Below are positions 1 to 64,000 of a DNA stretch of 64,000 bases, piece by piece; the stretch's first letter is position 1, and every line of letters begins with the position of its first letter. Origin of the DNA: Caldilinea sp. CFX5 (GTDB lineage Bacteria > Chloroflexota > Anaerolineae > Caldilineales > Caldilineaceae); assembly GCA_021405325.1 (NCBI GenBank), contig QWII01000007.1, positions 198,634 through 262,633 of the forward strand. Reading direction: 5' to 3'. Under the pieces are notes generated by a model. It had not been told where the DNA came from, did not search any database, and was given only the letters and a program-made list of their open reading frames with translations. The translations under genes and the position numbers were made by a program.

Positions 1-1
1 C

Positions 2-964
2 CTGCCCAAGGGCGCCACTATACCCGGCGCGTTTGTCGGTGTGCGCGCTGACATTGACCACAGTCGCGACCCGCTGGCGCAAACCACCGACGCCGGTTTC
101 TTTGTCGGTGAAGATGGGGCGGTCTTTACCCTGGCGGGTGACGGCGCGGGTGGCTTTGCCAATGCCGGGCCGGGCGGTCTGCAAGGGCAGGTGAACACCG
201 CTGTCAACAGTTGGAGCGCTGAATTGCGCATTGACAAAACCAAACTTGGCGGCTGGGATCATCTGGCGGGGCTGAACTTTGGTCACTACTGGGTCGGCTT
301 CCAGGGGGATGATTATCTGTGGCCCTACACCGCCGTCTGGAACAAGCCCAATACCTGGGCGACGACGGCGCTGGGCGATCAGCCGGTGATTACGGCGCTC
401 GAACCTTATACTGCCACCGTACTTGGCCCCAGCTTCCCCATGACGGTGACCGGCAGCGGCTTTGTCAGCGGGACGGTGGCGCTGTGGCATGGTTCGGCGT
501 TACCAACCAGCTTTATCGATGAGGAACATCTGTTGGTGCAAGTGGGCGCCGCCCAACTGAATACGGCGGCCGTCGTGCCGGTCACGGTGCAGTCGCCGGC
601 GCCGGCCAACTTTGCCTCGAACAACGTTCCCTTTGTGGTGGAAGCGGCTATGCCGGTGATCACCACGTTGACGCCGAACAAGGTCAGCGCCGGCAGCCCA
701 GCGTTGACCTTGACCATTGACGGGAGTGGCTTTGCCGCCGACGCCCAAGTTCTCTGGAACGGCACGCTGTTGACGCCGCAAAGCGTCACCCCGACGCAGA
801 TCAAGGTGCCGATTGGGGCGGCGTTGTTGGCGAATGGACAAGCGGTGGGCGTCGCCGTGCGCAATCCGCTGCCGAGTGAACGGATCTCGTTGCCGGCGGG
901 GTTTGAAGTACAGCCGCAGGGGACAAGCGCCAATGCGCTTTATCTGCCGTTAGTCGTGCGGTAA
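2..964 (+). CDS. Secreted TIG/IPT-domain protein, C-terminal part (5' end outside window)
   Basis: The reading frame is open from base 2, so the gene enters from the left and only its last 320 or so codons are seen; the GTG at 41 is internal. The first part (to about residue 125) resembles a CBM9-like sugar-binding beta-sandwich, with SWSAELRIDKTKLGGW and a Trp-rich stretch. Two repeats follow that begin PVITALEP and PVITTLTP and run to GSGF, the pattern of TIG/IPT immunoglobulin-like domains. The protein ends in LYLPLVVR, a tail also seen in variant form in other secreted proteins of this window. I infer an exported surface protein. Its catalytic or binding role cannot be told from this fragment. 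Confidence 0.75.
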   Translation: MPKGATIPGAFVGVRADIDHSRDPLAQTTDAGFFVGEDGAVFTLAGDGAGGFANAGPGGLQGQVNTAVNSWSAELRIDKTKLGGWDHLAGLNFGHYWVGFQGDDYLWPYTAVWNKPNTWATTALGDQPVITALEPYTATVLGPSFPMTVTGSGFVSGTVALWHGSALPTSFIDEEHLLVQVGAAQLNTAAVVPVTVQSPAPANFASNNVPFVVEAAMPVITTLTPNKVSAGSPALTLTIDGSGFAADAQVLWNGTLLTPQSVTPTQIKVPIGAALLANGQAVGVAVRNPLPSERISLPAGFEVQPQGTSANALYLPLVVR

Positions 965-974
965 GCCATCGCAG

Positions 975-1019
975 AATAGCGCACCAGATGGTAAACCTTG
1001 GACGATCTGGTGCGCTATT
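975..1019. terminator. Perfect 15-bp hairpin between convergent genes
   Basis: Arms 975-989 and 1005-1019 are perfect reverse complements (AATAGCGCACCAGAT) around a 15-base loop. The hairpin starts 11 bases after the stop of the left gene and faces the end of the converging minus-strand gene. It probably ends transcription from both sides. No long T-run follows, so the call rests on symmetry and position. Confidence 0.6.
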
Positions 1020-1046
1020 CAACTTGCTATGTAAGCTGTGCTACTG

Positions 1047-2492
1047 TCACTGGCCGATCCCCTTTGCCGAAGGGTCAAGCAGCGTGCAAAACGTCAAGCC
1101 GTCTGCCGTACTTTGGCAATTGGTAAATGCTATGCGATCAGGTTGGTCGGCGGTTGCGCCGAGGCGGCCAGTGGTTGTATAAGCAATTGTCAGGCGTGGC
1201 TTATATCGGTCATTATTCCATTCGTTGGTGGCAAAGCCAAAGCGCGCACTATTGTCATCGGCCTTCTCTGGCCCAAACAGGATCAGTCCATAATTGGGTT
1301 GCGCACCATTGATCCAGCTGCGCACCAGTTCAGTGACATCAAGCAGATACTCGTTAGGGCCAATCGCATCTAGCGCAATGTCAAAGGCGCCGGCGGTTTC
1401 ACCACGAGCAGGTTTGCTGTTCCAGGTAACGCTTGCTTCGTCCCACGGTTCGCTAACGCGGTAAGCGGTAACGGTGCGGGTGCCGGCGCCACGCCAGCAA
1501 GCATTCACCAACCGGACACGTAGGGTGGCTTGGCTGATGGGAGTCTGCGGCGGGATCGCGGCAAGATCGAAGCGGATCAGACTGCGTCCAATCTTGAGAT
1601 CTGGTACACCCTGATGACAGCCCGCCCGGTCGTACCCAACCCACATATCGACAACCTCACCAAAATTGACCGTCGGCGCGCCTTCTAACACGGTGGTATC
1701 CATACTGCTATAGAAGGTTGTCGGCGGGCTGACCTGTGCTGTGACGACGTTGCTCCACTCACTAGCGCCCGATTGGTTGACCGCACGCACGCGATAGTAA
1801 TAGGTTCCGGCTGGTTTCGCCGTCGCCGTCCAAAGGGTAGCGGTGTTGGCCGACTGAATAGTAGCGCTGGCAAAAGCGGGATCATCATCTTCTTCCAGCG
1901 TATAAGTCTCCGCCCATCGCGCTGTCGCCCAAGTCACTGTAAAATTACCATCATGATCGCTATTGTCAATGGCGTTTAGCGCGGGTGTTTCCGGCAAGGG
2001 GCGAAATTGAATAATGGGCAAACTGACTTGATAAGGCGTTACAGTTGGCGTTACAGTTGGCGTTACAGTTGGCGTTACGGTTGGCGTTACGGTTGGCGTT
2101 GCAGTCACCGTTGGTGACGGGGTTGGCGGACTGGTTGGAGTGTCAGTGGCTGTGGAGGTAGCTGTCGGGGTCTCTGTCACCGTCGGTGATGGCGTGACTG
2201 TTGTCTGCTCAGTAATGGTAAGGGGCATTTCGATATTGGGCTGCGCACCGCCACTGAGAAAGACGCGCAGCGTATCGGCGGCCGTCCCAAAGGCCACGGC
2301 TGTAATGCTGGGGGCAAGAACAATCGTTTGGGCCAAGTAGGCGCTCTGTCCTACGGTCGGCGCCAGCAGTGTGAGCAACAGTAAGAGCAGCAGTCTATAG
2401 CCATTGATAGGAGTACGCCATTTCTTGCTTGTGTATGGGACGTCGCCAGGGGCTTGTTTTGCTTGCAAGTGGAGAATAGCGTGAACAAACAT
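1047..2492 (-). CDS. Secreted fibronectin-III / DNRLRE-domain protein with Thr-Pro linker
   Basis: 481 residues. The ATG at 2492 follows AAGGAGATCTGG, a good ribosome site. A hydrophobic stretch at about residues 32-50 acts as a signal sequence or anchor. It is followed by a Thr-Pro-rich linker (about 92-155) made by a 12-base tandem repeat, then VSLPIIQF, a relative of the YLPLV-type motif. Residues of about 165-255 look like a fibronectin type III domain (Trp/Tyr core, TYYYRVRAVN). Residues of about 258-450 look like a DNRLRE carbohydrate-associated beta-sandwich, as shown by RSLIRFDLAAIPPQTPISQA and the Trp-Asn pattern WDEASVTWN. I infer a cell-surface protein that may bind polysaccharide. 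No catalytic motif is visible. Confidence 0.7.
   Translation of the reverse strand: MFVHAILHLQAKQAPGDVPYTSKKWRTPINGYRLLLLLLLTLLAPTVGQSAYLAQTIVLAPSITAVAFGTAADTLRVFLSGGAQPNIEMPLTITEQTTVTPSPTVTETPTATSTATDTPTSPPTPSPTVTATPTVTPTVTPTVTPTVTPTVTPYQVSLPIIQFRPLPETPALNAIDNSDHDGNFTVTWATARWAETYTLEEDDDPAFASATIQSANTATLWTATAKPAGTYYYRVRAVNQSGASEWSNVVTAQVSPPTTFYSSMDTTVLEGAPTVNFGEVVDMWVGYDRAGCHQGVPDLKIGRSLIRFDLAAIPPQTPISQATLRVRLVNACWRGAGTRTVTAYRVSEPWDEASVTWNSKPARGETAGAFDIALDAIGPNEYLLDVTELVRSWINGAQPNYGLILFGPEKADDNSARFGFATNEWNNDRYKPRLTIAYTTTGRLGATADQPDRIAFTNCQSTADGLTFCTLLDPSAKGIGQ
2035..2106. repeat. Six 12-bp tandem repeats coding a Thr-Pro linker
   Basis: Six consecutive 12-base units (GGCGTTACAGTT with A/G changes in later units) lie inside the minus-strand gene at 1047-2492. 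Because 12 is a multiple of three, each unit encodes one TPTV tetrapeptide, and changes in copy number would alter the length of the extracellular spacer without shifting frame. Confidence 0.9.
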
Positions 2493-2521
2493 AATCCAGA
2501 TCTCCTTGATTCATTGTTCCT

Positions 2522-2559
2522 ATTGTGCAATAGTTTCTCCCTAGAAACTATTGCACAAT
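2522..2559. terminator. Perfect 17-bp stem, 4-base loop hairpin
   Basis: Arms 2522-2538 and 2543-2559 are perfect complements around the loop CCCT. It sits between the stop of the lipoprotein gene at 2592 and the start of the next minus-strand gene at 2492. It probably separates their transcripts. It lacks a clear T-run, so attenuation or RNA-end protection is also possible. Confidence 0.6.
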
Positions 2560-2591
2560 GACGTAGTTAGCTACCGTTCGTATTGAGCGCC

Positions 2592-3200
2592 TCACCGACA
2601 CTCAAACTGAATCTCTTGTTGAACAACTGCCGCCTCGGCCAGATCAAACCGATTGCCGGCTAATAGAAACGCAACCCAGTCAAACCCTTGTTGACGGGCT
2701 TTGGTTACTTCGGCGCGCATGCCCGTTTGATCGACAGTCATGCCGCTAGCGAATAACTCCTTGATGCCAAATTCAGCAGCCTGTGTATCAAGCCAACTGC
2801 CAATGACAGCCCACGGCCGGCCTTTAGGACATGGCCCGTCCGTATCGCGACTGCCCCATAAGACCACCGGGAGCATATACTCACCAGCTTTGATCGTCTC
2901 GAAGATAAACTGACCATCTTGGTCAGTCAACGTGGCGGTGAGGAAGTGCGTTTTCCCTTCGACGATCGCGTGCAGTTCAATGGTCGCCTCTGGGATCGGT
3001 AGCTGTTCGTCGCCAATCAACCAGGTTACGCGGCCTTCGATTGTCCCGCCGGCGCCTGGCGCCGCGGCTGCTACCGTAGGCGTCAGGGTAAGCCCAGCTT
3101 GTGTAGTCGGTGGGATGGGGCGAATCAAAGGTGTACAACCGTTCAGGAGAAGCGTAACAACTAGGAGCAAAAGCTGTGCTGAAGAAATGAGATGGTGCAT
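2592..3200 (-). CDS. Lipoprotein with carboxypeptidase-regulatory-like domain
   Basis: 202 residues. The N-terminus has a hydrophobic helix ending in the lipobox-like LLLNGC (Cys about residue 22), so the protein is probably lipid-anchored outside the membrane. After a Pro/Thr linker, GGTIEGRVTW, IPEATIELHA, TDQDGQFIFETIKAGEYML form a typical carboxypeptidase regulatory-like (CarboxypepD_reg) beta-sandwich. The last 80 residues (WAVIGSWLDTQAAEFGIKEL onward) are not recognised. The same kind of beta-domain forms the C-terminus of the putative anti-sigma protein at 9460, which may hint at a common surface-protein theme. The substrate or partner is unknown. Confidence 0.65.
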   Translation of the reverse strand: MHHLISSAQLLLLVVTLLLNGCTPLIRPIPPTTQAGLTLTPTVAAAAPGAGGTIEGRVTWLIGDEQLPIPEATIELHAIVEGKTHFLTATLTDQDGQFIFETIKAGEYMLPVVLWGSRDTDGPCPKGRPWAVIGSWLDTQAAEFGIKELFASGMTVDQTGMRAEVTKARQQGFDWVAFLLAGNRFDLAEAAVVQQEIQFECR

Positions 3201-3505
3201 CGTCTTTGCCTTTCTGTAATGGAAACGATTGGTGGCGTAGTGGTCAGACCACTAGGGGCGCTATGACCAGCGCGAGGAGCGCTGGTTGTAGCGCGCCTAA
3301 AACGGGCTTGTGGTTACGTTTAATGGATAAATTTCTACCCTCGCCGTATCCAAAGCCTGGTTGACCCCTCTACTTCTTATGAACACCAGAAGCAACGGAT
3401 TTTTAGAACCAATATTCGTAGTCCGCAATCGTGTAGTCGCGTTGTCCAGCGTCAGTCAACAGGCTTCCAAGTGTGTCGGGCGTATTGGCAAAGAAATTGG
3501 CAAAG
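3201..3505. other. Non-coding stretch upstream of the lipoprotein gene
   Basis: No convincing gene. It holds the 5' region of the minus-strand lipoprotein gene and a small hairpin (ACCAGCGC at 3266-3273 with GCGCTGGT at 3279-3286). No strong promoter pair was recognised. Confidence 0.5.
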
Positions 3506-3538
3506 ACAAAGGCGAACAATTGTCTTGTTCGCCTTTGT
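3506..3538 (-). terminator. Hairpin downstream of the RCC1-clostripain gene
   Basis: Arms 3506-3519 and 3525-3538 (ACAAAGGCGAACAA) are perfect complements with a 5-base loop, 32 bases past the minus-strand stop at 3570. This position fits a transcription terminator. The T-run after it on the minus strand is weak. Confidence 0.6.
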
Positions 3539-3569
3539 AGGGGATGCTACTGTGTAAGGAGTATGCCGA

Positions 3570-6356
3570 TCAACGCATATTCTGTGGTAAGAACACTCGG
3601 AATGCTGCGGTGATCGGCTCTAGTAGCGTTGGTGGCGGGGTTGACGGCCCTGGGGGTACAGATCCCTTGATAAAATTGAACCAGCCCCAATCGCCTGGTA
3701 GATTGGGAAATAAGGTATGGTCGGTATATGGTTTGTAAACCGGATCATTGTCATGACGATGGTGGGGGTAGTAGATACCCAGACCCTGGGCGTTCTGCAA
3801 GGGGACGGTAATGGTTATGCCAAGATATTGAAAATCACCGGAGGTATCCCTTGCCTGTTTATAGATAATAAATTCTTTAGTCGCGGTTAGCACTGCGTTG
3901 GCTCCACTGGTAATTTCAGCAACATTCAAACTGGTCAGCGCGTTGGCGAGACTGGGCAGATCAACAATGTCATCCTGATTCGTGATCTGATAATCATCCG
4001 TATCATATTTTTGGACAGTCGGCCCATTCCGTGTGCGACTCAAGATTTCGCTGTTGGTAATGTTCGTTGTATAGGCTGCCAGCGCCTTGCCCAGTTGATC
4101 GGTCGTCGTGAGGACATTAGTATACTTTGCCATGTCAAAGACAGAGATGGTATAGGGGTAGCGATGTTCATCCGTCCAGACTTGCTTCTCATATTCCTGG
4201 GCAATTGCTTCCGCAAGTTGGCGTGGGTTCGGACTATTTTCACTCGCCCGCTGTCGATATGCGGGGTAGGCAAAGACGCCCCAAGCTGTGTTCGGCGAAG
4301 CAATGACATAATCAGTGTAGCCAGCCACTGTGGACGTGTCTTCAAACAAGCCAAAGGAGCAACCGTCAAAATGAATGATATGAAGCCTGCGCCCTTTTGG
4401 CGTACTGGCTTCGCGAATCGCGTCATGCAACTCCTTGGGCGTCAACATGGCCGTGTTGCGATTGCCGGATGTTTCATCCAAAGCGATGCCAAGCAGGCCA
4501 TTGGCATGATCGACGATGGCGAGATAATAATAAGTCGCGGGCAGCCGGTCAAAGCCCCAAACAAGAAAGTCGCGTAAGGTCTCTGGTTCATCCATCGTTG
4601 CTTCACCAAGCGCTTTTTCGGCTTTTAGCTCACTGCCCTCCGTAAGCACATAATATTTGCTGTCCTTTGCTCCCCTGCCATCAAATAGAATGCCGACTTG
4701 GACATTGGCGCGTGGGTCGGAACGCGCCAACTTTGCCAGCATCCCTGTGCCTGTTTCCCCTAAATAGTCAGCAAGATTATTATCACCGGCCGCATAGATG
4801 AATAATGTCCAGGTTACTGGCCCCGGTTCAGGGGGGATCAAACCAATGACATCGACTGGTGTTGTCCGATTTACTGTTGTCCCATCACCAAGCTGACCTT
4901 TGGCATTGGCGCCCCAACATTTGGCGCCGCCCGTGAGCAGAACGGCGCAACTATGGTGATAGCCGACGCCAATCGCTTTGACGCCGCTGCTGAGTCCCAC
5001 GACGTCAACGGGAAAGCTTTTGGCGTCTGTCGTTCCGTTCCCTAGTTGCCCTTCCCTATTCCGCCCCCAACATTTCACACCGCCTTGTGTTGTCAAGGCA
5101 CAGGTATGTTCGGCGCCGGCGCTGATTGCTTTAATACCTGTCAACGGCACATTGTCTCTTGTCATCACTTTGACCGGCGTTGGTTGATTCTCGGTGTTGA
5201 GCGTCCCCAGTTGCCCTTCATCATTGGCGCCCCAACAAAGCACTTCCCCTTCCACCGTCAGCGCGCAAGTGAAATAGCCACCTGCTGTGACTGCTTGTAC
5301 AGTGATGCCCTGTAAACCAACTACGTCGTCCGGAACATCGCGCCGTTCGCCGCTCGTCCCATCTCCCAATTCACCCTTGTGGTTGCTGCCCCAACATTTG
5401 ACGCCGCCGTCGGTTGTCACCGCACACGTATGCGCATAACCAGCATCCAACGCTGTGATACCGCTTGTTAATCCTGTGACCGTCATAGGGAGCGTCGATT
5501 GCGGCACATGGCCGCCCCCACCCCAACAGAGGACGGCTCCGCTTTTTCGTAAGGCGCAGGAATGCAGATTCCCTGTCGTCACCGCCACCACGCCGGCGGC
5601 TAACCCCTCGACCCTCGTCGGTTGCCAGCGGTGCGTATTAGTGCCATCGCCCACTGTCCCGGTGTAGTTATCCCCCCAGCACCAGGCGCCGCCATTGATC
5701 AAGGCGCAACTATGATTTTCGCCGCCGTCTGACCCGTCACTCCGGTTAGTGAGCTTTAAGGCATTGACTGGCTGGTGTCGCTCAGTCTGGGTGCCATCAC
5801 CCACTTGACCGCGTTCATTATACCCCCAGCATTTGATACCATTGCTCAAAGATGCACAGGTATGAACACGCCCGCCCTTGATCTGCAATGCTACCATATT
5901 CAAGCTGATATCGACCCGTTTCCCTTCAAACCCTACGGTTGTGGTGACAATGCGCGTGCGCCCGGCATAACTTGCTGTAAGGGTCAAACTCGCCTCCGGT
6001 TGCAGGGTCGGATCAAGGTGAGTAAGGCTAACGTAGAAGTAAGGGCAGAGGGAGAAATTGCCTGAGATCGTTTGGGTGGTTGTGACCTGGTTCGCTACAG
6101 TCAGCGTAACCTGTGCATTGGTCACAGGATAACCATCCAATAACACATAACCGCTCACAAAATTCTTGTCGCCGGGTAAGCCGGGGACGCTGCTGCCATG
6201 CGGTAAGGGCGGCAATGGCAGCGGCGGCGTCGGGCTTACTGTACAGGATGGCTCGTCATGCAAAGCCTTAGCCGCGACCAGTTTGCGCGCGCCAAGCCAG
6301 AGCATGAGGCCAATCAACAAACAACAGGGGAGATAGGTGATCACTTTGCGCAGCAT
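3570..6356 (-). CDS. Secreted RCC1-repeat protein fused to a clostripain-family (C11) peptidase
   Basis: 928 residues from the ATG at 6356, chosen because GGAGGT lies 7 bases upstream; a TTG 21 bases earlier is open but less likely. Order: signal anchor (about 7-30), Pro-rich linker, a beta-sandwich (about 65-150), seven RCC1/BNR repeats (about 155-505, each with HSCAL or HTCAL and CWG), then a C11 cysteine-peptidase domain (about 513-885). The peptidase shows the His of IVDHANG (about H617) and the Cys of FDGCSFG (about C666), the expected dyad. The tail is FRVFLPQNMR. Family knowledge: clostripain-like enzymes cleave after basic residues and share the caspase fold. I infer an exported protease whose RCC1 propeller presents substrates or a ligand. 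It stands just downstream of the CHAT operon. Confidence 0.8.
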   Translation of the reverse strand: MLRKVITYLPCCLLIGLMLWLGARKLVAAKALHDEPSCTVSPTPPLPLPPLPHGSSVPGLPGDKNFVSGYVLLDGYPVTNAQVTLTVANQVTTTQTISGNFSLCPYFYVSLTHLDPTLQPEASLTLTASYAGRTRIVTTTVGFEGKRVDISLNMVALQIKGGRVHTCASLSNGIKCWGYNERGQVGDGTQTERHQPVNALKLTNRSDGSDGGENHSCALINGGAWCWGDNYTGTVGDGTNTHRWQPTRVEGLAAGVVAVTTGNLHSCALRKSGAVLCWGGGGHVPQSTLPMTVTGLTSGITALDAGYAHTCAVTTDGGVKCWGSNHKGELGDGTSGERRDVPDDVVGLQGITVQAVTAGGYFTCALTVEGEVLCWGANDEGQLGTLNTENQPTPVKVMTRDNVPLTGIKAISAGAEHTCALTTQGGVKCWGRNREGQLGNGTTDAKSFPVDVVGLSSGVKAIGVGYHHSCAVLLTGGAKCWGANAKGQLGDGTTVNRTTPVDVIGLIPPEPGPVTWTLFIYAAGDNNLADYLGETGTGMLAKLARSDPRANVQVGILFDGRGAKDSKYYVLTEGSELKAEKALGEATMDEPETLRDFLVWGFDRLPATYYYLAIVDHANGLLGIALDETSGNRNTAMLTPKELHDAIREASTPKGRRLHIIHFDGCSFGLFEDTSTVAGYTDYVIASPNTAWGVFAYPAYRQRASENSPNPRQLAEAIAQEYEKQVWTDEHRYPYTISVFDMAKYTNVLTTTDQLGKALAAYTTNITNSEILSRTRNGPTVQKYDTDDYQITNQDDIVDLPSLANALTSLNVAEITSGANAVLTATKEFIIYKQARDTSGDFQYLGITITVPLQNAQGLGIYYPHHRHDNDPVYKPYTDHTLFPNLPGDWGWFNFIKGSVPPGPSTPPPTLLEPITAAFRVFLPQNMR

Positions 6357-6617
6357 AGAATGAACCTCCGCTATCAAGTAGTTGCCACAATGGTGCAGAC
6401 CGCGACCAACAGACGCCGGGAAGTAACACGTTGGGTAGGAGCAATGAGCGCCTTCCCATACTGCTTGTATTTATCAAGGTAGATTGATCAAGGGCTGCCT
6501 GCTTTTATAAACACACGCACTGAGCGTCTTTATGAACGAATTTTGTCGGGCGAATTGATTGTAGTGATAGTTTTATTTCACCCGTGCACAGGAAAAGCTC
6601 CTGCGCCGACCCTCGGT

Positions 6618-9437
6618 TCAAGCGCTAAAGCATTGTGTCGTTGCGTTTGATGGCAGGCTGGTTGTGTAGTATTGAAATGCTGCGTAGTAATAAGGATGAA
6701 GATAGCCGTGGTTACGCACCTCGGCTTGGGCTATCTTCAACGCTTGCGCAACCGGGTGACCGGCGCGCAAAGCGCGATAGAAGCAACCCATCAATAAACA
6801 GGTCGCTTCATCATCAACCGGCCACAAACTCGCCACGGTTTGGGCGCCCGCAATCAGGCAAGCGCCGGCCAGGGCCAAGGCAACACCGCCCTGTTCAGGC
6901 ATTGTAACGGTGTCACATGCGCTCAGTACAACGAGTGACCCGCGCAATTGGAGACGGAGCAGGTCAGCAAGGAGAAACTGACCGTCAGCCAGTTCAATGG
7001 CTGATAACAATGGTCTGTTTGGATCGCTGTGCGCGTGGGCAGCAATATGTAGAAAGCGTGGGGAACGAATGGCATCCATTGCCGCCACGGTAGCCGGATT
7101 GATAATGGTGACGGTCGGAAATGCGGTGCGAATCGCTGTTAATTCCGCATCAATAAAGTGGAGCGGCGGCTCACCGGCATACCCTAACGCAAAAGCCGGT
7201 TGCGCATTTGCCTGGTGTGGTGAAGATTGTTGAACAGCAAGCGCCAGCGTTGCGGCAGATGGGATGAGTGAAATCGTCAAATCTGTGTCCGCCAGGCCAA
7301 CAAAGAGGGCGCTCCAAGGTAGCGCAAAGAGTTGGCTGTCCGGCGCAAGATAGAGTGGCCCGGTGGTCGGTAGATACGGGACGAGCGGGGCGAGCAGTAA
7401 AGCGCGTAGCTCTGTCAGCAACTGTTCTGCACTGGCTAACTGCTTGCGCGCAACGGTTTGCCGTTGTTCGGCTGTGGCGGCCGATTGGATAGGCGCCAGT
7501 AATAAGCGGAGCAAGTTCAGCCATTGTGTGACGGCATCAACCTTGCAAAGTGAGACCCATCGCGGCGCTGCCCCTTGTTTGAACAGACAGCACCAAACGT
7601 TAGTACTCCCGACAAAAAAATCGAGGACGGGAATTTCACCCAATCGTTCTTGTAAATCGGCAATCGTTGGTAATGACTGTGGCTCACGCCGGCGACTTTG
7701 TAAGCGCGCCGCGGTTGTGATCTGAATCTCTAGCGCCTCCAGCTTACGTTGACAACGTTGTTTCATTGCCGGCGTATCAGCCATATGCAGGGCATCGCGC
7801 CACAGGCTGAGTTCAGCTTTTAGCTGCACCCAGGTGGGGGAGATCGCTTGGGTGGTAGCCGACGCCCAAAGGTCAACCCAAATCCCGCCTTTTGCTTCGA
7901 GCAAGGTGGCGGCTGCATTAGCAAAGTGATGACTTTGGTGTTGTGCTTCGATCAAGTCACGATAGAGTGTTGCATGACCACTAAAGAGATTCGCCTTCAA
8001 CTCTTCTACCGGCATCAAGGTGCGTAGCCGTGCGCCAACGTCCGCCGCCTGCCGTAGGAATGGGATGGCGCGAGCGGCTCTTTGCCGATGCGCCAGGGTT
8101 AGCAAGGCTTCCTGCTCAATCGCCCCCATGCCTTGTTGACGTGCTTCCTCGACGATAGCTTGCAGGCGTTGGTTGGCTTGCGGTTGGCGTAACTGTGCGG
8201 CTAGTTGCGCGGCAATGAGCCTGGCTTCCAGGGTTTCCGCCGGTAGATCGAATTGTTGGTGCCGAATGATAGCCTCTTCCACAGCGGCGAATGCCTGCCG
8301 CCGCGCGGCCACTGTTTGTTGCAGCTTGGGATGGCCGGCGTAAACTTGAAAACGCGCTTGTTGCTGTGTCGTGGCGTTTTTGTAGAAAGGGTGCGCAGTT
8401 GCCAATAAAGTTTGGGCAAAGTCAACTTTATCAATTGCAAGCGCAAGGCGCACTGCTAATAAATAGGCGTCAAACGCTTCAGTGGCAAGGCTAGCCAGTG
8501 CATACCGTTGGGCCGCCGCCAGCGCTTCGGTGATCCCGCTGCTTGCCATGCAGAGCCGTTCATATAGGCGAGCGCGCTCCAGCGCGACCGTCGCCAGATT
8601 GAGTTCAAAGGGGGTTTTCGTAAAGTTGTCGGCGGCGGTTTGTAAAAAGTTGAACCCGGCATAGAGATCATCCAACAAAATTGACTGCCGGGCGAGATTC
8701 AGCGCCGCCCGCCCGGCAACCTCGTGAAAGCCATGTGTGCCGGCTAAGGTCAAGGCTGAACGCATTGCCTCCTCGGCGGCACGCCATTGACCGTTAAAGA
8801 ACGCGGCATTTCCCTGGTTGATCAAGGCATGACCGCGCAATAGTTGGAAGTTGACGCGTTGCGTCGGCTGCTGCCGGCAGAACTCTTCTAATTGCGCAAC
8901 TGCTTTTTGGGCAATCTGTGCTGCTGCGCTATATTGCCCCAAATAGGTCAAAATGTGAGAATAGTTAATGTATAAACTCGGCAACTGCGGGTGGTCCGGG
9001 TAATCCGCCAAACAGATCGAGGCGCGTTGAATGCGCGCTTCTGCTTCTTCTAAACGACCCAACAGCAAGTATTGCGCGGCGAGGCCAATCAACACTCGCC
9101 CCTCTTTTTCCGATTGTGCACTCTGCACATAATGCTGACAGGCGGCCTCAAGGGAAGAGATCGCTTGGAGGTAATCACGGTTGAAGTAAAAAATACCCTG
9201 ACACCACTGAGCTGCCGCCAGATCCTCCGCTGTCTGTGTTACGTCTGCAATGGCCAAGGCAAGTTGAAGAATTTGTTCTGCCGACCTCCCATGATTCTCG
9301 TTGATTTGCTGATAGATCAAACGCCGTGCTTCTTCCAGCAACGCTTGCACCGGCAGCGCTTGCCCAAGGAGTGACGGCAGCGCTTGCGGCTCATTTTGAT
9401 AAGCTGCTAAGAGGGCGAGGCAATCGAGAAGGGGCAT
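6618..9437 (-). CDS. TPR-CHAT protein (caspase-fold protease)
   Basis: 939 residues from the ATG at 9437; a TTG at 9455 is an alternative start lying only 4 bases past the previous stop. Residues to about 560 are alpha-helical repeats of TPR type (for example LGRLEEAEARIQRA, FNGQWRAAEEAMRSAL). The C-terminal 330 residues form a CHAT domain with the dyad His in FLHIAAHAHSD (about H801) and Cys in VVLSACDT (about C841). The following GGVALALAGACLIAGAQTVA and LWPVDDEAT are family signatures. CHAT proteins are cysteine proteases of the caspase/separase clan, controlled through their repeats. The gene is coupled to the anti-sigma-like gene at 9460 and the sigma gene at 10434, so the likely target is a regulator of that sigma factor. 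No transmembrane segment is seen. Confidence 0.88.
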   Translation of the reverse strand: MPLLDCLALLAAYQNEPQALPSLLGQALPVQALLEEARRLIYQQINENHGRSAEQILQLALAIADVTQTAEDLAAAQWCQGIFYFNRDYLQAISSLEAACQHYVQSAQSEKEGRVLIGLAAQYLLLGRLEEAEARIQRASICLADYPDHPQLPSLYINYSHILTYLGQYSAAAQIAQKAVAQLEEFCRQQPTQRVNFQLLRGHALINQGNAAFFNGQWRAAEEAMRSALTLAGTHGFHEVAGRAALNLARQSILLDDLYAGFNFLQTAADNFTKTPFELNLATVALERARLYERLCMASSGITEALAAAQRYALASLATEAFDAYLLAVRLALAIDKVDFAQTLLATAHPFYKNATTQQQARFQVYAGHPKLQQTVAARRQAFAAVEEAIIRHQQFDLPAETLEARLIAAQLAAQLRQPQANQRLQAIVEEARQQGMGAIEQEALLTLAHRQRAARAIPFLRQAADVGARLRTLMPVEELKANLFSGHATLYRDLIEAQHQSHHFANAAATLLEAKGGIWVDLWASATTQAISPTWVQLKAELSLWRDALHMADTPAMKQRCQRKLEALEIQITTAARLQSRRREPQSLPTIADLQERLGEIPVLDFFVGSTNVWCCLFKQGAAPRWVSLCKVDAVTQWLNLLRLLLAPIQSAATAEQRQTVARKQLASAEQLLTELRALLLAPLVPYLPTTGPLYLAPDSQLFALPWSALFVGLADTDLTISLIPSAATLALAVQQSSPHQANAQPAFALGYAGEPPLHFIDAELTAIRTAFPTVTIINPATVAAMDAIRSPRFLHIAAHAHSDPNRPLLSAIELADGQFLLADLLRLQLRGSLVVLSACDTVTMPEQGGVALALAGACLIAGAQTVASLWPVDDEATCLLMGCFYRALRAGHPVAQALKIAQAEVRNHGYLHPYYYAAFQYYTTSLPSNATTQCFSA

Positions 9438-9459
9438 GGCGGTGGTTTGCTCCAAGTGG

Positions 9460-10200
9460 CTATTCTGTCAACACAAGGTCGGCAATGATTGCTATCCCTT
9501 CAGCAAAGTGGATCTTTAGTTGATAGATACCGGCTTTAATGTCACGAAAAGTGAAGTAGCCGAGCGAATTCGTGGTCGCACGTAAGCCCCGTCCACCCCG
9601 CTGATTTTGTAGAATGAGTAGAAGGTCGGCTAGCGGCGCCTCCTCATTGGCCGTGTGGTTAATCATCCCACTCATTATCCAGCGTTCGCCATACAGAGGA
9701 TGGGTAATCTGTATACGGACAGATGCTTGCGCTTCCTCGACTACATAAAATCGCTCTGTCATCGCTCCCGCCTTCATTGTCGGCGCGTCGGAAGAGCGCA
9801 CTCCAGCCGCCTGAGGCCGGCTTGTGTGAGAAGCGTTGGGGGAGGCGACTAGGCGCGCAAACCACGGGGATGATGGGCGCTGTTGTGGCCTTGCCCGTTG
9901 TTGTCTTGCTTCGTGGCGCAGGCTTGCCATCTCAGCGCGCCCTCGCAGACTATTGCGCTCGTAAGCGGCGACAAACAGCTTTTGTTGGTCAGATGCTTGC
10001 TCCAACGCCACATCCACCAAATCACCGGGCGCCGGACGACCAATGCCATCAAAGGTTTGATAGAGCCAGGCGTCTAGCGCGCGCAATTCTTCTAATTTCT
10101 GCTGTAAGGCTGGGGAGGCACGGAGCGCTTCGTCAAGCCCCGGAATCTCTTCGCCTTCTAAATAAGCCAATAAATCAACATCAGAAATTGGGTGCATCAT
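9460..10200 (-). CDS. Putative anti-sigma protein with C-terminal beta-sandwich
   Basis: 246 residues. The N-terminus (DVDLLAYLEGE, then helices to about 80) resembles the sigma-binding start of anti-sigma factors but lacks the HxxxCxxC zinc motif. Residues of about 85-150 are an Arg/Gln/Ser/Pro-rich, probably disordered linker. Residues of about 158-246 form a beta-sandwich like carboxypeptidase-regulatory domains (SLGYFTFRDIKAGIYQLKI). No membrane helix is seen, so it would act in the cytosol. It lies after the sigma gene and 4-22 bases before the TPR-CHAT gene. I infer that it holds the sigma factor and could be cut in the linker by the CHAT protease. That function rests on context, not on a firm family match. 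Confidence 0.55.
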   Translation of the reverse strand: MMHPISDVDLLAYLEGEEIPGLDEALRASPALQQKLEELRALDAWLYQTFDGIGRPAPGDLVDVALEQASDQQKLFVAAYERNSLRGRAEMASLRHEARQQRARPQQRPSSPWFARLVASPNASHTSRPQAAGVRSSDAPTMKAGAMTERFYVVEEAQASVRIQITHPLYGERWIMSGMINHTANEEAPLADLLLILQNQRGGRGLRATTNSLGYFTFRDIKAGIYQLKIHFAEGIAIIADLVLTE

Positions 10201-10242
10201 AAACTCGCTTTGCCAATTGATTCAACATCCCGATTCGGCTTG

Positions 10243-10317
10243 GGCTTCCCTTCCCCGAAGAGGCAACTGATATTCTGTCGTACCCAACAGGTCCCGCCTC
10301 TTTGGGGAAGGGGAGCC
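10243..10317. repeat. 22-bp imperfect inverted repeat between sigma and anti-sigma genes
   Basis: Arms 10243-10264 and 10296-10317 pair over 22 bases with two imperfections (one could be G-U), around a 31-base loop. It lies in the 233-base gap of the minus-strand sigma/anti-sigma/CHAT operon. It could lower read-through from the sigma gene into the downstream genes. Confidence 0.6.
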
Positions 10318-10433
10318 ACGCCAATGTCTGCCTAGGTACGGTTCAACGGTATAGCCGATAGCTCTACCTTTATAAACACGAATTGAAACTGCTTTGTTGA
10401 TCGAATGTTGGCCCTCTACAATTAGGTTGCCCA

Positions 10434-11159
10434 TCATCGCGCAACAGTCGATTCGCACAGCAGTTGCAACAACCCAACAATGATTGGCATTTGCACAGCG
10501 GTCATTCCTTGCAGACGCAGTGCCGTCACTGTGCGCGTTTCAAGCCCCATGATTTCGGCAATTTCCGCCGTAGATTCGCCCAAGCCATAGTAACGCTCAA
10601 GTACTTCGCGGACTTGTGGGTTGGGCAGCTTACTCAAAATCTGCTGCCAGAGCAAACGCCGCTCAATTTCGTTGGCTGGTGATGGTATGGTTAATCCTGC
10701 CGGAGCCTGGTACTTATATTGCTCATTTTCATCGGGGAAAGATACAATAAGCGGCACGCGTTGCTGTTGGCGTTTTAGATTCAGAACAAAATGATGTAAC
10801 GTAATATTGACATAACTACAATACTCTGCAAAGGTTGAGACGCGAAAGGGGGCTGATCGATTGTTGAATTTTTGTAATAGCCGCAAATTAATTTCTTGAA
10901 CAATATCCTCTATCTCGCCAAGTAGTTCAGGGTATTTTCTTTGACATCGGCGCATGATGATGGGTTTTGAAATGCGCTCAAGGAGGATGCCACGCGCCTC
11001 CATATTTTGCTCTACAACGGCGCGCCTGACGATTTCGGCACAGCTTGCGCTATCGACGACCAGCCCACTACGATACGCTGCCATTTTCTCTTGGCACTCA
11101 CCGAGCAGATCCATTAATGTTTTTTCAGCCAAGAGCTGAAGCGAGTCATAGGTATTCAT
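10434..11159 (-). CDS. RNA polymerase sigma-70-family factor (ECF-like)
   Basis: 241 residues. The middle part contains a sigma region 2-like helix set, with GEIEDIVQEINLRLLQKFN (polymerase-binding and DNA-melting region) near residues 80-105. The C-terminal part has a region 4-like helix-turn-helix: LPNPQVREVLERYYGLGEST followed by AEIAEIMGLETRTVTALRLQ (about 175-222). It therefore looks like an alternative sigma factor of the ECF type, with an extra N-terminal 50 residues not recognised. It heads the minus-strand cluster with the putative anti-sigma gene and the TPR-CHAT gene. The likely regulon includes this operon itself, but no promoter could be assigned. Confidence 0.82.
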   Translation of the reverse strand: MNTYDSLQLLAEKTLMDLLGECQEKMAAYRSGLVVDSASCAEIVRRAVVEQNMEARGILLERISKPIIMRRCQRKYPELLGEIEDIVQEINLRLLQKFNNRSAPFRVSTFAEYCSYVNITLHHFVLNLKRQQQRVPLIVSFPDENEQYKYQAPAGLTIPSPANEIERRLLWQQILSKLPNPQVREVLERYYGLGESTAEIAEIMGLETRTVTALRLQGMTAVQMPIIVGLLQLLCESTVAR

Positions 11160-11240
11160 AAATCATATCACAGAGCATAAAAGATGTTGTGCAATTGTGA
11201 GCCGGGGTCTATTTCAAGTTTAGGGCGAGTTTGGTACGCC

Positions 11241-11314
11241 ATCAGCGTGCATTGCACGGGGCACAGATCTTCAGAAGACAAGCAGGACGTCTGACACGTG
11301 CAATGCACGCTGAT
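11241..11314. repeat. 18-bp perfect inverted repeat upstream of the sigma gene
   Basis: Arms 11241-11258 (ATCAGCGTGCATTGCACG) and 11297-11314 are perfect complements around a 38-base spacer. It lies between the sigma gene start and the broken rhamnosidase gene. The arms contain the self-complementary TGCATTGCA-like core. It may be a terminator for the remnant or another of the intergenic palindromic elements of this genome. Confidence 0.7.
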
Positions 11315-11319
11315 TTACC

Positions 11320-11937
11320 TTAAAACTGATATGCGCCCGTGCGTTGAGAAAATTGAACTGGCATTGAATTGAATAGAAGTATAGTTGTAGTATTAATCAG
11401 AAGTGTGAAAAAGTCAACAAGGAATAACGAGTTATGCTCACCCTTTCTTTCCTTATTTTGCCGTGCGCCCAGGCCAACATGGCCCGCGGCCCAACCATCA
11501 CCCAGAATAAAGGCTTTGCGCATGTAAGGAGCCGGTACAGTGGTGCGGGGGCCGCCGGTCAATGATGCGCCAATCCACTTGGCTTTCCAATCAGCGCGCC
11601 GCAAGAGACCCATTTCAAACCAGGCCGGTTCGCTGGCGGCCGTATTGCCTTGTTCATCCCAGATGGTCACTTGCCAATAGACGCGCTGGCGCGCGGTGAC
11701 TGGCTTGCCCTCGTAGGGCAGTTGAATCGATTGAGCGGAGACAACTTTGCCGGTGTCCCAATAATCGGCTCTGCCTGCTTGTAACAGGGTGGGATCGCTG
11801 GCGGCGCGAAGGCGGTAGGCGGTCTGGCGGGCGCCTCGTTGGTCGCTTTGCAGTTGCCGGGCGAGGCGGGGCGCCGGCACATCAATGCCCAGGGGATTGG
11901 TGTGGTATTCGCAGGTGAGGTTGGTAACCGTGATCAT
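11320..11937 (-). pseudogene. Remnant of a GH78 alpha-L-rhamnosidase
   Basis: The first 143 or so codons match the N-terminus of bacterial GH78 rhamnosidases (CEYHTNPLGIDVPAPRL, YWDTGKV, RVYWQVTIWDE, WKAKWIGA, PYMRKAF). The sequence then jumps directly to ILGDGWAAGHVGLGARQ, a motif that in the family lies some 60-80 residues further on. After that it becomes unrelated (NKERKGEHNSLFLVDFF). A complete enzyme is about 900 residues, so the gene has both an in-frame internal deletion and loss of its 3' three-quarters, including the catalytic barrel. It is unlikely to be active. Confidence 0.8.
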
Positions 11938-11945
11938 AAAATTTC

Positions 11946-12022
11946 CGTGTTGCGTGATTCGTGTTGGATGATTCGTGTTGCGTGTTGCGGGCTATTTCAC
12001 GAATCACGCATTACGCAGCACG
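11946..12022. repeat. Palindromic element with GTGATTCGTG-type arms
   Basis: Left part CGTGTTGCGTGATTCGTG (11946-11963) pairs with CACGAATCACGCATTACGCA... (11998-12022). The same GTGATTCGTG/CACGAATCACG words recur at 15203-15280, 16983-17053 and 21985-22016. The element overlaps the 3' end of thrH and supplies its stop codon. Confidence 0.7.
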
Positions 12023-12637
12023 GTTGAGAAATTGTTCAATCAACGCTTTTAGACTCGCGTAGTCATAAGCGGCGGGATATTGGGGAAATTCAGCGGCGAC
12101 ATTGGCCGGCGGGCAGAAGAGCGCACCGGTGTCGGCTTCGGCCAGCATAGTGGTGTCATTGTACGAATCGCCAAAGGCCATGGTGCGAAAGCCCAGGTTG
12201 CGAAAGGCGCGCACCGCTTGTTTTTTGCTTTCGGGAATGCGCAACTGGTAGCCGATCAAGCTTTGGTTGGCGTCGGTTTGCAGCGAGTGGGCAAAAATAG
12301 TCGGATAGCCGAGCTTACCCAGCAGGGGGGTGACAAATTCATAGTAACTATCGGTTAGAATGAGCAAGCGTGTACGCTCTTGAATCCAACGAATCATGGC
12401 GGCGGCGCCGGGGAGCGGATCGACGGTAGCGATAACAGCGTGAATGTCTGTCAGCGTCAACTTGTGTTCAGCCAGAATGCGCAGCCGCATTTGCATCAAT
12501 TCATCATAATTGGCAATCTCACGCGTCGTCAGGGAAAGCTGATTGATGCCGGTCTTTTCGGCGACGGCAATCCAAATCTCCGGCAAAAAGACGCCTTCTA
12601 AATCCGAGGCGATCAGTGTCGGCTTGCTCACATTCAT
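12011..12637 (-). CDS. thrH: ThrH-type HAD phosphatase (phosphoserine phosphatase / homoserine phosphotransferase)
   Basis: 208 residues, near the usual 205 of ThrH. The HAD motifs are visible: SDLEGV at the N-terminus (in ThrH the catalytic Asp pair reads DLEG), LTDSYYEF (motif II), and FGDSYNDTTMLAEAD (motif IV). The segment EIWIAVAEKTGI, LTTREIANYDELM, RLRILAEH matches ThrH closely. Known ThrH hydrolyses phosphoserine and can pass the phosphate to homoserine, linking serine and threonine synthesis. The ATG at 12637 follows AAAGGA. It stands alone on the minus strand, divergent from the sulfate operon. Confidence 0.92.
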   Translation of the reverse strand: MNVSKPTLIASDLEGVFLPEIWIAVAEKTGINQLSLTTREIANYDELMQMRLRILAEHKLTLTDIHAVIATVDPLPGAAAMIRWIQERTRLLILTDSYYEFVTPLLGKLGYPTIFAHSLQTDANQSLIGYQLRIPESKKQAVRAFRNLGFRTMAFGDSYNDTTMLAEADTGALFCPPANVAAEFPQYPAAYDYASLKALIEQFLNRAA

Positions 12638-12674
12638 AAATGCATTTTTCCTTTATAGTTTTCTGATTGTTGCG

Positions 12675-12727
12675 TAATCAAGACTTTCGTCTTTGCTCAA
12701 GCCGGACAGAGACAAAAGTCTTGATTA
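12675..12727. repeat. Inverted repeat between thrH and the sulfate operon
   Basis: Arms 12675-12687 (TAATCAAGACTTT) and 12715-12727 are perfect complements, extended by CGTCT/AGACA, around a spacer. It lies between the divergent thrH start and the promoter of the leader-peptide gene. It could insulate the two units or be another palindromic element. Confidence 0.65.
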
Positions 12728-12758
12728 CCGGCTGAATCTTGTTTTGCTATGCTTATAT

Positions 12759-12787
12759 TTGACAAGCAGAGTGGAGCCTATTATACT
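12759..12787 (+). promoter_or_regulatory. Consensus sigma-70 promoter of the sulfate/siroheme operon
   Basis: TTGACA at 12759-12764 is followed after exactly 17 bases by TATACT at 12782-12787. This is a full -35 match and a 5/6 -10 match. It would start RNA near 12794, about 65 bases before the leader-peptide ATG and about 670 bases before the sulfite reductase gene. The long leader suggests control after initiation. Confidence 0.8.
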
Positions 12788-12858
12788 CCCTTCTCAAGGG
12801 AAAGCCTACTTATGGCTTGGCAATTATTCTGAATCATCGTTTGTCCTTGGAGGTCCTT

Positions 12859-13038
12859 ATGCAACCCGACCGTTTGTTGCGTCTTTCGAGACGTAGCCAG
12901 GAGCGCTTGTCGCACATTGCACGTGCGCAAGTCAGCGCGCGCCTGTCATCCCCCCTCGCTGCTACGACCGCTCTCACCGCTTCGGTTTGCCTCACCGCCA
13001 CCCTCTGTTGTTGTCCCTGTTGTTGCTCCTGTATTTAG
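12859..13038 (+). CDS. Cys-rich leader peptide (candidate cysteine-sensing attenuator)
   Basis: 59 codons. The ATG has a strong GGAGGT site 4 bases upstream. The peptide is basic at the start (MQPDRLLRLSRRSQ) and ends LCCCPCCCSCI, encoded TGT TGT TGT CCC TGT TGT TGC TCC TGT, giving seven Cys in nine codons just before the stop. It lies between a consensus promoter and the cysteine-pathway operon, about 430 bases ahead of the sulfite reductase start. Runs of the end-product's codons in a short upstream frame are the classic mark of ribosome-mediated attenuation, and Cys-rich leader frames are known ahead of sulfur genes in mycobacteria. I infer that ribosome stalling at low Cys-tRNA raises operon expression. 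No matched terminator/anti-terminator pair was proven. Confidence 0.7.
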   Translation: MQPDRLLRLSRRSQERLSHIARAQVSARLSSPLAATTALTASVCLTATLCCCPCCCSCI

Positions 13039-13300
13039 TGCAACCTTGCTTGCACCTACTTCCAATTTTCCTGGCTGTTCCAACTGAATAATTGCGGGAT
13101 ACCTTTTTTATCCTGAATGTTGCAAAGTTGCAACTGGCATTGACGCTGTTTGGGGTTGCTTGTTGTTTTTGCGCGTTTCCTCGCGAATCCAGCCAGCAAT
13201 AACCTTTCATGATGGTAATGTAGTGAATGGCTTAGGGTTATTTTTGCACTCTTACTGCTCACCGTGGAGCAACTCTTGATCAAATGTATTTTTAGTCGGT
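13039..13300 (+). other. Leader region between Cys-rich peptide and palindrome
   Basis: No gene seen. It holds short complementary words (GTTGCAAAGTTGCAAC near 13120; GGATACCTTTTTTATCC near 13096) that could form alternative hairpins next to the leader-peptide stop. They are candidate parts of an attenuator but too short to assign. Confidence 0.4.
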
Positions 13301-13442
13301 AGTCAAGACTGATGCAGGTTACACAAATAATCCGGTCATCGTAGGTGCGGTTTGTAACCGCACTGGCTCCGAAAGACAAGTGCGGTTACAAACCGCACCT
13401 ACGATGACCGAAATAAATTCGTAACGCTCATCAGTCTTGACT
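13301..13442. repeat. Palindromic element, family A, copy 1
   Basis: The core arms 13333-13364 and 13379-13410 are perfect 32-bp complements around a 14-base loop. The core word GTAGGTGCGGTTTGTAACCG recurs at the right edge of the window (63929-64000). Outside it, AGTCAAGACTGATG (13301-13314) pairs with 13429-13442, so nearly all 142 bases are one palindrome. It ends 24 bases before the sulfite reductase ATG and would be a very stable RNA hairpin in the operon leader. Confidence 0.9.
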
Positions 13443-13466
13443 GCAAAACTGGGAGGAATCTGAACA

Positions 13467-15197
13467 ATGTCTGTCGAAACAATCAAAGCGGAAAGTAATG
13501 GTCTGCGCGGCCGCCTGCCGATTGAGCTACAGGAGCCGACCCCTAACTTTTCCGATGATGTCTGGCAAATTCTGAAATTTCATGGCATGTATCAACAACA
13601 TGACCGGGATGTGCGTGGGCGCAACAATCGCGTCTACAATTTCATGATCCGCAGCAAGTTGCCCGGCGGCAAGTTGACGGCGCAACAATATCTGGTGCAA
13701 GATGCGCTGGCTGATCAATTCGGTCAGGGCGACCTGCGCTTCACCACCCGCCAGGGCATCCAATTGCATGGCGTGATCAAAGGCAATCTACAAGCCACCC
13801 TGCGTGCGCTCAACGGTGTGTTGGTGACGACGCTAGGCGCCTGTGGTGATGTGGTGCGCAATGTCATGTCCTGCCCCGCCCCCTTTGGCGACCCGGTGCG
13901 CGCCCAACTGCAAGCCACCGCCGAAGCGATCAGCCAACACCTGGCCCCGCGCAGCAACGCCTATCACGAAATCTGGCTGGAAGGGGATGACGGCAAGAAG
14001 ACGTTGCAGAGCTTTTCCAATGGCGAGACGAACGGCCATGTCAATGGCGCTATCAACGGTGTCGTCCACAGCGCCAAGGAAGAACACGAGCCAATCTACG
14101 GCAAAACCTATTTGCCGCGCAAGTTTAAGATCGCTCTGGCCTTCCCCGGTGATAACTGCACCGACATTCTGACCAATGACATTGGCTTGGTCGGCCTCTT
14201 TGAAGGCGATAAGCTCTATGGTTTCAACGTCTTTGCCGGCGGCGGCTTGGGATCAACCCACAACAACGCTGAAACCTTCCCGCTGCTGGCCAAGCCGCTG
14301 GGCTATGCGCCGGCGGACAAAATCATCGATGTCGTCGAGAAGATCGTCATGGTGCAACGGGACTTTGGCGACCGTGAAGATCGCAAACATGCCCGTATGA
14401 AATATCTGATTCATGAGTGGGGCATCGACCGTTTCCGCGCCAAGGTGGAGGAATATCTGGGCTACGGCATCGAACCATTACACCCCATGCCCGACCTGCA
14501 AGCCGAAGATCACCTGGGCTGGCAAGAGCAGGCCGACGGCAATTGGTTCTACGGCATCTATGTGGAAAATGGTCGCCTGCGTGACAATGGCGACAGTCGC
14601 CCGCGCAGCGCCGTGCGCGCCCTGGTGCAGCGCTACCGGCCGGGCGTCTATATTACCCCGCAGCAAAATGTGCTGTTGAGCGGCTTTACCACGGCCCAGA
14701 AGGCCGAAGTGGAACAGTTCCTGGCCGACTACGGCGTCGCCACCGTCGAGCAGTTGACCAATGTCCGCCGCCATTCACTGGCCTGTCCGGCGTTGCCGAC
14801 TTGTGGCCTGGCCTTGGCCGAAGCGGAACGCTTCCTGCCCAGCGTCATCGACCAACTGGAGTCGATTGTGGCCGAACTGGGGCTGGACAAAGAACTCTTT
14901 ACCGTGCGCATGACCGGTTGCCCCAATGGCTGCGCCCGTCCTTATGTGGCCGACATCGGTCTGGTTGGGCGTTCGCTGGGCAAATACACGCTCTTCCTGG
15001 GCGGCAACCCGGAAGGCACCCGTCTGAACACCCAGTATCAAGATCTGATTCCCGCCGCTGAACTGCCGGGGGTGCTTCGCCAGGTTTTGCTGGCCTACCG
15101 CCAAACCCGCCAGGACGGGGAACGGGTCGGTGATTGGGCAAACCGCGTTGGGGTTGACTTAATTCGCGAGTTGAGTGACTCACTCGTCGTTGCATGA
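13467..15197 (+). CDS. sir: Assimilatory sulfite reductase, siroheme/[4Fe-4S] hemoprotein
   Basis: 576 residues; the ATG follows GGGAGGA. It belongs to the nitrite/sulfite reductase family: N-terminal ferrodoxin-like half with RFTTRQGIQLHGV, a siroheme-binding TLGACGDVVRNVMSCPAP, and the cluster ligands C440 and C446 (SLACPALPTC), C485 and C489 (MTGCPNGCARPY). The ending resembles sulfite rather than nitrite reductases (YTLFLGGNPEGTRLN). It reduces sulfite to sulfide with six electrons. No flavoprotein CysJ is nearby, so ferredoxin is the likely donor. An Asn/Gly-rich insert (about residues 185-213, NGETNGHVNGAINGVVHS) interrupts the usual fold. It is first in an operon that also makes its siroheme. 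Confidence 0.92.
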   Translation: MSVETIKAESNGLRGRLPIELQEPTPNFSDDVWQILKFHGMYQQHDRDVRGRNNRVYNFMIRSKLPGGKLTAQQYLVQDALADQFGQGDLRFTTRQGIQLHGVIKGNLQATLRALNGVLVTTLGACGDVVRNVMSCPAPFGDPVRAQLQATAEAISQHLAPRSNAYHEIWLEGDDGKKTLQSFSNGETNGHVNGAINGVVHSAKEEHEPIYGKTYLPRKFKIALAFPGDNCTDILTNDIGLVGLFEGDKLYGFNVFAGGGLGSTHNNAETFPLLAKPLGYAPADKIIDVVEKIVMVQRDFGDREDRKHARMKYLIHEWGIDRFRAKVEEYLGYGIEPLHPMPDLQAEDHLGWQEQADGNWFYGIYVENGRLRDNGDSRPRSAVRALVQRYRPGVYITPQQNVLLSGFTTAQKAEVEQFLADYGVATVEQLTNVRRHSLACPALPTCGLALAEAERFLPSVIDQLESIVAELGLDKELFTVRMTGCPNGCARPYVADIGLVGRSLGKYTLFLGGNPEGTRLNTQYQDLIPAAELPGVLRQVLLAYRQTRQDGERVGDWANRVGVDLIRELSDSLVVA

Positions 15198-15202
15198 GAA
15201 TG

Positions 15203-15280
15203 GCGTGCTGCGTGCTGCGTGTTTCGTGATTTGTGACAAAGAAAGCTCACGCCACACGAATCACGTAGCACGCAGCACGC
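15203..15280. repeat. Palindromic element with GTGATT/AATCAC arms between sir and cysH
   Basis: GCGTGCTGCGTGCT (15203-15216) pairs perfectly with AGCACGCAGCACGC (15267-15280). Inside, CGTGATTTGTG pairs imperfectly with CACACGAATCACG. The inner words match the elements at 11946, 16983 and 21985. It fills most of the 102-base gap in the operon. Confidence 0.75.
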
Positions 15281-15299
15281 AAAGATAACGGAGCATCGT

Positions 15300-16058
15300 A
15301 TGAACGCATCATTGACGCAAGCCGCCACACCGACCACGGCGCCGGTTGGCTTTCTGGATTGGACTCGCATTGTCTTTGCCCGCCTGAGCAGTCGCTTTGA
15401 TGCGGCGGCGACAACTGATCTGCTGCGCTGGTCGATCCAAACTTTTGGGACGGGTTTAACGATTGGCACCTCCTTTGGCGCCAGCGGCCTTGTGCTGATG
15501 GATCTGGCTTTGCAAATCCAACCGGATGTGGACATTTTTTATATTGACACCGGTTACTTTTTCCCGGAAACCCAGCAACTCATCACGCAGTTGGAAACCC
15601 ACTATCAGCGCACCTTTCGCCGCGTCACTGCACAACTGAGCATTCAGGAGCAGGAGAAGCGCTACGGGCCAAACCTTTACCAAAATGATCCCGATCTCTG
15701 CTGTCATGTGCGCAAAGTTAGTCCCATGAAGCAAGCATTGGCTGATAGCACAGCCTGGGTTTCCGCCTTGCGTCACGATCAAGCCGCCACTCGCAAAGAG
15801 GTGCCGATGGTACAGTGGAATGAACGCTATAATATTGTAAAAATCGCGCCCTTGATCCATTGGGAAGAGGAAGACATCTGGCAATATATTCACGAGCATA
15901 ACTTACCCTACAATGAATTGCACGACCGCAACTACCCCAGCATCGGCTGCTGGCCCTGCACCCATCCGGTGCAAGCCGGCGAGGATCTGCGGGCCGGTCG
16001 CTGGCGTGGCGCCAATAAGGTAGAGTGCGGGTTGCATTGGGAGTTGGTGACGCGGTGA
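15300..16058 (+). CDS. cysH: Adenylyl-sulfate (APS) reductase, thioredoxin-dependent
   Basis: 252 residues. TSFGASGLVLMDLAL is the PP-loop-like adenosine phosphate site. The four-Cys signature of APS-type reductases is present: C134-C135 (DPDLCCHVRKV) and C217/C220 (IGCWPCTHPV), which bind a [4Fe-4S] cluster, plus the catalytic C243 in VECGLHWE. Enzymes with the extra Cys pairs usually use APS rather than PAPS. It makes sulfite for the sulfite reductase encoded just upstream. Sulfate adenylyltransferase is not in the window. Confidence 0.93.
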   Translation: MNASLTQAATPTTAPVGFLDWTRIVFARLSSRFDAAATTDLLRWSIQTFGTGLTIGTSFGASGLVLMDLALQIQPDVDIFYIDTGYFFPETQQLITQLETHYQRTFRRVTAQLSIQEQEKRYGPNLYQNDPDLCCHVRKVSPMKQALADSTAWVSALRHDQAATRKEVPMVQWNERYNIVKIAPLIHWEEEDIWQYIHEHNLPYNELHDRNYPSIGCWPCTHPVQAGEDLRAGRWRGANKVECGLHWELVTR

Positions 16059-16060
16059 AG

Positions 16061-16202
16061 ACACAACAGCGGATTTAGAAAGCAGCGGATTTATACCTGT
16101 ATTAGTGATGGTGCGGTTACTCAATCATCACCCTTGCTTACTGTACTCATGTGTTGTATAAGCGCACCGTTAATCCGTTGCTTCCTAAATCCGTTGTTGT
16201 GT
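16061..16202. repeat. Long imperfect inverted repeat between cysH and the chelatase gene
   Basis: Bases 16061-16093 (ACACAACAGCGGATTTAGAA and on) pair with 16171-16202 with few mismatches. Inside are further complementary words (GTGATG/CATCAC). It fills nearly the whole gap and is another member of the palindrome-rich intergenic DNA, with its own arm sequence. Confidence 0.75.
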
Positions 16203-16220
16203 TCTTGGGAGTTCTGCTTT

Positions 16221-16982
16221 ATGACAAAGAAGATCGCTGCCGTCCTCGTCGGCCACGGCAGTCTACATAGCGATAGCGGCCAGGCGATGTTGCAGATTGC
16301 GGCGCTGTTGCGCGAGCAGCAGGTGGCGCCGGTGGTGGAGGCGGGCTTTCTCAATTTCAGCCGGCCGACCATGAGCGAGGCGGTGGACAAAGCGGTGGCG
16401 CACGGGGCGAATCATGTCATCATTCAGCCCTATTTCCTGATTGCAGGTCACTATGTGCGCAATGACTTGCGGCAAGCGGTGCGCACTCTGGCCGAGAAGC
16501 ACAAACCGGTGCGCTTTACCATTGCCGATGTGCTGGGCGACCATAATGCTATGTTCAACCTGGCCTGTAAACGGCTGGCGGCAGTCGATCCTGGTGGGCA
16601 AGCAACAGCAGAACAGAGCGGCGTTCTCTTTGTCGCCCACGGCACGCCGCTGGATGAGGCCAATGCGCCGATTGAGCGTCTTTTACAGCGGGTCAGTGAG
16701 CGCGCCGGCTACCGGCAAGCGGGCATCGGTTATCTCGACTGCAACCAGCCCGACATTCCCACCGCCTTTGACCAACTGGTGGCAACCGGCATCACCCACC
16801 TGACTGTGTTGCCCTATTTTCTGCACCTGGGCCGCCATGTACGCAGCGACTTGCCGGCCCTCTTTGCCGAAGCGCGCCAACGCCATGCCGGGGTGGATAT
16901 TCAGATTGCCCATCACCTGGACTATGACCCGCTGCTGGCCCAGGTCGCTGCCGAACGGATCATGGCGTCGATGATGTGTTAA
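16221..16982 (+). CDS. sirB: Sirohydrochlorin chelatase (two CbiX domains)
   Basis: 253 residues from the ATG at 16221, with GGGAG upstream; an open frame of 29 codons before it is not family-like. Two tandem CbiX-type class II chelatase halves are seen. The first starts AAVLVGHGSLHSDSG and the second starts VLFVAHGTPLDEAN; the His of each GHG/AHG is the usual metal ligand. Others in the halves: HVIIQPYFLIAGHYVRND and HLTVLPYFLHLGRHVRSDL. In siroheme synthesis it inserts Fe2+ into sirohydrochlorin. Cobalt use cannot be excluded from sequence, but neighbours (sir, cobA, precorrin-2 dehydrogenase) favour iron and siroheme. Confidence 0.88.
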   Translation: MTKKIAAVLVGHGSLHSDSGQAMLQIAALLREQQVAPVVEAGFLNFSRPTMSEAVDKAVAHGANHVIIQPYFLIAGHYVRNDLRQAVRTLAEKHKPVRFTIADVLGDHNAMFNLACKRLAAVDPGGQATAEQSGVLFVAHGTPLDEANAPIERLLQRVSERAGYRQAGIGYLDCNQPDIPTAFDQLVATGITHLTVLPYFLHLGRHVRSDLPALFAEARQRHAGVDIQIAHHLDYDPLLAQVAAERIMASMMC

Positions 16983-17053
16983 ACGTGATTCGTGAAGCGT
17001 GATTCGGTGCCTGAGCCTGTCGAAGGCACCGAATCACGCTTCACGAATCACGT
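16983..17053. repeat. Palindromic element, family C, copy 1
   Basis: Perfect 30-bp arms 16983-17012 and 17024-17053 around the 11-base loop GAGCCTGTCGA. The arms are made of GTGATTCGTG words. The element at 23026-23092 has different arms but nearly the same loop (GAGCTTGTCGA). It begins right at the stop codon of the chelatase gene. Confidence 0.9.
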
Positions 17054-17074
17054 AGTAGAAAGAAAGTTCTGTCA

Positions 17075-17908
17075 ATGATTCAACGAGTAACGAATCCGCA
17101 ACCGGGCAAAGCCTACCTTGTGGGCGCAGGGCCGGGGGCAGCAGAGTTGATTACCGTGCGTGGCCTGCGTTTGGTGCAGCGCGCCGATGTTATTATTTAT
17201 GACCGCTTGATTGCACCGGAATTATTAGAAGAAGCGCGACCGGACGCCGAGTTGATCTATGTCGGCAAGCAGCCCCACTATCATGTGGCGACGCAAGAGG
17301 AGATCAACCAACTGTTGGTCGAGAAAGTACGCGCCGGTCATCAGGTTGTGCGGCTGAAGGGGGGTGATCCCTTTGTCTTTGGTCGCGGCGGTGAAGAAGC
17401 GTTGGCGTTGCAAACGGCGGGGCTGCCTTTTGAGATCGTGCCCGGCATCTCGTCGGCCCTGGCTGCGCCCGCCTACGCCGGCATTCCCGTGACGCAACGG
17501 GGCGTCGCCACCAGCTTTGCCGTTGTCACCGGTCACGCTTGCACCGAAAGCAGCGGCACCGACTGGTCAGCGCTGGCGCGCATCCCAACATTGGTGATTC
17601 TCATGGGCGTCAGCCAAATTGGGCATATTGCCGAACAACTGTTGCAGGCAGGGCGCGCTGCCGAAACGCCAGCCGCCGCTATCCAATGGGGCAGCACCAA
17701 CCAACAACAGGTAGTGCGGGCGACGCTGGCGACATTGGCCTATGCCATTGATGTAGCCGGACTAGAATCCCCGGCAACGATTGTGATCGGTGAAGTTGCG
17801 GCCTTGCATGAGCAATTGGCCTGGTTCCAACCAGAAGTCATTGACACACTGGCGACCGAGACCCCCTTTAGCTGGCCGCTCTTGGAAAAGGTTGTCGTCC
17901 GTGACTGA
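17075..17908 (+). CDS. cobA: Uroporphyrinogen-III C-methyltransferase (SUMT)
   Basis: 277 residues, the usual length of single-domain SUMT. Signature motifs: [20 protein letters not shown] (SAM site), [26 protein letters not shown], and [20 protein letters not shown]. The enzyme adds two methyl groups from SAM to uroporphyrinogen III, giving precorrin-2. This is the branch point from heme to siroheme. It overlaps the next gene by 8 bases, so the two steps are probably translated together. Confidence 0.95.
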
Positions 17909-18407
17909 GACGGTGGCGCAAGACCGCGCCGTTGCCGATGCGGTCTATCCCATCTTCCTGACCGGGTTAGCTGACAAACTCGCCATTGTGGTCGGCGGCG
18001 GGCCGGTGGGCGAACGGAAGGTGGCCGGGCTGTTGGCGGCGCAAGCACGCGTTCGCCTGATCAGCCCGGTTGCTACGCCGGTCTTGACGGCGTGGGCGCA
18101 GGCCGGTCAATTGGAATGGTGGCCCCGCCCTTACCAGCCCGGTGATCTGGTCGGTGCGTTGCTGGTCTTTGCCGCCACGAATGTACGCACCGTGAATGCG
18201 CAAGTTGCCCGGGAAGCTGCCAGCTTGGGCTTGCTCTGTAATGTTGCCGATGCGCCGGCCGAAGGTAATTTTCACGTTCCCGCCCTTTATCGTCACGCGG
18301 ATGTGGTGGTTGCCATCGGTAGCCGCCACGGTAAAAACCCCAAACGCATTAAACAGCTACGGGATCAAATCGCCCAGTTCCTCCAGTCATTACACCCGCA
18401 ACGCTAG
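17901..18407 (+). CDS. sirC: Precorrin-2 dehydrogenase (Met8/SirC type)
   Basis: 168 residues from GTG 17901, which overlaps the cobA stop and follows GGAAAAGG; the frame is open further upstream but only inside cobA. The Rossmann motif [16 protein letters not shown] and the middle [35 protein letters not shown] are typical of CysG N-domain/Met8 proteins. The end, [20 protein letters not shown], matches the family. It oxidises precorrin-2 to sirohydrochlorin with NAD+. Chelatase activity is supplied by the separate gene at 16221. It ends the siroheme operon. Confidence 0.9.
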
Positions 18408-18788
18408 ACGCGCGCTTGCCGCCTGTCGCCATGCCCCACGCTGATTCCACGATCAATTTTCTGTTAATGGGTAATTTTACACGGTTGTGAAATGGTTTTC
18501 TGCTTATGCTTTTGTTGTTGTCATTCATTATAGTATTTTGTAGCCGAATTCGTTGTTTCCATTAAACAGATTTTGACATCTTTCCATAGAAAAGGTACTA
18601 TATTGATAGGTTAACATAGATTTACTGAGAATTTTAACGCGGTTAATGACAATAGCAATGATGATAGCGACTGTCCCAGTAAGCCGACAACGCTTCGGAA
18701 ACGCCTGACAAACGTTGTCGGCCTTATCATCGGTGTATGTATCAATGCAATCGTCATTCACAAACATCAATCATACGGTTGTCTACTC
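18408..18788 (+). other. AT-rich intergenic region before the heme operon
   Basis: No gene seen in this 381-base gap. It is clearly richer in A and T than its neighbours. It contains a possible promoter (18573-18601) and a hairpin made by GCCGACAACG (18683-18692) and CGTTGTCGGC (18713-18722). The hairpin is downstream of the promoter and could attenuate the heme operon or end an upstream RNA. Confidence 0.55.
18573..18601 (+). promoter_or_regulatory. Possible promoter of the heme operon
   Basis: TTGACA at 18573-18578 and TACTAT at 18596-18601 are separated by 17 bases in AT-rich DNA, about 190 bases before hemA. The -35 is perfect, the -10 matches 4 of 6. Confidence 0.5.
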
Positions 18789-20126
18789 ATGAACATCAAT
18801 CGTCTCTTCTGTGTTGGTCTTAGCCACCAAAGCGCTCCGATTGAATTGCGCGAGCAATTGAGCCACTGGCCGGACGGTGATCTCCGCACGCCGGCTATTG
18901 CCGAGCTTGTGATCGTCAGTACCTGTAACCGCCTGGAACTGTACGCCTATCTGGCGGAAACCGGCGCCTGTGAAAGTAACGCTGCCGCTGATGCGTTGCA
19001 AGGGCGTCAGGCGCTCATGGCCCTGATCGCGGCGACCCAAGCGTTGCCGGCGCCCTACTTTGCTGATCACCTCTACATCCACCAGGGTGAAGCCGCTGTT
19101 CGCCATCTCTGTCGCGTGGCGGCCGGCTTGGAGTCGCTAGTGTTGGGCGAAGCGCAAATTTTGGGGCAGGTCAACACTGCTTTACAAAAAGCCCAGGCCG
19201 CCCACATGATCGGCCCGGTGCTGGGTGCTTTGTTTCGTGTAGGCATAAGGAGTGGTCGACGGGCGCGCGCCGAAACACAGATCAGCGCCAACGCGGTTAG
19301 CGTCGGTTCGGCGGCGCTCAACCTTGCCCATCAACGCACAGGCGATCTGCGCACAAAACAACTCCTGCTCATCGGCTTGGGCGAAATCGGCCAGTTGACA
19401 CTTAAGGGTTTACGCGCCCGCAGCGTGACCAACATTGCCTTAGCCAACCGCACCCTGGAACGGGCGCAAACGATGGCCGCCGCCTGGGGTGGGGCGGCTT
19501 ATGGGCTTGACCAACTGCCGGCTGCCCTACGCAGTGCCGATGTAGTGATCAGCGCCACCAGCGCAGTAACCCCGATTTTAGATGCGCCGATCATTGCCGA
19601 AGTGATGGCACAACGACCAAACCAGCCCCTGGTCTTGCTGGATCTAGCCGTGCCGCGCGATATTGACCCGGCCGTGAAGACAATCCCTGGCGTCCAACTC
19701 TTTGATGTTGATGATCTACGTAATAGCGTTGACGCCGCCCTCGCCGCCCGTCAACGGGAGACGCCCCAAGTAGAATGGATCATTGAAGAGTTGCTCCTTG
19801 AATGGCGCCAACAGTTCCAGGAATTGCAAGTGCGTCCCGTGGTGGTGGAACTGCGTCAGAAGGCTGAACAGATTCGCCGGCGCGCCGTCGAACGCACCCT
19901 GCGCTACCTGGGCGAAGTGGATCGCCAGACGGCGGATCAACTTCGCTACCTCTCTCATGCACTAGTGAATCAGTTGTTGCATGAACCAACCCTGCAATTG
20001 AAACGGCAAGCCGGCCACCCCCAAGCCGATCTCTACGCCGGTCTCGTCTCCGATCTCTTTGGACTGGCCGCCCCTGTACCACTAGCGACAGAATTGCTGT
20101 CACAAACAAGGGGCGAAGCAGCGTAA
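18789..20126 (+). CDS. hemA: Glutamyl-tRNA reductase
   Basis: 445 residues, normal length. The N-terminal catalytic domain has VGLSHQSAPIELRE and the nucleophile C46 in VSTCNRLELY. Then comes VAAGLESLVLGEAQILGQVN, a family signature, an NADPH-binding domain (LLIGLGEIGQLTLKGL), and a helical dimerisation tail. It reduces Glu-tRNA to glutamate-1-semialdehyde, the substrate of HemL encoded at the end of this operon. Its stop overlaps the next start in TAATG. Confidence 0.96.
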   Translation: MNINRLFCVGLSHQSAPIELREQLSHWPDGDLRTPAIAELVIVSTCNRLELYAYLAETGACESNAAADALQGRQALMALIAATQALPAPYFADHLYIHQGEAAVRHLCRVAAGLESLVLGEAQILGQVNTALQKAQAAHMIGPVLGALFRVGIRSGRRARAETQISANAVSVGSAALNLAHQRTGDLRTKQLLLIGLGEIGQLTLKGLRARSVTNIALANRTLERAQTMAAAWGGAAYGLDQLPAALRSADVVISATSAVTPILDAPIIAEVMAQRPNQPLVLLDLAVPRDIDPAVKTIPGVQLFDVDDLRNSVDAALAARQRETPQVEWIIEELLLEWRQQFQELQVRPVVVELRQKAEQIRRRAVERTLRYLGEVDRQTADQLRYLSHALVNQLLHEPTLQLKRQAGHPQADLYAGLVSDLFGLAAPVPLATELLSQTRGEAA

Positions 20127-21925
20127 TGAAAGCGACATTGTTGAATCCCACCAAAACCCATGTCACCATCGGCACCCGCACCTCGGATCTGGCCATGTGG
20201 CAGACAAAGCACATTATTGCACGTTTACAAGCGGCTTGGCCGGGGCTAGATTGCCGCTTGCAACCCTTTGTCACACAGGGTGACAAGACCCAGGCGCTCG
20301 ACAAACCGTTACCGGCCATCGGTGGCAAAGGTCTTTTTACGGCAGAATTGGAACGCGCTCTCCTGGCCGGTGAAATCGACCTGGCGGTTCACTCGCTAAA
20401 GGATCTACCGGTGGAAGATGCGCCCGGTCTCACCATTGGCGCCATTACCAGCCGCGCCGATGTGCGCGATGCTCTGGTGGCGCGCAATGGCTGGACGCTG
20501 GCGACCTTGCCGCCGGGCGCCGTCGTCGGCACCAGCAGCACCCGCCGGGCGGCCCAATTACAAGCGTTGCGTCCTGATCTGACTATTCGTTCCATCCGCG
20601 GCAATGTCGATACCCGGATGCGCAAAGTTCTCAACGGTGATTATGACGCCACCCTATTGGCCTTAGCCGGTTTGGAACGCCTGGGCCTCACAGAAAACAT
20701 TACCGAGCGCTTGTCGCTGGCCGTCATGTTACCGGCGCCGGGCCAGGGTGCGTTGGCCGTTCAATGTCGCGCCGATGACCGGGAAACCTTAGCCTTGCTG
20801 GCGGCGCTTGATGATGCTGCTGTCCGCGCTGCTGTCACCGCTGAACGCGCCTTTTTACATGGGTTGGGGGGGGGCTGTTCGGCGCCTGTCGCGGCCTTTG
20901 CACAGGTGCAGGGAGCAACGGAGCAAGCGCATCTGCAGTTGGAAGCGCTCGTCGCCTCGACGGATGGTCAAAAGATTATTCGGGTGACAGGTGAGACAGC
21001 TACTGTAAGCGTTCAAGCGGCGTTGCAACTCGGTGCGGAATTAGCGACCCAGGCGCTCACACAAGGGGCGGCTGCGCTTGTGGGACAAAGGGCTGGCTTT
21101 ATTGAGACGCCGACAGCCGCGCCCGCTCCTTCGCCTCTAGCCGGCAAGCGTGTGGTCGTTACCCGCACCCCGGAACAGTCAACCACGTTGCTTGCAAAGC
21201 TGAATGCCTTAGGCGCCACACCGATCATGCTGCCGACAATTCGCGTCGAACCCATAGCTGATTTCGCTGCACTGGATGCTGTTCTGCGTACACATAAGCG
21301 TTACGACTGGTTGATTTTGACCAGCGCCAATGCTGTAACGATTCTTGCCGAACGGCTCTGTACGCTTGGGCTGACTGCGCAGGATCTGCAACACCTATCC
21401 ATCGCCGCCGTTGGGCCGGCGACGACAGCGGCGTTGCACGCTTATGGCTTGACACCGCGTTTTGTCCCCCACCGCTTTGAGGCAACGGAAATCGCCACCG
21501 GTTTGCAGGAACAGTTTGGTACGTTGCATGGCCTGCGCATCTTACTGCCGCAAGCTGCCATTGCCCGCCAAAATTTGGCCGAAGCCCTGACTGCCCAAGG
21601 CGCAGTAGTCGATGTCATACCGATCTATCACACCTTGCCGGCTGCGCTCAATGGTTCTGCCCTGACGGCGTTACAACAGGGCGTTGATGTCGTCACCTTT
21701 ACCAGCGGCTCCACTGTACGCAACTTTGTGCAAGGCTTGCTTGATAACAAACTCACCCCCGCCTTGTTACAGTCCGCCACCATCGCTTGTATCGGCCCGC
21801 AAACCGCCGCCGCCGCCCACGAACTGGGCCTGCCCGTCGCTCTCGTCGCCGATGAGTACACCATCGACGGCCTGGTTGACGCTCTGGTCGCCCATTTTCA
21901 AAAAGCCAGCAACCGTCAGGAGTAA
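20126..21925 (+). CDS. hemCD: Fused porphobilinogen deaminase / uroporphyrinogen-III synthase
   Basis: 599 residues. Residues 1-325 are Hem[48 protein letters not shown], and C251 ([12 protein letters not shown]), which holds the dipyrromethane cofactor. Residues of about 338-599 are Hem[45 protein letters not shown]. The fusion passes hydroxymethylbilane directly to the ring-closing enzyme, giving uroporphyrinogen III for both heme and siroheme. Fused hemCD genes are known in several phyla. A run of nine G (20866-20874) encodes the three Gly before C251. Confidence 0.95.
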
Positions 21926-21927
21926 TC

Positions 21928-23019
21928 ATGTCGCTCACCCAAACCCGCCAGGCCATTTCTACCGTAAATACAAATGGCCTGGTACACGAATCACGAATCA
22001 CGAATCACGAATCACGCGCCGCCCGCCCCCGCCGCCTCCGCCGCTCTCCCAGCCTGCGGGCCATGGTGCGCGAAACCCAACTCGCGCCCGACGATTTTAT
22101 CTATCCGCTCTTTGTCACCCACGGGCAGAATGTACGCAACCCGATTAGCTCCATGCCCGGCGTCTTTCAACTGTCGATTGATCAACTGGCGGTGGAAGCC
22201 GAAGCGCTGCTCGACCTGGGCGTGCCGGCGGTGGTGCTTTTTGGCATCCCAGCGAGCAAAGACCCCGTGGGGCTGGAAAACTTTGCTGATGACGGCATTA
22301 TCCAACAAGCGATCCGGGCGCTCAAACAAGTAGCGCCATCCTTGGTGGTTGTTACCGATGTCTGCCTCTGTGAATATACCGATCACGGCCACTGTGGACT
22401 GCTCAACGACCCGGAACACAACCACGCCTATTTGGAAGCGGGCTATGTGTTGAATGATGAAACGCTGGAAATTTTGGGTCGGGTCGCCGTCTCTCATGCC
22501 CGCGCCGGCGCCGACATTATCGCACCCAGCGGGATGCTCGACGGCATGGTGACAGCTATTCGCACCGCGCTGGACGCCCACGACTTTGACCACATTCCGA
22601 TCATGTCTTACGCCGTGAAGTATGCTTCCGCCTTTTACGGCCCTTTCCGCGAAGCCGCCGCCGGCGCGCCCAAGTTTGGCGACCGCAAAACCCACCAGAT
22701 GGACCCGGCCAATGCCCGCGAAGCCCTGCGTGAAGCTGCCCTGGATGTACAAGAGGGCGCTGATTTCCTGATGGTAAAGCCAGCGCTGGCTTACCTGGAT
22801 GTGATCTACCGCCTGCGCAGCCAATTCCCCGAATTACCGCTGGTGGCCTACAACGTGAGCGGCGAATATGCCATGATCAAAGCCGCCGCTGCCAACGGCT
22901 GGCTCGATGAACGCAAAGTTGTCCTGGAAAAGCTCACCGGCATCAAACGCGCTGGGGCCGATCTCATTATCACCTATCACGCCAAAGACGCCGCTGTCTG
23001 GCTGCGCGAAGAAAATTAG
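21928..23019 (+). CDS. hemB: Delta-aminolevulinate dehydratase (porphobilinogen synthase), zinc type
   Basis: 363 residues; the ATG has AGGAG 7 bases upstream. Active-site lysines are in [11 protein letters not shown] (K231) and [11 protein letters not shown] (K284). The metal loop [14 protein letters not shown] keeps three Cys (146, 148, 156), so the enzyme is of the zinc-dependent type. It condenses two ALA to porphobilinogen. The first 33 or so residues are not family-like: residues of about 18-30 are the translation of a 7-base tandem repeat (21985-22016). The conserved part starts at [17 protein letters not shown], so the start must be upstream of the repeat. Confidence 0.95.
21985..22016. 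repeat. 7-bp tandem repeat inside the 5' end of hemB
   Basis: CACGAAT is repeated four times and followed by CACG. The unit is the same word that builds the arms of the intergenic elements at 11946, 15203 and 16983. Seven is not a multiple of three, so gain or loss of one unit would shift the hemB frame. Confidence 0.9.
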
Positions 23020-23025
23020 TGAATA

Positions 23026-23092
23026 GATATTGGGTATTGGATATTCGGTAGTTGAGCTTGTCGAAACTACCGAATATCCAATACCCAATATC
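23026..23092. repeat. Palindromic element, family C, copy 2
   Basis: Perfect 28-bp arms 23026-23053 (GATATTGGGTATTGGATATT and on) and 23065-23092 around the 11-base loop GAGCTTGTCGA. The loop equals that at 16983-17053 with one change, while the arms are unrelated. It starts 7 bases after the hemB stop and stands in the middle of the heme operon. Confidence 0.92.
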
Positions 23093-23112
23093 CCAATACC
23101 AACAAAACAATT

Positions 23113-23877
23113 ATGACAAGACCAAATTCTTTATCCACAATGGCGGAACGCCCGGCGTCTAACCCTCTCGAAGAAGTGGATGTCAGCGAAAAGGGGCGCA
23201 GTGCGACCGGCGAAACCATTTCCATGGATCGCCGTCTCTATATGCAATTTATGGCCTTTGGCGGTTGTCGCGACACGCGGCGGCTAGTTGATGCGCTGGA
23301 GACGGCACGCGTACAGGGCGCACTCTACGCCGATGTCAACGATCCGCAGGGCGTCGGCCTGGTGACCTTTAGCGAGTCGCCCGATTATTTCCTGACCGAC
23401 ATGCGTAGCTTCTATAACCAGCCGCCCTTCAACGAGTTGACCCCCAAGCCGGAACATACCATGTTGGGCCGCACCTACGCGATTGGGTACGAATCCGACC
23501 TCTATGAGACACTCATTGGTCGCCCGCGCAGCCGGGTGGTCGATCCGACCATGCCGTGGGTGATCTGGTATCCCTTGCGCCGCGCCGGCTCCTTTGAACA
23601 GCTTTCGCCGCAGGAGCAGAATGTCATTCTGATGGAGCATGGCGGCATTGGGCGCGCTTTTGGTCGCGTCGGGCTGGGCTATGATATTCGCCTGGCCTGT
23701 CATGGCTTGGACAAGCATGACAATGACTTTGTGATCGCCCTGCTGGGGCCGGAACTGCACCCGCTGTCGAGCATCGTCCAGCGCATGCGCAAGACCAAGC
23801 AGACCTCGCTACATCTAGAGCGGTTGGGGCCGTTTTTTATCGGCAAGGTGATCTGGCAGACGAAGCAAGAGAAATAG
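23113..23877 (+). CDS. hemQ: Chlorite-dismutase-family coproheme decarboxylase (HemQ/ChdC-like)
   Basis: 254 residues. The fold signatures of the Cld family are present: MQFMAFGGCRD, the pair WYPLRRAG (Y153, at the place of the catalytic Tyr of HemQ) and LMEHGGIGRAFG with H176 as proximal heme ligand, then LERLGPFFIGKVIW. The Lys four residues after the Tyr in Listeria HemQ is Arg here. HemQ removes two propionate carboxyls of coproheme to give heme b. Its place among hemB, hemE, hemH and the hemY-type oxidase supports this role over true chlorite dismutation. The first 38 residues are extra and lack a signal peptide. Confidence 0.85.
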   Translation: MTRPNSLSTMAERPASNPLEEVDVSEKGRSATGETISMDRRLYMQFMAFGGCRDTRRLVDALETARVQGALYADVNDPQGVGLVTFSESPDYFLTDMRSFYNQPPFNELTPKPEHTMLGRTYAIGYESDLYETLIGRPRSRVVDPTMPWVIWYPLRRAGSFEQLSPQEQNVILMEHGGIGRAFGRVGLGYDIRLACHGLDKHDNDFVIALLGPELHPLSSIVQRMRKTKQTSLHLERLGPFFIGKVIWQTKQEK

Positions 23878-23884
23878 AGACACA

Positions 23885-25033
23885 ATGACAACCCATTCTT
23901 CCGAACCGACCGCACCCTTCTTACGCGCCTGCCGTGGTTTGCCCACCGACTATACTCCGGTCTGGCTCATGCGACAGGCAGGGCGTTACATGGCCGAATA
24001 CCGGGCTGTGCGCGCCCAGCATACAATGTTGGAGGTGATCCGCACACCGGAACTGGCCGCTCAGGTGACACTGCAACCAATCGACAGCTTTGGCTTTGAC
24101 GCCGCCATTATTTTCTCCGACATTTTGCCGCCGCTGATTGGCATGGGGCTGAATTTAGAGTTTGTCAAAGGTGAAGGACCGGCTATCGATAACCCGCTGA
24201 CCCGACCCTATGACATTGATCGGTTGGCAACACCGCCGGCGGAAGAAGCAATGGGGCCGACCCTGAAGGCGATTGAAATTGTTGCCGGTGAATTGACGCC
24301 ACGCGGTGTGCCATTGATCGGCTTTGCCGGCGCACCCTTCACGCTCGCCAGCTATGCGGTGGAGGGGGGCGGCAGCAAGACCTTTGCCAAGACCAAAGCG
24401 CTTATGTATCGTGAACCGGCAGCTTGGAAGCGCTTGATGACCAAACTGGTGACGGTGCAGGCCGATTATTTGATCAAGCAAGCCAAAGCGGGCGCGGCTG
24501 CGCTCCAAATTTTCGATTCGTGGGCCGGTCAGGCGTTGAGTCAACAGGACTACATTCGCTACGTCCAGCCTTATAACAAAGCGCTCTTTGAGGCTGTCAA
24601 GCGGGGGACGGATGTACCGGTTATCAACTTTAGCACCGGCACGAGCAGTTACCTGCCGGACGTGGTCGCTTGTGGCGGCGATGTGATCGGCGTGGACTGG
24701 CACATGCCGCTCGACTGGTGCTGGCAACAAATCGACCATGCCAAACCGATCCAGGGTAATCTTGATCCAATTGCGCTGATGGCTCCGTGGCGTGAATTGC
24801 AATATCGCATTGACGATGTGCTAAACCGCGCCAGTGGACACCCTGGTCATATCTTCAACCTAGGTCACGGCATTCTGCCGGAGACGCCAGTGGAGAATGT
24901 GCGGCGGCTGGTGGAGTATGTGCATGAGCGGACTAATCTAGAAGCACGCTACCGAGAAATGGGGCAGGATCAAGCGCGTGAGGCAGAGGCGTTAGCGTGG
25001 GCGGAAGCTACGATAGGTGATATTAATTTATGA
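23885..25033 (+). CDS. hemE: Uroporphyrinogen decarboxylase
   Basis: 382 residues, slightly longer than the usual 345-360. The start signature RGLPTDYTPVWLMRQAGRYM contains the conserved Arg residues that hold substrate, and FDAAIIFSDILPPLIGMG has the catalytic Asp. FAGAPFTLASYAVEGGGSK and FNLGHGILPETPVENVRRLV complete the family pattern. It decarboxylates uroporphyrinogen III to coproporphyrinogen III. Its stop overlaps the hemH start in ATGA. Confidence 0.96.
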   Translation: MTTHSSEPTAPFLRACRGLPTDYTPVWLMRQAGRYMAEYRAVRAQHTMLEVIRTPELAAQVTLQPIDSFGFDAAIIFSDILPPLIGMGLNLEFVKGEGPAIDNPLTRPYDIDRLATPPAEEAMGPTLKAIEIVAGELTPRGVPLIGFAGAPFTLASYAVEGGGSKTFAKTKALMYREPAAWKRLMTKLVTVQADYLIKQAKAGAAALQIFDSWAGQALSQQDYIRYVQPYNKALFEAVKRGTDVPVINFSTGTSSYLPDVVACGGDVIGVDWHMPLDWCWQQIDHAKPIQGNLDPIALMAPWRELQYRIDDVLNRASGHPGHIFNLGHGILPETPVENVRRLVEYVHERTNLEARYREMGQDQAREAEALAWAEATIGDINL

Positions 25034-25995
25034 CCCAAACCATTAACTACCCAATCGGCGTCCTGCTCATGGCCTATGGCGGACCCAATTCTTTAGAAGA
25101 AATTCCCGGCTATCTGGCTGACATTCGCAGTGGTCGGCCTACCACCCCGGCGGTCTTAGAAGAGATCACCAACAACTATCGGCAAATCGGTGGCAAGTCG
25201 CCGTTACTGGCCTTTACCCAGCAGCAAATGGAAGCCGTGGCAGCCAAACTTGACCCCCGTTATTTCCGCTGTTATTTGGGGATGCGCCACTGGGCGCCCT
25301 GGATCGAAGAAGTGGTCGGCCAGATGATTGACGACGGCATCACCCACGCTATCACCCTGGTGCTGGCCCCGCACTATAGCAAGTTGAGCATTGCCAAATA
25401 TCAAGAAAAGATTGCTGATGGGCTGGAGATGTATCGGGGGCAGATTGCCTTTGAGCACATCAACAGCTATCACGACGCGCCCAAACTCATTGAAGCGCTG
25501 GCGAATCGTGTGCAGGAGGGCTTGCAGCGCTGGCCAGCCGATGAGCGCACCGCTGTTCATGTGATTTTTAGCGCGCACAGTCTGCCCTCCCGCATTCTCA
25601 AAATGGGCGACCCCTATGATCGCCAACTGCACGAGACGGCGCAACTGGTGGCGAATCGGGCTGGATTGTCTAATGAACAGTGGTCATGGAGTTACCAGTC
25701 GGCCGGTCGCAGCCCGGAGCCGTGGCTGGGGCCGCAGTTGGAAGAGTATATTCCCGAACTGGCCGAGCGGGGCATCAAAAACTTGGTCAGCATTCCGATT
25801 GGCTTTGTCTCCGACCATGTGGAAATCCTCTTTGACATTGATATTGAAGCCCAGGCCGCGGCCCGTGAACATGGAATGCGGCTGGAGCGACCACCGGCCT
25901 TGAACAACGATCCGCTCTTTATCGACACCCTGGTCGAAACCATCCAGGCGCGCGCGGCGCAATGGTTGCCGGCAAGGGAAGGAGCGGCGGCATGA
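25030..25995 (+). CDS. hemH: Ferrochelatase (coproporphyrin ferrochelatase type by context)
   Basis: 321 residues, normal for bacterial ferrochelatase. GVLLMAYGGPNSLEEIPGYL, IGGKSPL, VIFSAHSLPSRIL (active-site His) and GFVSDHVEILFDIDIEA (active-site Glu) are clear. With a HemQ-like protein and no HemF/HemN in the cluster, it probably inserts iron into coproporphyrin III (CpfC role) rather than protoporphyrin. The stop overlaps the next gene's start by 4 bases. Confidence 0.95.
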   Translation: MTQTINYPIGVLLMAYGGPNSLEEIPGYLADIRSGRPTTPAVLEEITNNYRQIGGKSPLLAFTQQQMEAVAAKLDPRYFRCYLGMRHWAPWIEEVVGQMIDDGITHAITLVLAPHYSKLSIAKYQEKIADGLEMYRGQIAFEHINSYHDAPKLIEALANRVQEGLQRWPADERTAVHVIFSAHSLPSRILKMGDPYDRQLHETAQLVANRAGLSNEQWSWSYQSAGRSPEPWLGPQLEEYIPELAERGIKNLVSIPIGFVSDHVEILFDIDIEAQAAAREHGMRLERPPALNNDPLFIDTLVETIQARAAQWLPAREGAAA

Positions 25996-27380
25996 CCCGT
26001 GTTGTCATCGTTGGCGGCGGCATGAGTGGTCTGGCGGCGGCCTACCGCTTGCACAAACTCGACCCAGCCCTCCAAGTGACCTTAATCGAGCGCGAAGAAC
26101 GTCTGGGTGGCAAAATCCTGACCGATCACGTTAACGACTTTGTGATCGAAGGCGCACCCGACAGCTTTCTGGCGCGCAAATCACGCGGCGTTGGTCTATG
26201 TGAAGAGTTAGGTATTGCCGACCAACTCTATGGCCGCGACCCGCGTCACGCCAAAACGTTTGTCAAGTCAGCGGGTGCGCTCTATCCGTTGCCCTCTGGC
26301 TTGAGTGGCATGATCCCCACCAACCTGGACGCGCTTGCCAACAATCCGCTCATCTCCACTGCGGGCAAGGAGCGGTTGGCCCAAGAGATGACCTTGCCGC
26401 CGCGGCCCAAAAACGCCGACAACGACGATGAATCGGTGGCGTCGTTTGTGTCGCGACGGCTGGGGCGCGAGGTCTATGAAAAGCTAGTCGAACCGTTGAT
26501 GAGCGGCATCTACGCCGGCAATGGTGATCTGCTCAGTCTGGCCGCCACCTTTCCCCAACTGCGTCAACTCGAATTGAAACATGGCAGTCTGCTCAAAGGG
26601 TTGACCGCGGCACCGGAAGCGCCGACAGGGCAAAAGTACCCACCCTTTGTCTCCTTGCCCGGTGGGATGGCGACGTTGGTCAATGCGCTTCTTCAGCAGT
26701 TGCCGACTGGTACGGTTGTCACAGGGCGTTCTGTGATGGTTATCAATTATCAGAGCAACAATTATCGCGTTACCCTGGATAATGATGCGGTTATCGACGC
26801 CGATGCCCTGATTCTCGCCACCCCAGCCTTTGTGACGGCACGGCTGTTGGAACCTATCGATGCGACACTCGCTGCTGCCCATGCTGCGATTCCCTATGCC
26901 TCCTCGGCCATTGTCACGCTGGCGTATGAAGCGACAACTCCGCAGCCGGAAGGGTACGGCTATGTGATTCCACGGATCGCCACTAGCGACGTGTTGGCCT
27001 GTACCATTAGCTCCAACAAGTGGCGTGGTCGCGCGCCTGATGATGGTTTGTTGGTGCGAGTTTACTTGGGCCGCTTCGGTCAGCGTGATGTTACCCAATG
27101 CAGCGATGCCGAGTTGTTGGCGCTGGCCCAGCAAGAAGTCGCGGACACGCTGGATCTGACCGCTACGCCCGCGTTTCACCGCATTTACCGTTGGCCGCTC
27201 AGTATGCCGCAATATACGCTGGGCCACATGGATCGCCTATCCCAGATTGCTGCCTGCCTGGCTGATCAACCGGGGCTTTTTCTCGCCGGCGCAGCGTATC
27301 GGGGCGTCGGCATCCCCGATTGCATTCGTGAGGGGGAAGAGGCAGCGCAGGCGGTGATTCACTATTTGCAATCTCATTAG
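25992..27380 (+). CDS. hemY: Coproporphyrinogen/protoporphyrinogen oxidase, FAD (HemY/CgoX)
   Basis: 462 residues from the ATG at 25992, which overlaps the hemH stop. The N-terminus [17 protein letters not shown] and [10 protein letters not shown] form the FAD dinucleotide-binding site. [32 protein letters not shown] and the end [20 protein letters not shown] are signatures of HemY-type oxidases. It removes six electrons from the porphyrinogen ring with oxygen. By context the substrate is coproporphyrinogen III, so CgoX is the likelier role. Confidence 0.94.
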
Positions 27381-27391
27381 AGGAGACCTTT

Positions 27392-28678
27392 ATGCCTACG
27401 ATTAGTCGTTCCAAAGAACTATTTGCTGAAGCGCAACGCCTATTGCCTGGCGGCGTCAATTCACCAGTGCGCGCTTTTCGGGCCGTAGGGGGCCAACCGC
27501 TCTTTTTTGAACGCGGGGAAGGCGCCTATCTGGTCGATGTAGATGGCAATCGTTATATCGACTATGTCCTTTCCTGGGGACCATTGATCCTGGGCCACGC
27601 CCACCATCGTGTTGTGGCGGCCATTCAGGATGCCGCAGCGCGGGGGACGAGTTATGGCGCGCCTTGCCCCCAAGAAGTGGAGCTGGCGACCCTCGTCACT
27701 GAACTGATGCCCAACATTGAGATGTTGCGCTTTGTCAACTCCGGCACTGAGGCAACCATGAGCGTCTTGCGGTTGGCGCGCGCCTTTACCGGTCGCAGCA
27801 AAATCATTAAGTTTCAGGGCAATTATCATGGTCACGCTGACATGCTCCTGGTGCAGGCCGGTTCCGGCGTTGCAACGTTAGGTTTGCCTGACTCGCCCGG
27901 CGTACCACAAGCGACGACGGCGGATACGCTGGTTGCGCCCTTTAATGATCTAGCCGCCGTCGAGCGCATGTTTGAAGAGTTCCGCGGACAGATTGCGGCG
28001 GTGATTGTCGAGCCGGTGGCCGGCAACATGGGTCTGGTGCCGCCGGTGCCGGGTTTCCTCGCAGGTCTGCGCTCGGTTACATCAGCCGATGGCGCCTTGC
28101 TCATCTTTGACGAAGTGATGACCGGCTTCCGCGTTCACCTCGGCGGGGCGCAAGCGCTTTACAATATCAAGCCGGATCTGACGGCACTGGGCAAAGTCAT
28201 TGGCGGCGGCTTGCCGGTTGGCGCGTACGGCGGTCGGCGCGACATACTACAACTAGTCGCACCGTTGGGACCGATGTATCAGGCCGGCACCCTCTCCGGC
28301 AACCCGCTGGCGATGACGGCGGGAATTGAAACGTTGAAGACGATCCAACAACCAGGCGCCTGGGAACAGATGGAACTGGCCGGTGCTAAACTGCTGGAAG
28401 GTCTGACCCTGGCGGCGGCAGAGTTCAAAATTGATCTGTGCTGTAGCCGCGTGGGGACGATGTTTGGTTTCTTCTTTACCAAAGGCCCCGTCACCGACTG
28501 GAATACGGCGAAGGTGGCGGACACGCAGCGTTTTGCGACTTTCTTCCAGGCCATGCTAGAAGAGGGGGTCTATGTCGCGCCGTCGCAATTTGAAGCAGGG
28601 TTTATCTCGCTGGCGCATGGGGCGGATGAGATCGGCGCGACGATTCAGGCGGTAGCACGAGCGTTTGCCAAGCTGTAG
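27392..28678 (+). CDS. hemL: Glutamate-1-semialdehyde 2,1-aminomutase
   Basis: 428 residues, normal length; AGAGGAG precedes the [57 protein letters not shown] and the PLP-lysine region [18 protein letters not shown] are all present. It converts glutamate-1-semialdehyde to ALA, completing the C5 route started by HemA at the head of this cluster. It is the last heme gene. Confidence 0.97.
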
Positions 28679-28689
28679 AGAAGAATCCT

Positions 28690-29154
28690 ATGCAGCAAGA
28701 AATACAGCTACGTCGGTTTCAGCCGGCAGATCAGGAGCAGGCGAAACAGCTGATTCTTGCTGGTCTTGCCGATCATTGGGGTGAAGTTGATCCATCCCTC
28801 AACCCTGATTTGAACGATATTACGGTCAGTTACCGTGCTGCCACCTTTCTCGTTTGTGAATACAATGGCCGGATTATCGGGACAGGGGCGCTTGTCCCAC
28901 GGTCAGCGCAAGAAGCGGAAATTGTACGGATGTCGGTTGCTGCTGATCAGCGCCGTAGTGGCATTGGTACGTTGATTCTGCAAAAGCTGCGTGACGAAGG
29001 CAAGCAGCAAGGGTTTCAACGGCTTATTCTGGAAACGACAGCAGCCTGGCACGACGTAATTGCTTTCTATCAACGCTTTGGGTTTCAGGTGACTCACTAT
29101 CAAGATGGCGACTTTGGTCGGGACATCTATTTTGCCCTTGATCTGAGAGAATAA
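28690..29154 (+). CDS. GNAT-family N-acetyltransferase
   Basis: 154 residues, 11 bases after hemL. The acetyl-CoA site is EIVRMSVAADQRRSGIGTLI, with the R-x-x-G-x-G motif. LILETTAAWHDVIAFYQRFG and FQVTHYQ complete a short GNAT fold. The substrate is unknown. It may be co-transcribed with the heme genes, but nothing ties it to tetrapyrroles. Confidence 0.88.
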   Translation: MQQEIQLRRFQPADQEQAKQLILAGLADHWGEVDPSLNPDLNDITVSYRAATFLVCEYNGRIIGTGALVPRSAQEAEIVRMSVAADQRRSGIGTLILQKLRDEGKQQGFQRLILETTAAWHDVIAFYQRFGFQVTHYQDGDFGRDIYFALDLRE

Positions 29155-29300
29155 AACCGGGATTAATGCAATCCGTCGCTAAAAATGCCGGTGGCAACTC
29201 GATTGACAAGTTGGAAAAAGTTGTTATACTGAAGCGTAGTGACCCAAACGTTGGAGCAATCAAAGATTGGTTTTGTCTGATAAGCCATGAGGTAGTGTAT

Positions 29301-29678
29301 ATGGCCTTTACCGATTTTAAGACAATCAGTGAGGTGCAGGAACGCTTTACTATCCGCTATGAAGCCGCTTCCTTTGTCCAGATCAATCCGGTTGAACCTA
29401 ATCCGACGCTCGTTGAAGAACTGGCCTTTATTGAAGAGTATATTGACACCCGTGTCTCTGAGTTTTCGATTCGGGAGGGGCTGATCTTTCCTGTTCTCAA
29501 AGAAGCCTATCGCCGCTATGCCGAAAAATTTTCGCTTTGGAGCCACCGTTTTATCAAGTACGACGACGTTTTGCTTGGCACGCCCGATTATTATACTGAA
29601 AGTACTATCATAATAGGGTTAAAAATTAACCGACTTATCATCATTCAAACCAAGAAGGCTCATCTACGGAAAGTGTGA
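29301..29678 (+). pseudogene. Truncated conserved protein of a PD-(D/E)XK nuclease-like family
   Basis: From the ATG at 29301 the product starts MAFTDFKTISEVQERFTI and continues to LLGTPDYYTES. This matches, from memory, a conserved family in cyanobacteria and relatives whose members continue with a GK...VVEAK stretch (the likely nuclease motif) and reach about 200 residues. Here the sequence after GTPDYY turns into unrelated residues (TIIIGLKINRLIIIQTKK) and stops at 29678, inside a palindromic element. The catalytic half is therefore lost. I take it as a remnant; family naming is from memory. Confidence 0.6.
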
Positions 29679-29746
29679 ACACCTGTCAGGTTTCCAAAAC
29701 CTGACAGGTGTGGCGGGTCGAAACCTCACACTTTCTGTAGATGAGC
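29658..29746. repeat. Nested palindromic element, family B, copy 1
   Basis: Inner arms 29680-29693 (CACCTGTCAGGTTT) and 29697-29710 are perfect with a 3-base loop. Outer arms 29658-29678 and 29726-29746 pair over 21 bases with one mismatch. The inner core recurs at 37480 and 46153 but with other outer arms. It separates the truncated nuclease-like gene from ilvD. Confidence 0.92.
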
Positions 29747-29764
29747 GAAACAAGAAAGAAACCT

Positions 29765-31618
29765 ATGGCAAAGTTGAGAAGTAGCACCACCACACAAGGG
29801 CGTAATATGGCTGGGGCGCGTGCGCTCTGGCGGGCAACCGGCATGACGGATGGCGATTTCCGCAAACCGATTATTGCGATCGCCAATTCCTTTACCCAGT
29901 TCGTGCCGGGGCACGTCCATTTACATAACATCGGCCAACAAGTTAAAAAGGTGATCGATGCCAACGACGGCTATGGGGTCGAGTTTAACACGATTGCGGT
30001 CGATGACGGCATTGCCATGGGGCATGATGGGATGCTCTATTCGCTGCCCAGCCGCGACCTGATTGCCGATTCGGTCGAGTATATGGTCAACGCCCACTGT
30101 GCTGACGCGCTGATCTGTATCAGCAACTGTGACAAGATTACCCCCGGTATGTTGATGGCGGCGATGCGCTTAAATATCCCGACCATCTTTGTTTCCGGCG
30201 GACCAATGGAAGCCGGGGTGAGCGATGGTCAGAAGCTCGACCTGATCGATCCCATGATCGCCGCCGGTGACAGCAGCGTCTCTGATGAACGGCTGTTGGA
30301 GATGGAGCGCAATGCCTGCCCTACCTGTGGTTCCTGTTCGGGGATGTTCACGGCCAACAGCATGAACTGTCTCAACGAGGCCTTGGGGCTGGCCCTACCG
30401 GGCAATGGCACCATTGTCGCCACCCATGCCAGCCGTTGGCAGATCTTCGAGCGCTCGGCCAGGCGTATTGTCGAGATGGCGAAGCAATATTACCTGGAAG
30501 GGGATGATAGCCTCCTGCCCCGTTCCGTTGCTACCTATGACGCCTTCAAGAATGCCATGGCGCTGGATATCGCGATGGGTGGCTCGACCAACACCGTGCT
30601 CCATATTTTGGCCATTGCCCACGAGGCCGGCGTTGACTTTACAATGCAAGATATTGACGATATTTCGCGCTATGTGCCGACGCTCTGCAAGGTAGCGCCG
30701 TCGTCCCATTTCCATGTGGAAGATGTCCATCGCGCCGGCGGCATCATGGCGATTATGGAGATGTTGAGTGAACGCAAGAACATCTTGAATCTGGAGTGCA
30801 AAACCGTCTCCGGCGCCACATTGGGGCAGCAGATCCAGGCATACAGTATTCGCACCGACCCCAATCCCGAAGCCGAGGCATTTTTCAAGGCCGCGCCGGG
30901 CGGTGTGCGTACCACCCAAGCCTTTTCGCAGAGCAGCCTGTACAAAGAGCTGGATATTGACCCCCAAGCCGGCTGTATTCGTTCGCCGTCGTTTGCCTAC
31001 ACCCAGGATGGCGGTCTCTGTGTCCTCTATGGCAATATTGCCGAGGATGGCTGTATTGTGAAAGCTGCCGGCGTCGATGCGAGTGTCTGGGTCTTTGAGG
31101 GGCCGGCGCGTATCTTCCACTCGCAAGATTCCGCCTGTGAAGCAATTTTGGGCGACCAGATCAAGCCGGGCGACGTGGTGGTGATCCGCTACGAAGGGCC
31201 AAAAGGTGGGCCAGGGATGCAGGAGATGCTCTACCCCACTTCCTATATCAAGGCGAAGCACCTTGGCAAAGCCTGCGCCTTGATCACCGACGGGCGCTTC
31301 AGCGGCGGTACTTCCGGCTTGAGTATCGGCCATATCTCGCCGGAAGCGGCCGAAGGGGGCAACATTGGTCTGATCGAAGAAGGGGACATCATTGCGATCA
31401 ACATCCACGAACGCACCATTAATGTCAAGCTTTCCGCCGAAGTCTTAGCCCAACGCCGCCGCCGGATGGAGGCGAAGGGCGCTGAGGCGTGGCATCCCGG
31501 CTATCGCCAACGGCACGTTTCGCGTGCGTTGGAAGCTTATAGCCTGGCCGTGACAAGCGCCGCCAAAGGGGCCGTGCGCGATCTGAGTCAACTGCGGCCG
31601 GTTCGCGCACGAGGGTAA
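29765..31618 (+). CDS. ilvD: Dihydroxy-acid dehydratase
   Basis: 617 residues from the ATG at 29765, giving the same length and start as E. coli IlvD ([20 protein letters not shown]); an ATG at 29741 is in the arm of the palindrome and less likely. [14 protein letters not shown] and [19 protein letters not shown] give the Fe-S ligands; [20 protein letters not shown] ends the catalytic part. It dehydrates dihydroxy acids in the last shared step to valine, isoleucine and leucine. No other ilv gene is nearby. Confidence 0.96.
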
Positions 31619-31664
31619 TGGCGGCGTTCGCTGCATTTATTATACCGAAAGCAACTTGAGAAGC

Positions 31665-31696
31665 GGCTTATGGTAGGGGCGTCCCTACCATAAGCC
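31665..31696 (+). terminator. Hairpin after ilvD
   Basis: Arms 31665-31678 (GGCTTATGGTAGGG) and 31683-31696 are perfect with loop GCGT, followed by GGCTTTCCTTC. It lies 47 bases past the ilvD stop and is probably its terminator. Confidence 0.65.
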
Positions 31697-31868
31697 GGCT
31701 TTCCTTCTGACTTGAGTATAGTACAGAGCGGTGGAAGTAAGACAGTGACTGACCTACTGCGCCTGGCCAAGCGCTCTTGCCCATGACCGAGTTGAGCGCG
31801 TTAGACTATGTTTATGCGCGGTGATTGGAACAGATTGAATAGCTTTTGAACGTTGTAAATGTTGCTGC

Positions 31869-32153
31869 TCATGCCGGATTGGGCTTTGGCCGAATCAATT
31901 GCTTGTAAAGCGCGTTGCGATTGCTGTAGATCTGCTGCATGTAGCTTTCACTGCTCAACTGGGGATCGAGACCCGCGACCCGCATCTGCCATAGGCGCAG
32001 AAAGTGGACGAAGAGGCCACACTGACGCGCCAGCACCACTGCCATTTTGGTAATGGCTTCCTCTTGACCGTCGCGTAAGTATTGGACAATCTTTTCCTTG
32101 TCGGCATTGGCCAACAGTTGTTCGTGGCGATCCTTGGGCTTTAATTCCGCCAT
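31869..32153 (-). CDS. Small conserved-looking protein of unknown function
   Basis: 94 residues; the ATG at 32153 follows CGAGGAGA, a good ribosome site. The product is soluble and mostly helical (EKIVQYLRDGQEEAITKMAV) with a Lys/Pro-rich end. I do not recognise a family. It lies just past the terminator of the RRM gene on the same strand. The 250 bases between it and ilvD hold only the ilvD terminator. Confidence 0.55.
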   Translation of the reverse strand: MAELKPKDRHEQLLANADKEKIVQYLRDGQEEAITKMAVVLARQCGLFVHFLRLWQMRVAGLDPQLSSESYMQQIYSNRNALYKQLIRPKPNPA

Positions 32154-32218
32154 GAGCGCTTTTCTCCTCGGCTTTTTTCTTCAACAGTAGCCATGAACCT
32201 TTGTGTATAAAATGAAAA

Positions 32219-32239
32219 GCCCGGGTGTACTACCCGGGC
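32219..32239 (-). terminator. Intrinsic terminator of the RRM gene
   Basis: GCCCGGGT (32219-32226) pairs with ACCCGGGC (32232-32239). Read on the minus strand the stem is followed by TTTTCATTTT, so it is a textbook rho-independent terminator, 20 bases past the RRM stop. Confidence 0.88.
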
Positions 32240-32258
32240 CAAGCCGTCAAGCCGTCAC

Positions 32259-32576
32259 TTACCAGGAACGTCGATTGTTTTGGCGGCCACGATCATCGTT
32301 GCGACCACGCCCACCGCCACGGTCGTTGCGATTTTCGCGCGGGCGCGCTTCGTTCACCGTCAAGGTGCGTCCTTGCAGCTCTTTCCCGTTCAGTCCTTGC
32401 ATGGCGGCTTGTGATTCGGCCATCAGCGACATTTCCACAAAGCCAAAACCGCGCGAACGCCCTGTTTCCTGATCTGTTACGACCATCGCCGATTTGACTG
32501 TGCCATAGGGCGCAAAGGCTTCGCGTAATGCTTCGTCCGTGACCGCATGTGGCAGATTGCCGACATAAAGTTTCAT
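32259..32576 (-). CDS. RNA-recognition-motif protein (cold-inducible Rbp type)
   Basis: 105 residues. A single RRM fills residues 1-80, with RNP2 (KLYVGNLP) and RNP1 (RGFGFVEM). The tail is rich in Arg, Gly and Asn (RGGGRGRNDDRGRQNNRRSW), like the small RNA-binding proteins of cyanobacteria and other phyla that rise in the cold. It binds RNA in the cytosol. The ATG is preceded by AAGGAGAA. A long 5' region upstream could hold cold control but no element was recognised. Confidence 0.9.
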   Translation of the reverse strand: MKLYVGNLPHAVTDEALREAFAPYGTVKSAMVVTDQETGRSRGFGFVEMSLMAESQAAMQGLNGKELQGRTLTVNEARPRENRNDRGGGRGRNDDRGRQNNRRSW

Positions 32577-32910
32577 TCAATAGTTCTCCTTTGAGAAAGT
32601 AAACTGGCTGCCCGTAGGCGATTGGATACGACAAGTCTGTCACATGAAGGGCGCACATTTCAGGAGGTCGTATAGAATGTACAGTCTATCACACTTCCAG
32701 GGGATACTTGGTAAGCCTAAGAACTATTGGTGATGATTCAGGTGTTATTGCTGTTTTCCGGTAAATAAGTAAATCTACTCAATCCAAAGGTAAAGTTACT
32801 CAAGTCAACGCACTCCCCAAGATGATACGCTTAGGGCGTCCGACCGCTCAGTGTGCTGCCATCGACAGCCTTCAAGCCCAATGATCACATAGTAAGAAAG
32901 GGGAGTTTCT
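32577..32910. other. Divergent intergenic region
   Basis: A 334-base gap between the minus-strand RRM gene and the plus-strand di-heme protein. It must hold both promoters and the RRM 5' leader. No gene, strong hairpin or clear promoter pair was found. Confidence 0.5.
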
Positions 32911-35076
32911 ATGAATCATCGTTATACCGACCATTACCGCAGGCGGTATCTTGTGCAAGCCGTTTTCTGTTTATTGTTGATTGCCTCTTCGGTTTCTCTG
33001 GTTCTGGCCCAAGACGAAGCGGACCAGGCAGGCGCAGCCAAGGGTGTCTATCTGCCGGTCATTCGCACCAACAGCAGTGATGCGGATGTAGACGCCGCCG
33101 GTAACGCCAGCCCCACCCAGTTGCGCCGCTTCATCGCCCAACAGGTCGGCGGCCTTGATAAGTTGACAGTGCCGGCCGCTGCTGACATCCCAACGCCACT
33201 GCTGCCTGACGGCAGCCCCGACCCGCTCTATATTACGACTGAAGCCAAGCGCTACCTTGGCAAACAGCTCTTTCATGACCCGGTGCGTATGGTCAGAATC
33301 CGACCGGGGTTCGGCGGCATTTCCGAAACTGCCCGCACCGGCTCCTGTGGTAGCTGTCACCTGGGCGAGGCCGCGACAAAGGCGGGTACGCTCTTCAACT
33401 TTGCCGCCGGTGGTGAGGGGCGCGGCTATACCGACGCCGACGGGAACTTTATTCCCCGCCGACGGCCCAACCTGGCGATCCTCCCGCAGGTGCGGCAAAC
33501 CCCGCTCTTCCCCGGCGACGCAATGGTGGATGAACTGCCCACCCTCACCGACATCTACGAATTGGCTGTCGGCAGTCCGGCCCGTGGGCGTAAGTTGCCC
33601 GATCCCGGTCAGTTGCTGCGCACCGGTCGTCTCGACGCCGTGGACAGCGTAGCCCGCAATGCACCCAGTGTGATCGGCTTCGCCTTCAACAATCGCCTCT
33701 TGCTGGGTGGCTTTGCCGGCGAACCGGACTCGTCGCCCGGTGGTCTCAACCCGTTCAACACGACGGCGGGGGAAAACCTGACACTCTTGCTGCTCGACGC
33801 CCATCGCATGTTGGAGGATCAAGGCGCTGAATTACAGAAGCACCCAGTCTTTGAGAAGCTCTTCCGCGACGCGTTTCCGGCAGAGGCCGCACAGGCTGAC
33901 GCTGCCAACGATCTGAATATGCTCATCAATGACATCACCGTCTTGCGCGCGACGGCGAGCTTCCTGCGCACCACCGTGACGCGCAACACCCCTTGGGATC
34001 GCTTCCTGGCCGGTGATAACAGTGCGCTAACGCCGGCCCAGCGTCGTGGCGCCAAGTTGTTCTTTACCGCGGCGACGGCAGGTGGCGCCGGTTGCTATGC
34101 CTGTCACAGCGGCCCCATGCTCAACAAACAGCCCAACGACCCCGATGTGGCCGGCGTCGGCGCCTTTGTGGAAGAGAACTTCTACAATCTCGGTTTGGCT
34201 GATCACCCGCTCCAGGCGCTGAACAAGGTAGCGCGCAATCAACCCTATTTCCGGGACGATGGCCGGCGCGAAATCACCTTCAAAGACGAAGATGCCTTCG
34301 AGTTCCGCGTCTTGACGCTGCGCCAACTCAAAGACGGGCGAACCTTCTTCCACAACGGCTTATTCACAAGTGTGCGGGATGTCGTGGCGTATTTCAACGC
34401 CGGTGTGCCGCAAGATGCTGAGGCTGCCGCCGCCAGCACCTTCACCACTCGCTTCTCCTACCCGCGCGGCCCTGGCTCTGCGCGCGGTCTGGGATTGGAT
34501 GAGGATGAAGTGGACGATCTCACCGACTTCCTGGAGAACGCCCTCTACGACCCCACCTTCGTCAATTCGTTCATGCTCAACGCACAGGACATGACCTATT
34601 CGCAATACCGGCCGGATCTGGCGGCGTTGGGCGCCATCGACGGGATGACCCTCAGCGGGTTGCCGCAAGATAACAATGACGCCCTCTCCCGCCGTGATAT
34701 GGGTCTCGAATTCCTCGATGTGACGGCGCAGTTGGGTACGCAGGTGGAGGCAGCCAGCGCCGCTGATGTCGCCGCCAGCGCTGCTGATGCCGAAGAGAAT
34801 CGCCGACGGCAGAAGGATGAATTGACGATCACCAACCGTAGTTCAACCATTGTGGACACCCATCTGCTCGTGATTGTGCAAGGGCTGCCGGCTGGGGTGC
34901 AACTGACCAATGCCAGCGGGATGACCAGCGGCGGTGAACCCTATATCCGGCTCTTCCTGGACAATGGCGTCCTCCTCCCCGGTCAGCAGACGGAGGTAGA
35001 GCTGAAATTCAAGCGGTCGGGTAATACGCAGGTGAGTTACACGCTCAAATTCCTGTCGGGGCAGGGCAACCCGTAA
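32911..35076 (+). CDS. Secreted di-heme cytochrome c peroxidase-family protein
   Basis: 721 residues. A signal peptide ends near VLAQ (about 34), then comes KGVYLPVIR, a variant of the YLPLV motif placed at the N-terminus. Two c-type heme sites are present: CGSCH (146-150) and CYACH (395-399), in the arrangement of the CCP/MauG family (YLGKQLFHDP before the first; NKVARNQPYFRDDG, GRTFFHNGLF after the second). Residues of about 595-721 add a beta-rich domain not found in short peroxidases. It probably reduces peroxide or modifies a partner outside the membrane. GGGG AGT-type ribosome site GAAAGGGGAG precedes the ATG. Confidence 0.85.
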   Translation: MNHRYTDHYRRRYLVQAVFCLLLIASSVSLVLAQDEADQAGAAKGVYLPVIRTNSSDADVDAAGNASPTQLRRFIAQQVGGLDKLTVPAAADIPTPLLPDGSPDPLYITTEAKRYLGKQLFHDPVRMVRIRPGFGGISETARTGSCGSCHLGEAATKAGTLFNFAAGGEGRGYTDADGNFIPRRRPNLAILPQVRQTPLFPGDAMVDELPTLTDIYELAVGSPARGRKLPDPGQLLRTGRLDAVDSVARNAPSVIGFAFNNRLLLGGFAGEPDSSPGGLNPFNTTAGENLTLLLLDAHRMLEDQGAELQKHPVFEKLFRDAFPAEAAQADAANDLNMLINDITVLRATASFLRTTVTRNTPWDRFLAGDNSALTPAQRRGAKLFFTAATAGGAGCYACHSGPMLNKQPNDPDVAGVGAFVEENFYNLGLADHPLQALNKVARNQPYFRDDGRREITFKDEDAFEFRVLTLRQLKDGRTFFHNGLFTSVRDVVAYFNAGVPQDAEAAAASTFTTRFSYPRGPGSARGLGLDEDEVDDLTDFLENALYDPTFVNSFMLNAQDMTYSQYRPDLAALGAIDGMTLSGLPQDNNDALSRRDMGLEFLDVTAQLGTQVEAASAADVAASAADAEENRRRQKDELTITNRSSTIVDTHLLVIVQGLPAGVQLTNASGMTSGGEPYIRLFLDNGVLLPGQQTEVELKFKRSGNTQVSYTLKFLSGQGNP

Positions 35077-35308
35077 GTTTCCGGTTGCCTGGATGGCAGC
35101 CCGTTTCAGGGAGCCTCCGCCTGAGCGGAAGGTCGGCAAAACGTGCAGTAGGGTAGTTGTAACGTGTACCTTTGGTGGCCTCGTCTCCTTGTCTTAAGGG
35201 AGCGAGGCCGCTAACTTTGCTCATTGGGTTGTTGTCGCTTTGCCGCTTTGCAGGTAAAATAGGCTCTCTATCCTTGATTTCCGTGCAATCACCTGAAAGC
35301 GAACCATC

Positions 35309-36613
35309 ATGTCTAACCCGTCGCAGCAGCCGCCTGCTGACAAACACGACCCCTATGCCGCGTTTCGTATTCCCAAGTATCGCATTTATATTATCGGTTG
35401 GTTTCTGGCAATGGTCGGCACGCGCATCCAGAGCGTCGCCATCGGCTGGGAGATGTACCAACGCACCGGCGAAGCGCTTTCGTTGGGCCTCGTTGGCCTG
35501 GCCCAAGCGTTGCCGACGATGCTGCTCGCCCTGCCTGCCGGCTACCTGGCCGACCGCTTCAACCGGCCCAAACTGGTCATCCTCAGTCTCTGGGCCATGA
35601 CCCTGACCTCGGCGGGGCTGGCGCTTTTGTCCTACCTGCACGGTTCCGTCACCTGGATGTACATCTTGTTGGCGCTGGATGCCACCGCCGTTATCATCGG
35701 GCGACCGGCGCGGGTGGCGTTGTTGCCCCAGATTGTGCCGCCCCGCGTCTTTGCCAATGCCGTCACCTGGAACACCAGCACCATGCAGATTACGGGCGTT
35801 GTCGGGCCGGCGTTGGGGGGGCTGGTCATTGCCGTCGCTGCCCCCTGGTTTGCCTTTGTGTTGGCAGCGGCTTCTTCGCTCTTCTTCTTGGGAATGCTCT
35901 CCTACTTCCGCTTTGGCGCCGATGATGTTAAGCGGGGGGAACCGCCCTCGTGGCAAGGCTTTTTGGCCGGCATTCACTTTGTCTGGAATGCGCGCATTAT
36001 CTTTACCATGATCACCCTCGATCTCTTTGCCGTTTTGTTGGGCGGCGCCGTCTACTTGCTGCCGATTTATGCCGAGGATATTCTCAAGGTGGGCGCCACC
36101 GGGTTCGGCTGGCTGCGCGCCGCGCCGGCAGTGGGCGCCTTCTGCATGGCGCTGTTGTTGATCTATTTGCCTCCCATGAAACGGGCCGGCTGGGCGCTGC
36201 TGATGAATGTCGCCGGCTTCGGCGTCGCCACCATTATCTTTGGGCTAACCGAATCCTATTGGGTGGCGCTGGCCATGCTCTTCCTCACCGGCGCTTTTGA
36301 TAATGTCAGCATGGTGATCCGTCAGACGGCCCAACTATTGCTGACGCCCGACCACATGCGCGGCCGCGTCTCAGCCGTGACGAGCGTCTTTGTCGGCGCC
36401 TCCAATGAACTGGGGGGATTAGAATCAGGCGTGGTGGCGCAATACTTCGGCCCAGTCTTCTCCGTGGTCAGCGGTGGCATCGGCACCTTGATGGTGGTGG
36501 CGATCACGGCCTGGCTGTCACCGGAGTTGCGCGCGTTGAAGACGCTCCATGATGCCAAGCCGATCGTGGTCGATGCGGCGGGCAAGAAGCAAGGGGTGGT
36601 AGCTTCCGTGTAA
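35309..36613 (+). CDS. MFS transporter (EntS/MFS_3-like)
   Basis: 434 residues with about 12 hydrophobic helices. PKYRIYIIGWFLAMVGTRIQ opens the first helix; LPAGYLADRFNRPKLVILS is the MFS loop 2-3 signature. LTPDHMRGRVSAVTSVFVGA is characteristic of the MFS_3/enterobactin-exporter branch. It is probably an exporter in the inner membrane. The substrate is not evident. It stands alone on the plus strand. Confidence 0.85.
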   Translation: MSNPSQQPPADKHDPYAAFRIPKYRIYIIGWFLAMVGTRIQSVAIGWEMYQRTGEALSLGLVGLAQALPTMLLALPAGYLADRFNRPKLVILSLWAMTLTSAGLALLSYLHGSVTWMYILLALDATAVIIGRPARVALLPQIVPPRVFANAVTWNTSTMQITGVVGPALGGLVIAVAAPWFAFVLAAASSLFFLGMLSYFRFGADDVKRGEPPSWQGFLAGIHFVWNARIIFTMITLDLFAVLLGGAVYLLPIYAEDILKVGATGFGWLRAAPAVGAFCMALLLIYLPPMKRAGWALLMNVAGFGVATIIFGLTESYWVALAMLFLTGAFDNVSMVIRQTAQLLLTPDHMRGRVSAVTSVFVGASNELGGLESGVVAQYFGPVFSVVSGGIGTLMVVAITAWLSPELRALKTLHDAKPIVVDAAGKKQGVVASV

Positions 36614-36639
36614 GGGCAGGGCAAGCAAGTGCTTGATTT

Positions 36640-36733
36640 CCGTCTCAATCTTGTGAATGGTTGCCCGTGAGCAGCCGACGCGGTCGGCCAGCTCCTCCTG
36701 GGTGAGATCGAGCATTTTGCGCCGCCGCCGAAC
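36640..36733 (-). pseudogene. Fragment of an XRE helix-turn-helix regulator
   Basis: The minus strand reads RRRRKMLDLTQEELADRVGC and SRATIHKIE, the start of an XRE helix-turn-helix very like that of the XRE-STAND regulator at 41244. After KIE the match stops and the frame runs backwards into the 3' end of the MFS gene. Only about 30 codons remain, so it is a remnant of a lost regulator gene. Confidence 0.65.
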
Positions 36734-36830
36734 CTACATATTTATCTAGCGCAGAACCACATGAGCATGTGGTTCTTTTTTTGGCCCGTGATCATAGAAT
36801 AGCAGTGAAATCGCCTCTCTACATGAGAAG
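36731..36830 (+). repeat. Terminator-bearing repeat, family D, copy 1
   Basis: Contains CATATTTATCT, then an intrinsic terminator at 36753-36782: AGAACCACAT/ATGTGGTTCT with loop GAGC and a T-run. The next 50 bases (GCCCGTGATCATAGAATAGC...) are about 86 percent identical to the copy at 50201-50300. A shorter relative is at 56495. Confidence 0.88.
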
Positions 36831-36919
36831 TTTACCTTTATCCACATCTTTTCTACCAGAGGTGACGGGGCCAGAGAAGAGTGCCGGGGACTGCCCAGAG
36901 AAACTCGCCAAAGCCAAAG

Positions 36920-37399
36920 CTGTTGCGCAGCACGAACGCCTGTTGGCCGGTTGAATTGATTCCGCAAAAGCTGCGTGCGTTGCAGGAAAGTGACGTGGAG
37001 ATGTTGTTGGTCAATGGCACGGTCGATTTCTCCACGCCGCCTACGGTGTTAGATGAAGTCAAGCCCTACTTCCATAAGGCGCAGGTGGTCCTCCTGCCGG
37101 AGTTCAGCCATGTGGGCGATGTGGCGAATCTGCAACCGGCGGCCTTCGCCCATTTGGTCACCAGTTACTACGATACCGGCGTGGCGGACAGTTCGCACTT
37201 CGTGTACCAGCCACTCGCCTTCAAGCCGAGCCTGAGTTTCACCGTGATGGCGAAAGCATTGGTAGTGGCCCTGGTTGTGCTGCCCCTGTTGATCATCCTG
37301 GGCGTCGTGTGGCTGGTGCGCCGCCTGCGCAAGCGCCGCATGGGCGCAAAGGCAACCGACAGGATGACGGCGGAGCGGGGCTTGCTCCCCCAATTCTGA
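36920..37399 (+). pseudogene. C-terminal remnant of an alpha/beta hydrolase paralog
   Basis: The product ends like the hydrolase at 51182-52957: WPVELIPQKLRALQESDVEM, then NGTVDFSTPP, PEFSHVGDV (with the catalytic Asp and His), a C-terminal membrane helix and a basic tail RRLRKRRMG. Everything before the last 160 or so residues, including the nucleophile serine, is missing. No start or ribosome site fits. It is a decayed copy of the same gene type, located right after repeat D copy 1, as the intact gene lies after copy 2. Confidence 0.75.
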
Positions 37400-37451
37400 A
37401 GGCGGGTTGAATCCGTTCGGCAAGTAGAGAACGATCAGGGTTCGCCGCAAC

Positions 37452-37545
37452 TATAGATGTTCAGAAAAAGATCCGTGGCACACCTGACAGGTTTTGGAAA
37501 CCTGTCAGGTGTAGGGTGTCCCGAAAGATTATCTGAACACCTATA
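37452..37545. repeat. Nested palindromic element, family B, copy 2
   Basis: Inner arms 37480-37494 (ACACCTGACAGGTTT) and 37498-37512 are perfect around a 3-base loop. Outer arms 37452-37465 and 37532-37545 (TATAGATGTTCAGA type) pair with one mismatch. The core equals copies 1 and 3; the outer arms do not. Confidence 0.9.
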
Positions 37546-37603
37546 CCATGAAACGCAAAGCAGTCCTACCATACGAGCTACCAATCACACAAAAGGAGAG
37601 CAT

Positions 37604-38473
37604 ATGTCTACAATCATTAGAAAACATCCGGCCCTATCGCTCCTGATCCTGGCGATGATCCTGGGTACGGCCCCGTTGCTGGCTGTGAATGCCGGGCTGC
37701 TCCCCCCAGGGTGGGACCAACTTGGCGCCCTCAGCGCCAGCCTGGCGGGGATCATCCTCGCCGCGCTGGAAGGGCGCAAGGGTGGCGTGCGCGAATTGCT
37801 GGGGCGCTTCCTGATCTGGCGCGTCGGCCTCTGGTGGTGGGCTTTTGTACTGTTCTTCCCGATTCTACCAGCGGTGGCGACCCTTTATCTTTATCACTGG
37901 TTTGGTGGGCCAGCGGTGGATTGGAGCCAGCTTAAACCCTTGTACAACGTCGTTCCATCGATCCTCATTCTGACTGTTTTGGCCGGCATTGGCGAGGAGT
38001 TTGGCTGGCGCGGCTTTGCCCTGCCCAGATTGCAAGCCCACCACAATGCACTGGTTGCGAGCCTGATCATCGGGGTGTGCTGGAGCAGTTGGCATATCCC
38101 CCTTTCCCTGACCAAGGGCACGATTCAGTACGAATGGCGATTGCAGGCCGGTTTGCTGCCCGCCATTCTGGCCTATTCACTCTTCGTGACGGTCGAGTCA
38201 ATCCGCTGTACCTGGGTATTCAACAACACCAAGGGCAGTGTATTGGTGGCTGCTGTTATGCACGGGGCGCTCAATGCCTGGAACCAATACATTGATGTCT
38301 ACCGCGGGCATTTCGGCGCCATTCTCACCTACATGGTCGTGATGGTGACCGTCTCCATCCTCATCGCACTGTGGGCCGGCGCAACCAACCTGTCGCGCAC
38401 GGAGGCAAGAAACGTGCTTCCGCCGGAAGATGACGTGCCGGTGCAGGCCGCAGCAACGCCTATGGCCATCTAG
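37604..38473 (+). CDS. CPBP-family intramembrane metalloprotease
   Basis: 289 residues from the ATG at 37604, which follows AAAGGAGA; the longer open frame upstream runs through the palindromic element. The protein has about eight hydrophobic helices. CPBP motifs are clear: GEEFGWRGFALPRLQ (motif 1, two Glu and Arg), CWSSWHIPL (motif 2 His) and MHGALNAWNQ (motif 3 His and Asn). The family includes CAAX prenyl proteases and bacteriocin-immunity-type membrane proteases. The substrate is unknown. Confidence 0.88.
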   Translation: MSTIIRKHPALSLLILAMILGTAPLLAVNAGLLPPGWDQLGALSASLAGIILAALEGRKGGVRELLGRFLIWRVGLWWWAFVLFFPILPAVATLYLYHWFGGPAVDWSQLKPLYNVVPSILILTVLAGIGEEFGWRGFALPRLQAHHNALVASLIIGVCWSSWHIPLSLTKGTIQYEWRLQAGLLPAILAYSLFVTVESIRCTWVFNNTKGSVLVAAVMHGALNAWNQYIDVYRGHFGAILTYMVVMVTVSILIALWAGATNLSRTEARNVLPPEDDVPVQAAATPMAI

Positions 38474-38640
38474 CACATAGCGGCGCAAATAGACCAATGG
38501 TTGCGCAGTGAGACAGTCGGTCAGTGGGACAGTTGGTCAGTCACTGGATTACTGTTTTACTGCACCCAAGGTATCATCTGCACCAGCCCTGGGGGATTGC
38601 CGCATCGGTCGTTGCTGGTAGCTGGCAGTGGCGTTGCTTT

Positions 38641-41244
38641 TTAAACAGGCTCGTCCTGCCTAAGCGCCTCATCCACGACCGTCGCGAGGCTCTTCGCCTT
38701 TACTCTCATCTGAATTGCGGCAACTTGCTGCGGAGTCAATTGCGCAGCCACGGCGAGTTGGCGTGCTGCGGCCTGGTTGCGGGTCTCTTGATCGCTGGCG
38801 GGGTGCTGCAAGACCAGTAAGAGCAATTCGAGGGCATGTTCCAACTTGCCGCGCTTGGCCTGTAGACTGGCGAGGCCGACCAGCGCCTCCAGGATCACAG
38901 GGGGGCTATGGGTTTCGGTTGCGATCCGCAAGGACGCGCGCCAGGCGCCCTCAGCTTCAGCGTCATGGCCCAGCGCAAAAACGCTTTGGGCCAGCTCGGC
39001 CAACACGCGCGCCACCCACCAACTGCCACCCAATTCCGTGAAGATCTCCAGGCTTTGGCGGAACATCGCCACGGCCGGCCTATGCTCGCCTAGCCGTTGG
39101 GCGACGACGCCAAGTCCCCGATAGGCCGAAGCGACGCCCCAGCGGTCACCAAGCGAACTGTTCACGGCAGCGCTTTCCTCCAACGCGGTGCGCGCTTCAG
39201 CGTACCACCCCAAGCGGAGTGCGCTCTGGCTAAGGATGCGCAGCCCAAATGCCGTAAACCGGGGATCGCCAATGGCGCGCCAATCGGCCACGGCGGACTG
39301 TAAGCAGGCGTGCGTCTGCGCAGGGTTGGCGGTTCCGCTGGTATTCGCCGTCAACCCATGCAGACAAGTCTGGCTCAACGCGGTGTACCAGCGATCGTCA
39401 ATGCCAGTGGCAAGCTCCGCCCCCTCCCCATACAGCGCCAATGCTCTGGCGTAGTTGCCGGTCACTTCCATCAACATGCCGAGAAAGGTGATCGCTTCGA
39501 TCAACACGCGCGGCTCATGCAAGGGGCGCAGGATGGCCAAACTGCGTTCCAGCATCGCTTGCGCCGGCTCGTAGTGGGCCAGTCGGTAGTCCAGCCAACC
39601 GTGCGCGGCCAGGAGATGGCCCAGTGCGACCTGGTTTGTTCGATCAGAGGGGGCGTGCGCCAGGGCGGCTTCCAGCGCCGTGATGGTGCGACCAAGCACA
39701 TCGCACCCTTCCTGAAACCAGCCACGCAGGTCGTAAAACCACTTCAACAGGCGCATGGTCTGCTCGATCAAGGTGAATTCGCCCTGCGTCACTGCCCATG
39801 CCCAGGCGGCGCGGAAGTTATCCATCTCGGCGGTCAACTCGGCAATGGTTTCGCGCTGCGCCGAACTGCGAAAGCGTCCCTCTGCCCGGCTGAAAAAGGT
39901 AAGGTAATATTGGCCGTGACGTGCCTGCGTGGCGCGCGCTTCTTCAGCCTGATTGCCGAGTTGTTCCGCAGCAAACTGGCGGATGAGTTCATGCAGTTCA
40001 TACCGGCTGGCGCCGTTCCGGCGGATGAACGATTTCGTCACCAACGCGGCCAACGTCGCCAGCCGTGCGCCTGCTACGGCTTCTGCCGCCTCGCGCCGAA
40101 AGCCGCCGCGGAAGAGCGTCAGCCGGCGCAGAACGCCCTGCTCCTCTGCACTGAGCAGGCGCCACGAATGGTCAAAGACGGCGCGCAGCGAGTGGTGACG
40201 CGCAGGCCGATCACGCACCGCTACCTCCAAGAAATCCAGCCCGTGGGCGATCTCCTCTGCGATCTCCTCACAGGTCAGCGTTTGCACCCAGGCCGCGGCC
40301 AGTTCAATGCCCAGCGGCATCCCCTCGACCAACTGGCAGATGCGGACGATGGCGGGGTAATCAGCGGGCGTCGCATTGAACCGGACATAGGCCCGTCGGG
40401 CGCGTTGCAGGAACAACTCGACCGACGTATGGGACGCCCCGGCCACGGCGTCACCGCTGGTGGGGATCGGCAACCCTTGCACTTCAAAGACCCATTCCCC
40501 TTGCACGCCGACTGTTTCCCGCGAGGTCGCCAGCAGCTTCACCTGCGGTGCATGGGCCAGCAATTCGGTCAACACCTCGATGCCTGGCTCGGCCAACAAC
40601 TGCTCAAGATTGTCGGTGAGCAGCAGCATCTGCTTGGTCTGGAGATAGCGGAGTAACTGGCTTTTGGGATCGGCTGATCCCCCGCCTGGAAAGGCAAAGC
40701 CAACGGCGTCGGCGATCACCGGCACGATCAAACGCGTGGTGTTGACCGGCGCCAAGGGGACAAAATAGACGCCATCGCTGAAGCGCTCCTGGATCTGGGT
40801 CGCGGTCGCAATCGCCAGGCGCGTCTTGCCAATCCCACCAGGGCCAACCAGCGTCAGCAGGCGGCATTGGGCGTCGTCCAGGAGTTGGCTGAGTTCGGTC
40901 ACTTCGCGCTGGCGGCCAATCAAAGGCGTGGGCAAGACGGGGAGGTTGCTGCGGGGGTGCGCGACGGCGGGCGGAACGGTTGCATCGGGGTTCGCCCATG
41001 CCGACGACGGGAGTCGATCCACCCGCAATTCGCCGCGCGCCACCTTTGTGAAAGTAGCGCGATCGGTTGGCGGAATGTTCAGCGCGTTGGCCAGCAGCTC
41101 GGCAATTTGCGTCGAGGGGTGGCGTTCATCGTCTTCGATCTTGCGCAGCAGGGCGACCGAGCAACCGACCCGTTCGGCCAGTTGTTCACGGGTGAGGTGG
41201 CGTTGTGTGCGCTGTTGCCGAAGCCATGCGCCAAAGGTATCCAT
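38641..41244 (-). CDS. XRE-STAND transcriptional regulator (HTH, NB-ARC ATPase, TPR)
   Basis: 867 residues from the ATG at 41244; a start 27 bases earlier is possible. Residues 1-60 are an XRE helix-turn-helix (FGAWLRQQRTQRHLTREQLA). Residues of about 105-400 are a STAND ATPase: Walker A LTLVGPGGIGKTRLA (about 132-146) and LLLLTDNLEQLL, then the winged-helix part EEQGVLRRLTLFRGGF. The rest is TPR-like helices. Such regulators sense ligands through the repeats and switch on ATP binding. It diverges from the cupin/ABM/DDN/cytochrome gene run at 41349, which is the natural candidate target. Confidence 0.9.
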   Translation of the reverse strand: MDTFGAWLRQQRTQRHLTREQLAERVGCSVALLRKIEDDERHPSTQIAELLANALNIPPTDRATFTKVARGELRVDRLPSSAWANPDATVPPAVAHPRSNLPVLPTPLIGRQREVTELSQLLDDAQCRLLTLVGPGGIGKTRLAIATATQIQERFSDGVYFVPLAPVNTTRLIVPVIADAVGFAFPGGGSADPKSQLLRYLQTKQMLLLTDNLEQLLAEPGIEVLTELLAHAPQVKLLATSRETVGVQGEWVFEVQGLPIPTSGDAVAGASHTSVELFLQRARRAYVRFNATPADYPAIVRICQLVEGMPLGIELAAAWVQTLTCEEIAEEIAHGLDFLEVAVRDRPARHHSLRAVFDHSWRLLSAEEQGVLRRLTLFRGGFRREAAEAVAGARLATLAALVTKSFIRRNGASRYELHELIRQFAAEQLGNQAEEARATQARHGQYYLTFFSRAEGRFRSSAQRETIAELTAEMDNFRAAWAWAVTQGEFTLIEQTMRLLKWFYDLRGWFQEGCDVLGRTITALEAALAHAPSDRTNQVALGHLLAAHGWLDYRLAHYEPAQAMLERSLAILRPLHEPRVLIEAITFLGMLMEVTGNYARALALYGEGAELATGIDDRWYTALSQTCLHGLTANTSGTANPAQTHACLQSAVADWRAIGDPRFTAFGLRILSQSALRLGWYAEARTALEESAAVNSSLGDRWGVASAYRGLGVVAQRLGEHRPAVAMFRQSLEIFTELGGSWWVARVLAELAQSVFALGHDAEAEGAWRASLRIATETHSPPVILEALVGLASLQAKRGKLEHALELLLLVLQHPASDQETRNQAAARQLAVAAQLTPQQVAAIQMRVKAKSLATVVDEALRQDEPV

Positions 41245-41278
41245 GTTCGCCTCGCTTTTACAGATTGTCACACTTTTT

Positions 41279-41296
41279 GTAACAATGCACTGTTAC
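41279..41296. promoter_or_regulatory. Operator-like palindrome in the divergent promoter
   Basis: GTAACA (41279-41284) and TGTTAC (41291-41296) are perfect inverted half-sites 6 bases apart. They lie in the 104-base gap between the XRE-STAND gene and the cupin gene, where an operator for both directions would be expected. Confidence 0.45.
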
Positions 41297-41348
41297 CCAC
41301 GCCCCGCCATTCGGTGGTTTACTGTAGGTAGCGAAAGGACAAAGCACA

Positions 41349-41801
41349 ATGACAGTCTTACAAACCAAACCGTATGCACTACTAGGTGACGACGGACAAA
41401 GCATTCAGACCCAGGGAGCGCTGGTTGTGGTAAAAGCAAACACAGAACAAACAGGCGGCGCCTTCAACCTATTTGAAGCGACTTGCCCACCCCATTATAC
41501 CACAACACTGCACATCCACTATGGGGAAGATGTGGCGATCTATGTGCTGGCCGGCACGCTGACCGTCTTTTGGGGCAATGAGCCGTTGGCGGCAGGAGTC
41601 GGCACGTACCTGTTTCAGCCGAGCGGAACGCCGCATGGCTTTCGTGTCGAAGGTGAGGCGCCGGCGCGGATTTTGTATATGACCTTCCCCGCCGGTTTGG
41701 ATCGCTTCGTCCTGGAACAGGAACCGTTGGCGCCCACTGCTGACCCGGCGACGGCTGCCGCTCGCTACCAGATCGAGATCATCGGGCCGTTGCCCGCGTG
41801 A
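41349..41801 (+). CDS. Cupin-domain protein
   Basis: 150 residues. A single cupin barrel is seen: HIHYGEDVAIYVLAGTLTVF (metal-ligand His residues and Glu) and QPSGTPHGFRV (last His). AAAGGA precedes the ATG. Cupins of this type act as sugar isomerases, dioxygenases or sensors; the present one cannot be placed more closely. It is first of a run of small, closely spaced plus-strand genes. Confidence 0.82.
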   Translation: MTVLQTKPYALLGDDGQSIQTQGALVVVKANTEQTGGAFNLFEATCPPHYTTTLHIHYGEDVAIYVLAGTLTVFWGNEPLAAGVGTYLFQPSGTPHGFRVEGEAPARILYMTFPAGLDRFVLEQEPLAPTADPATAAARYQIEIIGPLPA

Positions 41802-41874
41802 TCGGATGACAGTGATACAGTCAACCCATACCAACAGTTTCAAGAACCGTATCAAATAGCCAAGGAGGATTGCC

Positions 41875-42243
41875 ATGAACACCTTAGAAGTCAGCGCCAA
41901 AATGTCAGTGCGCCCGGGCAAGTTGGAGGGATTCAAGCGGCAAGCCGCTGAAATCATCCGGCAGACCAAAGAGAAGGACACGAAGACGCTCCGCTATGAC
42001 TGGTTTCTCAACCGTGATCAAACGGCGTGCGAGGTGCGCGAGCTCTATGAGAATTCAGAGGGGTTAATCGAGCATCGGATGCACGTCGGCGAGGCGATCA
42101 ACAAGTTGTTCGCTGAATTTGCCGACGGCCACGCCGTCACGATCTACGGCGACCCATCGCCGCAGCTTGTGGCCATGGCCAGCGCCCACAGGGATGTGGC
42201 GATCAAATGGTATTGCTTCCTCCGGGGACTTGAGTCTGCATAA
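41875..42243 (+). CDS. ABM-fold monooxygenase-like protein
   Basis: 122 residues. The ferredoxin-like ABM pattern is visible: VSAKMSVRPGKLEGFKRQAA, TLRYDWFLNRDQTACEVRELY, and HRMHVGEA. The family includes YgiN-like quinol monooxygenases and heme-degrading relatives. AAGGAGG lies 6-8 bases before the ATG. It is likely part of the same transcript as the cupin and the DDN-like gene. Confidence 0.8.
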   Translation: MNTLEVSAKMSVRPGKLEGFKRQAAEIIRQTKEKDTKTLRYDWFLNRDQTACEVRELYENSEGLIEHRMHVGEAINKLFAEFADGHAVTIYGDPSPQLVAMASAHRDVAIKWYCFLRGLESA

Positions 42244-42265
42244 AGGGGACTGTAAGGAGTGAATC

Positions 42266-42787
42266 ATGCAAAAACGATCAATGCAACCCAATGAGGCTAT
42301 CGCCTTCAACAACAGCATCTTTGCCCGCGCCAAGCGCTGGCTGTATCGTGGCAATCGTCCCAACTGGATTGCCAAGGCTTTGAATCGCTTGTATGCATTG
42401 GTGGGTGCTTCGGGCATTACCGGCAACTACGTCGTGGCTTTAGAGGTGATCGGACGCAAGTCGGGGCGGGTCATTTCATTTCCGTTGGTGGTGGCGATGG
42501 TTGATGGCGAACGCTATCTGGTTTCGATGCTCGGCGATAACACGCAGTGGGTGCAAAATGTGCGAGCAGCAGGTGGCCAAGCCGTATTGCGCAGTGGCGG
42601 TCGCCAGGCGGTGCAACTAGTCGAGATACCCGCCGACCAACGTGCGCCGATCTTGAAGGCGTACCTCCAGCGGGCGGACGGCGCCCGCCCTCACATCCCT
42701 ATCGATAAGGATGCGCCGCTGGCTGAATTTGCAACGATCGCAGCGGACTATCCGGTCTTTCATGTCACGACCAGCACATCGCTCTAG
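42266..42787 (+). CDS. Deazaflavin-dependent nitroreductase (DDN) family protein
   Basis: 173 residues. LEVIGRKSGRVISFPLVVAM and DGERYLVSMLGDNTQWVQNV, RAAGGQAVLRSGG are signatures of the F420/FMN-binding split-barrel DDN family. Family members use F420H2 to reduce quinones or nitro compounds. Whether this host makes F420 cannot be seen here. The ribosome site is AAGGAG and the gene sits 22 bases after its neighbour. Confidence 0.82.
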   Translation: MQKRSMQPNEAIAFNNSIFARAKRWLYRGNRPNWIAKALNRLYALVGASGITGNYVVALEVIGRKSGRVISFPLVVAMVDGERYLVSMLGDNTQWVQNVRAAGGQAVLRSGGRQAVQLVEIPADQRAPILKAYLQRADGARPHIPIDKDAPLAEFATIAADYPVFHVTTSTSL

Positions 42788-42801
42788 TCAAGGAGGTTGC
42801 C

Positions 42802-43653
42802 ATGAGAAAATTGATGAAATGGACCGGGATTGTACTCGGCGGACTGATCGGCCTGGTCTTACTGTCGGGTGTGGCGCTTTACCCCATCGGCATGAAAAAA
42901 CTCACGCGTACCTATCCAACCATCCCGGTTGCGCAAGTCAGCGTTCCCACCGATGCTGCTGCCATCGCCCGCGGCAAGCACATCGCCACGATCTGGGCCT
43001 GCATTCGCTGTCATGGCGATCACCTGGGCGGGTTGCTCATCACCCATGATCCGATCGATGGCTATGTGCCACTGCTGGGAACGATCCCGGCGCCCAACCT
43101 GACCGCCGGCCAGGGCGGCATTGCCCAAGCGTACACCGATGTCGATTGGGTGCGCGCCATTCGGCATGGTGTCAAGAGAGATGGTCACGGCGAGGTTTTC
43201 ATGTATGACTATTCGACGATGAGCGACGGCGACCTGGGTGATTTGCTCGCGTATCTGAAACAACTTCCCCCGGTTGATTCGGCGCAAACCGTGCTGCGTT
43301 ATGGTCCGCTCCTGCCCATCTTCCCAGCGCTTGGCTGGTTCACGCCGGCAGCGGCAATGATCGATCACAACGCACCGCCGTCGGCCGAGCCAGTGGCGGG
43401 GGCCACCCAAGAATATGGTAAGTATCTTTCTGCGCTCTGCGCCGGGTGCCACGATAAGGGCCTCGTTGGGCCGGTGCGCGGCAACTATGGGCAAGAGGAG
43501 TTTGTGCGGGCGATCCGAACCGGTGTTTTGCCCAATGGAACACAGATCGGTCGGGCAATGCCCCCCAGCATTTATGGAGAGATGAGCGATACCGAGCTGG
43601 CGGCGCTGTGGCTCTATTTACAGAACCCGGCAGCAGCACAAGCGCAAAAATAG
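42802..43653 (+). CDS. Membrane-anchored di-heme cytochrome c
   Basis: 283 residues. An N-terminal membrane helix (about 7-28) is followed by two cytochrome c domains with CIRCH (C67-H71) and CAGCH (C213-H217). The first has NLTAGQGGIAQAYTDVDWVR and MSDGDLGDLLAYLKQLPP; the second MPPSIYGEMSDTELAALWLY, with Met as likely sixth ligand. It resembles electron-transfer cytochromes that serve dehydrogenases. Only 14 bases separate it from the DDN-like gene. Confidence 0.87.
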   Translation: MRKLMKWTGIVLGGLIGLVLLSGVALYPIGMKKLTRTYPTIPVAQVSVPTDAAAIARGKHIATIWACIRCHGDHLGGLLITHDPIDGYVPLLGTIPAPNLTAGQGGIAQAYTDVDWVRAIRHGVKRDGHGEVFMYDYSTMSDGDLGDLLAYLKQLPPVDSAQTVLRYGPLLPIFPALGWFTPAAAMIDHNAPPSAEPVAGATQEYGKYLSALCAGCHDKGLVGPVRGNYGQEEFVRAIRTGVLPNGTQIGRAMPPSIYGEMSDTELAALWLYLQNPAAAQAQK

Positions 43654-43712
43654 TCAGGTAAACCGGTTCTTTCTTGGTATTCTGTGTGAAACAAAAAGAG
43701 GGAGGAATGGTC

Positions 43713-44591
43713 ATGAACCCTGCACACGAAATCTTTGATCCCCAAATTCTCGCCGCTGATTTGGGCGAGGTCTGTCACATCTACGCCGATTTTTTCGCCA
43801 AGTTGAATGGCGTGGATTGGAACAAACCGGTCAAGGGCAGCCCCAAAGAATGGAATCTGCACGAAACAATTGCCCATTCGGTTGCGCTCAACGGGGACGG
43901 GCTAGCAAGCATCAAACAGACGTTGCGTGGCGAACCGTACATGTTCGTCGGTCTTGATGATCGCTACCAATTCAACGCCTACAACCGCCACGGAATTGAT
44001 GATCATCTGAGTACACCGCAGCAAGAACTGTGCGACCAGCTCTTGGCAATTCTCGACCAAGCCGCCAGCATTGCCCGCAACTTGCAACCGGGTCAAGGCG
44101 AACTGACGGCACAGATGCCAATCTATAATCGCCCCGTCCGCATCGTCGAGGTGTTGAGCATCCTCATTTTCCATATTGGCTTGGTGCATACCGCCCAATT
44201 GACGGAGCCGGTGGGCTTGCCACCGCTCTGGACGCACCATTCGCCTGCCTTTCGTCATCGTCTGATCGGGCGAACCATGCTGCCCTTCAGTTTGCTCTAC
44301 CGCCGTGATATTGGCGGCCCGTTGCGCGCAACCCTTGCCTTCCGCATTGGCGGGCCTGACGGCGGGGAATGGTACGTAAATGTCGCGCCCGATGCCCAGT
44401 CGTGGGGTGAAGGGGTGGCGGAACATCCCAAGTTGACAATCCAAATGCGCGAGACATCCGTGTTGTGTCGGATGATCACGCGTCGCATGAATCTTCCGCT
44501 TACCTTGCTCCGTGGCGATCTGAAACCGCGTGGCGACCTACCTCTCTTCTTGCGCATGGGCAAATTATTTAGCGTAGATGCAATGCCGTGA
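43713..44591 (+). CDS. DinB/maleylpyruvate-isomerase-like protein with SCP2-like C-terminus
   Basis: 292 residues from the ATG at 43713; GGGAGGA is 6 bases upstream. The N-terminal half is a four-helix DinB-type bundle (KEWNLHETIAHSVALNGDG, HIGLVHTAQLTEPVG), whose His residues would hold a metal. The C-terminal half (about 205-285) resembles an SCP2 sterol-carrier fold: EWYVNVAPDAQSWGEGVAEH, PKLTIQMRETSVL. Related proteins are thiol-dependent transferases. The substrate is not evident. Confidence 0.72.
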   Translation: MNPAHEIFDPQILAADLGEVCHIYADFFAKLNGVDWNKPVKGSPKEWNLHETIAHSVALNGDGLASIKQTLRGEPYMFVGLDDRYQFNAYNRHGIDDHLSTPQQELCDQLLAILDQAASIARNLQPGQGELTAQMPIYNRPVRIVEVLSILIFHIGLVHTAQLTEPVGLPPLWTHHSPAFRHRLIGRTMLPFSLLYRRDIGGPLRATLAFRIGGPDGGEWYVNVAPDAQSWGEGVAEHPKLTIQMRETSVLCRMITRRMNLPLTLLRGDLKPRGDLPLFLRMGKLFSVDAMP

Positions 44592-44615
44592 ACAGTCACA
44601 AAAAAGGAGAAAATC

Positions 44616-45143
44616 ATGATCAAGCAAATGGAAAATCGACCGGAATTGGGAACGCGAACGACGATGCTGGGATTGCGGCGGGTTGCCTGGATCATCATGC
44701 TGCTTGCCGATGTGGGATTACTGGCCTGGGGCGCGATGGCGGCGCTGCTGTCGGAACGCCTGCTTGGGCCAGGCGGTACGCCGATCCTGATCGCCGAGTA
44801 CGAGGGCTTCACTGGGGCTTCCTGGTCAGACCTTGCGACCGCGTCGCCGCAGACGGTCGCCTTCATGATGCTGCTCTTCCGCATGTACGGCATCTATATC
44901 GTGGCCTTCGGGCTGCTGGCTATTGCCATCAGTGCGACAGCCTTCCGCCGGGGCGAGCGTTGGGCCTGGTGGCTGTTGCTGGTCGGCAACACGATCGCCT
45001 ACGTCTCGGCCATGACCTACGACTGGAGGGTGAGCGCCATCGGGCCATTCGAGCTGACGGAATATCTCGGTCTCGCCGCCATCTATGTGGCGCTCGCTGT
45101 CACCGCGCCCTTCCTGGCCACGGGACAAGCAGGTCGAGCGTGA
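44616..45143 (+). CDS. Small membrane protein, four helices, unknown function
   Basis: 175 residues with four hydrophobic segments (about 24-48, 80-105, 115-135, 145-168). AAAAGGAGAA precedes the ATG. The layout, with RMYGIYIVAFGLLAIAISA and FRRGERWAWW, is common in uncharacterised bacterial membrane proteins. It ends the close run that starts at 41349. I do not assign a role. Confidence 0.7.
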   Translation: MIKQMENRPELGTRTTMLGLRRVAWIIMLLADVGLLAWGAMAALLSERLLGPGGTPILIAEYEGFTGASWSDLATASPQTVAFMMLLFRMYGIYIVAFGLLAIAISATAFRRGERWAWWLLLVGNTIAYVSAMTYDWRVSAIGPFELTEYLGLAAIYVALAVTAPFLATGQAGRA

Positions 45144-45437
45144 TGGGATCGATGGCGCCATGCGCCATCGATCGTTTGCGCTAACAGCGTCTGCGAAGAA
45201 CTTCGCTCCGGCGCCGGGATGGTTCGACCCCGATCCAGGAAAATTTACTGGTTCAACTTGAGCAGTGTCAACTGGTCACATGGTCAGGCAGCAACTGGCC
45301 ATATGGCTATTACACACCTTCTATATTCGTTGCTAAATTTCTTTGATTGGACAGTTCATGCTTGTAGGTATACACTGTTTGAGAACAAATGTCTACAAAC
45401 AGCCAAAGCTTCCTTTCGCCACACAAGGAGAGCCATC
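45144..45437 (+). other. Non-coding gap before the YdjM-like gene
   Basis: A 294-base stretch. An open frame runs through it into the next gene but has no ribosome site or family-like sequence. It holds short repeats of the CAACTGGTCACATGGTCAG type. Nothing else seen. Confidence 0.45.
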
Positions 45438-46106
45438 ATGTTCGCCGGTCATCTCGCCGCTGGATTGGCGCTCAAGCAGGCCGATCAGCGCGTCAATCTG
45501 GGGTTGCTCTTTTTCGCTACGCTCTTTGCCGATTTCCTACTCGGCATCTTCGTCTTGTTGGGCCTTGAAGAGGTGCATGTTCCCGCCAATTTTGCCGAGC
45601 TTCACTATCTGACCTTCACCTTTCCCTACTCGCATGGTCTGATCGCCAGCTTGTTCTGGTCGCTGCTGGCCTTTCTGCTCGTCCAACTGCTGTGGCCTGC
45701 ACCGCGCGCAGCACGCGGCCGGATTGGATGGGTCATAGCCCTGGCCGTCTTTTCCCATTTCCTGTTGGATTGGCTTGTCCATATCCCAGAGTTGCCGATC
45801 CTGGGGGAAGCCTCGCCCAAACTGGGTCTCGGCCTGTGGCATAACCTGGCCCTGGCCCTGGCGCTGGAAGCGCTCTTGGTGATCATTGGTCTGGCGCTCT
45901 ATTTCAAGGCGGTCAAGCCCGCTCGACGGGTCACGCAAGTTGGGGTCGTGCTGTTGATGATCCTGGTGACCGGCGCCACCGTGGCGGGGCAGGCGTTCAG
46001 CAACACGCCGCCACCGCCAACCGGCGCCGCCCTTTCCTGGATCATCCAGCCGCTCGTTTTGGGCGCGGTCGCCTATGGGCTTGATCGGCGACCGCGCAGC
46101 GAATGA
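45438..46106 (+). CDS. Membrane protein, YdjM/DUF457-like (membrane-bound metal-dependent hydrolase type)
   Basis: 222 residues from the ATG at 45438, which follows AAGGAGAG. MFAGHLAAGLALKQ at the start, YSHGLIASLFW, and FSHFLLDWLVHIPE are the His/Asp-bearing motifs of the DUF457 (YdjM) membrane family. Six helices are expected. Its catalytic role is unproven. It is followed by repeat family B copy 3. Confidence 0.75.
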   Translation: MFAGHLAAGLALKQADQRVNLGLLFFATLFADFLLGIFVLLGLEEVHVPANFAELHYLTFTFPYSHGLIASLFWSLLAFLLVQLLWPAPRAARGRIGWVIALAVFSHFLLDWLVHIPELPILGEASPKLGLGLWHNLALALALEALLVIIGLALYFKAVKPARRVTQVGVVLLMILVTGATVAGQAFSNTPPPPTGAALSWIIQPLVLGAVAYGLDRRPRSE

Positions 46107-46131
46107 GACCCTGCGGGATTTTCTACATACG

Positions 46132-46216
46132 TAGGAGTTACGCAGTTGGACAAGACCTGTCAGGTTTGCGAAACCTGACAGGTCTCTGGTAGCGCCCGTC
46201 AACTGCGTAACTCCTA
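46132..46216. repeat. Nested palindromic element, family B, copy 3
   Basis: Inner arms 46153-46167 (AGACCTGTCAGGTTT) and 46171-46185 are perfect with a 3-base loop. Outer arms 46132-46148 and 46200-46216 (TAGGAGTTACGCAGTTG) are perfect over 17 bases. The outer arms are unrelated to those of copies 1 and 2. Confidence 0.93.
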
Positions 46217-46242
46217 ATACGGTTGAAAGAGAGGCTTGAGAT

Positions 46243-46791
46243 ATGAAAGTTCGCAGAGTTGTTACTGGTCATACGCCAGATGGTAAATCCACCATTGCGA
46301 GTGATGAGGAAGTGGAAGCAACCACCGTTGCTTTGAAACCTGGTCTGAAGCATCACCGCTTATGGGGCGCTGACATGGCGCCAACGTTCCCCAATAATGG
46401 CGCGCCGCAGCCGATGCCGGCCTTTTTCCCACCGGTTGGCGGTTTCAGGTTTGGCCTATTTACACTACCGCCAGAATCGGTGGCAACAGCAGTAAATGTT
46501 CCACTGGAGGTTGGGCTTCAGGAAGTGGAAGAGAAATTGCCGGGTATGTTAGCTGTCCATGACCCGGATGGCTCGGGCATGCACACCACCAACACCGTTG
46601 ATTTTGAATACATCATCTCTGGCGAGGTTTGGCTTGAGTTAGATGATGGGGTAGAAATCCATCTGCGGGCGGGGGATACGGTGGTGCAGAATGGCACCCG
46701 CCACAACTGGCACAATCGGGCCACGATCCCTTGCCAGATGGTACTCTGTATGGTTGGCTCCCAGCGCTCGGTAAGAAAGGAAAGAGCGTAG
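46243..46791 (+). CDS. Cupin-domain protein
   Basis: 182 residues. The cupin barrel is in the C-terminal half: GMHTTNTVDFEYIISGEVWL and GDTVVQNGTRHNWHNRA, which give the metal ligands His, Glu and His. The N-terminal 90 residues are an extension common in cupins tied to aromatic or ring-opening metabolism. AGAGAGG precedes the ATG. It starts right after repeat B copy 3. Confidence 0.82.
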   Translation: MKVRRVVTGHTPDGKSTIASDEEVEATTVALKPGLKHHRLWGADMAPTFPNNGAPQPMPAFFPPVGGFRFGLFTLPPESVATAVNVPLEVGLQEVEEKLPGMLAVHDPDGSGMHTTNTVDFEYIISGEVWLELDDGVEIHLRAGDTVVQNGTRHNWHNRATIPCQMVLCMVGSQRSVRKERA

Positions 46792-46887
46792 TATGAACCG
46801 TCACCCATAACAGGAGCCGAACGCGCTTTTTACAGGAATCAGGCTTTTTTGTCGGTGCTGGGATACACATCTCAATCGGAGGTCTCC

Positions 46888-47307
46888 ATGCATCAATCAA
46901 AACAGATCGGCGGGCTGGTCGGTCCCACTATCGTAGCCATGATCCTTTCGGAGTTCCCGCTGGTTCAACCCCATCTTTACGATGCGCAAATTCCACCGGT
47001 TGTATACCTCTCGGGTACTTTGATGTTTGTCGGCGGACTGGCCGTCGTTCGTACACACAATCTTTGGGTGCGGAACTGGCCTGTGTTGATCACGCTTTCA
47101 GGATGGTTCTTTCTGCTGCTTGGGCTTTTTCGCATGTTCTTGGCCGGCGCCTATCTGCAAGGTTCGACGAACACAAGTGCAACAACCTTTATGGTCTTGG
47201 AAGTCGGACTATTGGTTGTCGGGTTAATCATCACTTTCCAATCATACCGTAAAGCCCTTTGCACCTCTTTTGTCGCGTTTGCCATTCGGCGGAAAGACGG
47301 GTTATGA
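46888..47307 (+). CDS. Small membrane protein, four helices
   Basis: 139 residues from the ATG at 46888, which has GGAGGT 5 bases upstream; a longer frame from 46849 is less likely. Four hydrophobic segments, beginning IGGLVGPTIVAMILSEFPLV, then YLSGTLMFVGGLAVVRTHN, WPVLITLSGWFFLLLGLFRM and FMVLEVGLLVVGLIITF. It resembles small predicted membrane proteins without known function. Confidence 0.72.
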   Translation: MHQSKQIGGLVGPTIVAMILSEFPLVQPHLYDAQIPPVVYLSGTLMFVGGLAVVRTHNLWVRNWPVLITLSGWFFLLLGLFRMFLAGAYLQGSTNTSATTFMVLEVGLLVVGLIITFQSYRKALCTSFVAFAIRRKDGL

Positions 47308-47434
47308 TTAGGGCATACATCTGGGAGTGCCAAGCTATGTGCGAATGATCTCATGGATCAGCGCAGGCACTTCTGGCGCATTTCGCTGCTTGTTCCCAGC
47401 ACGATGGGATTGGGTAGCAGAAAGTGACGGATGC

Positions 47435-50170
47435 ATGTCTGACCTGTTGTTGACGACCAAAGTCAGCTTACCCCTCTTGCGCCGTAGCTTTGTCCCCCGA
47501 AAAAAGGTGTTCCGGCACTTGCAGGAGGGCCTCCAGGATGGGCATTTGCTCACCCTGGTGTCCGCGCCGGCGGGGTATGGCAAGACGACCACCATTCGCC
47601 TGTGGGTGGCGGAAGTCGGCTACCCCGTGGCATGGGTTGCGCTGGAAAAAGCCGACAACGACCTCAAACAATTTCTCACCTACGTGTTGGCCGCCCTGCA
47701 ACGGGCCGAGGACGATTTTGGTCAGGCCGCGCTGGAAGCGGTCGAGAACAGCACAGAGATCAACCCGCAACGCATCCTAAGCTCGTTGATTCACGATCTG
47801 CTGGACCTCACGCATCCGCTCATCCTGGTCTTGGAAGAGTATCATTTGATCGAAAACCCGCAGATCGACCAGTTCATTGAGGCGCTGCTCAACCAGGCGG
47901 TGGCGAACCTACACCTGGTCATTGCCACGCGTGAAGATCCCAGTCTGCCCCTCACCCGCCTGCGGGCCAGGAACCAACTCACGGAAATCCGGGCGGCGGA
48001 TCTCAGCTTCTCGCTGACCGAAGCTGGCGAGTTTTTCGCTAATGTGATGGGGATCAACCTGCCCCAGCGGGAGCTAGCCATTCTCAAAGAGCGGACCGAA
48101 GGCTGGGCAGCCGGGCTGCAACTGGCGGCCTTGTCGTTGAAGGAGAGCGCCGACCCCACCCGCTTCGTCGAGGCGTTTCGCGGTACTCATCGCCACATCC
48201 TCGATTACCTGATCGAAGAAGTCATTGACAGCCAACCAGAAGAAATCAGAGCGTTCCTACGCCGGACCGCCATCCTGGAGCAACTCTCGCCCGCCCTCTG
48301 CGCTGCGGTGACCGGTGAGCAAAAGAGCGCACACTACCTCCATTACCTCGAAACTAACAATCTCTTCCTCGTCGCCCTTGATGAGGAGCGCACCTGGTAT
48401 CGCTACCATGCGTTGTTCGGTGAACTGCTCCGTAACCAGCTCTTGCAAGCCGAACCAGACCAAGCGGCCACGTTGCACGAACGCGCCGCCGAATGGTATC
48501 AACAACATGGCTTTATCCAGCCCGCGGTTGAACACGCCTTCCACTCGGCGAACGGCGACGCGTTGGCCAACTTGCTCGAGCAAAATGCCCTGCCCATGCT
48601 CTATCAGGGGGAAGTCGCGACGGTGGTGGGTTGGTTCGACCGCTTGCCGGCAACGCTGCTACACACCTCCCCCCAGCTTTGCATTGATAAGGCGTGGGCG
48701 CTGGCGTTGCTGCAACGGCAGACGCGCATGGCAGAGGTCGAACAGGCGTTACAGGCCGCCGACCACGCCCTAGACCGGATCGCTGCGGATGAAGCGCTGC
48801 GCAATCTAGTGGCCGGTCACACAGCAAGCATCCAGGCATATCTCTTGCAGACACCGGCGTTGGCTGGTGAAACGCCCCAAACACGGATCGCGACTTCCCA
48901 GCGCGCCCAGCAGCTCTTGCCGGAGAGCGAAAGGGCCATCCGCAGCGTCAACGCCTTGAACATCGGTCATGGCTATTCAGCGCTGGCCGATTTGCCGGCG
49001 GCAGAGCGGGCGTTTCAACAGGCATTCGAGGACGGGATCGCTAGTGGGAATTTCTACGCCGCCATCTACGGCCCGATCAACTTGATCGCGCTCGCCCTCG
49101 TCAAAGGAGAGTTGCCGGATGCCTTGGCGTCGTGCGCGACCAATATCGACCGTTTCAACCGCCTGTTGGCCGGTCAGCGCTTCCCACCCATCGGCGCCCT
49201 CCACGTCCTCAAAGGCAGCATCCTCCTGGAACAAAATCGCCTGGCGGAAGCGGAAGCGGAACTGATGCAGGGGTTGAGTCTCATCCGCTGGACCGGCGAG
49301 TATGAAGCCTATGTCGAAGGCCATGCTGCCCTAGCGCGCTTACGGTGCAGCCAGGGTGACGCCACAGGAATGGCGGAAAATCTGCGCACCCTCGAAGAGA
49401 CCCGACCAGAGGTTGCCCTCTATGCCCAGGCGTTACGCCATCGGTTGACGGCGCACCGTTGGGCAGGTGACAAGATCAGCCTGGAGGAGGCGCGTCGCTG
49501 GTTGACACAGCCGGCCATTCGCTTCGATCACCTACCCGATATTACCGCTATTGATCCGCTGCACAGAATCTATTTCCAGACCTATCTGTGTGCAACTCAC
49601 ACGCTGGTCAGGGTGGCGGCGCGCAATGCTCCGGTTGAACCATTGCGGGATGTTCATACCTACCTTGCCCGTCAGGAAAAGTTTGCCGAAGCTCATGGGT
49701 TGGTCGGCTGGCTGGTTGAGCTTTGGCTGGTGCGGGCCTTGCTCTATCAGGCGGAAGGCAACGGGGCAGAGGCGCGCCGTCTACTGCGGTTGGCCTTGCG
49801 CGCGGCGGCTCCGCGGGGCTATTGCCGCCTTTTTCTGGATGAAGGCGACCTCCTGCGCCCGCTCTTAGAGTCCAGCGAGCTGCGCCTGCACGACAGCGAT
49901 CTCACCGCCTTTGTCCAGCGTCTGCTGGCGGTCATGCCCACCGTGCCGGCCAAGCACGCAAGCACCCCGGTGGACGAAGAGCGCTTGAGCGACCGGGAAC
50001 TAGAGGTCTTGCGCCTCTTGGCCGCCGGACAGAGTTACAAAGAGATCGGCCAGCAACTTTTCCTCAGCCTCAACACCGTCCAGTTTCATGTCAAGAATAT
50101 CTACGGCAAACTGGGCATTAACAAACGGGTGCAGGCCATCGAGCAAGCCCGCGCCCGCCATTTGATCTGA
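47435..50170 (+). CDS. LuxR-family MalT-like STAND regulator
   Basis: 911 residues from the ATG at 47435, which gives the usual family start MSDLLLTTKVSLPLLRRSFV; a frame 36 codons longer is open but not family-like. Walker A is LVSAPAGYGKTTTIRLW (about 41-57), and LILVLEEYHLI is the Walker B region. A long TPR-like sensor follows (about 400-820). The C-terminal LuxR helix-turn-helix is LSDRELEVLRLLAAGQSYKE and LSLNTVQFHVKNIYGKL. Such proteins bind an inducer and ATP, then activate promoters. The following lipoprotein and hydrolase genes are possible targets. Confidence 0.9.
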   Translation: MSDLLLTTKVSLPLLRRSFVPRKKVFRHLQEGLQDGHLLTLVSAPAGYGKTTTIRLWVAEVGYPVAWVALEKADNDLKQFLTYVLAALQRAEDDFGQAALEAVENSTEINPQRILSSLIHDLLDLTHPLILVLEEYHLIENPQIDQFIEALLNQAVANLHLVIATREDPSLPLTRLRARNQLTEIRAADLSFSLTEAGEFFANVMGINLPQRELAILKERTEGWAAGLQLAALSLKESADPTRFVEAFRGTHRHILDYLIEEVIDSQPEEIRAFLRRTAILEQLSPALCAAVTGEQKSAHYLHYLETNNLFLVALDEERTWYRYHALFGELLRNQLLQAEPDQAATLHERAAEWYQQHGFIQPAVEHAFHSANGDALANLLEQNALPMLYQGEVATVVGWFDRLPATLLHTSPQLCIDKAWALALLQRQTRMAEVEQALQAADHALDRIAADEALRNLVAGHTASIQAYLLQTPALAGETPQTRIATSQRAQQLLPESERAIRSVNALNIGHGYSALADLPAAERAFQQAFEDGIASGNFYAAIYGPINLIALALVKGELPDALASCATNIDRFNRLLAGQRFPPIGALHVLKGSILLEQNRLAEAEAELMQGLSLIRWTGEYEAYVEGHAALARLRCSQGDATGMAENLRTLEETRPEVALYAQALRHRLTAHRWAGDKISLEEARRWLTQPAIRFDHLPDITAIDPLHRIYFQTYLCATHTLVRVAARNAPVEPLRDVHTYLARQEKFAEAHGLVGWLVELWLVRALLYQAEGNGAEARRLLRLALRAAAPRGYCRLFLDEGDLLRPLLESSELRLHDSDLTAFVQRLLAVMPTVPAKHASTPVDEERLSDRELEVLRLLAAGQSYKEIGQQLFLSLNTVQFHVKNIYGKLGINKRVQAIEQARARHLI

Positions 50171-50200
50171 ACGCGCCGACCCACATATTCGCCGTCCATA

Positions 50201-50300
50201 AAACCACATATTTATCTGCTGCAGAACCACATGACCATGCGGTTCTTTTTTTTGCCCGTGGTCATAAAATAGCAGTGTAATCGCCTTGCTGAATGAGAAG
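50201..50300 (+). repeat. Terminator-bearing repeat, family D, copy 2
   Basis: Same order as at 36731: CATATTTATCTGC, a terminator stem AGAACCACAT/ATGCGGTTCT (50223-50246, one mismatch) with loop GACC and a long T-run to 50253, then GCCCGTGGTCATAAAATAGC. It lies 30 bases past the LuxR stop, so it ends that gene's transcript. Confidence 0.9.
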
Positions 50301-50390
50301 AAGGTTGGGCAGTCCCTGCGGCTTACCCACCTTTCAAGCAATGCAAGTATGAACCCAATGGACACTATTGGCAAGAAGGAGGAAAACACC

Positions 50391-51107
50391 ATGAAGACCA
50401 GCTTTCTTTGGATCGGCCTCGTACTCGTAGGCGCGCTGTTGTTTGTCAGTTGCAATTCTGCGTTGCGCGTGGACACATTGCACACCGAATCCCAAACGGT
50501 CGAACTGGGAGATGACGCGTCGGTGCGCGTCGAGATCAACATGGGGGCTGGCGACCTGGCGTTGGCGGGCGGCGCACAGAAGCTGCTGGAAGCCGACTTC
50601 ACCTACAACGTCGCCAAGCTCAAGCCCGCGGTGAAGTATAGCGATGGCAAGCTCGTGGTTTGGCAACCGGAGGCCGAAGGTCTGCCCAACCTGCGCAACA
50701 TTACCAACTTCCGTAACGAGTGGGACCTGCACCTTCAGGATCAGACACCCATGGATCTGCGGGTGGAAATGGGGGCCGGGAACAGCAATCTGCATCTGGG
50801 CGGTCTGCCGTTGACCGGGCTTGACGTCACCTTGGGGGCCGGCACCAGCACCCTCGACCTGAGCGGCGACTGGGGGCATGACCTGAACGTTGCCATTGAG
50901 AGTGGCGCAGCGAATGTCAACCTGCGGCTGCCCAAGGACATTGGCGTCCGCGTTGAGGTGGATGCCGGCCCCACCATTGTTGACGCCCCTGGCCTAACGC
51001 AGGATGGGAATGTCTACACCAACGCCGCCTATGGCGTGTCCGCCGTGACGTTGCAGGTCAAGATGCAGGCCGGTATCGGCTGGATCAACCTGGCAGTCGC
51101 TGAGTAG
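50391..51107 (+). CDS. Lipoprotein with toast-rack/LiaF-like beta domain
   Basis: 238 residues from the ATG at 50391, which follows AAGGAGGAAAACACC. A signal helix ends in LLFVSC (lipobox, Cys about 21). Then come repeated beta-strands with INMGAGDLALAGGA, VEMGAGNSNLHLGG and LGAGTSTLDLSGDW, the pattern of toast-rack (DUF2154) and LiaF C-terminal domains. Such domains sense envelope stress or bind membrane partners. It precedes the hydrolase by 74 bases. Confidence 0.75.
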   Translation: MKTSFLWIGLVLVGALLFVSCNSALRVDTLHTESQTVELGDDASVRVEINMGAGDLALAGGAQKLLEADFTYNVAKLKPAVKYSDGKLVVWQPEAEGLPNLRNITNFRNEWDLHLQDQTPMDLRVEMGAGNSNLHLGGLPLTGLDVTLGAGTSTLDLSGDWGHDLNVAIESGAANVNLRLPKDIGVRVEVDAGPTIVDAPGLTQDGNVYTNAAYGVSAVTLQVKMQAGIGWINLAVAE

Positions 51108-51181
51108 TGTCTGCTCGTTTTGCAGAGTTCAATAACAACGGCTTGAGGAATAGGCGCATTTAATCGCCAAAGGAGCGAACA

Positions 51182-52957
51182 ATGTGGACGCAATACACAG
51201 TAGAGCAAGCGTTGGCGCAGCAGGAACGAATGTTGGCTGAAGCAGCCAAGGTACGGCTGCTGAAATTGTTACCGCAAGCGCAACGCAACCCCTGGCAGAA
51301 AGCGGTACGCACACTAAACATCAATCAGCTTTGGGTGGTCCTGGTGCTGTTGACTGTACTCCTGTTTGTCGGCTGTGGCGCCAAGGATGCCCCACTTCCC
51401 GTTGTTCCGGAGGGCGCGCAAGCGGGAGATCTGGTCGATCTAAAACCCTGCACCTATCCGGCTGGCAAGATTGAGTACGCTGCCGATTGTGGCACGCTGG
51501 TTGTGCCGGAGAACCGCAGCAACCCGAGCGCCCGGTTGATCGCCCTACCCGTGATTCGCGTGCGCGCCCTGAGCGATAGCCCGGCCGAACCCATCTTCTA
51601 CTTCCAAGGCGGGCCGGGTGGCACCAACCAGCATTTCCAGTATCTTGACGGACTGGTCGACGACCACGACTTCATCCAGGTCGGTTACCGGGGTGTGGAT
51701 GGATCCGTGATCTTGGACTGCCCGGAGATCGCGGAAGCGATTCGCACCGCGCCGGGGGCCCTTCTGGATGCTGCAGCGCTGGACGCTTTCGCCGATGCCA
51801 GCGCTCGCTGTGCGACGCGGCTGGGGGCCGAGGGCGTCGATCTGGCCAGCTACACTATGACCGCCGTCATCGACGACATGGAAGCCGCTCGCGCCGCTCT
51901 CGGCTATGACCGCATCAATCTGCTGGGCGAGAGTTACGGCACCCGCCTCGAGATCCTGTACGAACGCATCTATCCTGCGGTCCTGCACCGCGTGATCATG
52001 GTAGCTGTCAATCCGCCCGGACACTTCGTTTGGGAGCCGGCGGCTATCGATGCGCAGCTTGAGGACTATGCGGCGCTGTGCGCCAAGGATGCCGTCTGTA
52101 GCGCCCGCACCGACGACCTGATAGCTTCGCTGCGCAACGTCAGCGCGAACTTCCCCAAGCGCTGGCTGATCTTCCCCATTGATGCCGGCGGCGTGAAGTT
52201 GCTCAGTTTCTCCATGCTCATGGAGAGCACCCAGCCGCCAGGGGCGCCGGTGCCGTTGTCTGGGCCGGCCATGATTGATCTGTGGTTGGCGGCGGAAGAG
52301 GGCGATGCCAGCGGCATGGCGCTGATCACGATGGCCCGCAGCCTGCTAGCCAACATGGCTGTCTACGGCGATTTGCTGGCCAAGGGTAGCAGCGGCGGAG
52401 ACTTCGCCAGGCACGCTGCCGATTACCGGACGGCGCTGAATCCGCCAGGTGCCATCCTGGGCTCGCCAGCTTCGCTCTTCCACTCGGCGCTCGGCGCCGG
52501 GTGGAAAAGCCAGCTCATCCCCGAACAGTACCTTCCACTGCAAGCCAGCGACGTGGAGACGCTGCTGGTGAGCGGCAGCATCGACTTCTCTACCCCGCCG
52601 CAGTTCGCCACCAAGGAACTGCTGCCGTATCTGAGGAACGGCGAGCAGGTCATCCTGCGGGATTTTGCGCACACGGAAACCTTTTGGAACAGGCAGGCAG
52701 CGGCGCGCACGCACCTGCTGACGACCTTCTACCGCACTGGCGAGGTCGACGACTCGCGGTATACGTACGAGGCGGTGGACTTCGACCAGGGGATCGGGTG
52801 GCCGGGATTGGCCAAGGTCCTGCTGGGCGCCGCACTGGCGGTCATCGTCTTGTTGACCGTGTTGGTATGGTTGGTTGTCCGGCGCGTATGGCGGCGTCGA
52901 GCGATCGAAAGTCCAACGGTCAAGATAGCACCGGAGCCGAGGTTGAAACCGCGATGA
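51182..52957 (+). CDS. Membrane-anchored alpha/beta hydrolase (S33/TAP-like)
   Basis: 591 residues. A soluble Gln/Leu-rich start (1-47) is followed by a membrane helix with LLFVGC (about 50-65), a hydrolase core, and a second helix near the C-terminus (about 545-567). YFQGGPGGTNQ forms the oxyanion loop; S251 lies in LLGESYGTRLE; Asp and His are in SGSIDFSTPP and RDFAHTETFW. The family includes proline iminopeptidases and tripeptidyl aminopeptidases. It probably trims peptides or esters outside the membrane. A decayed paralog of its C-terminus is at 36920. Confidence 0.85.
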   Translation: MWTQYTVEQALAQQERMLAEAAKVRLLKLLPQAQRNPWQKAVRTLNINQLWVVLVLLTVLLFVGCGAKDAPLPVVPEGAQAGDLVDLKPCTYPAGKIEYAADCGTLVVPENRSNPSARLIALPVIRVRALSDSPAEPIFYFQGGPGGTNQHFQYLDGLVDDHDFIQVGYRGVDGSVILDCPEIAEAIRTAPGALLDAAALDAFADASARCATRLGAEGVDLASYTMTAVIDDMEAARAALGYDRINLLGESYGTRLEILYERIYPAVLHRVIMVAVNPPGHFVWEPAAIDAQLEDYAALCAKDAVCSARTDDLIASLRNVSANFPKRWLIFPIDAGGVKLLSFSMLMESTQPPGAPVPLSGPAMIDLWLAAEEGDASGMALITMARSLLANMAVYGDLLAKGSSGGDFARHAADYRTALNPPGAILGSPASLFHSALGAGWKSQLIPEQYLPLQASDVETLLVSGSIDFSTPPQFATKELLPYLRNGEQVILRDFAHTETFWNRQAAARTHLLTTFYRTGEVDDSRYTYEAVDFDQGIGWPGLAKVLLGAALAVIVLLTVLVWLVVRRVWRRRAIESPTVKIAPEPRLKPR

Positions 52958-53047
52958 AATTTGGAGGGCTATAGGCTCTCTCTGCTCGTTCAGCAGTGAT
53001 TTGCAGATAGTCGCGCATGTGTCACTGCACAGCCTGGGAGGAAATCT

Positions 53048-54013
53048 ATGAAAGCGATTGTATGTACAAAATACGGTCCCCCTTTAGAGGTTCTGCAACT
53101 CAAAGAGGTGGAAAAGCCCATTCCCGCGGACAATCAAGTGTTGGTAAAAGTTCACGCGGCGTCCGTAAACAAAAAGGACCTGGCTCCCATACGAGGCGCT
53201 TGGCTGGCCCGCCTGCTGGGTACAGGGCTGCGAAAACCCAAATGCCAGATCGTTGGTGATGACATCGCCGGGCGGGTTGAAGCGGTTGGCAAGAATGTCA
53301 AGCACTTTCAGCCGGGTGATGAAGTGTTCGGGACGACAGATGGGGCTTTTGCCGAGTATGCCTGTGCGCGTGAAGATCTGTTGGTGTTGAAACCGGCCAA
53401 CATGAGCTTCGAGGAAGCGGCAGCCGTGCCTATTGCGGCCATCACCGCGCTACAGGGTCTGCGCCAAGGGCAGATTCAGCCTGGACAAAAAGTCTTGGTC
53501 AATGGCGCCTCGGGGGGTGTAGGTACGTTTGCAGTGCAGATCGCCAAGTCGTTTGAGACTGAAGTCACTGCCGTGTGCAGCCCGCGAAATTTGGAGCAGG
53601 CGCGCGCAATGGGGGCAGACCGCGTTATTGATTATACTCAGGAGGATTTCACCCAGAATGGGCAGCGGTATGACCTGATCATCGCCGCCAACGGAGATCA
53701 TTCGATGTTAGCATATCGCCGTGCATTGCGCCCTCAGGGGATCTGTGTGGTGATTGGCGGTTCGTTGGCGCAAATTTCTCAAGCCCTGCTCCTCGGCCCA
53801 TTGCTTTCCAAGCTGGGCAGTCAAGAACTGGGTTTTATGGGGATCGCCAAACTGAACCAGCCGGATTTGGCTTTCTTGAAGGAGCTGCTGGTAGCCGGCA
53901 AGCTCAAACCGATCATTGACCGGCGTTACCCGTTACGTGAGACGGCTGAGGCGATCCGCTATCTGGAAGAAGGGCACGCGCGCGGGAAAGTGGTCATCAC
54001 GTTGGGCGACTGA
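53048..54013 (+). CDS. Medium-chain dehydrogenase/reductase (quinone-oxidoreductase-like)
   Basis: 321 residues. The MDR fold is plain: MKAIVCTKYGPPLEVLQL, KVHAASVNKKDL, GDDIAGRVEAVGKNVKHFQP, and the NADPH site VLVNGASGGVGTFAVQIAK. The zinc-binding Cys set of alcohol dehydrogenases is absent, so it belongs with quinone oxidoreductases or related enone reductases. GGGAGGAAA precedes the ATG. The substrate is not evident. Confidence 0.9.
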   Translation: MKAIVCTKYGPPLEVLQLKEVEKPIPADNQVLVKVHAASVNKKDLAPIRGAWLARLLGTGLRKPKCQIVGDDIAGRVEAVGKNVKHFQPGDEVFGTTDGAFAEYACAREDLLVLKPANMSFEEAAAVPIAAITALQGLRQGQIQPGQKVLVNGASGGVGTFAVQIAKSFETEVTAVCSPRNLEQARAMGADRVIDYTQEDFTQNGQRYDLIIAANGDHSMLAYRRALRPQGICVVIGGSLAQISQALLLGPLLSKLGSQELGFMGIAKLNQPDLAFLKELLVAGKLKPIIDRRYPLRETAEAIRYLEEGHARGKVVITLGD

Positions 54014-54061
54014 GCGCAGGCGTTAGATCGCCTGTTGTCAAGAACCATAGAGGAGGAAAAG

Positions 54062-54121
54062 ATGGAAAACGCCTATTGTCCACTCTGGGCAAGGTGTCTA
54101 CTTTGTGTTCTTGATCCTTGA
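54062..54121 (+). CDS. Short frame with strong ribosome site; remnant or leader peptide
   Basis: 19 codons (MENAYCPLWARCLLCVLDP) after a very strong GAGGAGGAAAAG site. In the next frame over, the same DNA reads VHSGQGVYFVFLILELVLGL before a stop, which looks like the end of a small membrane protein. A 1-base frameshift in an old short gene would explain both. It lies between the MDR and M28 genes. A real 19-residue product is possible but unsupported. Confidence 0.3.
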   Translation: MENAYCPLWARCLLCVLDP

Positions 54122-54181
54122 GCTGGTATTGGGTTTGGCGTAACCGCATTGGCGACAGTGAAGGTAAAAGGGGAAAAGAAA

Positions 54182-56494
54182 ATGAAAACGAACAATAATA
54201 CGAACATTGTCCAAACGATTGTCGTCATTCTGGTCATCGCCGCGGCGTCGCTCGCCGGCATGTCGTCGCTCGCCATGCCGGCGGTCACACCGGCCAACGC
54301 GCCCGCCGAGGAGTTCTCTGCCGAACGGGCCATGGCACATATCCGCGCGATTTCCCAGACGCCTCACCCCACTGGCTCGTTGGCAAACGCACAGGTGCGT
54401 GACTATATCATCGCCCAGCTTGAAGCATTGGGGCTTTCTCCCGAAGTACAGCAGACTACCGCGGTGAAGTCTGTGGGAAGTTCCATCTACGCCATCGCGG
54501 TAGCCAACATCATGGCCAGGATCCCCGGAGCCAACTCCAATGGCGCGATCTTGCTGGATGCGCACTATGACACCCGACCCATGACGCCGGGCGCTACCGA
54601 TTGCGGTTCGTGTGTTGGCACACTGCTGGAAACGGCCCGTGCGCTGCAAGCCGGCCCACCTCTGCAAAACGATGTGATCTTGCTTTTCACTGATAGTGAG
54701 GAATTCGGTCCGGCAGGTGCGCCAATTTTCGTCGGCCAGCATCCGTGGGCGAGGGAGGTCCGGCAGGTATTGAACTTCGATGGAATGGGCCGAACCGGAC
54801 CTACTTTCATGTACCAGACCGGTCCAAACAGGGGCTGGCTCGTCCGGGAATGGGGTCGGACCGTCCCACTACCGGTGGCGCAATCCTGGCTCGGCGAAGT
54901 GTTCGGGCTTACTCCTCTGGGCACCGACTTCGACTCGTTTACTGACGCCGGGATTGGCGGGTTGAACTTTGCCTACTTTTTTGAAGCGACGGTTTATCAC
55001 ACGATGCTGGACAACCCTGCGACGATCGACCCGCGCAGCGTGCAACACGATGGTGCGAATGCCTTGGCGATGACACGCTTCCTGGGGAATCTGGACCTGA
55101 CTGAGGCCCGGAGTCGCGGCGACGCCGTTTATTTTTCGCTCTGGCGCGGCCTGCTGGTGAGCTACCCGGCCACGTGGGTCATCCCGCTGGTCATTCTGGC
55201 CGGTCTGCTGTTGGCCGGGGCTGCTGTGGCCGGTTTTCGGCGCGGGCAACTCACGCGGCGGGGTCTTCTTCTGGGGTTGTCGGCCAGCCTTTTGAGCGTG
55301 ATTGCAGTTCCCGGCGTGGCCATCGGCCTGTGGCTGGGCATCCTTCAACTGCACAGCGCTTATCAGTCAGTGTTTATGCGAGTCTACAACTATCCCTTGT
55401 ACTATTGGGCTTTTATTGCGCTGGCTGTGGCCATCGCGGCGGCCATCCACCTTCTTTTCAAGCGAAAAGCTGGAGCCAACGACCTGGCCTTTGGGGCGCT
55501 GCTGTTGTGGTGGATCCTGGCGGTCGTGTGCAGCGTTCTCATGCCGGGTTTTAGCTACCTGCTCACCTGGCCGCTGCTGTTCAGTACCCTGGCCCTGGGC
55601 TGGGTTCTCTGGCAGGAGTCCGCCGACGCAAATTCCTGGCGGCGCGAGCTGGCGCTGGTCGCTGGTGCTGTGCCTGGACTGATCCTCCTCGCTCCAGCCA
55701 TTAAGGCGATGTCCGAATTTGGGCCTATGTCATTTCTCGCAATCACCTTCCTGTTCGTCGCGCTGCTCCTCGGCTTGCTCACCCCACAACTCGACCTGAT
55801 GACCCGGGCGCGCAGATCGCGGTTGTCCGGCGGGGCGTTGCTGGCCAGCCTGGCTTTCCTGATCGCCGGCAGCCTGACCGCAGGCTTCGACACTGAGCAT
55901 CCCCAGCCAAGCGGTCTGGCTTATCTCCTGAATGCCGATTCGGGGCAGGCCACGTGGTTTAGCCCCGGCCCCCAGTTGGACAAGTGGACCACGCAGTTCT
56001 TTGCCACACAACCTGAAGGCCGCGCCGTGGGCGAATTGTTCCCCATGACAGAGAGCGACCAGACGCCGATTCTGGCGGGCAAGGCTCCCGCTGTAGCGTT
56101 AGCGGCGCCGGAGGTGGAGGTACTCAACGATCAGAGCGCAGGTGGTGTGCGGACGCTGCAATTGCGGCTACGTTCAGCACGGCAGGCTCCTATTATCTAC
56201 CTGGAGGTAGAACCACAGGCTGTTCGCGCGGCACTCATTGACGGGCAGCGGATCAACACCCCAGCATCAGGAGGGAAGCTTTGGAGCCTGAAGTACTTTG
56301 CCGTTCCACCCGAAGGGATTGAAATCACACTGGAGACCGAGCCATCCCAATCGCTCACCTTCCAGGTCAGTGACATCTCCTGGGCGCTGCCGGACATAGT
56401 TGGTGCGACCTTCCCGCCGCGCCCCGATGATATGATACCGATGCCGAACTTTGACTACGGGACTGTGGTGGTCAGAACCGTTGAGATTCCTTAA
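54182..56494 (+). CDS. M28-family zinc aminopeptidase with multi-pass membrane C-terminus
   Basis: 770 residues from the ATG at 54182; GGGGAAAAG is upstream. An N-terminal helix (about 10-32) is a signal anchor. The M28 peptidase (about 45-320) shows LLDAHYDTRP (His and Asp ligands), ATDCGSCVGTLLE at the bridging-Asp site, FTDSEEFGPAGA (catalytic and ligand Glu), LNFDGMG and YHTMLDNP (last His). The bridging motif is usually GAxDNxSG, and here it reads GATDCGSC, with Cys where Asn and Gly are common. Several membrane helices (about 330-570) and a soluble end follow, as in Fxna-type enzymes. Confidence 0.86.
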   Translation: MKTNNNTNIVQTIVVILVIAAASLAGMSSLAMPAVTPANAPAEEFSAERAMAHIRAISQTPHPTGSLANAQVRDYIIAQLEALGLSPEVQQTTAVKSVGSSIYAIAVANIMARIPGANSNGAILLDAHYDTRPMTPGATDCGSCVGTLLETARALQAGPPLQNDVILLFTDSEEFGPAGAPIFVGQHPWAREVRQVLNFDGMGRTGPTFMYQTGPNRGWLVREWGRTVPLPVAQSWLGEVFGLTPLGTDFDSFTDAGIGGLNFAYFFEATVYHTMLDNPATIDPRSVQHDGANALAMTRFLGNLDLTEARSRGDAVYFSLWRGLLVSYPATWVIPLVILAGLLLAGAAVAGFRRGQLTRRGLLLGLSASLLSVIAVPGVAIGLWLGILQLHSAYQSVFMRVYNYPLYYWAFIALAVAIAAAIHLLFKRKAGANDLAFGALLLWWILAVVCSVLMPGFSYLLTWPLLFSTLALGWVLWQESADANSWRRELALVAGAVPGLILLAPAIKAMSEFGPMSFLAITFLFVALLLGLLTPQLDLMTRARRSRLSGGALLASLAFLIAGSLTAGFDTEHPQPSGLAYLLNADSGQATWFSPGPQLDKWTTQFFATQPEGRAVGELFPMTESDQTPILAGKAPAVALAAPEVEVLNDQSAGGVRTLQLRLRSARQAPIIYLEVEPQAVRAALIDGQRINTPASGGKLWSLKYFAVPPEGIEITLETEPSQSLTFQVSDISWALPDIVGATFPPRPDDMIPMPNFDYGTVVVRTVEIP

Positions 56495-56550
56495 AACCAC
56501 ACATTTATCTGCCGCAGAATCACATAAATATGTGGTTCTTTTTTAATTTG
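56495..56550 (+). repeat. Terminator-bearing repeat, family D, copy 3
   Basis: AACCACACATTTATCTGCCG precedes a terminator, stem AGAATCACAT/ATGTGGTTCT (56516-56539, one G-U pair), loop AAAT, then TTCTTTTTTAA. It starts right at the stop of the M28 gene. It lacks the GCCCGTGNTCATA part of copies 1 and 2. The 290 bases after it, up to the next gene, show nothing further. Confidence 0.85.
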
Positions 56551-56840
56551 CACCCTAGAATGGAGGCAATGGATTTACCCTAAAAACGGAGACAAACCAT
56601 GAAAACCAAGCCCCACTTTGTCGCCAAGAATTGGGACAAAATAGGGCTTGACTCTCTCCGATAGGCTGCTAGACACGACTCAAGACCAAGGCCAAAACAC
56701 TAATAACCGCAAAGTTAAAATTGAGAATTGCGCCTCTTGACAACCAGCGCGATAATTGAAGTACGTTTTGTAATCAAGAGTGTGTCTCAGTCGTTCCATG
56801 TAAGCAATGTTGATACAGAGATGTACATGGAAGTACCACT

Positions 56841-59800
56841 ATGTTTGTCCGTGACTATCGGAACTTCGACCTACTAATTGAAACTGCGACACAAGGGTAT
56901 CGCGCCTACGTTCTCAATGCACCTGGCGGAGAAGGCGAGACGATCTTTTCGGCTCCGTTTTCGCTGGAAGAACTGGGGCAACTGGCCGAGAGAGCGTCAT
57001 TACCCCAACGAAGCCAGCAGACCCGACCGGTAAATCAGGCGATGTCACTAAACCCACAAGTGGTCGGTGAGCGACTCTTCACTGCTGCCTTTCGTGAGAA
57101 AGTGGCTGACATCCTACGCGACAGTTTAGCTAGAACTGACAAGGAAGGCCAAGGCCTGCGTATCCGCCTGCGCCTACACAACGCGGGTGATCTTGCTGAA
57201 CTGCCCTGGGAGTACCTCTTCGACCCAACCCGACACGAATTTCTTGCCCTTTCCGAACGTACACCTGTAGTCCGTTACCTGGAAATAGCCAGGGGTACAC
57301 GACGCAGTGAAGCTTTCCAGATAGCTGGACCCTTACGTATTCTAGTTGTGTTGGCCGAACCAATTGATGTTGTCCAGCTCAACGTCAAGCAGGAATGGCA
57401 GAAACTCCAGGCCACCCTAGAACGGTTACAGCAACGTGGGCTAGTTGTGTTGGAACAATTATTACAGCCGACTCGCGCCGCCCTCCAGCACCGCCTGGCT
57501 CAACCCACCGATCCCATCCACGTGCTACACTTTATCGGTCATGGTATGTGGCTCTCTGATCAACATATTGGTTGTCTGGTCTTCGAGAATGAATTAGGAA
57601 ATGCCGACCTGGTCACTGCGGATATACTGGCAAACCTGATTCGCGACCACGACGCCCTGCGCCTGATCTTCCTCAATGCCTGTGAGGGAGCGCGTAGTAG
57701 CAAGGCGGACCCTTTCGCTGGGGTAGCGCCGGCGCTGGTAAGCGCCGAGGTTCCTGCAGTCATAGCCATGCAGTTTGCGGTCACTGATGACGCGGCGACC
57801 CGCCTCGCTGCTGCGTTTTACACCGCTCTGGCCGACGGGCTGTCGGTGGACGCCGCGCTGGCCTACGCCCGGAAGGAGATCTACGCCAGGCAGGCGCCTG
57901 CTAGTGGCCCGATTGATTTAGAGTGGGGTACGCCCGTGCTTTTCATGCGCGCTGAGAAAGGGGAACTCTTCGACCTGCGCGACCTCAAGCCCACGCCACC
58001 CTGTCCTTACCCTGGCATGGTTCCCTTTGGCGAAACGGACAAAAAACGCTTTTTCGGTCGCGAGGCCGAGATTCGTGAGGCGATGGAGGCCCTGCGCCTG
58101 CACCGCTTCCTAGCCGTGATCGGTCCTTCGGGCTGCGGTAAGTCGTCGCTAGTCTTTGCCGGCATCCTACCTGCACTGCAGACATCGCACTACTTTGCAG
58201 ATGGGGAGTGGATAGTTAAAAAGATGCGCCCAGGCGAGCAGCCCTTGCGCAATCTGACTGATCTAATGGGATTGACATTCGACGAACTGCGTCAGTTTTG
58301 CATCCACCCGCCCACCCTTGCACCTGGCCAGCGGCTGCTCCTCATCGTTGACCAGTTTGAAGAGGTCTTCACCCAAAACGATGTCTCGGCGCGAGAGAAC
58401 TTTGAGCAAGCGCTGCAACATCTGTTGAACTTGCACAACCTCTATGTAATTCTCACTATACGTGCTGACTTTTATGCTGACCTCTTCGTCTTATCCCTTT
58501 GGAGACAGATTAAGGACCACCGCCTGGAGGTAGGGCCGCTCAAGGGCGACTCGTTGCGCCAGGCCATCGAGCGTCCAGCCAAGGATGTATGGGTAGATCT
58601 AGCACCGACACTTGTAGAACGACTACTCGCCGATGCCGGCGATGAGCCAGGTGTTTTGCCCTTCATCCAAGAAACGCTGGTGATGCTGTGGGGACATGTG
58701 CGCCGGCTGGCACTGGATCTGGACGCCTATACCGACCTGGTGGGCGACAAGAGCGGACGCACAGGTCTGCAGGTTGCGATAGCCCAACGTGCCGAAGATG
58801 TGTATAAGAAGTTACCAGATGCAGGTCAAACTTTGGCCCAGCGCATTTTTCTGCGCCTGGTGCAGTTTGGCGAGGGTCGCGCCGACACGCGTCGCCAGCA
58901 GACAGTGGATAGGCTACGCACCAGCGCCGATGATCCTCAGCTTTTTGATGCAACTCTGGAAACACTTACTCAATATCGCCTGGTCACTGTGAGCAATGAA
59001 CGACGCTACGTCGATATTGCTCATGAAGCACTGATTGCAGGGTGGCCGCGGTTGCATGACTGGATCAAACAGCGCCGCACAGCTGAGCAGACCCGTCGAC
59101 GGCTTGAAGAACAAGCCACCGAGTGGGTGCGCCTACATGGTCAAGGTGGCCTGCTTGATGCGTATGAACTGCACGAGGCGGAAAGCTGGCTTGCCAGCAC
59201 CGATGGTAAAGAACTTGGCGCCAGTAAAGATTTGCACGTGCTAGTGGATGCCAGTCGGACAGCCCTTGAGCAAATGAACAGCGAAAGGGACGCAGCGCGC
59301 CAACGCGAACTGGATCAAGCTTATAAACTGGCCGAGCAACAAGGAAAACTGGCGGATGAACAGCGCCTGCGTGCGGAGGAGCAAGTCACTGCCAACGTGC
59401 GCTTGAACCGACGCGCGTGGATCGCTATTGGTGCAGGTATCGTTGCCCTCCTCTTTGCGATAGTGGCGAGTTGGTTCGGTATCGCAGCCAACCGGAGAGC
59501 AGCTATTGCGCTGGCTCGTCAGTTGTCTTCACAAGCCATTGATCTCAGTGAAACACTTCAAGACCCGGAGTTAGGCCTACTGCTGGCGCTTGAAGCAATC
59601 AATGCTATGCGAAATGCCAGAAAAACGTTGCCAGAAGTTGATGATGCATTACGGCGAGCACTTGCGGAAGCACCTATCACAACACTGCGCTACAAGGTTG
59701 CATCAAGCAATCCCCGTATTGTTTTCAGCCCAGATGGCTCGCGCCTCGCTAGCATCAGCGCAATAGGGGGGAGTGAAAAAGGTGGCACCTTTCGCTTGGT

Positions 59801-62800
59801 GGACACGGCGGATGGACGACAACAGGCGATGTTGCAGCACCGTGAAGAGATGACCAGTCTCGCTTTTAGCGTAGACGGTTCTGATTTAGCCATTGCTATT
59901 TCGAATACAGTGCATATTCTGGATGGCAACAGCGGGCAAGAACGCACCGTTCTCCAGCACGATGCCCCGATAGCATGGGTGAGCTTCACTCCCCAACTAA
60001 ATGAACCGAGCTTAGTTGCTGTCAGTGATCAGGGAGTGACTTATCTGTGGCATAGCTTTGATCAAAAGACAGCAGTTGTTCTTCCAGGCAGCTTTTCAGG
60101 ATTTAACAACACAGGCACCCGTTTGACAACCGTGCAAAATACGAATGTCTATAGTTCTGCGCATGTTTTGTACATCTGGGACGTTGCTACCGGCACAAAA
60201 ATCGCTGACCATGAATATCCCCCGATTAGACGTCATAGGTTCAGCCCAGATGGCTCCCGATTAGTCGTAATGACTTTGTTCGACAAGCTAGCCCACTTAC
60301 TCGACAGCGCGAATGGGCAGGAGTTGAATGTACTTCCTTATGAAGAAGGATTATATTTCGATGGCGCCAGCTTTACTATTGATGGCTCACGGCTGGCGAC
60401 AGTGGTTTCTAACACAGTCCATCTGGTAGACAGTAACACTGGTCACCCAGTGATCGAATATCAGCGCAAAGGACGTGTTTTGGATCTGGCATTTAGTCCC
60501 GCTTTTAAAGACCCACGCTTTGCAATAGCAAGTGACGATGGCGCTGTCGAGGTTAGCGATAGCAATAATGGGGAACTCCTCATGACGCTCCCTCATGATC
60601 ATAGCGTCTATCATGTAATCTTCAGCCCAGACGGTTCACTCCTTGCAACTGCCAGTAATGACAACACGGTCCGAATCTGGAACAGTAGGAGTGGGGAGTT
60701 AATAGTGATTCTCCCACATGACGAGCACATTTACAACATCATGTTCAACACAGATGGGTCAAACGTAGTTACGGCCAGCGGTGATGGCGGGCCTTTTTTC
60801 GTTCATTTCTGGCGTATTGCCGATGATACACAAGGGCAAGTCAGGAGGGAACTAGGTGTTGCCCCAGGCAATGGTGGTATCTTCAATATGCGCCTCAATC
60901 CAGACCGCTCCCGTTTGGCTTTTGTTGATCTCACGGCAACTGCATATCTCTATGATGTGCCTACCGGTGAGCTTATGAAAATTCTTCGGCAGAGCACCGA
61001 TATTCAAGAATCAAAAATCTATGACATTCAATTCAGCCCAGATGGCTCACGCCTCGCAACCAGCAGCACGGATGGTGTAGTGCGTCTCTGGCGGAGTAGC
61101 GGAGCAGTGGAGCCGGTTGCTCTAGAGCTTAAGGAAGACGTAATTAATATCATATCTTCTGCTGCTGGATACCGCCTCTTTACCAAGAGTAACGATGGCA
61201 CCCTTCGCCTGCGAGACCCGATAATTGGTAAAGAATTATACACCTTTGCGCCAATGAAAGGTCTTGATATTATCTTCTCCAATATTGATAGTTCTCGTCT
61301 GGTCGCTTTGGACTCATATTGGCCAGATGGGACACTCAGAGACTACCATCTAGCTTTTTTATTGGACAGCCAAACGCGAAAGAAACTGAATTTTCACAAG
61401 GTGAAGGAGGGTGTTCTTAATGTTATTTTCAGTCCTGATAATACCCGGTTAGTTTTAGTTGATCGAATTGATAGCAGTGTGGCCCTATGGGATAGCGACA
61501 CCGGGGATGAAGTGGCAAGCCGTGGCGAACTGTCCACGAACATTCATGTAGCATTTAGTTCCGATAGTAAGTTCTTGGCTACTTCCGCTGGTTTTACTGT
61601 CCGTATTTGGGATAGTACTACTGGAGACCAATTAGCCACTTACTCGCATCAGGGCGGTGTCAGCGATGTTACATTTAATCCTGATGGTTCTTGGCTAGCA
61701 GTCGCAACTGAGGCAGGTACTGTCTATCTGTGGGATCGCAGCAGTGGAAAGGTGCTAGATGTCTTTCAACACGCAATCCCGGTTCATTCGGTTGTCTTTA
61801 GCCCTGATGGTTCCTATCTCGCTACGATGGCTGAAGATTTTACGGTGCATATTTGGAACACAAACAATCGACAAGAGATAGCTATTCTCCACCATCCCAT
61901 GGCTGTTTACTCTGTGGTGTTTGCGCCTGATAGTTCTTACTTGGCAACTTACGGTCAGGACCATAGGATTCGCTTATGGAATAGCACTAGTGGAGAGCAG
62001 TTTGGCATCACACCACCAACGGGCTTAGTGCGAAACTCAATAATGTTCAACGCAGATGGTTCTCATCTAATGACAGTCAGTAGTAATGGCACAATACGTC
62101 AATGGCGCATGCGAATTGATGAACTCGTAGAAATAGCCTGCCAAAGTCTAAGCCGTAATCTTACCCAGGAAGAATGGAATACATATCTGGGCGAAAGCAC
62201 TCCCTACCACCGAACCTGTTCACAGTTGCCTGTTCATTTGACAGTAGTCCAGACATTACTTCGGCATTCGCTTTCAACCGCAGACAACATCAAGGTCGCG
62301 CTTGACCGTTTTCGAAATGCTTTGGAACTAAACCAACTGGACGCTAAGGTAGCCGTGGCAACCAAAGAGCTTGCTGCTAAAGCGCTAAGCGAGGAGAGCT
62401 ACGTTGTCGCGCAAGAAGGCAAGCTTGACGATGCTCTCATCCTTATTGAAGAAGCATCAATATTTAGTCCAAACCTAGATAAGGAATATGAACAAGCGCT
62501 GGTAAAAAATAGAGTCGCTAATCGATTGTTGGACAAAGGAGTAGAAGAAGCGCAGAACAATAATGTCGAAGATGCCCGAAAGCTTTTGCAACAAGCTAAA
62601 CAATTAGGAGCAAGTTTTGATGCTCTGAAATCTACTGCTATGACCCTGCAATATAAAGCGGGTGAGTTGGCTAGTGTAGGAAATATCACTGACGTAATCG
62701 CTATCGTTTCGCTGGCTCTTGACTTAACTCAAAATGAAGTACTCGATCGGACGGAATCGCTAGCTTCTAGTCCTGAGGCAGAAGTCAAAGCAAAGAAGCT

Positions 62801-63407
62801 CGTGGCAGACAAACTGGTTGAGCAGGGTCGTTTGCTCGCACGGCAAGGAAAAACGGAAGAGGCTGTTGCTCTCTTTAGACAAGCCTTAGCATTAGACTCA
62901 GATCTATTGAGTGAACTGGATCCAATTGTAGAGGCTAAAAAGGAAAAAGAGAGTGCAGTTTCCAGTCTCCTCATGGATGGCGACAATTTTACCGATCAAG
63001 GTATGCCAGAAAGGGCAATCGCGAGATATACGAAAGCTATTGCGCTAGATCCGGTCAATGCAGATGCTTACCTGGATCGTGGTTTAGTCTACTATTCCCA
63101 GAAAGCCGCCAGTAAAGCTATTGCTGATTTTAGCAAATTCATTGAACTCAACGGTAAGCCTCTTGACTGGATATATTTTTTGCGTGGAGATGTTTTTGCA
63201 CGGCAAGGGATCTATGATAAAGCTATGGCAGATTTTAATAAAGCAATTGAAATGAATCCGAAGAAAGCTATCTTCTACAGCGGTGCGTGTGAGGCCGGCC
63301 GTTTATTGGGACATTCGGCTGACGTGCTGGATTATTGTCAGAAAGCCGTTACCCTAGCACCGAATAAGCCGGAGCCCGGAGCAACCGTGGTCTCGCCCGC
63401 GCCTTGA
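56841..63407 (+). CDS. Giant CHAT - STAND ATPase - WD40 - TPR protein
   Basis: 2188 residues. Order: CHAT domain (about 70-375) with dyad H234 (VLHFIGHGMW) and C281 (LIFLNACEGARS); a conserved joint YPGMVPFGETDKKRFFGREA; a nSTAND1 ATPase with Walker A GPSGCGKSS (428-436) and Walker B LLIVDQFEEVF (D504); a membrane helix (about 858-880); about a dozen WD40 repeats (about 950-1755, each with FSPDGSRLA-type turns); then TPR repeats to the end (about 1800-2188). Such proteins are thought to sense a signal with the propeller, oligomerise with ATP, and fire the effector, here a caspase-fold protease. Lethal defence or regulated cell death is one possible use. The C-terminus is cut by a frameshift (see 63368-63583). 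No partner gene is beside it. Confidence 0.9.
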   Translation: MFVRDYRNFDLLIETATQGYRAYVLNAPGGEGETIFSAPFSLEELGQLAERASLPQRSQQTRPVNQAMSLNPQVVGERLFTAAFREKVADILRDSLARTDKEGQGLRIRLRLHNAGDLAELPWEYLFDPTRHEFLALSERTPVVRYLEIARGTRRSEAFQIAGPLRILVVLAEPIDVVQLNVKQEWQKLQATLERLQQRGLVVLEQLLQPTRAALQHRLAQPTDPIHVLHFIGHGMWLSDQHIGCLVFENELGNADLVTADILANLIRDHDALRLIFLNACEGARSSKADPFAGVAPALVSAEVPAVIAMQFAVTDDAATRLAAAFYTALADGLSVDAALAYARKEIYARQAPASGPIDLEWGTPVLFMRAEKGELFDLRDLKPTPPCPYPGMVPFGETDKKRFFGREAEIREAMEALRLHRFLAVIGPSGCGKSSLVFAGILPALQTSHYFADGEWIVKKMRPGEQPLRNLTDLMGLTFDELRQFCIHPPTLAPGQRLLLIVDQFEEVFTQNDVSARENFEQALQHLLNLHNLYVILTIRADFYADLFVLSLWRQIKDHRLEVGPLKGDSLRQAIERPAKDVWVDLAPTLVERLLADAGDEPGVLPFIQETLVMLWGHVRRLALDLDAYTDLVGDKSGRTGLQVAIAQRAEDVYKKLPDAGQTLAQRIFLRLVQFGEGRADTRRQQTVDRLRTSADDPQLFDATLETLTQYRLVTVSNERRYVDIAHEALIAGWPRLHDWIKQRRTAEQTRRRLEEQATEWVRLHGQGGLLDAYELHEAESWLASTDGKELGASKDLHVLVDASRTALEQMNSERDAARQRELDQAYKLAEQQGKLADEQRLRAEEQVTANVRLNRRAWIAIGAGIVALLFAIVASWFGIAANRRAAIALARQLSSQAIDLSETLQDPELGLLLALEAINAMRNARKTLPEVDDALRRALAEAPITTLRYKVASSNPRIVFSPDGSRLASISAIGGSEKGGTFRLVDTADGRQQAMLQHREEMTSLAFSVDGSDLAIAISNTVHILDGNSGQERTVLQHDAPIAWVSFTPQLNEPSLVAVSDQGVTYLWHSFDQKTAVVLPGSFSGFNNTGTRLTTVQNTNVYSSAHVLYIWDVATGTKIADHEYPPIRRHRFSPDGSRLVVMTLFDKLAHLLDSANGQELNVLPYEEGLYFDGASFTIDGSRLATVVSNTVHLVDSNTGHPVIEYQRKGRVLDLAFSPAFKDPRFAIASDDGAVEVSDSNNGELLMTLPHDHSVYHVIFSPDGSLLATASNDNTVRIWNSRSGELIVILPHDEHIYNIMFNTDGSNVVTASGDGGPFFVHFWRIADDTQGQVRRELGVAPGNGGIFNMRLNPDRSRLAFVDLTATAYLYDVPTGELMKILRQSTDIQESKIYDIQFSPDGSRLATSSTDGVVRLWRSSGAVEPVALELKEDVINIISSAAGYRLFTKSNDGTLRLRDPIIGKELYTFAPMKGLDIIFSNIDSSRLVALDSYWPDGTLRDYHLAFLLDSQTRKKLNFHKVKEGVLNVIFSPDNTRLVLVDRIDSSVALWDSDTGDEVASRGELSTNIHVAFSSDSKFLATSAGFTVRIWDSTTGDQLATYSHQGGVSDVTFNPDGSWLAVATEAGTVYLWDRSSGKVLDVFQHAIPVHSVVFSPDGSYLATMAEDFTVHIWNTNNRQEIAILHHPMAVYSVVFAPDSSYLATYGQDHRIRLWNSTSGEQFGITPPTGLVRNSIMFNADGSHLMTVSSNGTIRQWRMRIDELVEIACQSLSRNLTQEEWNTYLGESTPYHRTCSQLPVHLTVVQTLLRHSLSTADNIKVALDRFRNALELNQLDAKVAVATKELAAKALSEESYVVAQEGKLDDALILIEEASIFSPNLDKEYEQALVKNRVANRLLDKGVEEAQNNNVEDARKLLQQAKQLGASFDALKSTAMTLQYKAGELASVGNITDVIAIVSLALDLTQNEVLDRTESLASSPEAEVKAKKLVADKLVEQGRLLARQGKTEEAVALFRQALALDSDLLSELDPIVEAKKEKESAVSSLLMDGDNFTDQGMPERAIARYTKAIALDPVNADAYLDRGLVYYSQKAASKAIADFSKFIELNGKPLDWIYFLRGDVFARQGIYDKAMADFNKAIEMNPKKAIFYSGACEAGRLLGHSADVLDYCQKAVTLAPNKPEPGATVVSPAP

Positions 63408-63583
63408 CGGGTGACGTGGCTGGTGCCATCGAAGATTTTCGCTTCTATGGTGAACACGGGGGTAAATACTATCGCTTTTGGATCAACCGTTTGGAATCCG
63501 GCAAAGATCCCAAAACCATCTTGTCATTTTCGGAATTAAATGTCGTAGTGAGGAGTTTCAAGGTTACCGTCCAGCGCAACTGA
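63368..63583 (+). pseudogene. Frameshifted C-terminus of the CHAT-STAND-WD40-TPR gene
   Basis: In the frame shifted back by one base at 63368, the DNA reads AGARSNRGLARALTGDVAGA then IEDFRFYGEHGGKYYRF and on to a stop at 63583. This is the usual end of TPR proteins of this kind (RGLARALTGD-x-x-GAIEDF). In the annotated frame, the residues after LAPNK are unrelated (PEPGATVVSPAP). Loss of one G near 63368 (AAGGCCGG to AAGCCGG) would join both parts exactly. Confidence 0.75.
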
Positions 63584-63928
63584 GGCAAGGACTCTTTTTA
63601 GGACAGAGTAACATCAATCAAAGCAAACAAGAATTTTCCTGTCATCCTCCCTCATGAAGGTTATGGGACTCTTCGGTGCGGTGGAAGTCAAAGCCTCCGG
63701 TGATGGCACACTGCTTCTTGCGACACCGTTTGGCAATTGGCGATTTGTACAACTTTGCATCCAGCCCTCACGTAGTGGCTGTTGATGATCGCGGGCATGA
63801 TGTGGCAGTTCGTTCTTTCGCTTGTGATTGTTTACCGCGAACTCGGAGCTTACCGCTGGAACGCCATCTGTGAACGGACCTGGCTGCCCCTCATCTTTGG
63901 GCTGATGGGAGTTAGGAATTTGTTTCGG
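63584..63928. other. Unassigned stretch with short open frames
   Basis: Two short overlapping frames are visible on the plus strand: one reading MKVMGLFGAVEVKASGDGTL from 63655, the other reading MWQFVLSLVIVYRELGAYRW to VRNLFR near 63800-63932. Neither matches a family I know or has a clear ribosome site. They may be fragments of lost genes. Confidence 0.35.
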
Positions 63929-64000
63929 TAATCGTAGGTGCGGTTTGTAACCGCACGGTTCCCAGGGAGCAAGTGCGGTTACAAACCGCACCTACGATTA
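63929..64000. repeat. Palindromic element, family A, copy 2 (runs to window edge)
   Basis: Arms 63929-63956 and 63973-64000 are perfect over 28 bases. The inner 25 bases equal those of the element at 13333-13410 (TCGTAGGTGCGGTTTGTAAC and on). The loop differs in length (16 against 14). The outer end is cut by the window. Confidence 0.9.

What the first reader, a model, noticed from the sequence alone, without database searches (positions are those of the whole stretch)
6618..11159. Sigma factor, anti-sigma and TPR-CHAT protease in one operon: a possible CRISPR-free relative of the Craspase switch
Three minus-strand genes encode an ECF-like sigma factor, a protein with an anti-sigma-like start and a flexible Arg/Pro/Ser-rich linker, and a TPR-CHAT protease with an intact His-Cys dyad. 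In type III-E CRISPR systems a TPR-CHAT protease (Csx29) cuts Csx30, which frees a sigma factor. Here the same three parts stand alone without any CRISPR genes. A protease that destroys its operon-mate anti-sigma on a signal would give fast, one-way gene activation. The link between the parts is inferred from gene order.
Basis: partly seen in the sequence, partly recalled or inferred. Interest (0 to 1): 0.78.

Follow-up and report, generated by a model that had tools for sequence, protein, structure and literature searches.

The report
CRISPR-free sigma, anti-sigma, separase-like protease operon
Three neighbouring genes, found together in many bacteria of the phylum Chloroflexota, look like a molecular switch in which a protease related to the one that splits chromosomes in our cells cuts an inhibitor to free a gene activator, without the CRISPR parts of the closest described switch.

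Summary
Observation confirmed. Window genes 10434-11159, 9460-10200 and 6618-9455 (all minus) encode an ECF-type sigma factor, an anti-sigma and a 945-aa TPR-CHAT protease with His807/Cys847. The order is no accident: of 91 relatives of the sigma factor in Chloroflexota genomes, 55 have a CHAT gene within 1.5 kb downstream, 54 of these with an anti-sigma of one family between (zinc anti-sigma units, variable linker, beta domain). The window anti-sigma has lost its zinc ligands but keeps linker and sandwich. The linker holds one near-invariant Arg, usually followed by Gly (Arg in 74 of 79; Arg or Lys in 56 of 56 alignable protease-linked proteins); in the window it is Arg135, in the least ordered stretch of the model. 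The protease carries two conserved acids (Glu771, Asp882) near where Arg-specific caspase-like proteases hold P1 Arg, and its model resembles Csx29 and separase. Best reading: a signal-gated, Arg-specific CHAT protease cuts the anti-sigma linker and frees sigma. It works like the Csx29-Csx30-CASP-sigma switch but fails the tested Csx29 and CRISPR criteria. Binding, cleavage and signal are untested; a CHAT merely transcribed by the sigma factor remains possible.

The parts
10434..11159 (-). ECF-type sigma factor (241 aa), member of a Chloroflexota family; model match begins at residue 69
   Evidence: TIGR02937 46.6 bits, above cut-off; 9 of the 11 members of A1 match the same model at E 0.01
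9460..10200 (-). anti-sigma protein (246 aa): two zinc-less anti-sigma units, linker, beta-sandwich
   Evidence: AF2 model mean pLDDT 85; alignment to zf-HC2 relatives
10051..10200 (-). residues 1-50: first anti-sigma unit; HxxxCxxC ligands replaced
   Evidence: alignment A2: most relatives have HxxxCxxC at this place
9892..10029 (-). residues 58-103: second anti-sigma unit; zinc ligands replaced here and in L135
   Evidence: alignment A2; helices 58-65, 71-83, 85-103
9763..9891 (-). residues 104-146: linker; 113-115 and 124-137 have pLDDT under 50
9796..9798 (-). Arg135 codon (CGC): predicted P1 of the cleavage site (Val134-Arg135 | Ser136)
   Evidence: Arg in 74 of 79 aligned relatives, 3.89 bits of information in a low-information linker; codon checked
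9469..9762 (-). residues 147-244: C-terminal beta-sandwich, predicted docking module for the protease (docking is inference)
   Evidence: eight strands in the model; CarboxypepD_reg-like, below cut-off
6618..9455 (-). TPR-CHAT protease (945 aa, TTG start 4 nt after the anti-sigma stop codon)
   Evidence: CHAT 133.8 bits; AF2 mean pLDDT 88.8; first PDB match Csx29 8eey_B
6669..7421 (-). CHAT domain (residues 679-929)
   Evidence: PF12770
7035..7037 (-). catalytic His807 codon
   Evidence: 51 of 51 aligned proteins; codon checked
6915..6917 (-). catalytic Cys847 codon
   Evidence: 51 of 51 aligned proteins; codon checked
3570..6377 (-). RCC1-repeat protein with a clostripain (Peptidase_C11) domain; possible fourth gene, 240 bp downstream
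   Evidence: PF03415 94.1 bits, RCC1; in relatives 21 of 35 fourth genes match Peptidase_S8, one C11, one C25

Best explanation
A proteolytic transcription switch. The anti-sigma holds the sigma factor inactive through its tandem N-terminal anti-sigma units (inferred from relatives). Its C-terminal beta-sandwich docks on the TPR-CHAT protease (inferred). A ligand or partner sensed by the TPR part activates the CHAT domain (inferred by analogy with Csx29 and separase). The protease then cuts the disordered linker after the conserved Arg (Arg135 here), the anti-sigma loses function or is degraded, and the sigma factor starts its regulon, possibly including its own operon and the neighbouring protease gene. 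Shown here: the three genes, their conserved order, the architecture, the near-invariant basic residue in a linker that is disordered in the window protein's model, the intact dyad and two conserved acids near P1-Arg positions. Not shown: binding, cleavage, the signal, the regulon.
Against: In the alignments the Arg occurs with the beta domain, so it could serve fold or interface rather than cleavage. Twelve family sigma factors pair with short zinc-only anti-sigmas without adjacent CHAT, so the anti-sigma units alone seem able to inhibit; cutting C-terminal of them need not release sigma unless the stub is destroyed. G564 (L334) keeps beta domain and Arg but has no CHAT at E 1e-60; the 2.2-Mb G242 (L185) keeps the Arg without a whole CHAT match. 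Separase's own P1 acid (D2151, K670 in Csx29) appears to align with Cys886 here, not an acid (end of a weak alignment). Glu771 and Asp882 also occur in CHAT proteins outside this sigma family's triads, so they do not mark this system. Sigma/anti-sigma binding and cleavage are untested. S8, C11 or C25 fourth genes could be the relevant protease instead.
Confidence: 0.6

Rival explanations
1. The TPR-CHAT is an output of the sigma factor, not its regulator: the anti-sigma is switched by its zinc units or by a ligand of the beta-sandwich, and sigma transcribes a CHAT effector that cuts other targets, for example in a stress or cell-death response.
For: ECF sigma genes commonly sit upstream of genes they control (established knowledge). 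Most relatives keep zinc ligands (two copies in 40 of 57 protease-linked anti-sigmas). A second protease gene often follows, which fits an effector operon.
Against: It does not explain an isolated, near-invariant Arg in a linker, nor the pairing of linker and sandwich with CHAT at the same locus (14 of 19 against 0 of 15). The window anti-sigma has no zinc ligands. In G538 the CHAT gene is divergent from sigma.
Confidence: 0.22
2. The conserved linker Arg-Gly/Ser is a docking or folding element, and CHAT controls the anti-sigma without cutting it, for example as a TPR scaffold that pulls it off sigma.
For: Arg and beta domain occur together. TPR parts resemble peptide-binding regulators such as Rap and NprR. 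Csx29 binds an uncleavable Csx30 mutant (PMC10028731, passage).
Against: Catalytic His and Cys are invariant in 51 of 51, unlikely for a pure scaffold. The Arg lies in a stretch with pLDDT under 50.
Confidence: 0.12
3. Chance neighbourhood of unrelated genes in this genome.
For: The sigma-anti-sigma gap here is 233 bp, longer than the median of 64 in 53 triads.
Against: The same order recurs in 55 of 91 loci and in 14 of 40 loci of a second sample; L135, the best match of the window sigma in the first class-wide search, has the same middle gene and a TPR protein next.
Confidence: 0.03

Closest known systems
Craspase ancillary switch: Csx29 (TPR-CHAT), Csx30, CASP-sigma/RpoE of type III-E CRISPR
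   Same: TPR-CHAT protease, sigma inhibitor and ECF sigma encoded together; CHAT fold first in the PDB match list; inhibitor with an N-terminal sigma-binding part, linker and C-terminal domain (PMC10028731, passages and section 7).
   Different: No CRISPR-like array in the window and no Cas hit among the 14 window proteins scanned with PADLOC; TPR-CHAT far below the Csx29 cut-off; inhibitor of the zinc anti-sigma lineage; predicted cut after Arg, whereas Csx30 is cut at residues 427-429 or after L407 and no alanine substitution in Csx30 abolished cleavage.
Eukaryotic separase and securin/cohesin
   Different: Bacterial; predicted substrate is an anti-sigma; the window site lacks the ExxR motif.
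RseA/DegS and RsiW regulated proteolysis of anti-sigma factors
   Same: Proteolysis of an anti-sigma frees an ECF sigma (PMC10028731, section 7).
   Different: Here the anti-sigma is predicted soluble (highest 19-residue hydropathy of P0002 1.22) and the proposed protease is a clan-CD enzyme of the CHAT family.
EACC2-caspase systems with ECF sigma and DUF1822, and sigma-70 in metacaspase operons
   Same: Caspase-like proteases coded beside sigma factors (PMC8195603; PMC3501461; passages seen).
   Different: Other protease families; the passages seen describe no anti-sigma with a predicted cleavage site.

Membership tests
Csx29 (NCBIfam NF041237) | score at or above the curated cut-off of 300 bits | tested here: not met
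   34 bits, residues 795-884 only; 43 of the 51 members of A5 hit the model at E 0.001 or better, best E 5e-23, scores against the cut-off not shown
Type III-E Craspase | Cas7-11/gRAMP and a CRISPR array at the locus | tested here: not met
   no CRISPR-like array in the window (synthetic control found); no Cas match in 14 window proteins scanned with PADLOC; the rest of the genome is not held
Type III-E Craspase | Csx30-type inhibitor | tested here: inconclusive
   no hit named Csx30 by sequence or in the structure matches shown, which cover mainly the beta-sandwich
CHAT family proteases (PF12770) | CHAT domain above gathering cut-off with His/Cys dyad | tested here: met
   133.8 bits against 24; H807 and C847
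CHAT family proteases (PF12770) | proteolytic activity | not testable with these tools
   needs purified protein
ECF sigma factors (TIGR02937) | score above the curated cut-off | tested here: met
   46.6 against 42.9 bits; region 4 above, region 2 below its own Pfam cut-off
Zinc anti-sigma (ZAS) factors | HxxxCxxC zinc motif | tested here: not met
   absent in P0002 and L135, present at least once in 53 of 57 protease-linked rows, P0002 being one of the four without; lineage membership rests on alignment
Zinc anti-sigma (ZAS) factors | binds and inhibits the cognate sigma | not testable with these tools

The most novel reading that the evidence does not exclude
A widespread CRISPR-independent 'separase switch': CHAT proteases that read a signal through TPR repeats and cut a dedicated anti-sigma at a single Arg, then turn on operons that often carry a second protease (subtilase, clostripain or gingipain type). 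It would be a two-step protease cascade in Chloroflexota, and the kind of module from which type III-E CRISPR recruited Csx29, Csx30 and CASP-sigma.
Probability: 0.3. Interest if true: 0.86.

Novelty: new variant of a known kind. Interest (0 to 1): 0.72.

Why it matters
The one TPR-CHAT that I found described as freeing a sigma factor by cutting its inhibitor works inside a CRISPR complex (PMC10028731). A stand-alone version, whose sigma family occurs in 79 of 396 sampled genomes of one Chloroflexota class, would show where that module may have come from, give separase-like proteases a bacterial job in gene regulation, and, through the predicted Arg site, make substrate and specificity directly testable. 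It also offers a compact set of parts (protease, cleavable inhibitor, sigma) for synthetic control of transcription.

Tried and rejected

Rows dropped: L095 and L097 were left out of the gene-order count because they were found through CHAT; 10 of 91 loci had under 3 kb after sigma; 5 of the 96 matches (E above 3.5e-18) were not fetched; 11 of the 31 genomes were not followed from that search; of the matches only 40 neighbourhoods were fetched; L303, L316 and L331 (contig ends) and L317, L327 and L330 (no anti-sigma found) were left out of the 19-against-15 comparison; L206 and L259 had no residue at the Arg column.
Full report
WHAT IS THERE. The three minus-strand ORFs are present as described. 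P0001 (10434-11159) is an ECF-type sigma factor by TIGR02937 (46.6 bits, cut-off 42.9) and region 4. P0003 (6618-9455) is a TPR-CHAT protein (CHAT 133.8 bits, cut-off 24) whose TTG start lies four nucleotides after the stop codon of the middle gene. P0002 (9460-10200) alone gives only a sub-cut-off CarboxypepD_reg hit and a very weak anti-sigma hit.

RELATIVES. No whole genome is held for the window. The window's delta-aminolevulinic acid dehydratase is 78% identical to that of a Chloroflexi MAG titled LacPavin (L001, genome G001). From there I searched 298 genomes of its class with P0001 (31 with a match at E 0.001) and then 396 with a profile of 11 sigma factors (A1; 79 genomes with a match at E 1e-8, 96 matches). 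9 of the 11 profile members match TIGR02937 at E 0.01. I fetched the neighbourhood of the 91 matches with E 3.5e-18 or better.

GENE ORDER. Of these 91, 55 have a CHAT gene on the same strand within 1.5 kb of the sigma gene, 2 have one farther on, 24 have none in the stretch held, and 10 have under 3 kb of sequence after sigma. No CHAT was found on the other strand either in these 34 loci, but in four of them (L138, L208, L238, L135) a contig end cuts an ORF that matches the TPR part of the family. In 54 of the 55 an anti-sigma of one family was found next to sigma. Median gaps in 53 triads are 64 and 12 bp; the window has 233 bp between sigma and anti-sigma. Eight ordinary ECF-like hits among the 20 neighbourhoods (L136, L145, L146, L147, L149, L150, L151, L154) show no CHAT domain on either strand; L146 and L150 are only about 5 kb long.

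ANTI-SIGMA. The family has one or two HxxxCxxC units about 55 residues apart (in the 57 protease-linked rows, which include the window, L095 and L097: two copies 40, one 13, none 4), a variable linker and a C-terminal beta domain. 40 of the 54 members of A4 match zf-HC2 at E 0.01. In P0002 and in L135 (34-35% identical) the zinc ligands are replaced. The AF2 model of P0002 (54 sequences, mean pLDDT 85, pTM 0.55) has six helices to residue 103, a linker 104-146 with its lowest confidence at 124-137, and an eight-strand sandwich 147-244.

THE LINKER SITE. In an alignment of 81 anti-sigmas one column of the linker stands out: Arg in 74 of 79 (the others Lys 2, Tyr 2, Cys 1), followed by Gly in 71 of 79, preceded by a mostly hydrophobic and a mostly small residue; information is 3.89 and 3.67 bits, against 0.3-2.2 bits at the 23 other positions examined. 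Among 57 protease-linked rows it is Arg 54, Lys 2, gap 1. At 50% identity clustering, 51 of 56 clusters are all Arg. In the window it is Arg135-Ser136, inside the disordered stretch; the two metagenome relatives P0004 and P0005 keep it. The two Tyr rows (L242, L245) are membrane-type anti-sigmas with no CHAT in the stretch held. The Cys row (L209) comes from G394, whose best full-length CHAT match has an inner stop codon; this is one case only.

TRANS CASES. Where no CHAT gene is adjacent, I looked in the genome (23 genomes, E 1e-20). CHAT matches of over 500 bits lie elsewhere in G046, G079, G178, G156, G092, G269, G358, G240, G220, G394 (one stop) and G272, and in the triads of G069, G140 and G097. 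No such match was found in G333, G054 and G131, whose sigma genes have no family anti-sigma next to them, nor in G223, G243, G159, G150, G045 and G242 (partial CHAT matches in G243 and G045). G242 (2.2 Mb) keeps the Arg and counts against the rule unless its assembly is incomplete.

SECOND SAMPLE. A phylum-wide search found the sigma family in 59 of 301 genomes at E 1e-15. In 40 neighbourhoods fetched, 12 anti-sigmas are 127-151 aa with zinc units only, and 3 longer ORFs (L306, L320, L328) also end soon after the second unit: CHAT is next in 0 of 15. Of 22 with the beta domain, 3 lie at contig ends; CHAT is next on the same strand in 14 of the remaining 19, and one more (L324) has it divergently. 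Fisher p is 1e-5, not corrected for kinship. 21 of the 22 keep the linker Arg, though the following residue varies (by eye). Several genomes with a short anti-sigma have CHAT matches elsewhere, so this contrast holds per locus, not per genome. G564 (L334) has the Arg but no CHAT at E 1e-60.

FOURTH GENE. In 35 of the 57 CHAT loci a same-strand gene of over 150 aa starts within 300 bp after CHAT: 21 match subtilase, one clostripain (C11) and one gingipain-type C25; some of these loci are close relatives of each other. In the window the next gene is an RCC1-repeat protein with a C11 domain.

HOW IT PROBABLY WORKS. Craspase gives the template: Csx29 cuts Csx30, and full-length Csx30, not its fragments, blocks CASP-sigma (PMC10028731, section 7). 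Here the anti-sigma units would hold sigma, the sandwich would dock on the protease, the TPR would read the signal and the CHAT domain would cut at the Arg. The zinc-less window protein has lost the usual zinc/redox switch but kept linker, Arg and protease, which makes proteolysis its likeliest trigger. Short anti-sigmas in relatives suggest that the stub left after the cut could still bind sigma, so a further degradation step may be needed; this is the main weakness.

STATUS. It works like the Csx29-Csx30-sigma switch on current evidence, but it is not a Craspase: the Csx29 cut-off and the CRISPR context are not met. I rate it a new variant of a known kind. In these searches the sigma family was seen in Chloroflexota only: 0 of 246, 0 of 99 and 0 of 117 genomes in three other phyla, known by the titles of the loci used as entry points, and one weak match in 12 mixed genomes.

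Noticed in passing
window 11241-11314 and 10243-10317: Two inverted repeats with 23- and 22-nt arms, 91% complementary, 28 and 31 nt apart: one upstream of the sigma gene, one between sigma and anti-sigma genes; possible small mobile elements or terminators.
   Followed up: partly
window 11320-11937: 205-aa ORF that matches only the N-terminal Ig domain of a Rha78A-like rhamnosidase, just upstream of the sigma gene; looks like a broken gene end.
   Followed up: no
window 1047-3200: CBM96 protein and a CarboxypepD_reg-like protein (below cut-off) beyond the RCC1-clostripain gene on the same strand.
   Followed up: no
window 38641-41271: HTH, NB-ARC/AAA-like ATPase and TPR protein (876 aa), probably a STAND-type regulator.
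   Followed up: no
L189, L190, L204, L153: Four genomes that also carry a full triad have a second family sigma with an anti-sigma bearing the same VRG site but no adjacent CHAT, and more ECF-like and anti-sigma-like genes downstream; possible action of the protease in trans.
   Followed up: partly
L207, L210: Family sigma genes with no anti-sigma, followed directly by a gene for a 532-540 aa protein with a lipoprotein-like start, in genomes without a whole family CHAT match.
   Followed up: no
L101 2434-7283: A different sigma, 274-aa protein and CHAT triad whose middle gene matches no Pfam family at E 0.5.
   Followed up: no
window 56841-63407: A single ORF of 2188 aa, not analysed.
   Followed up: no
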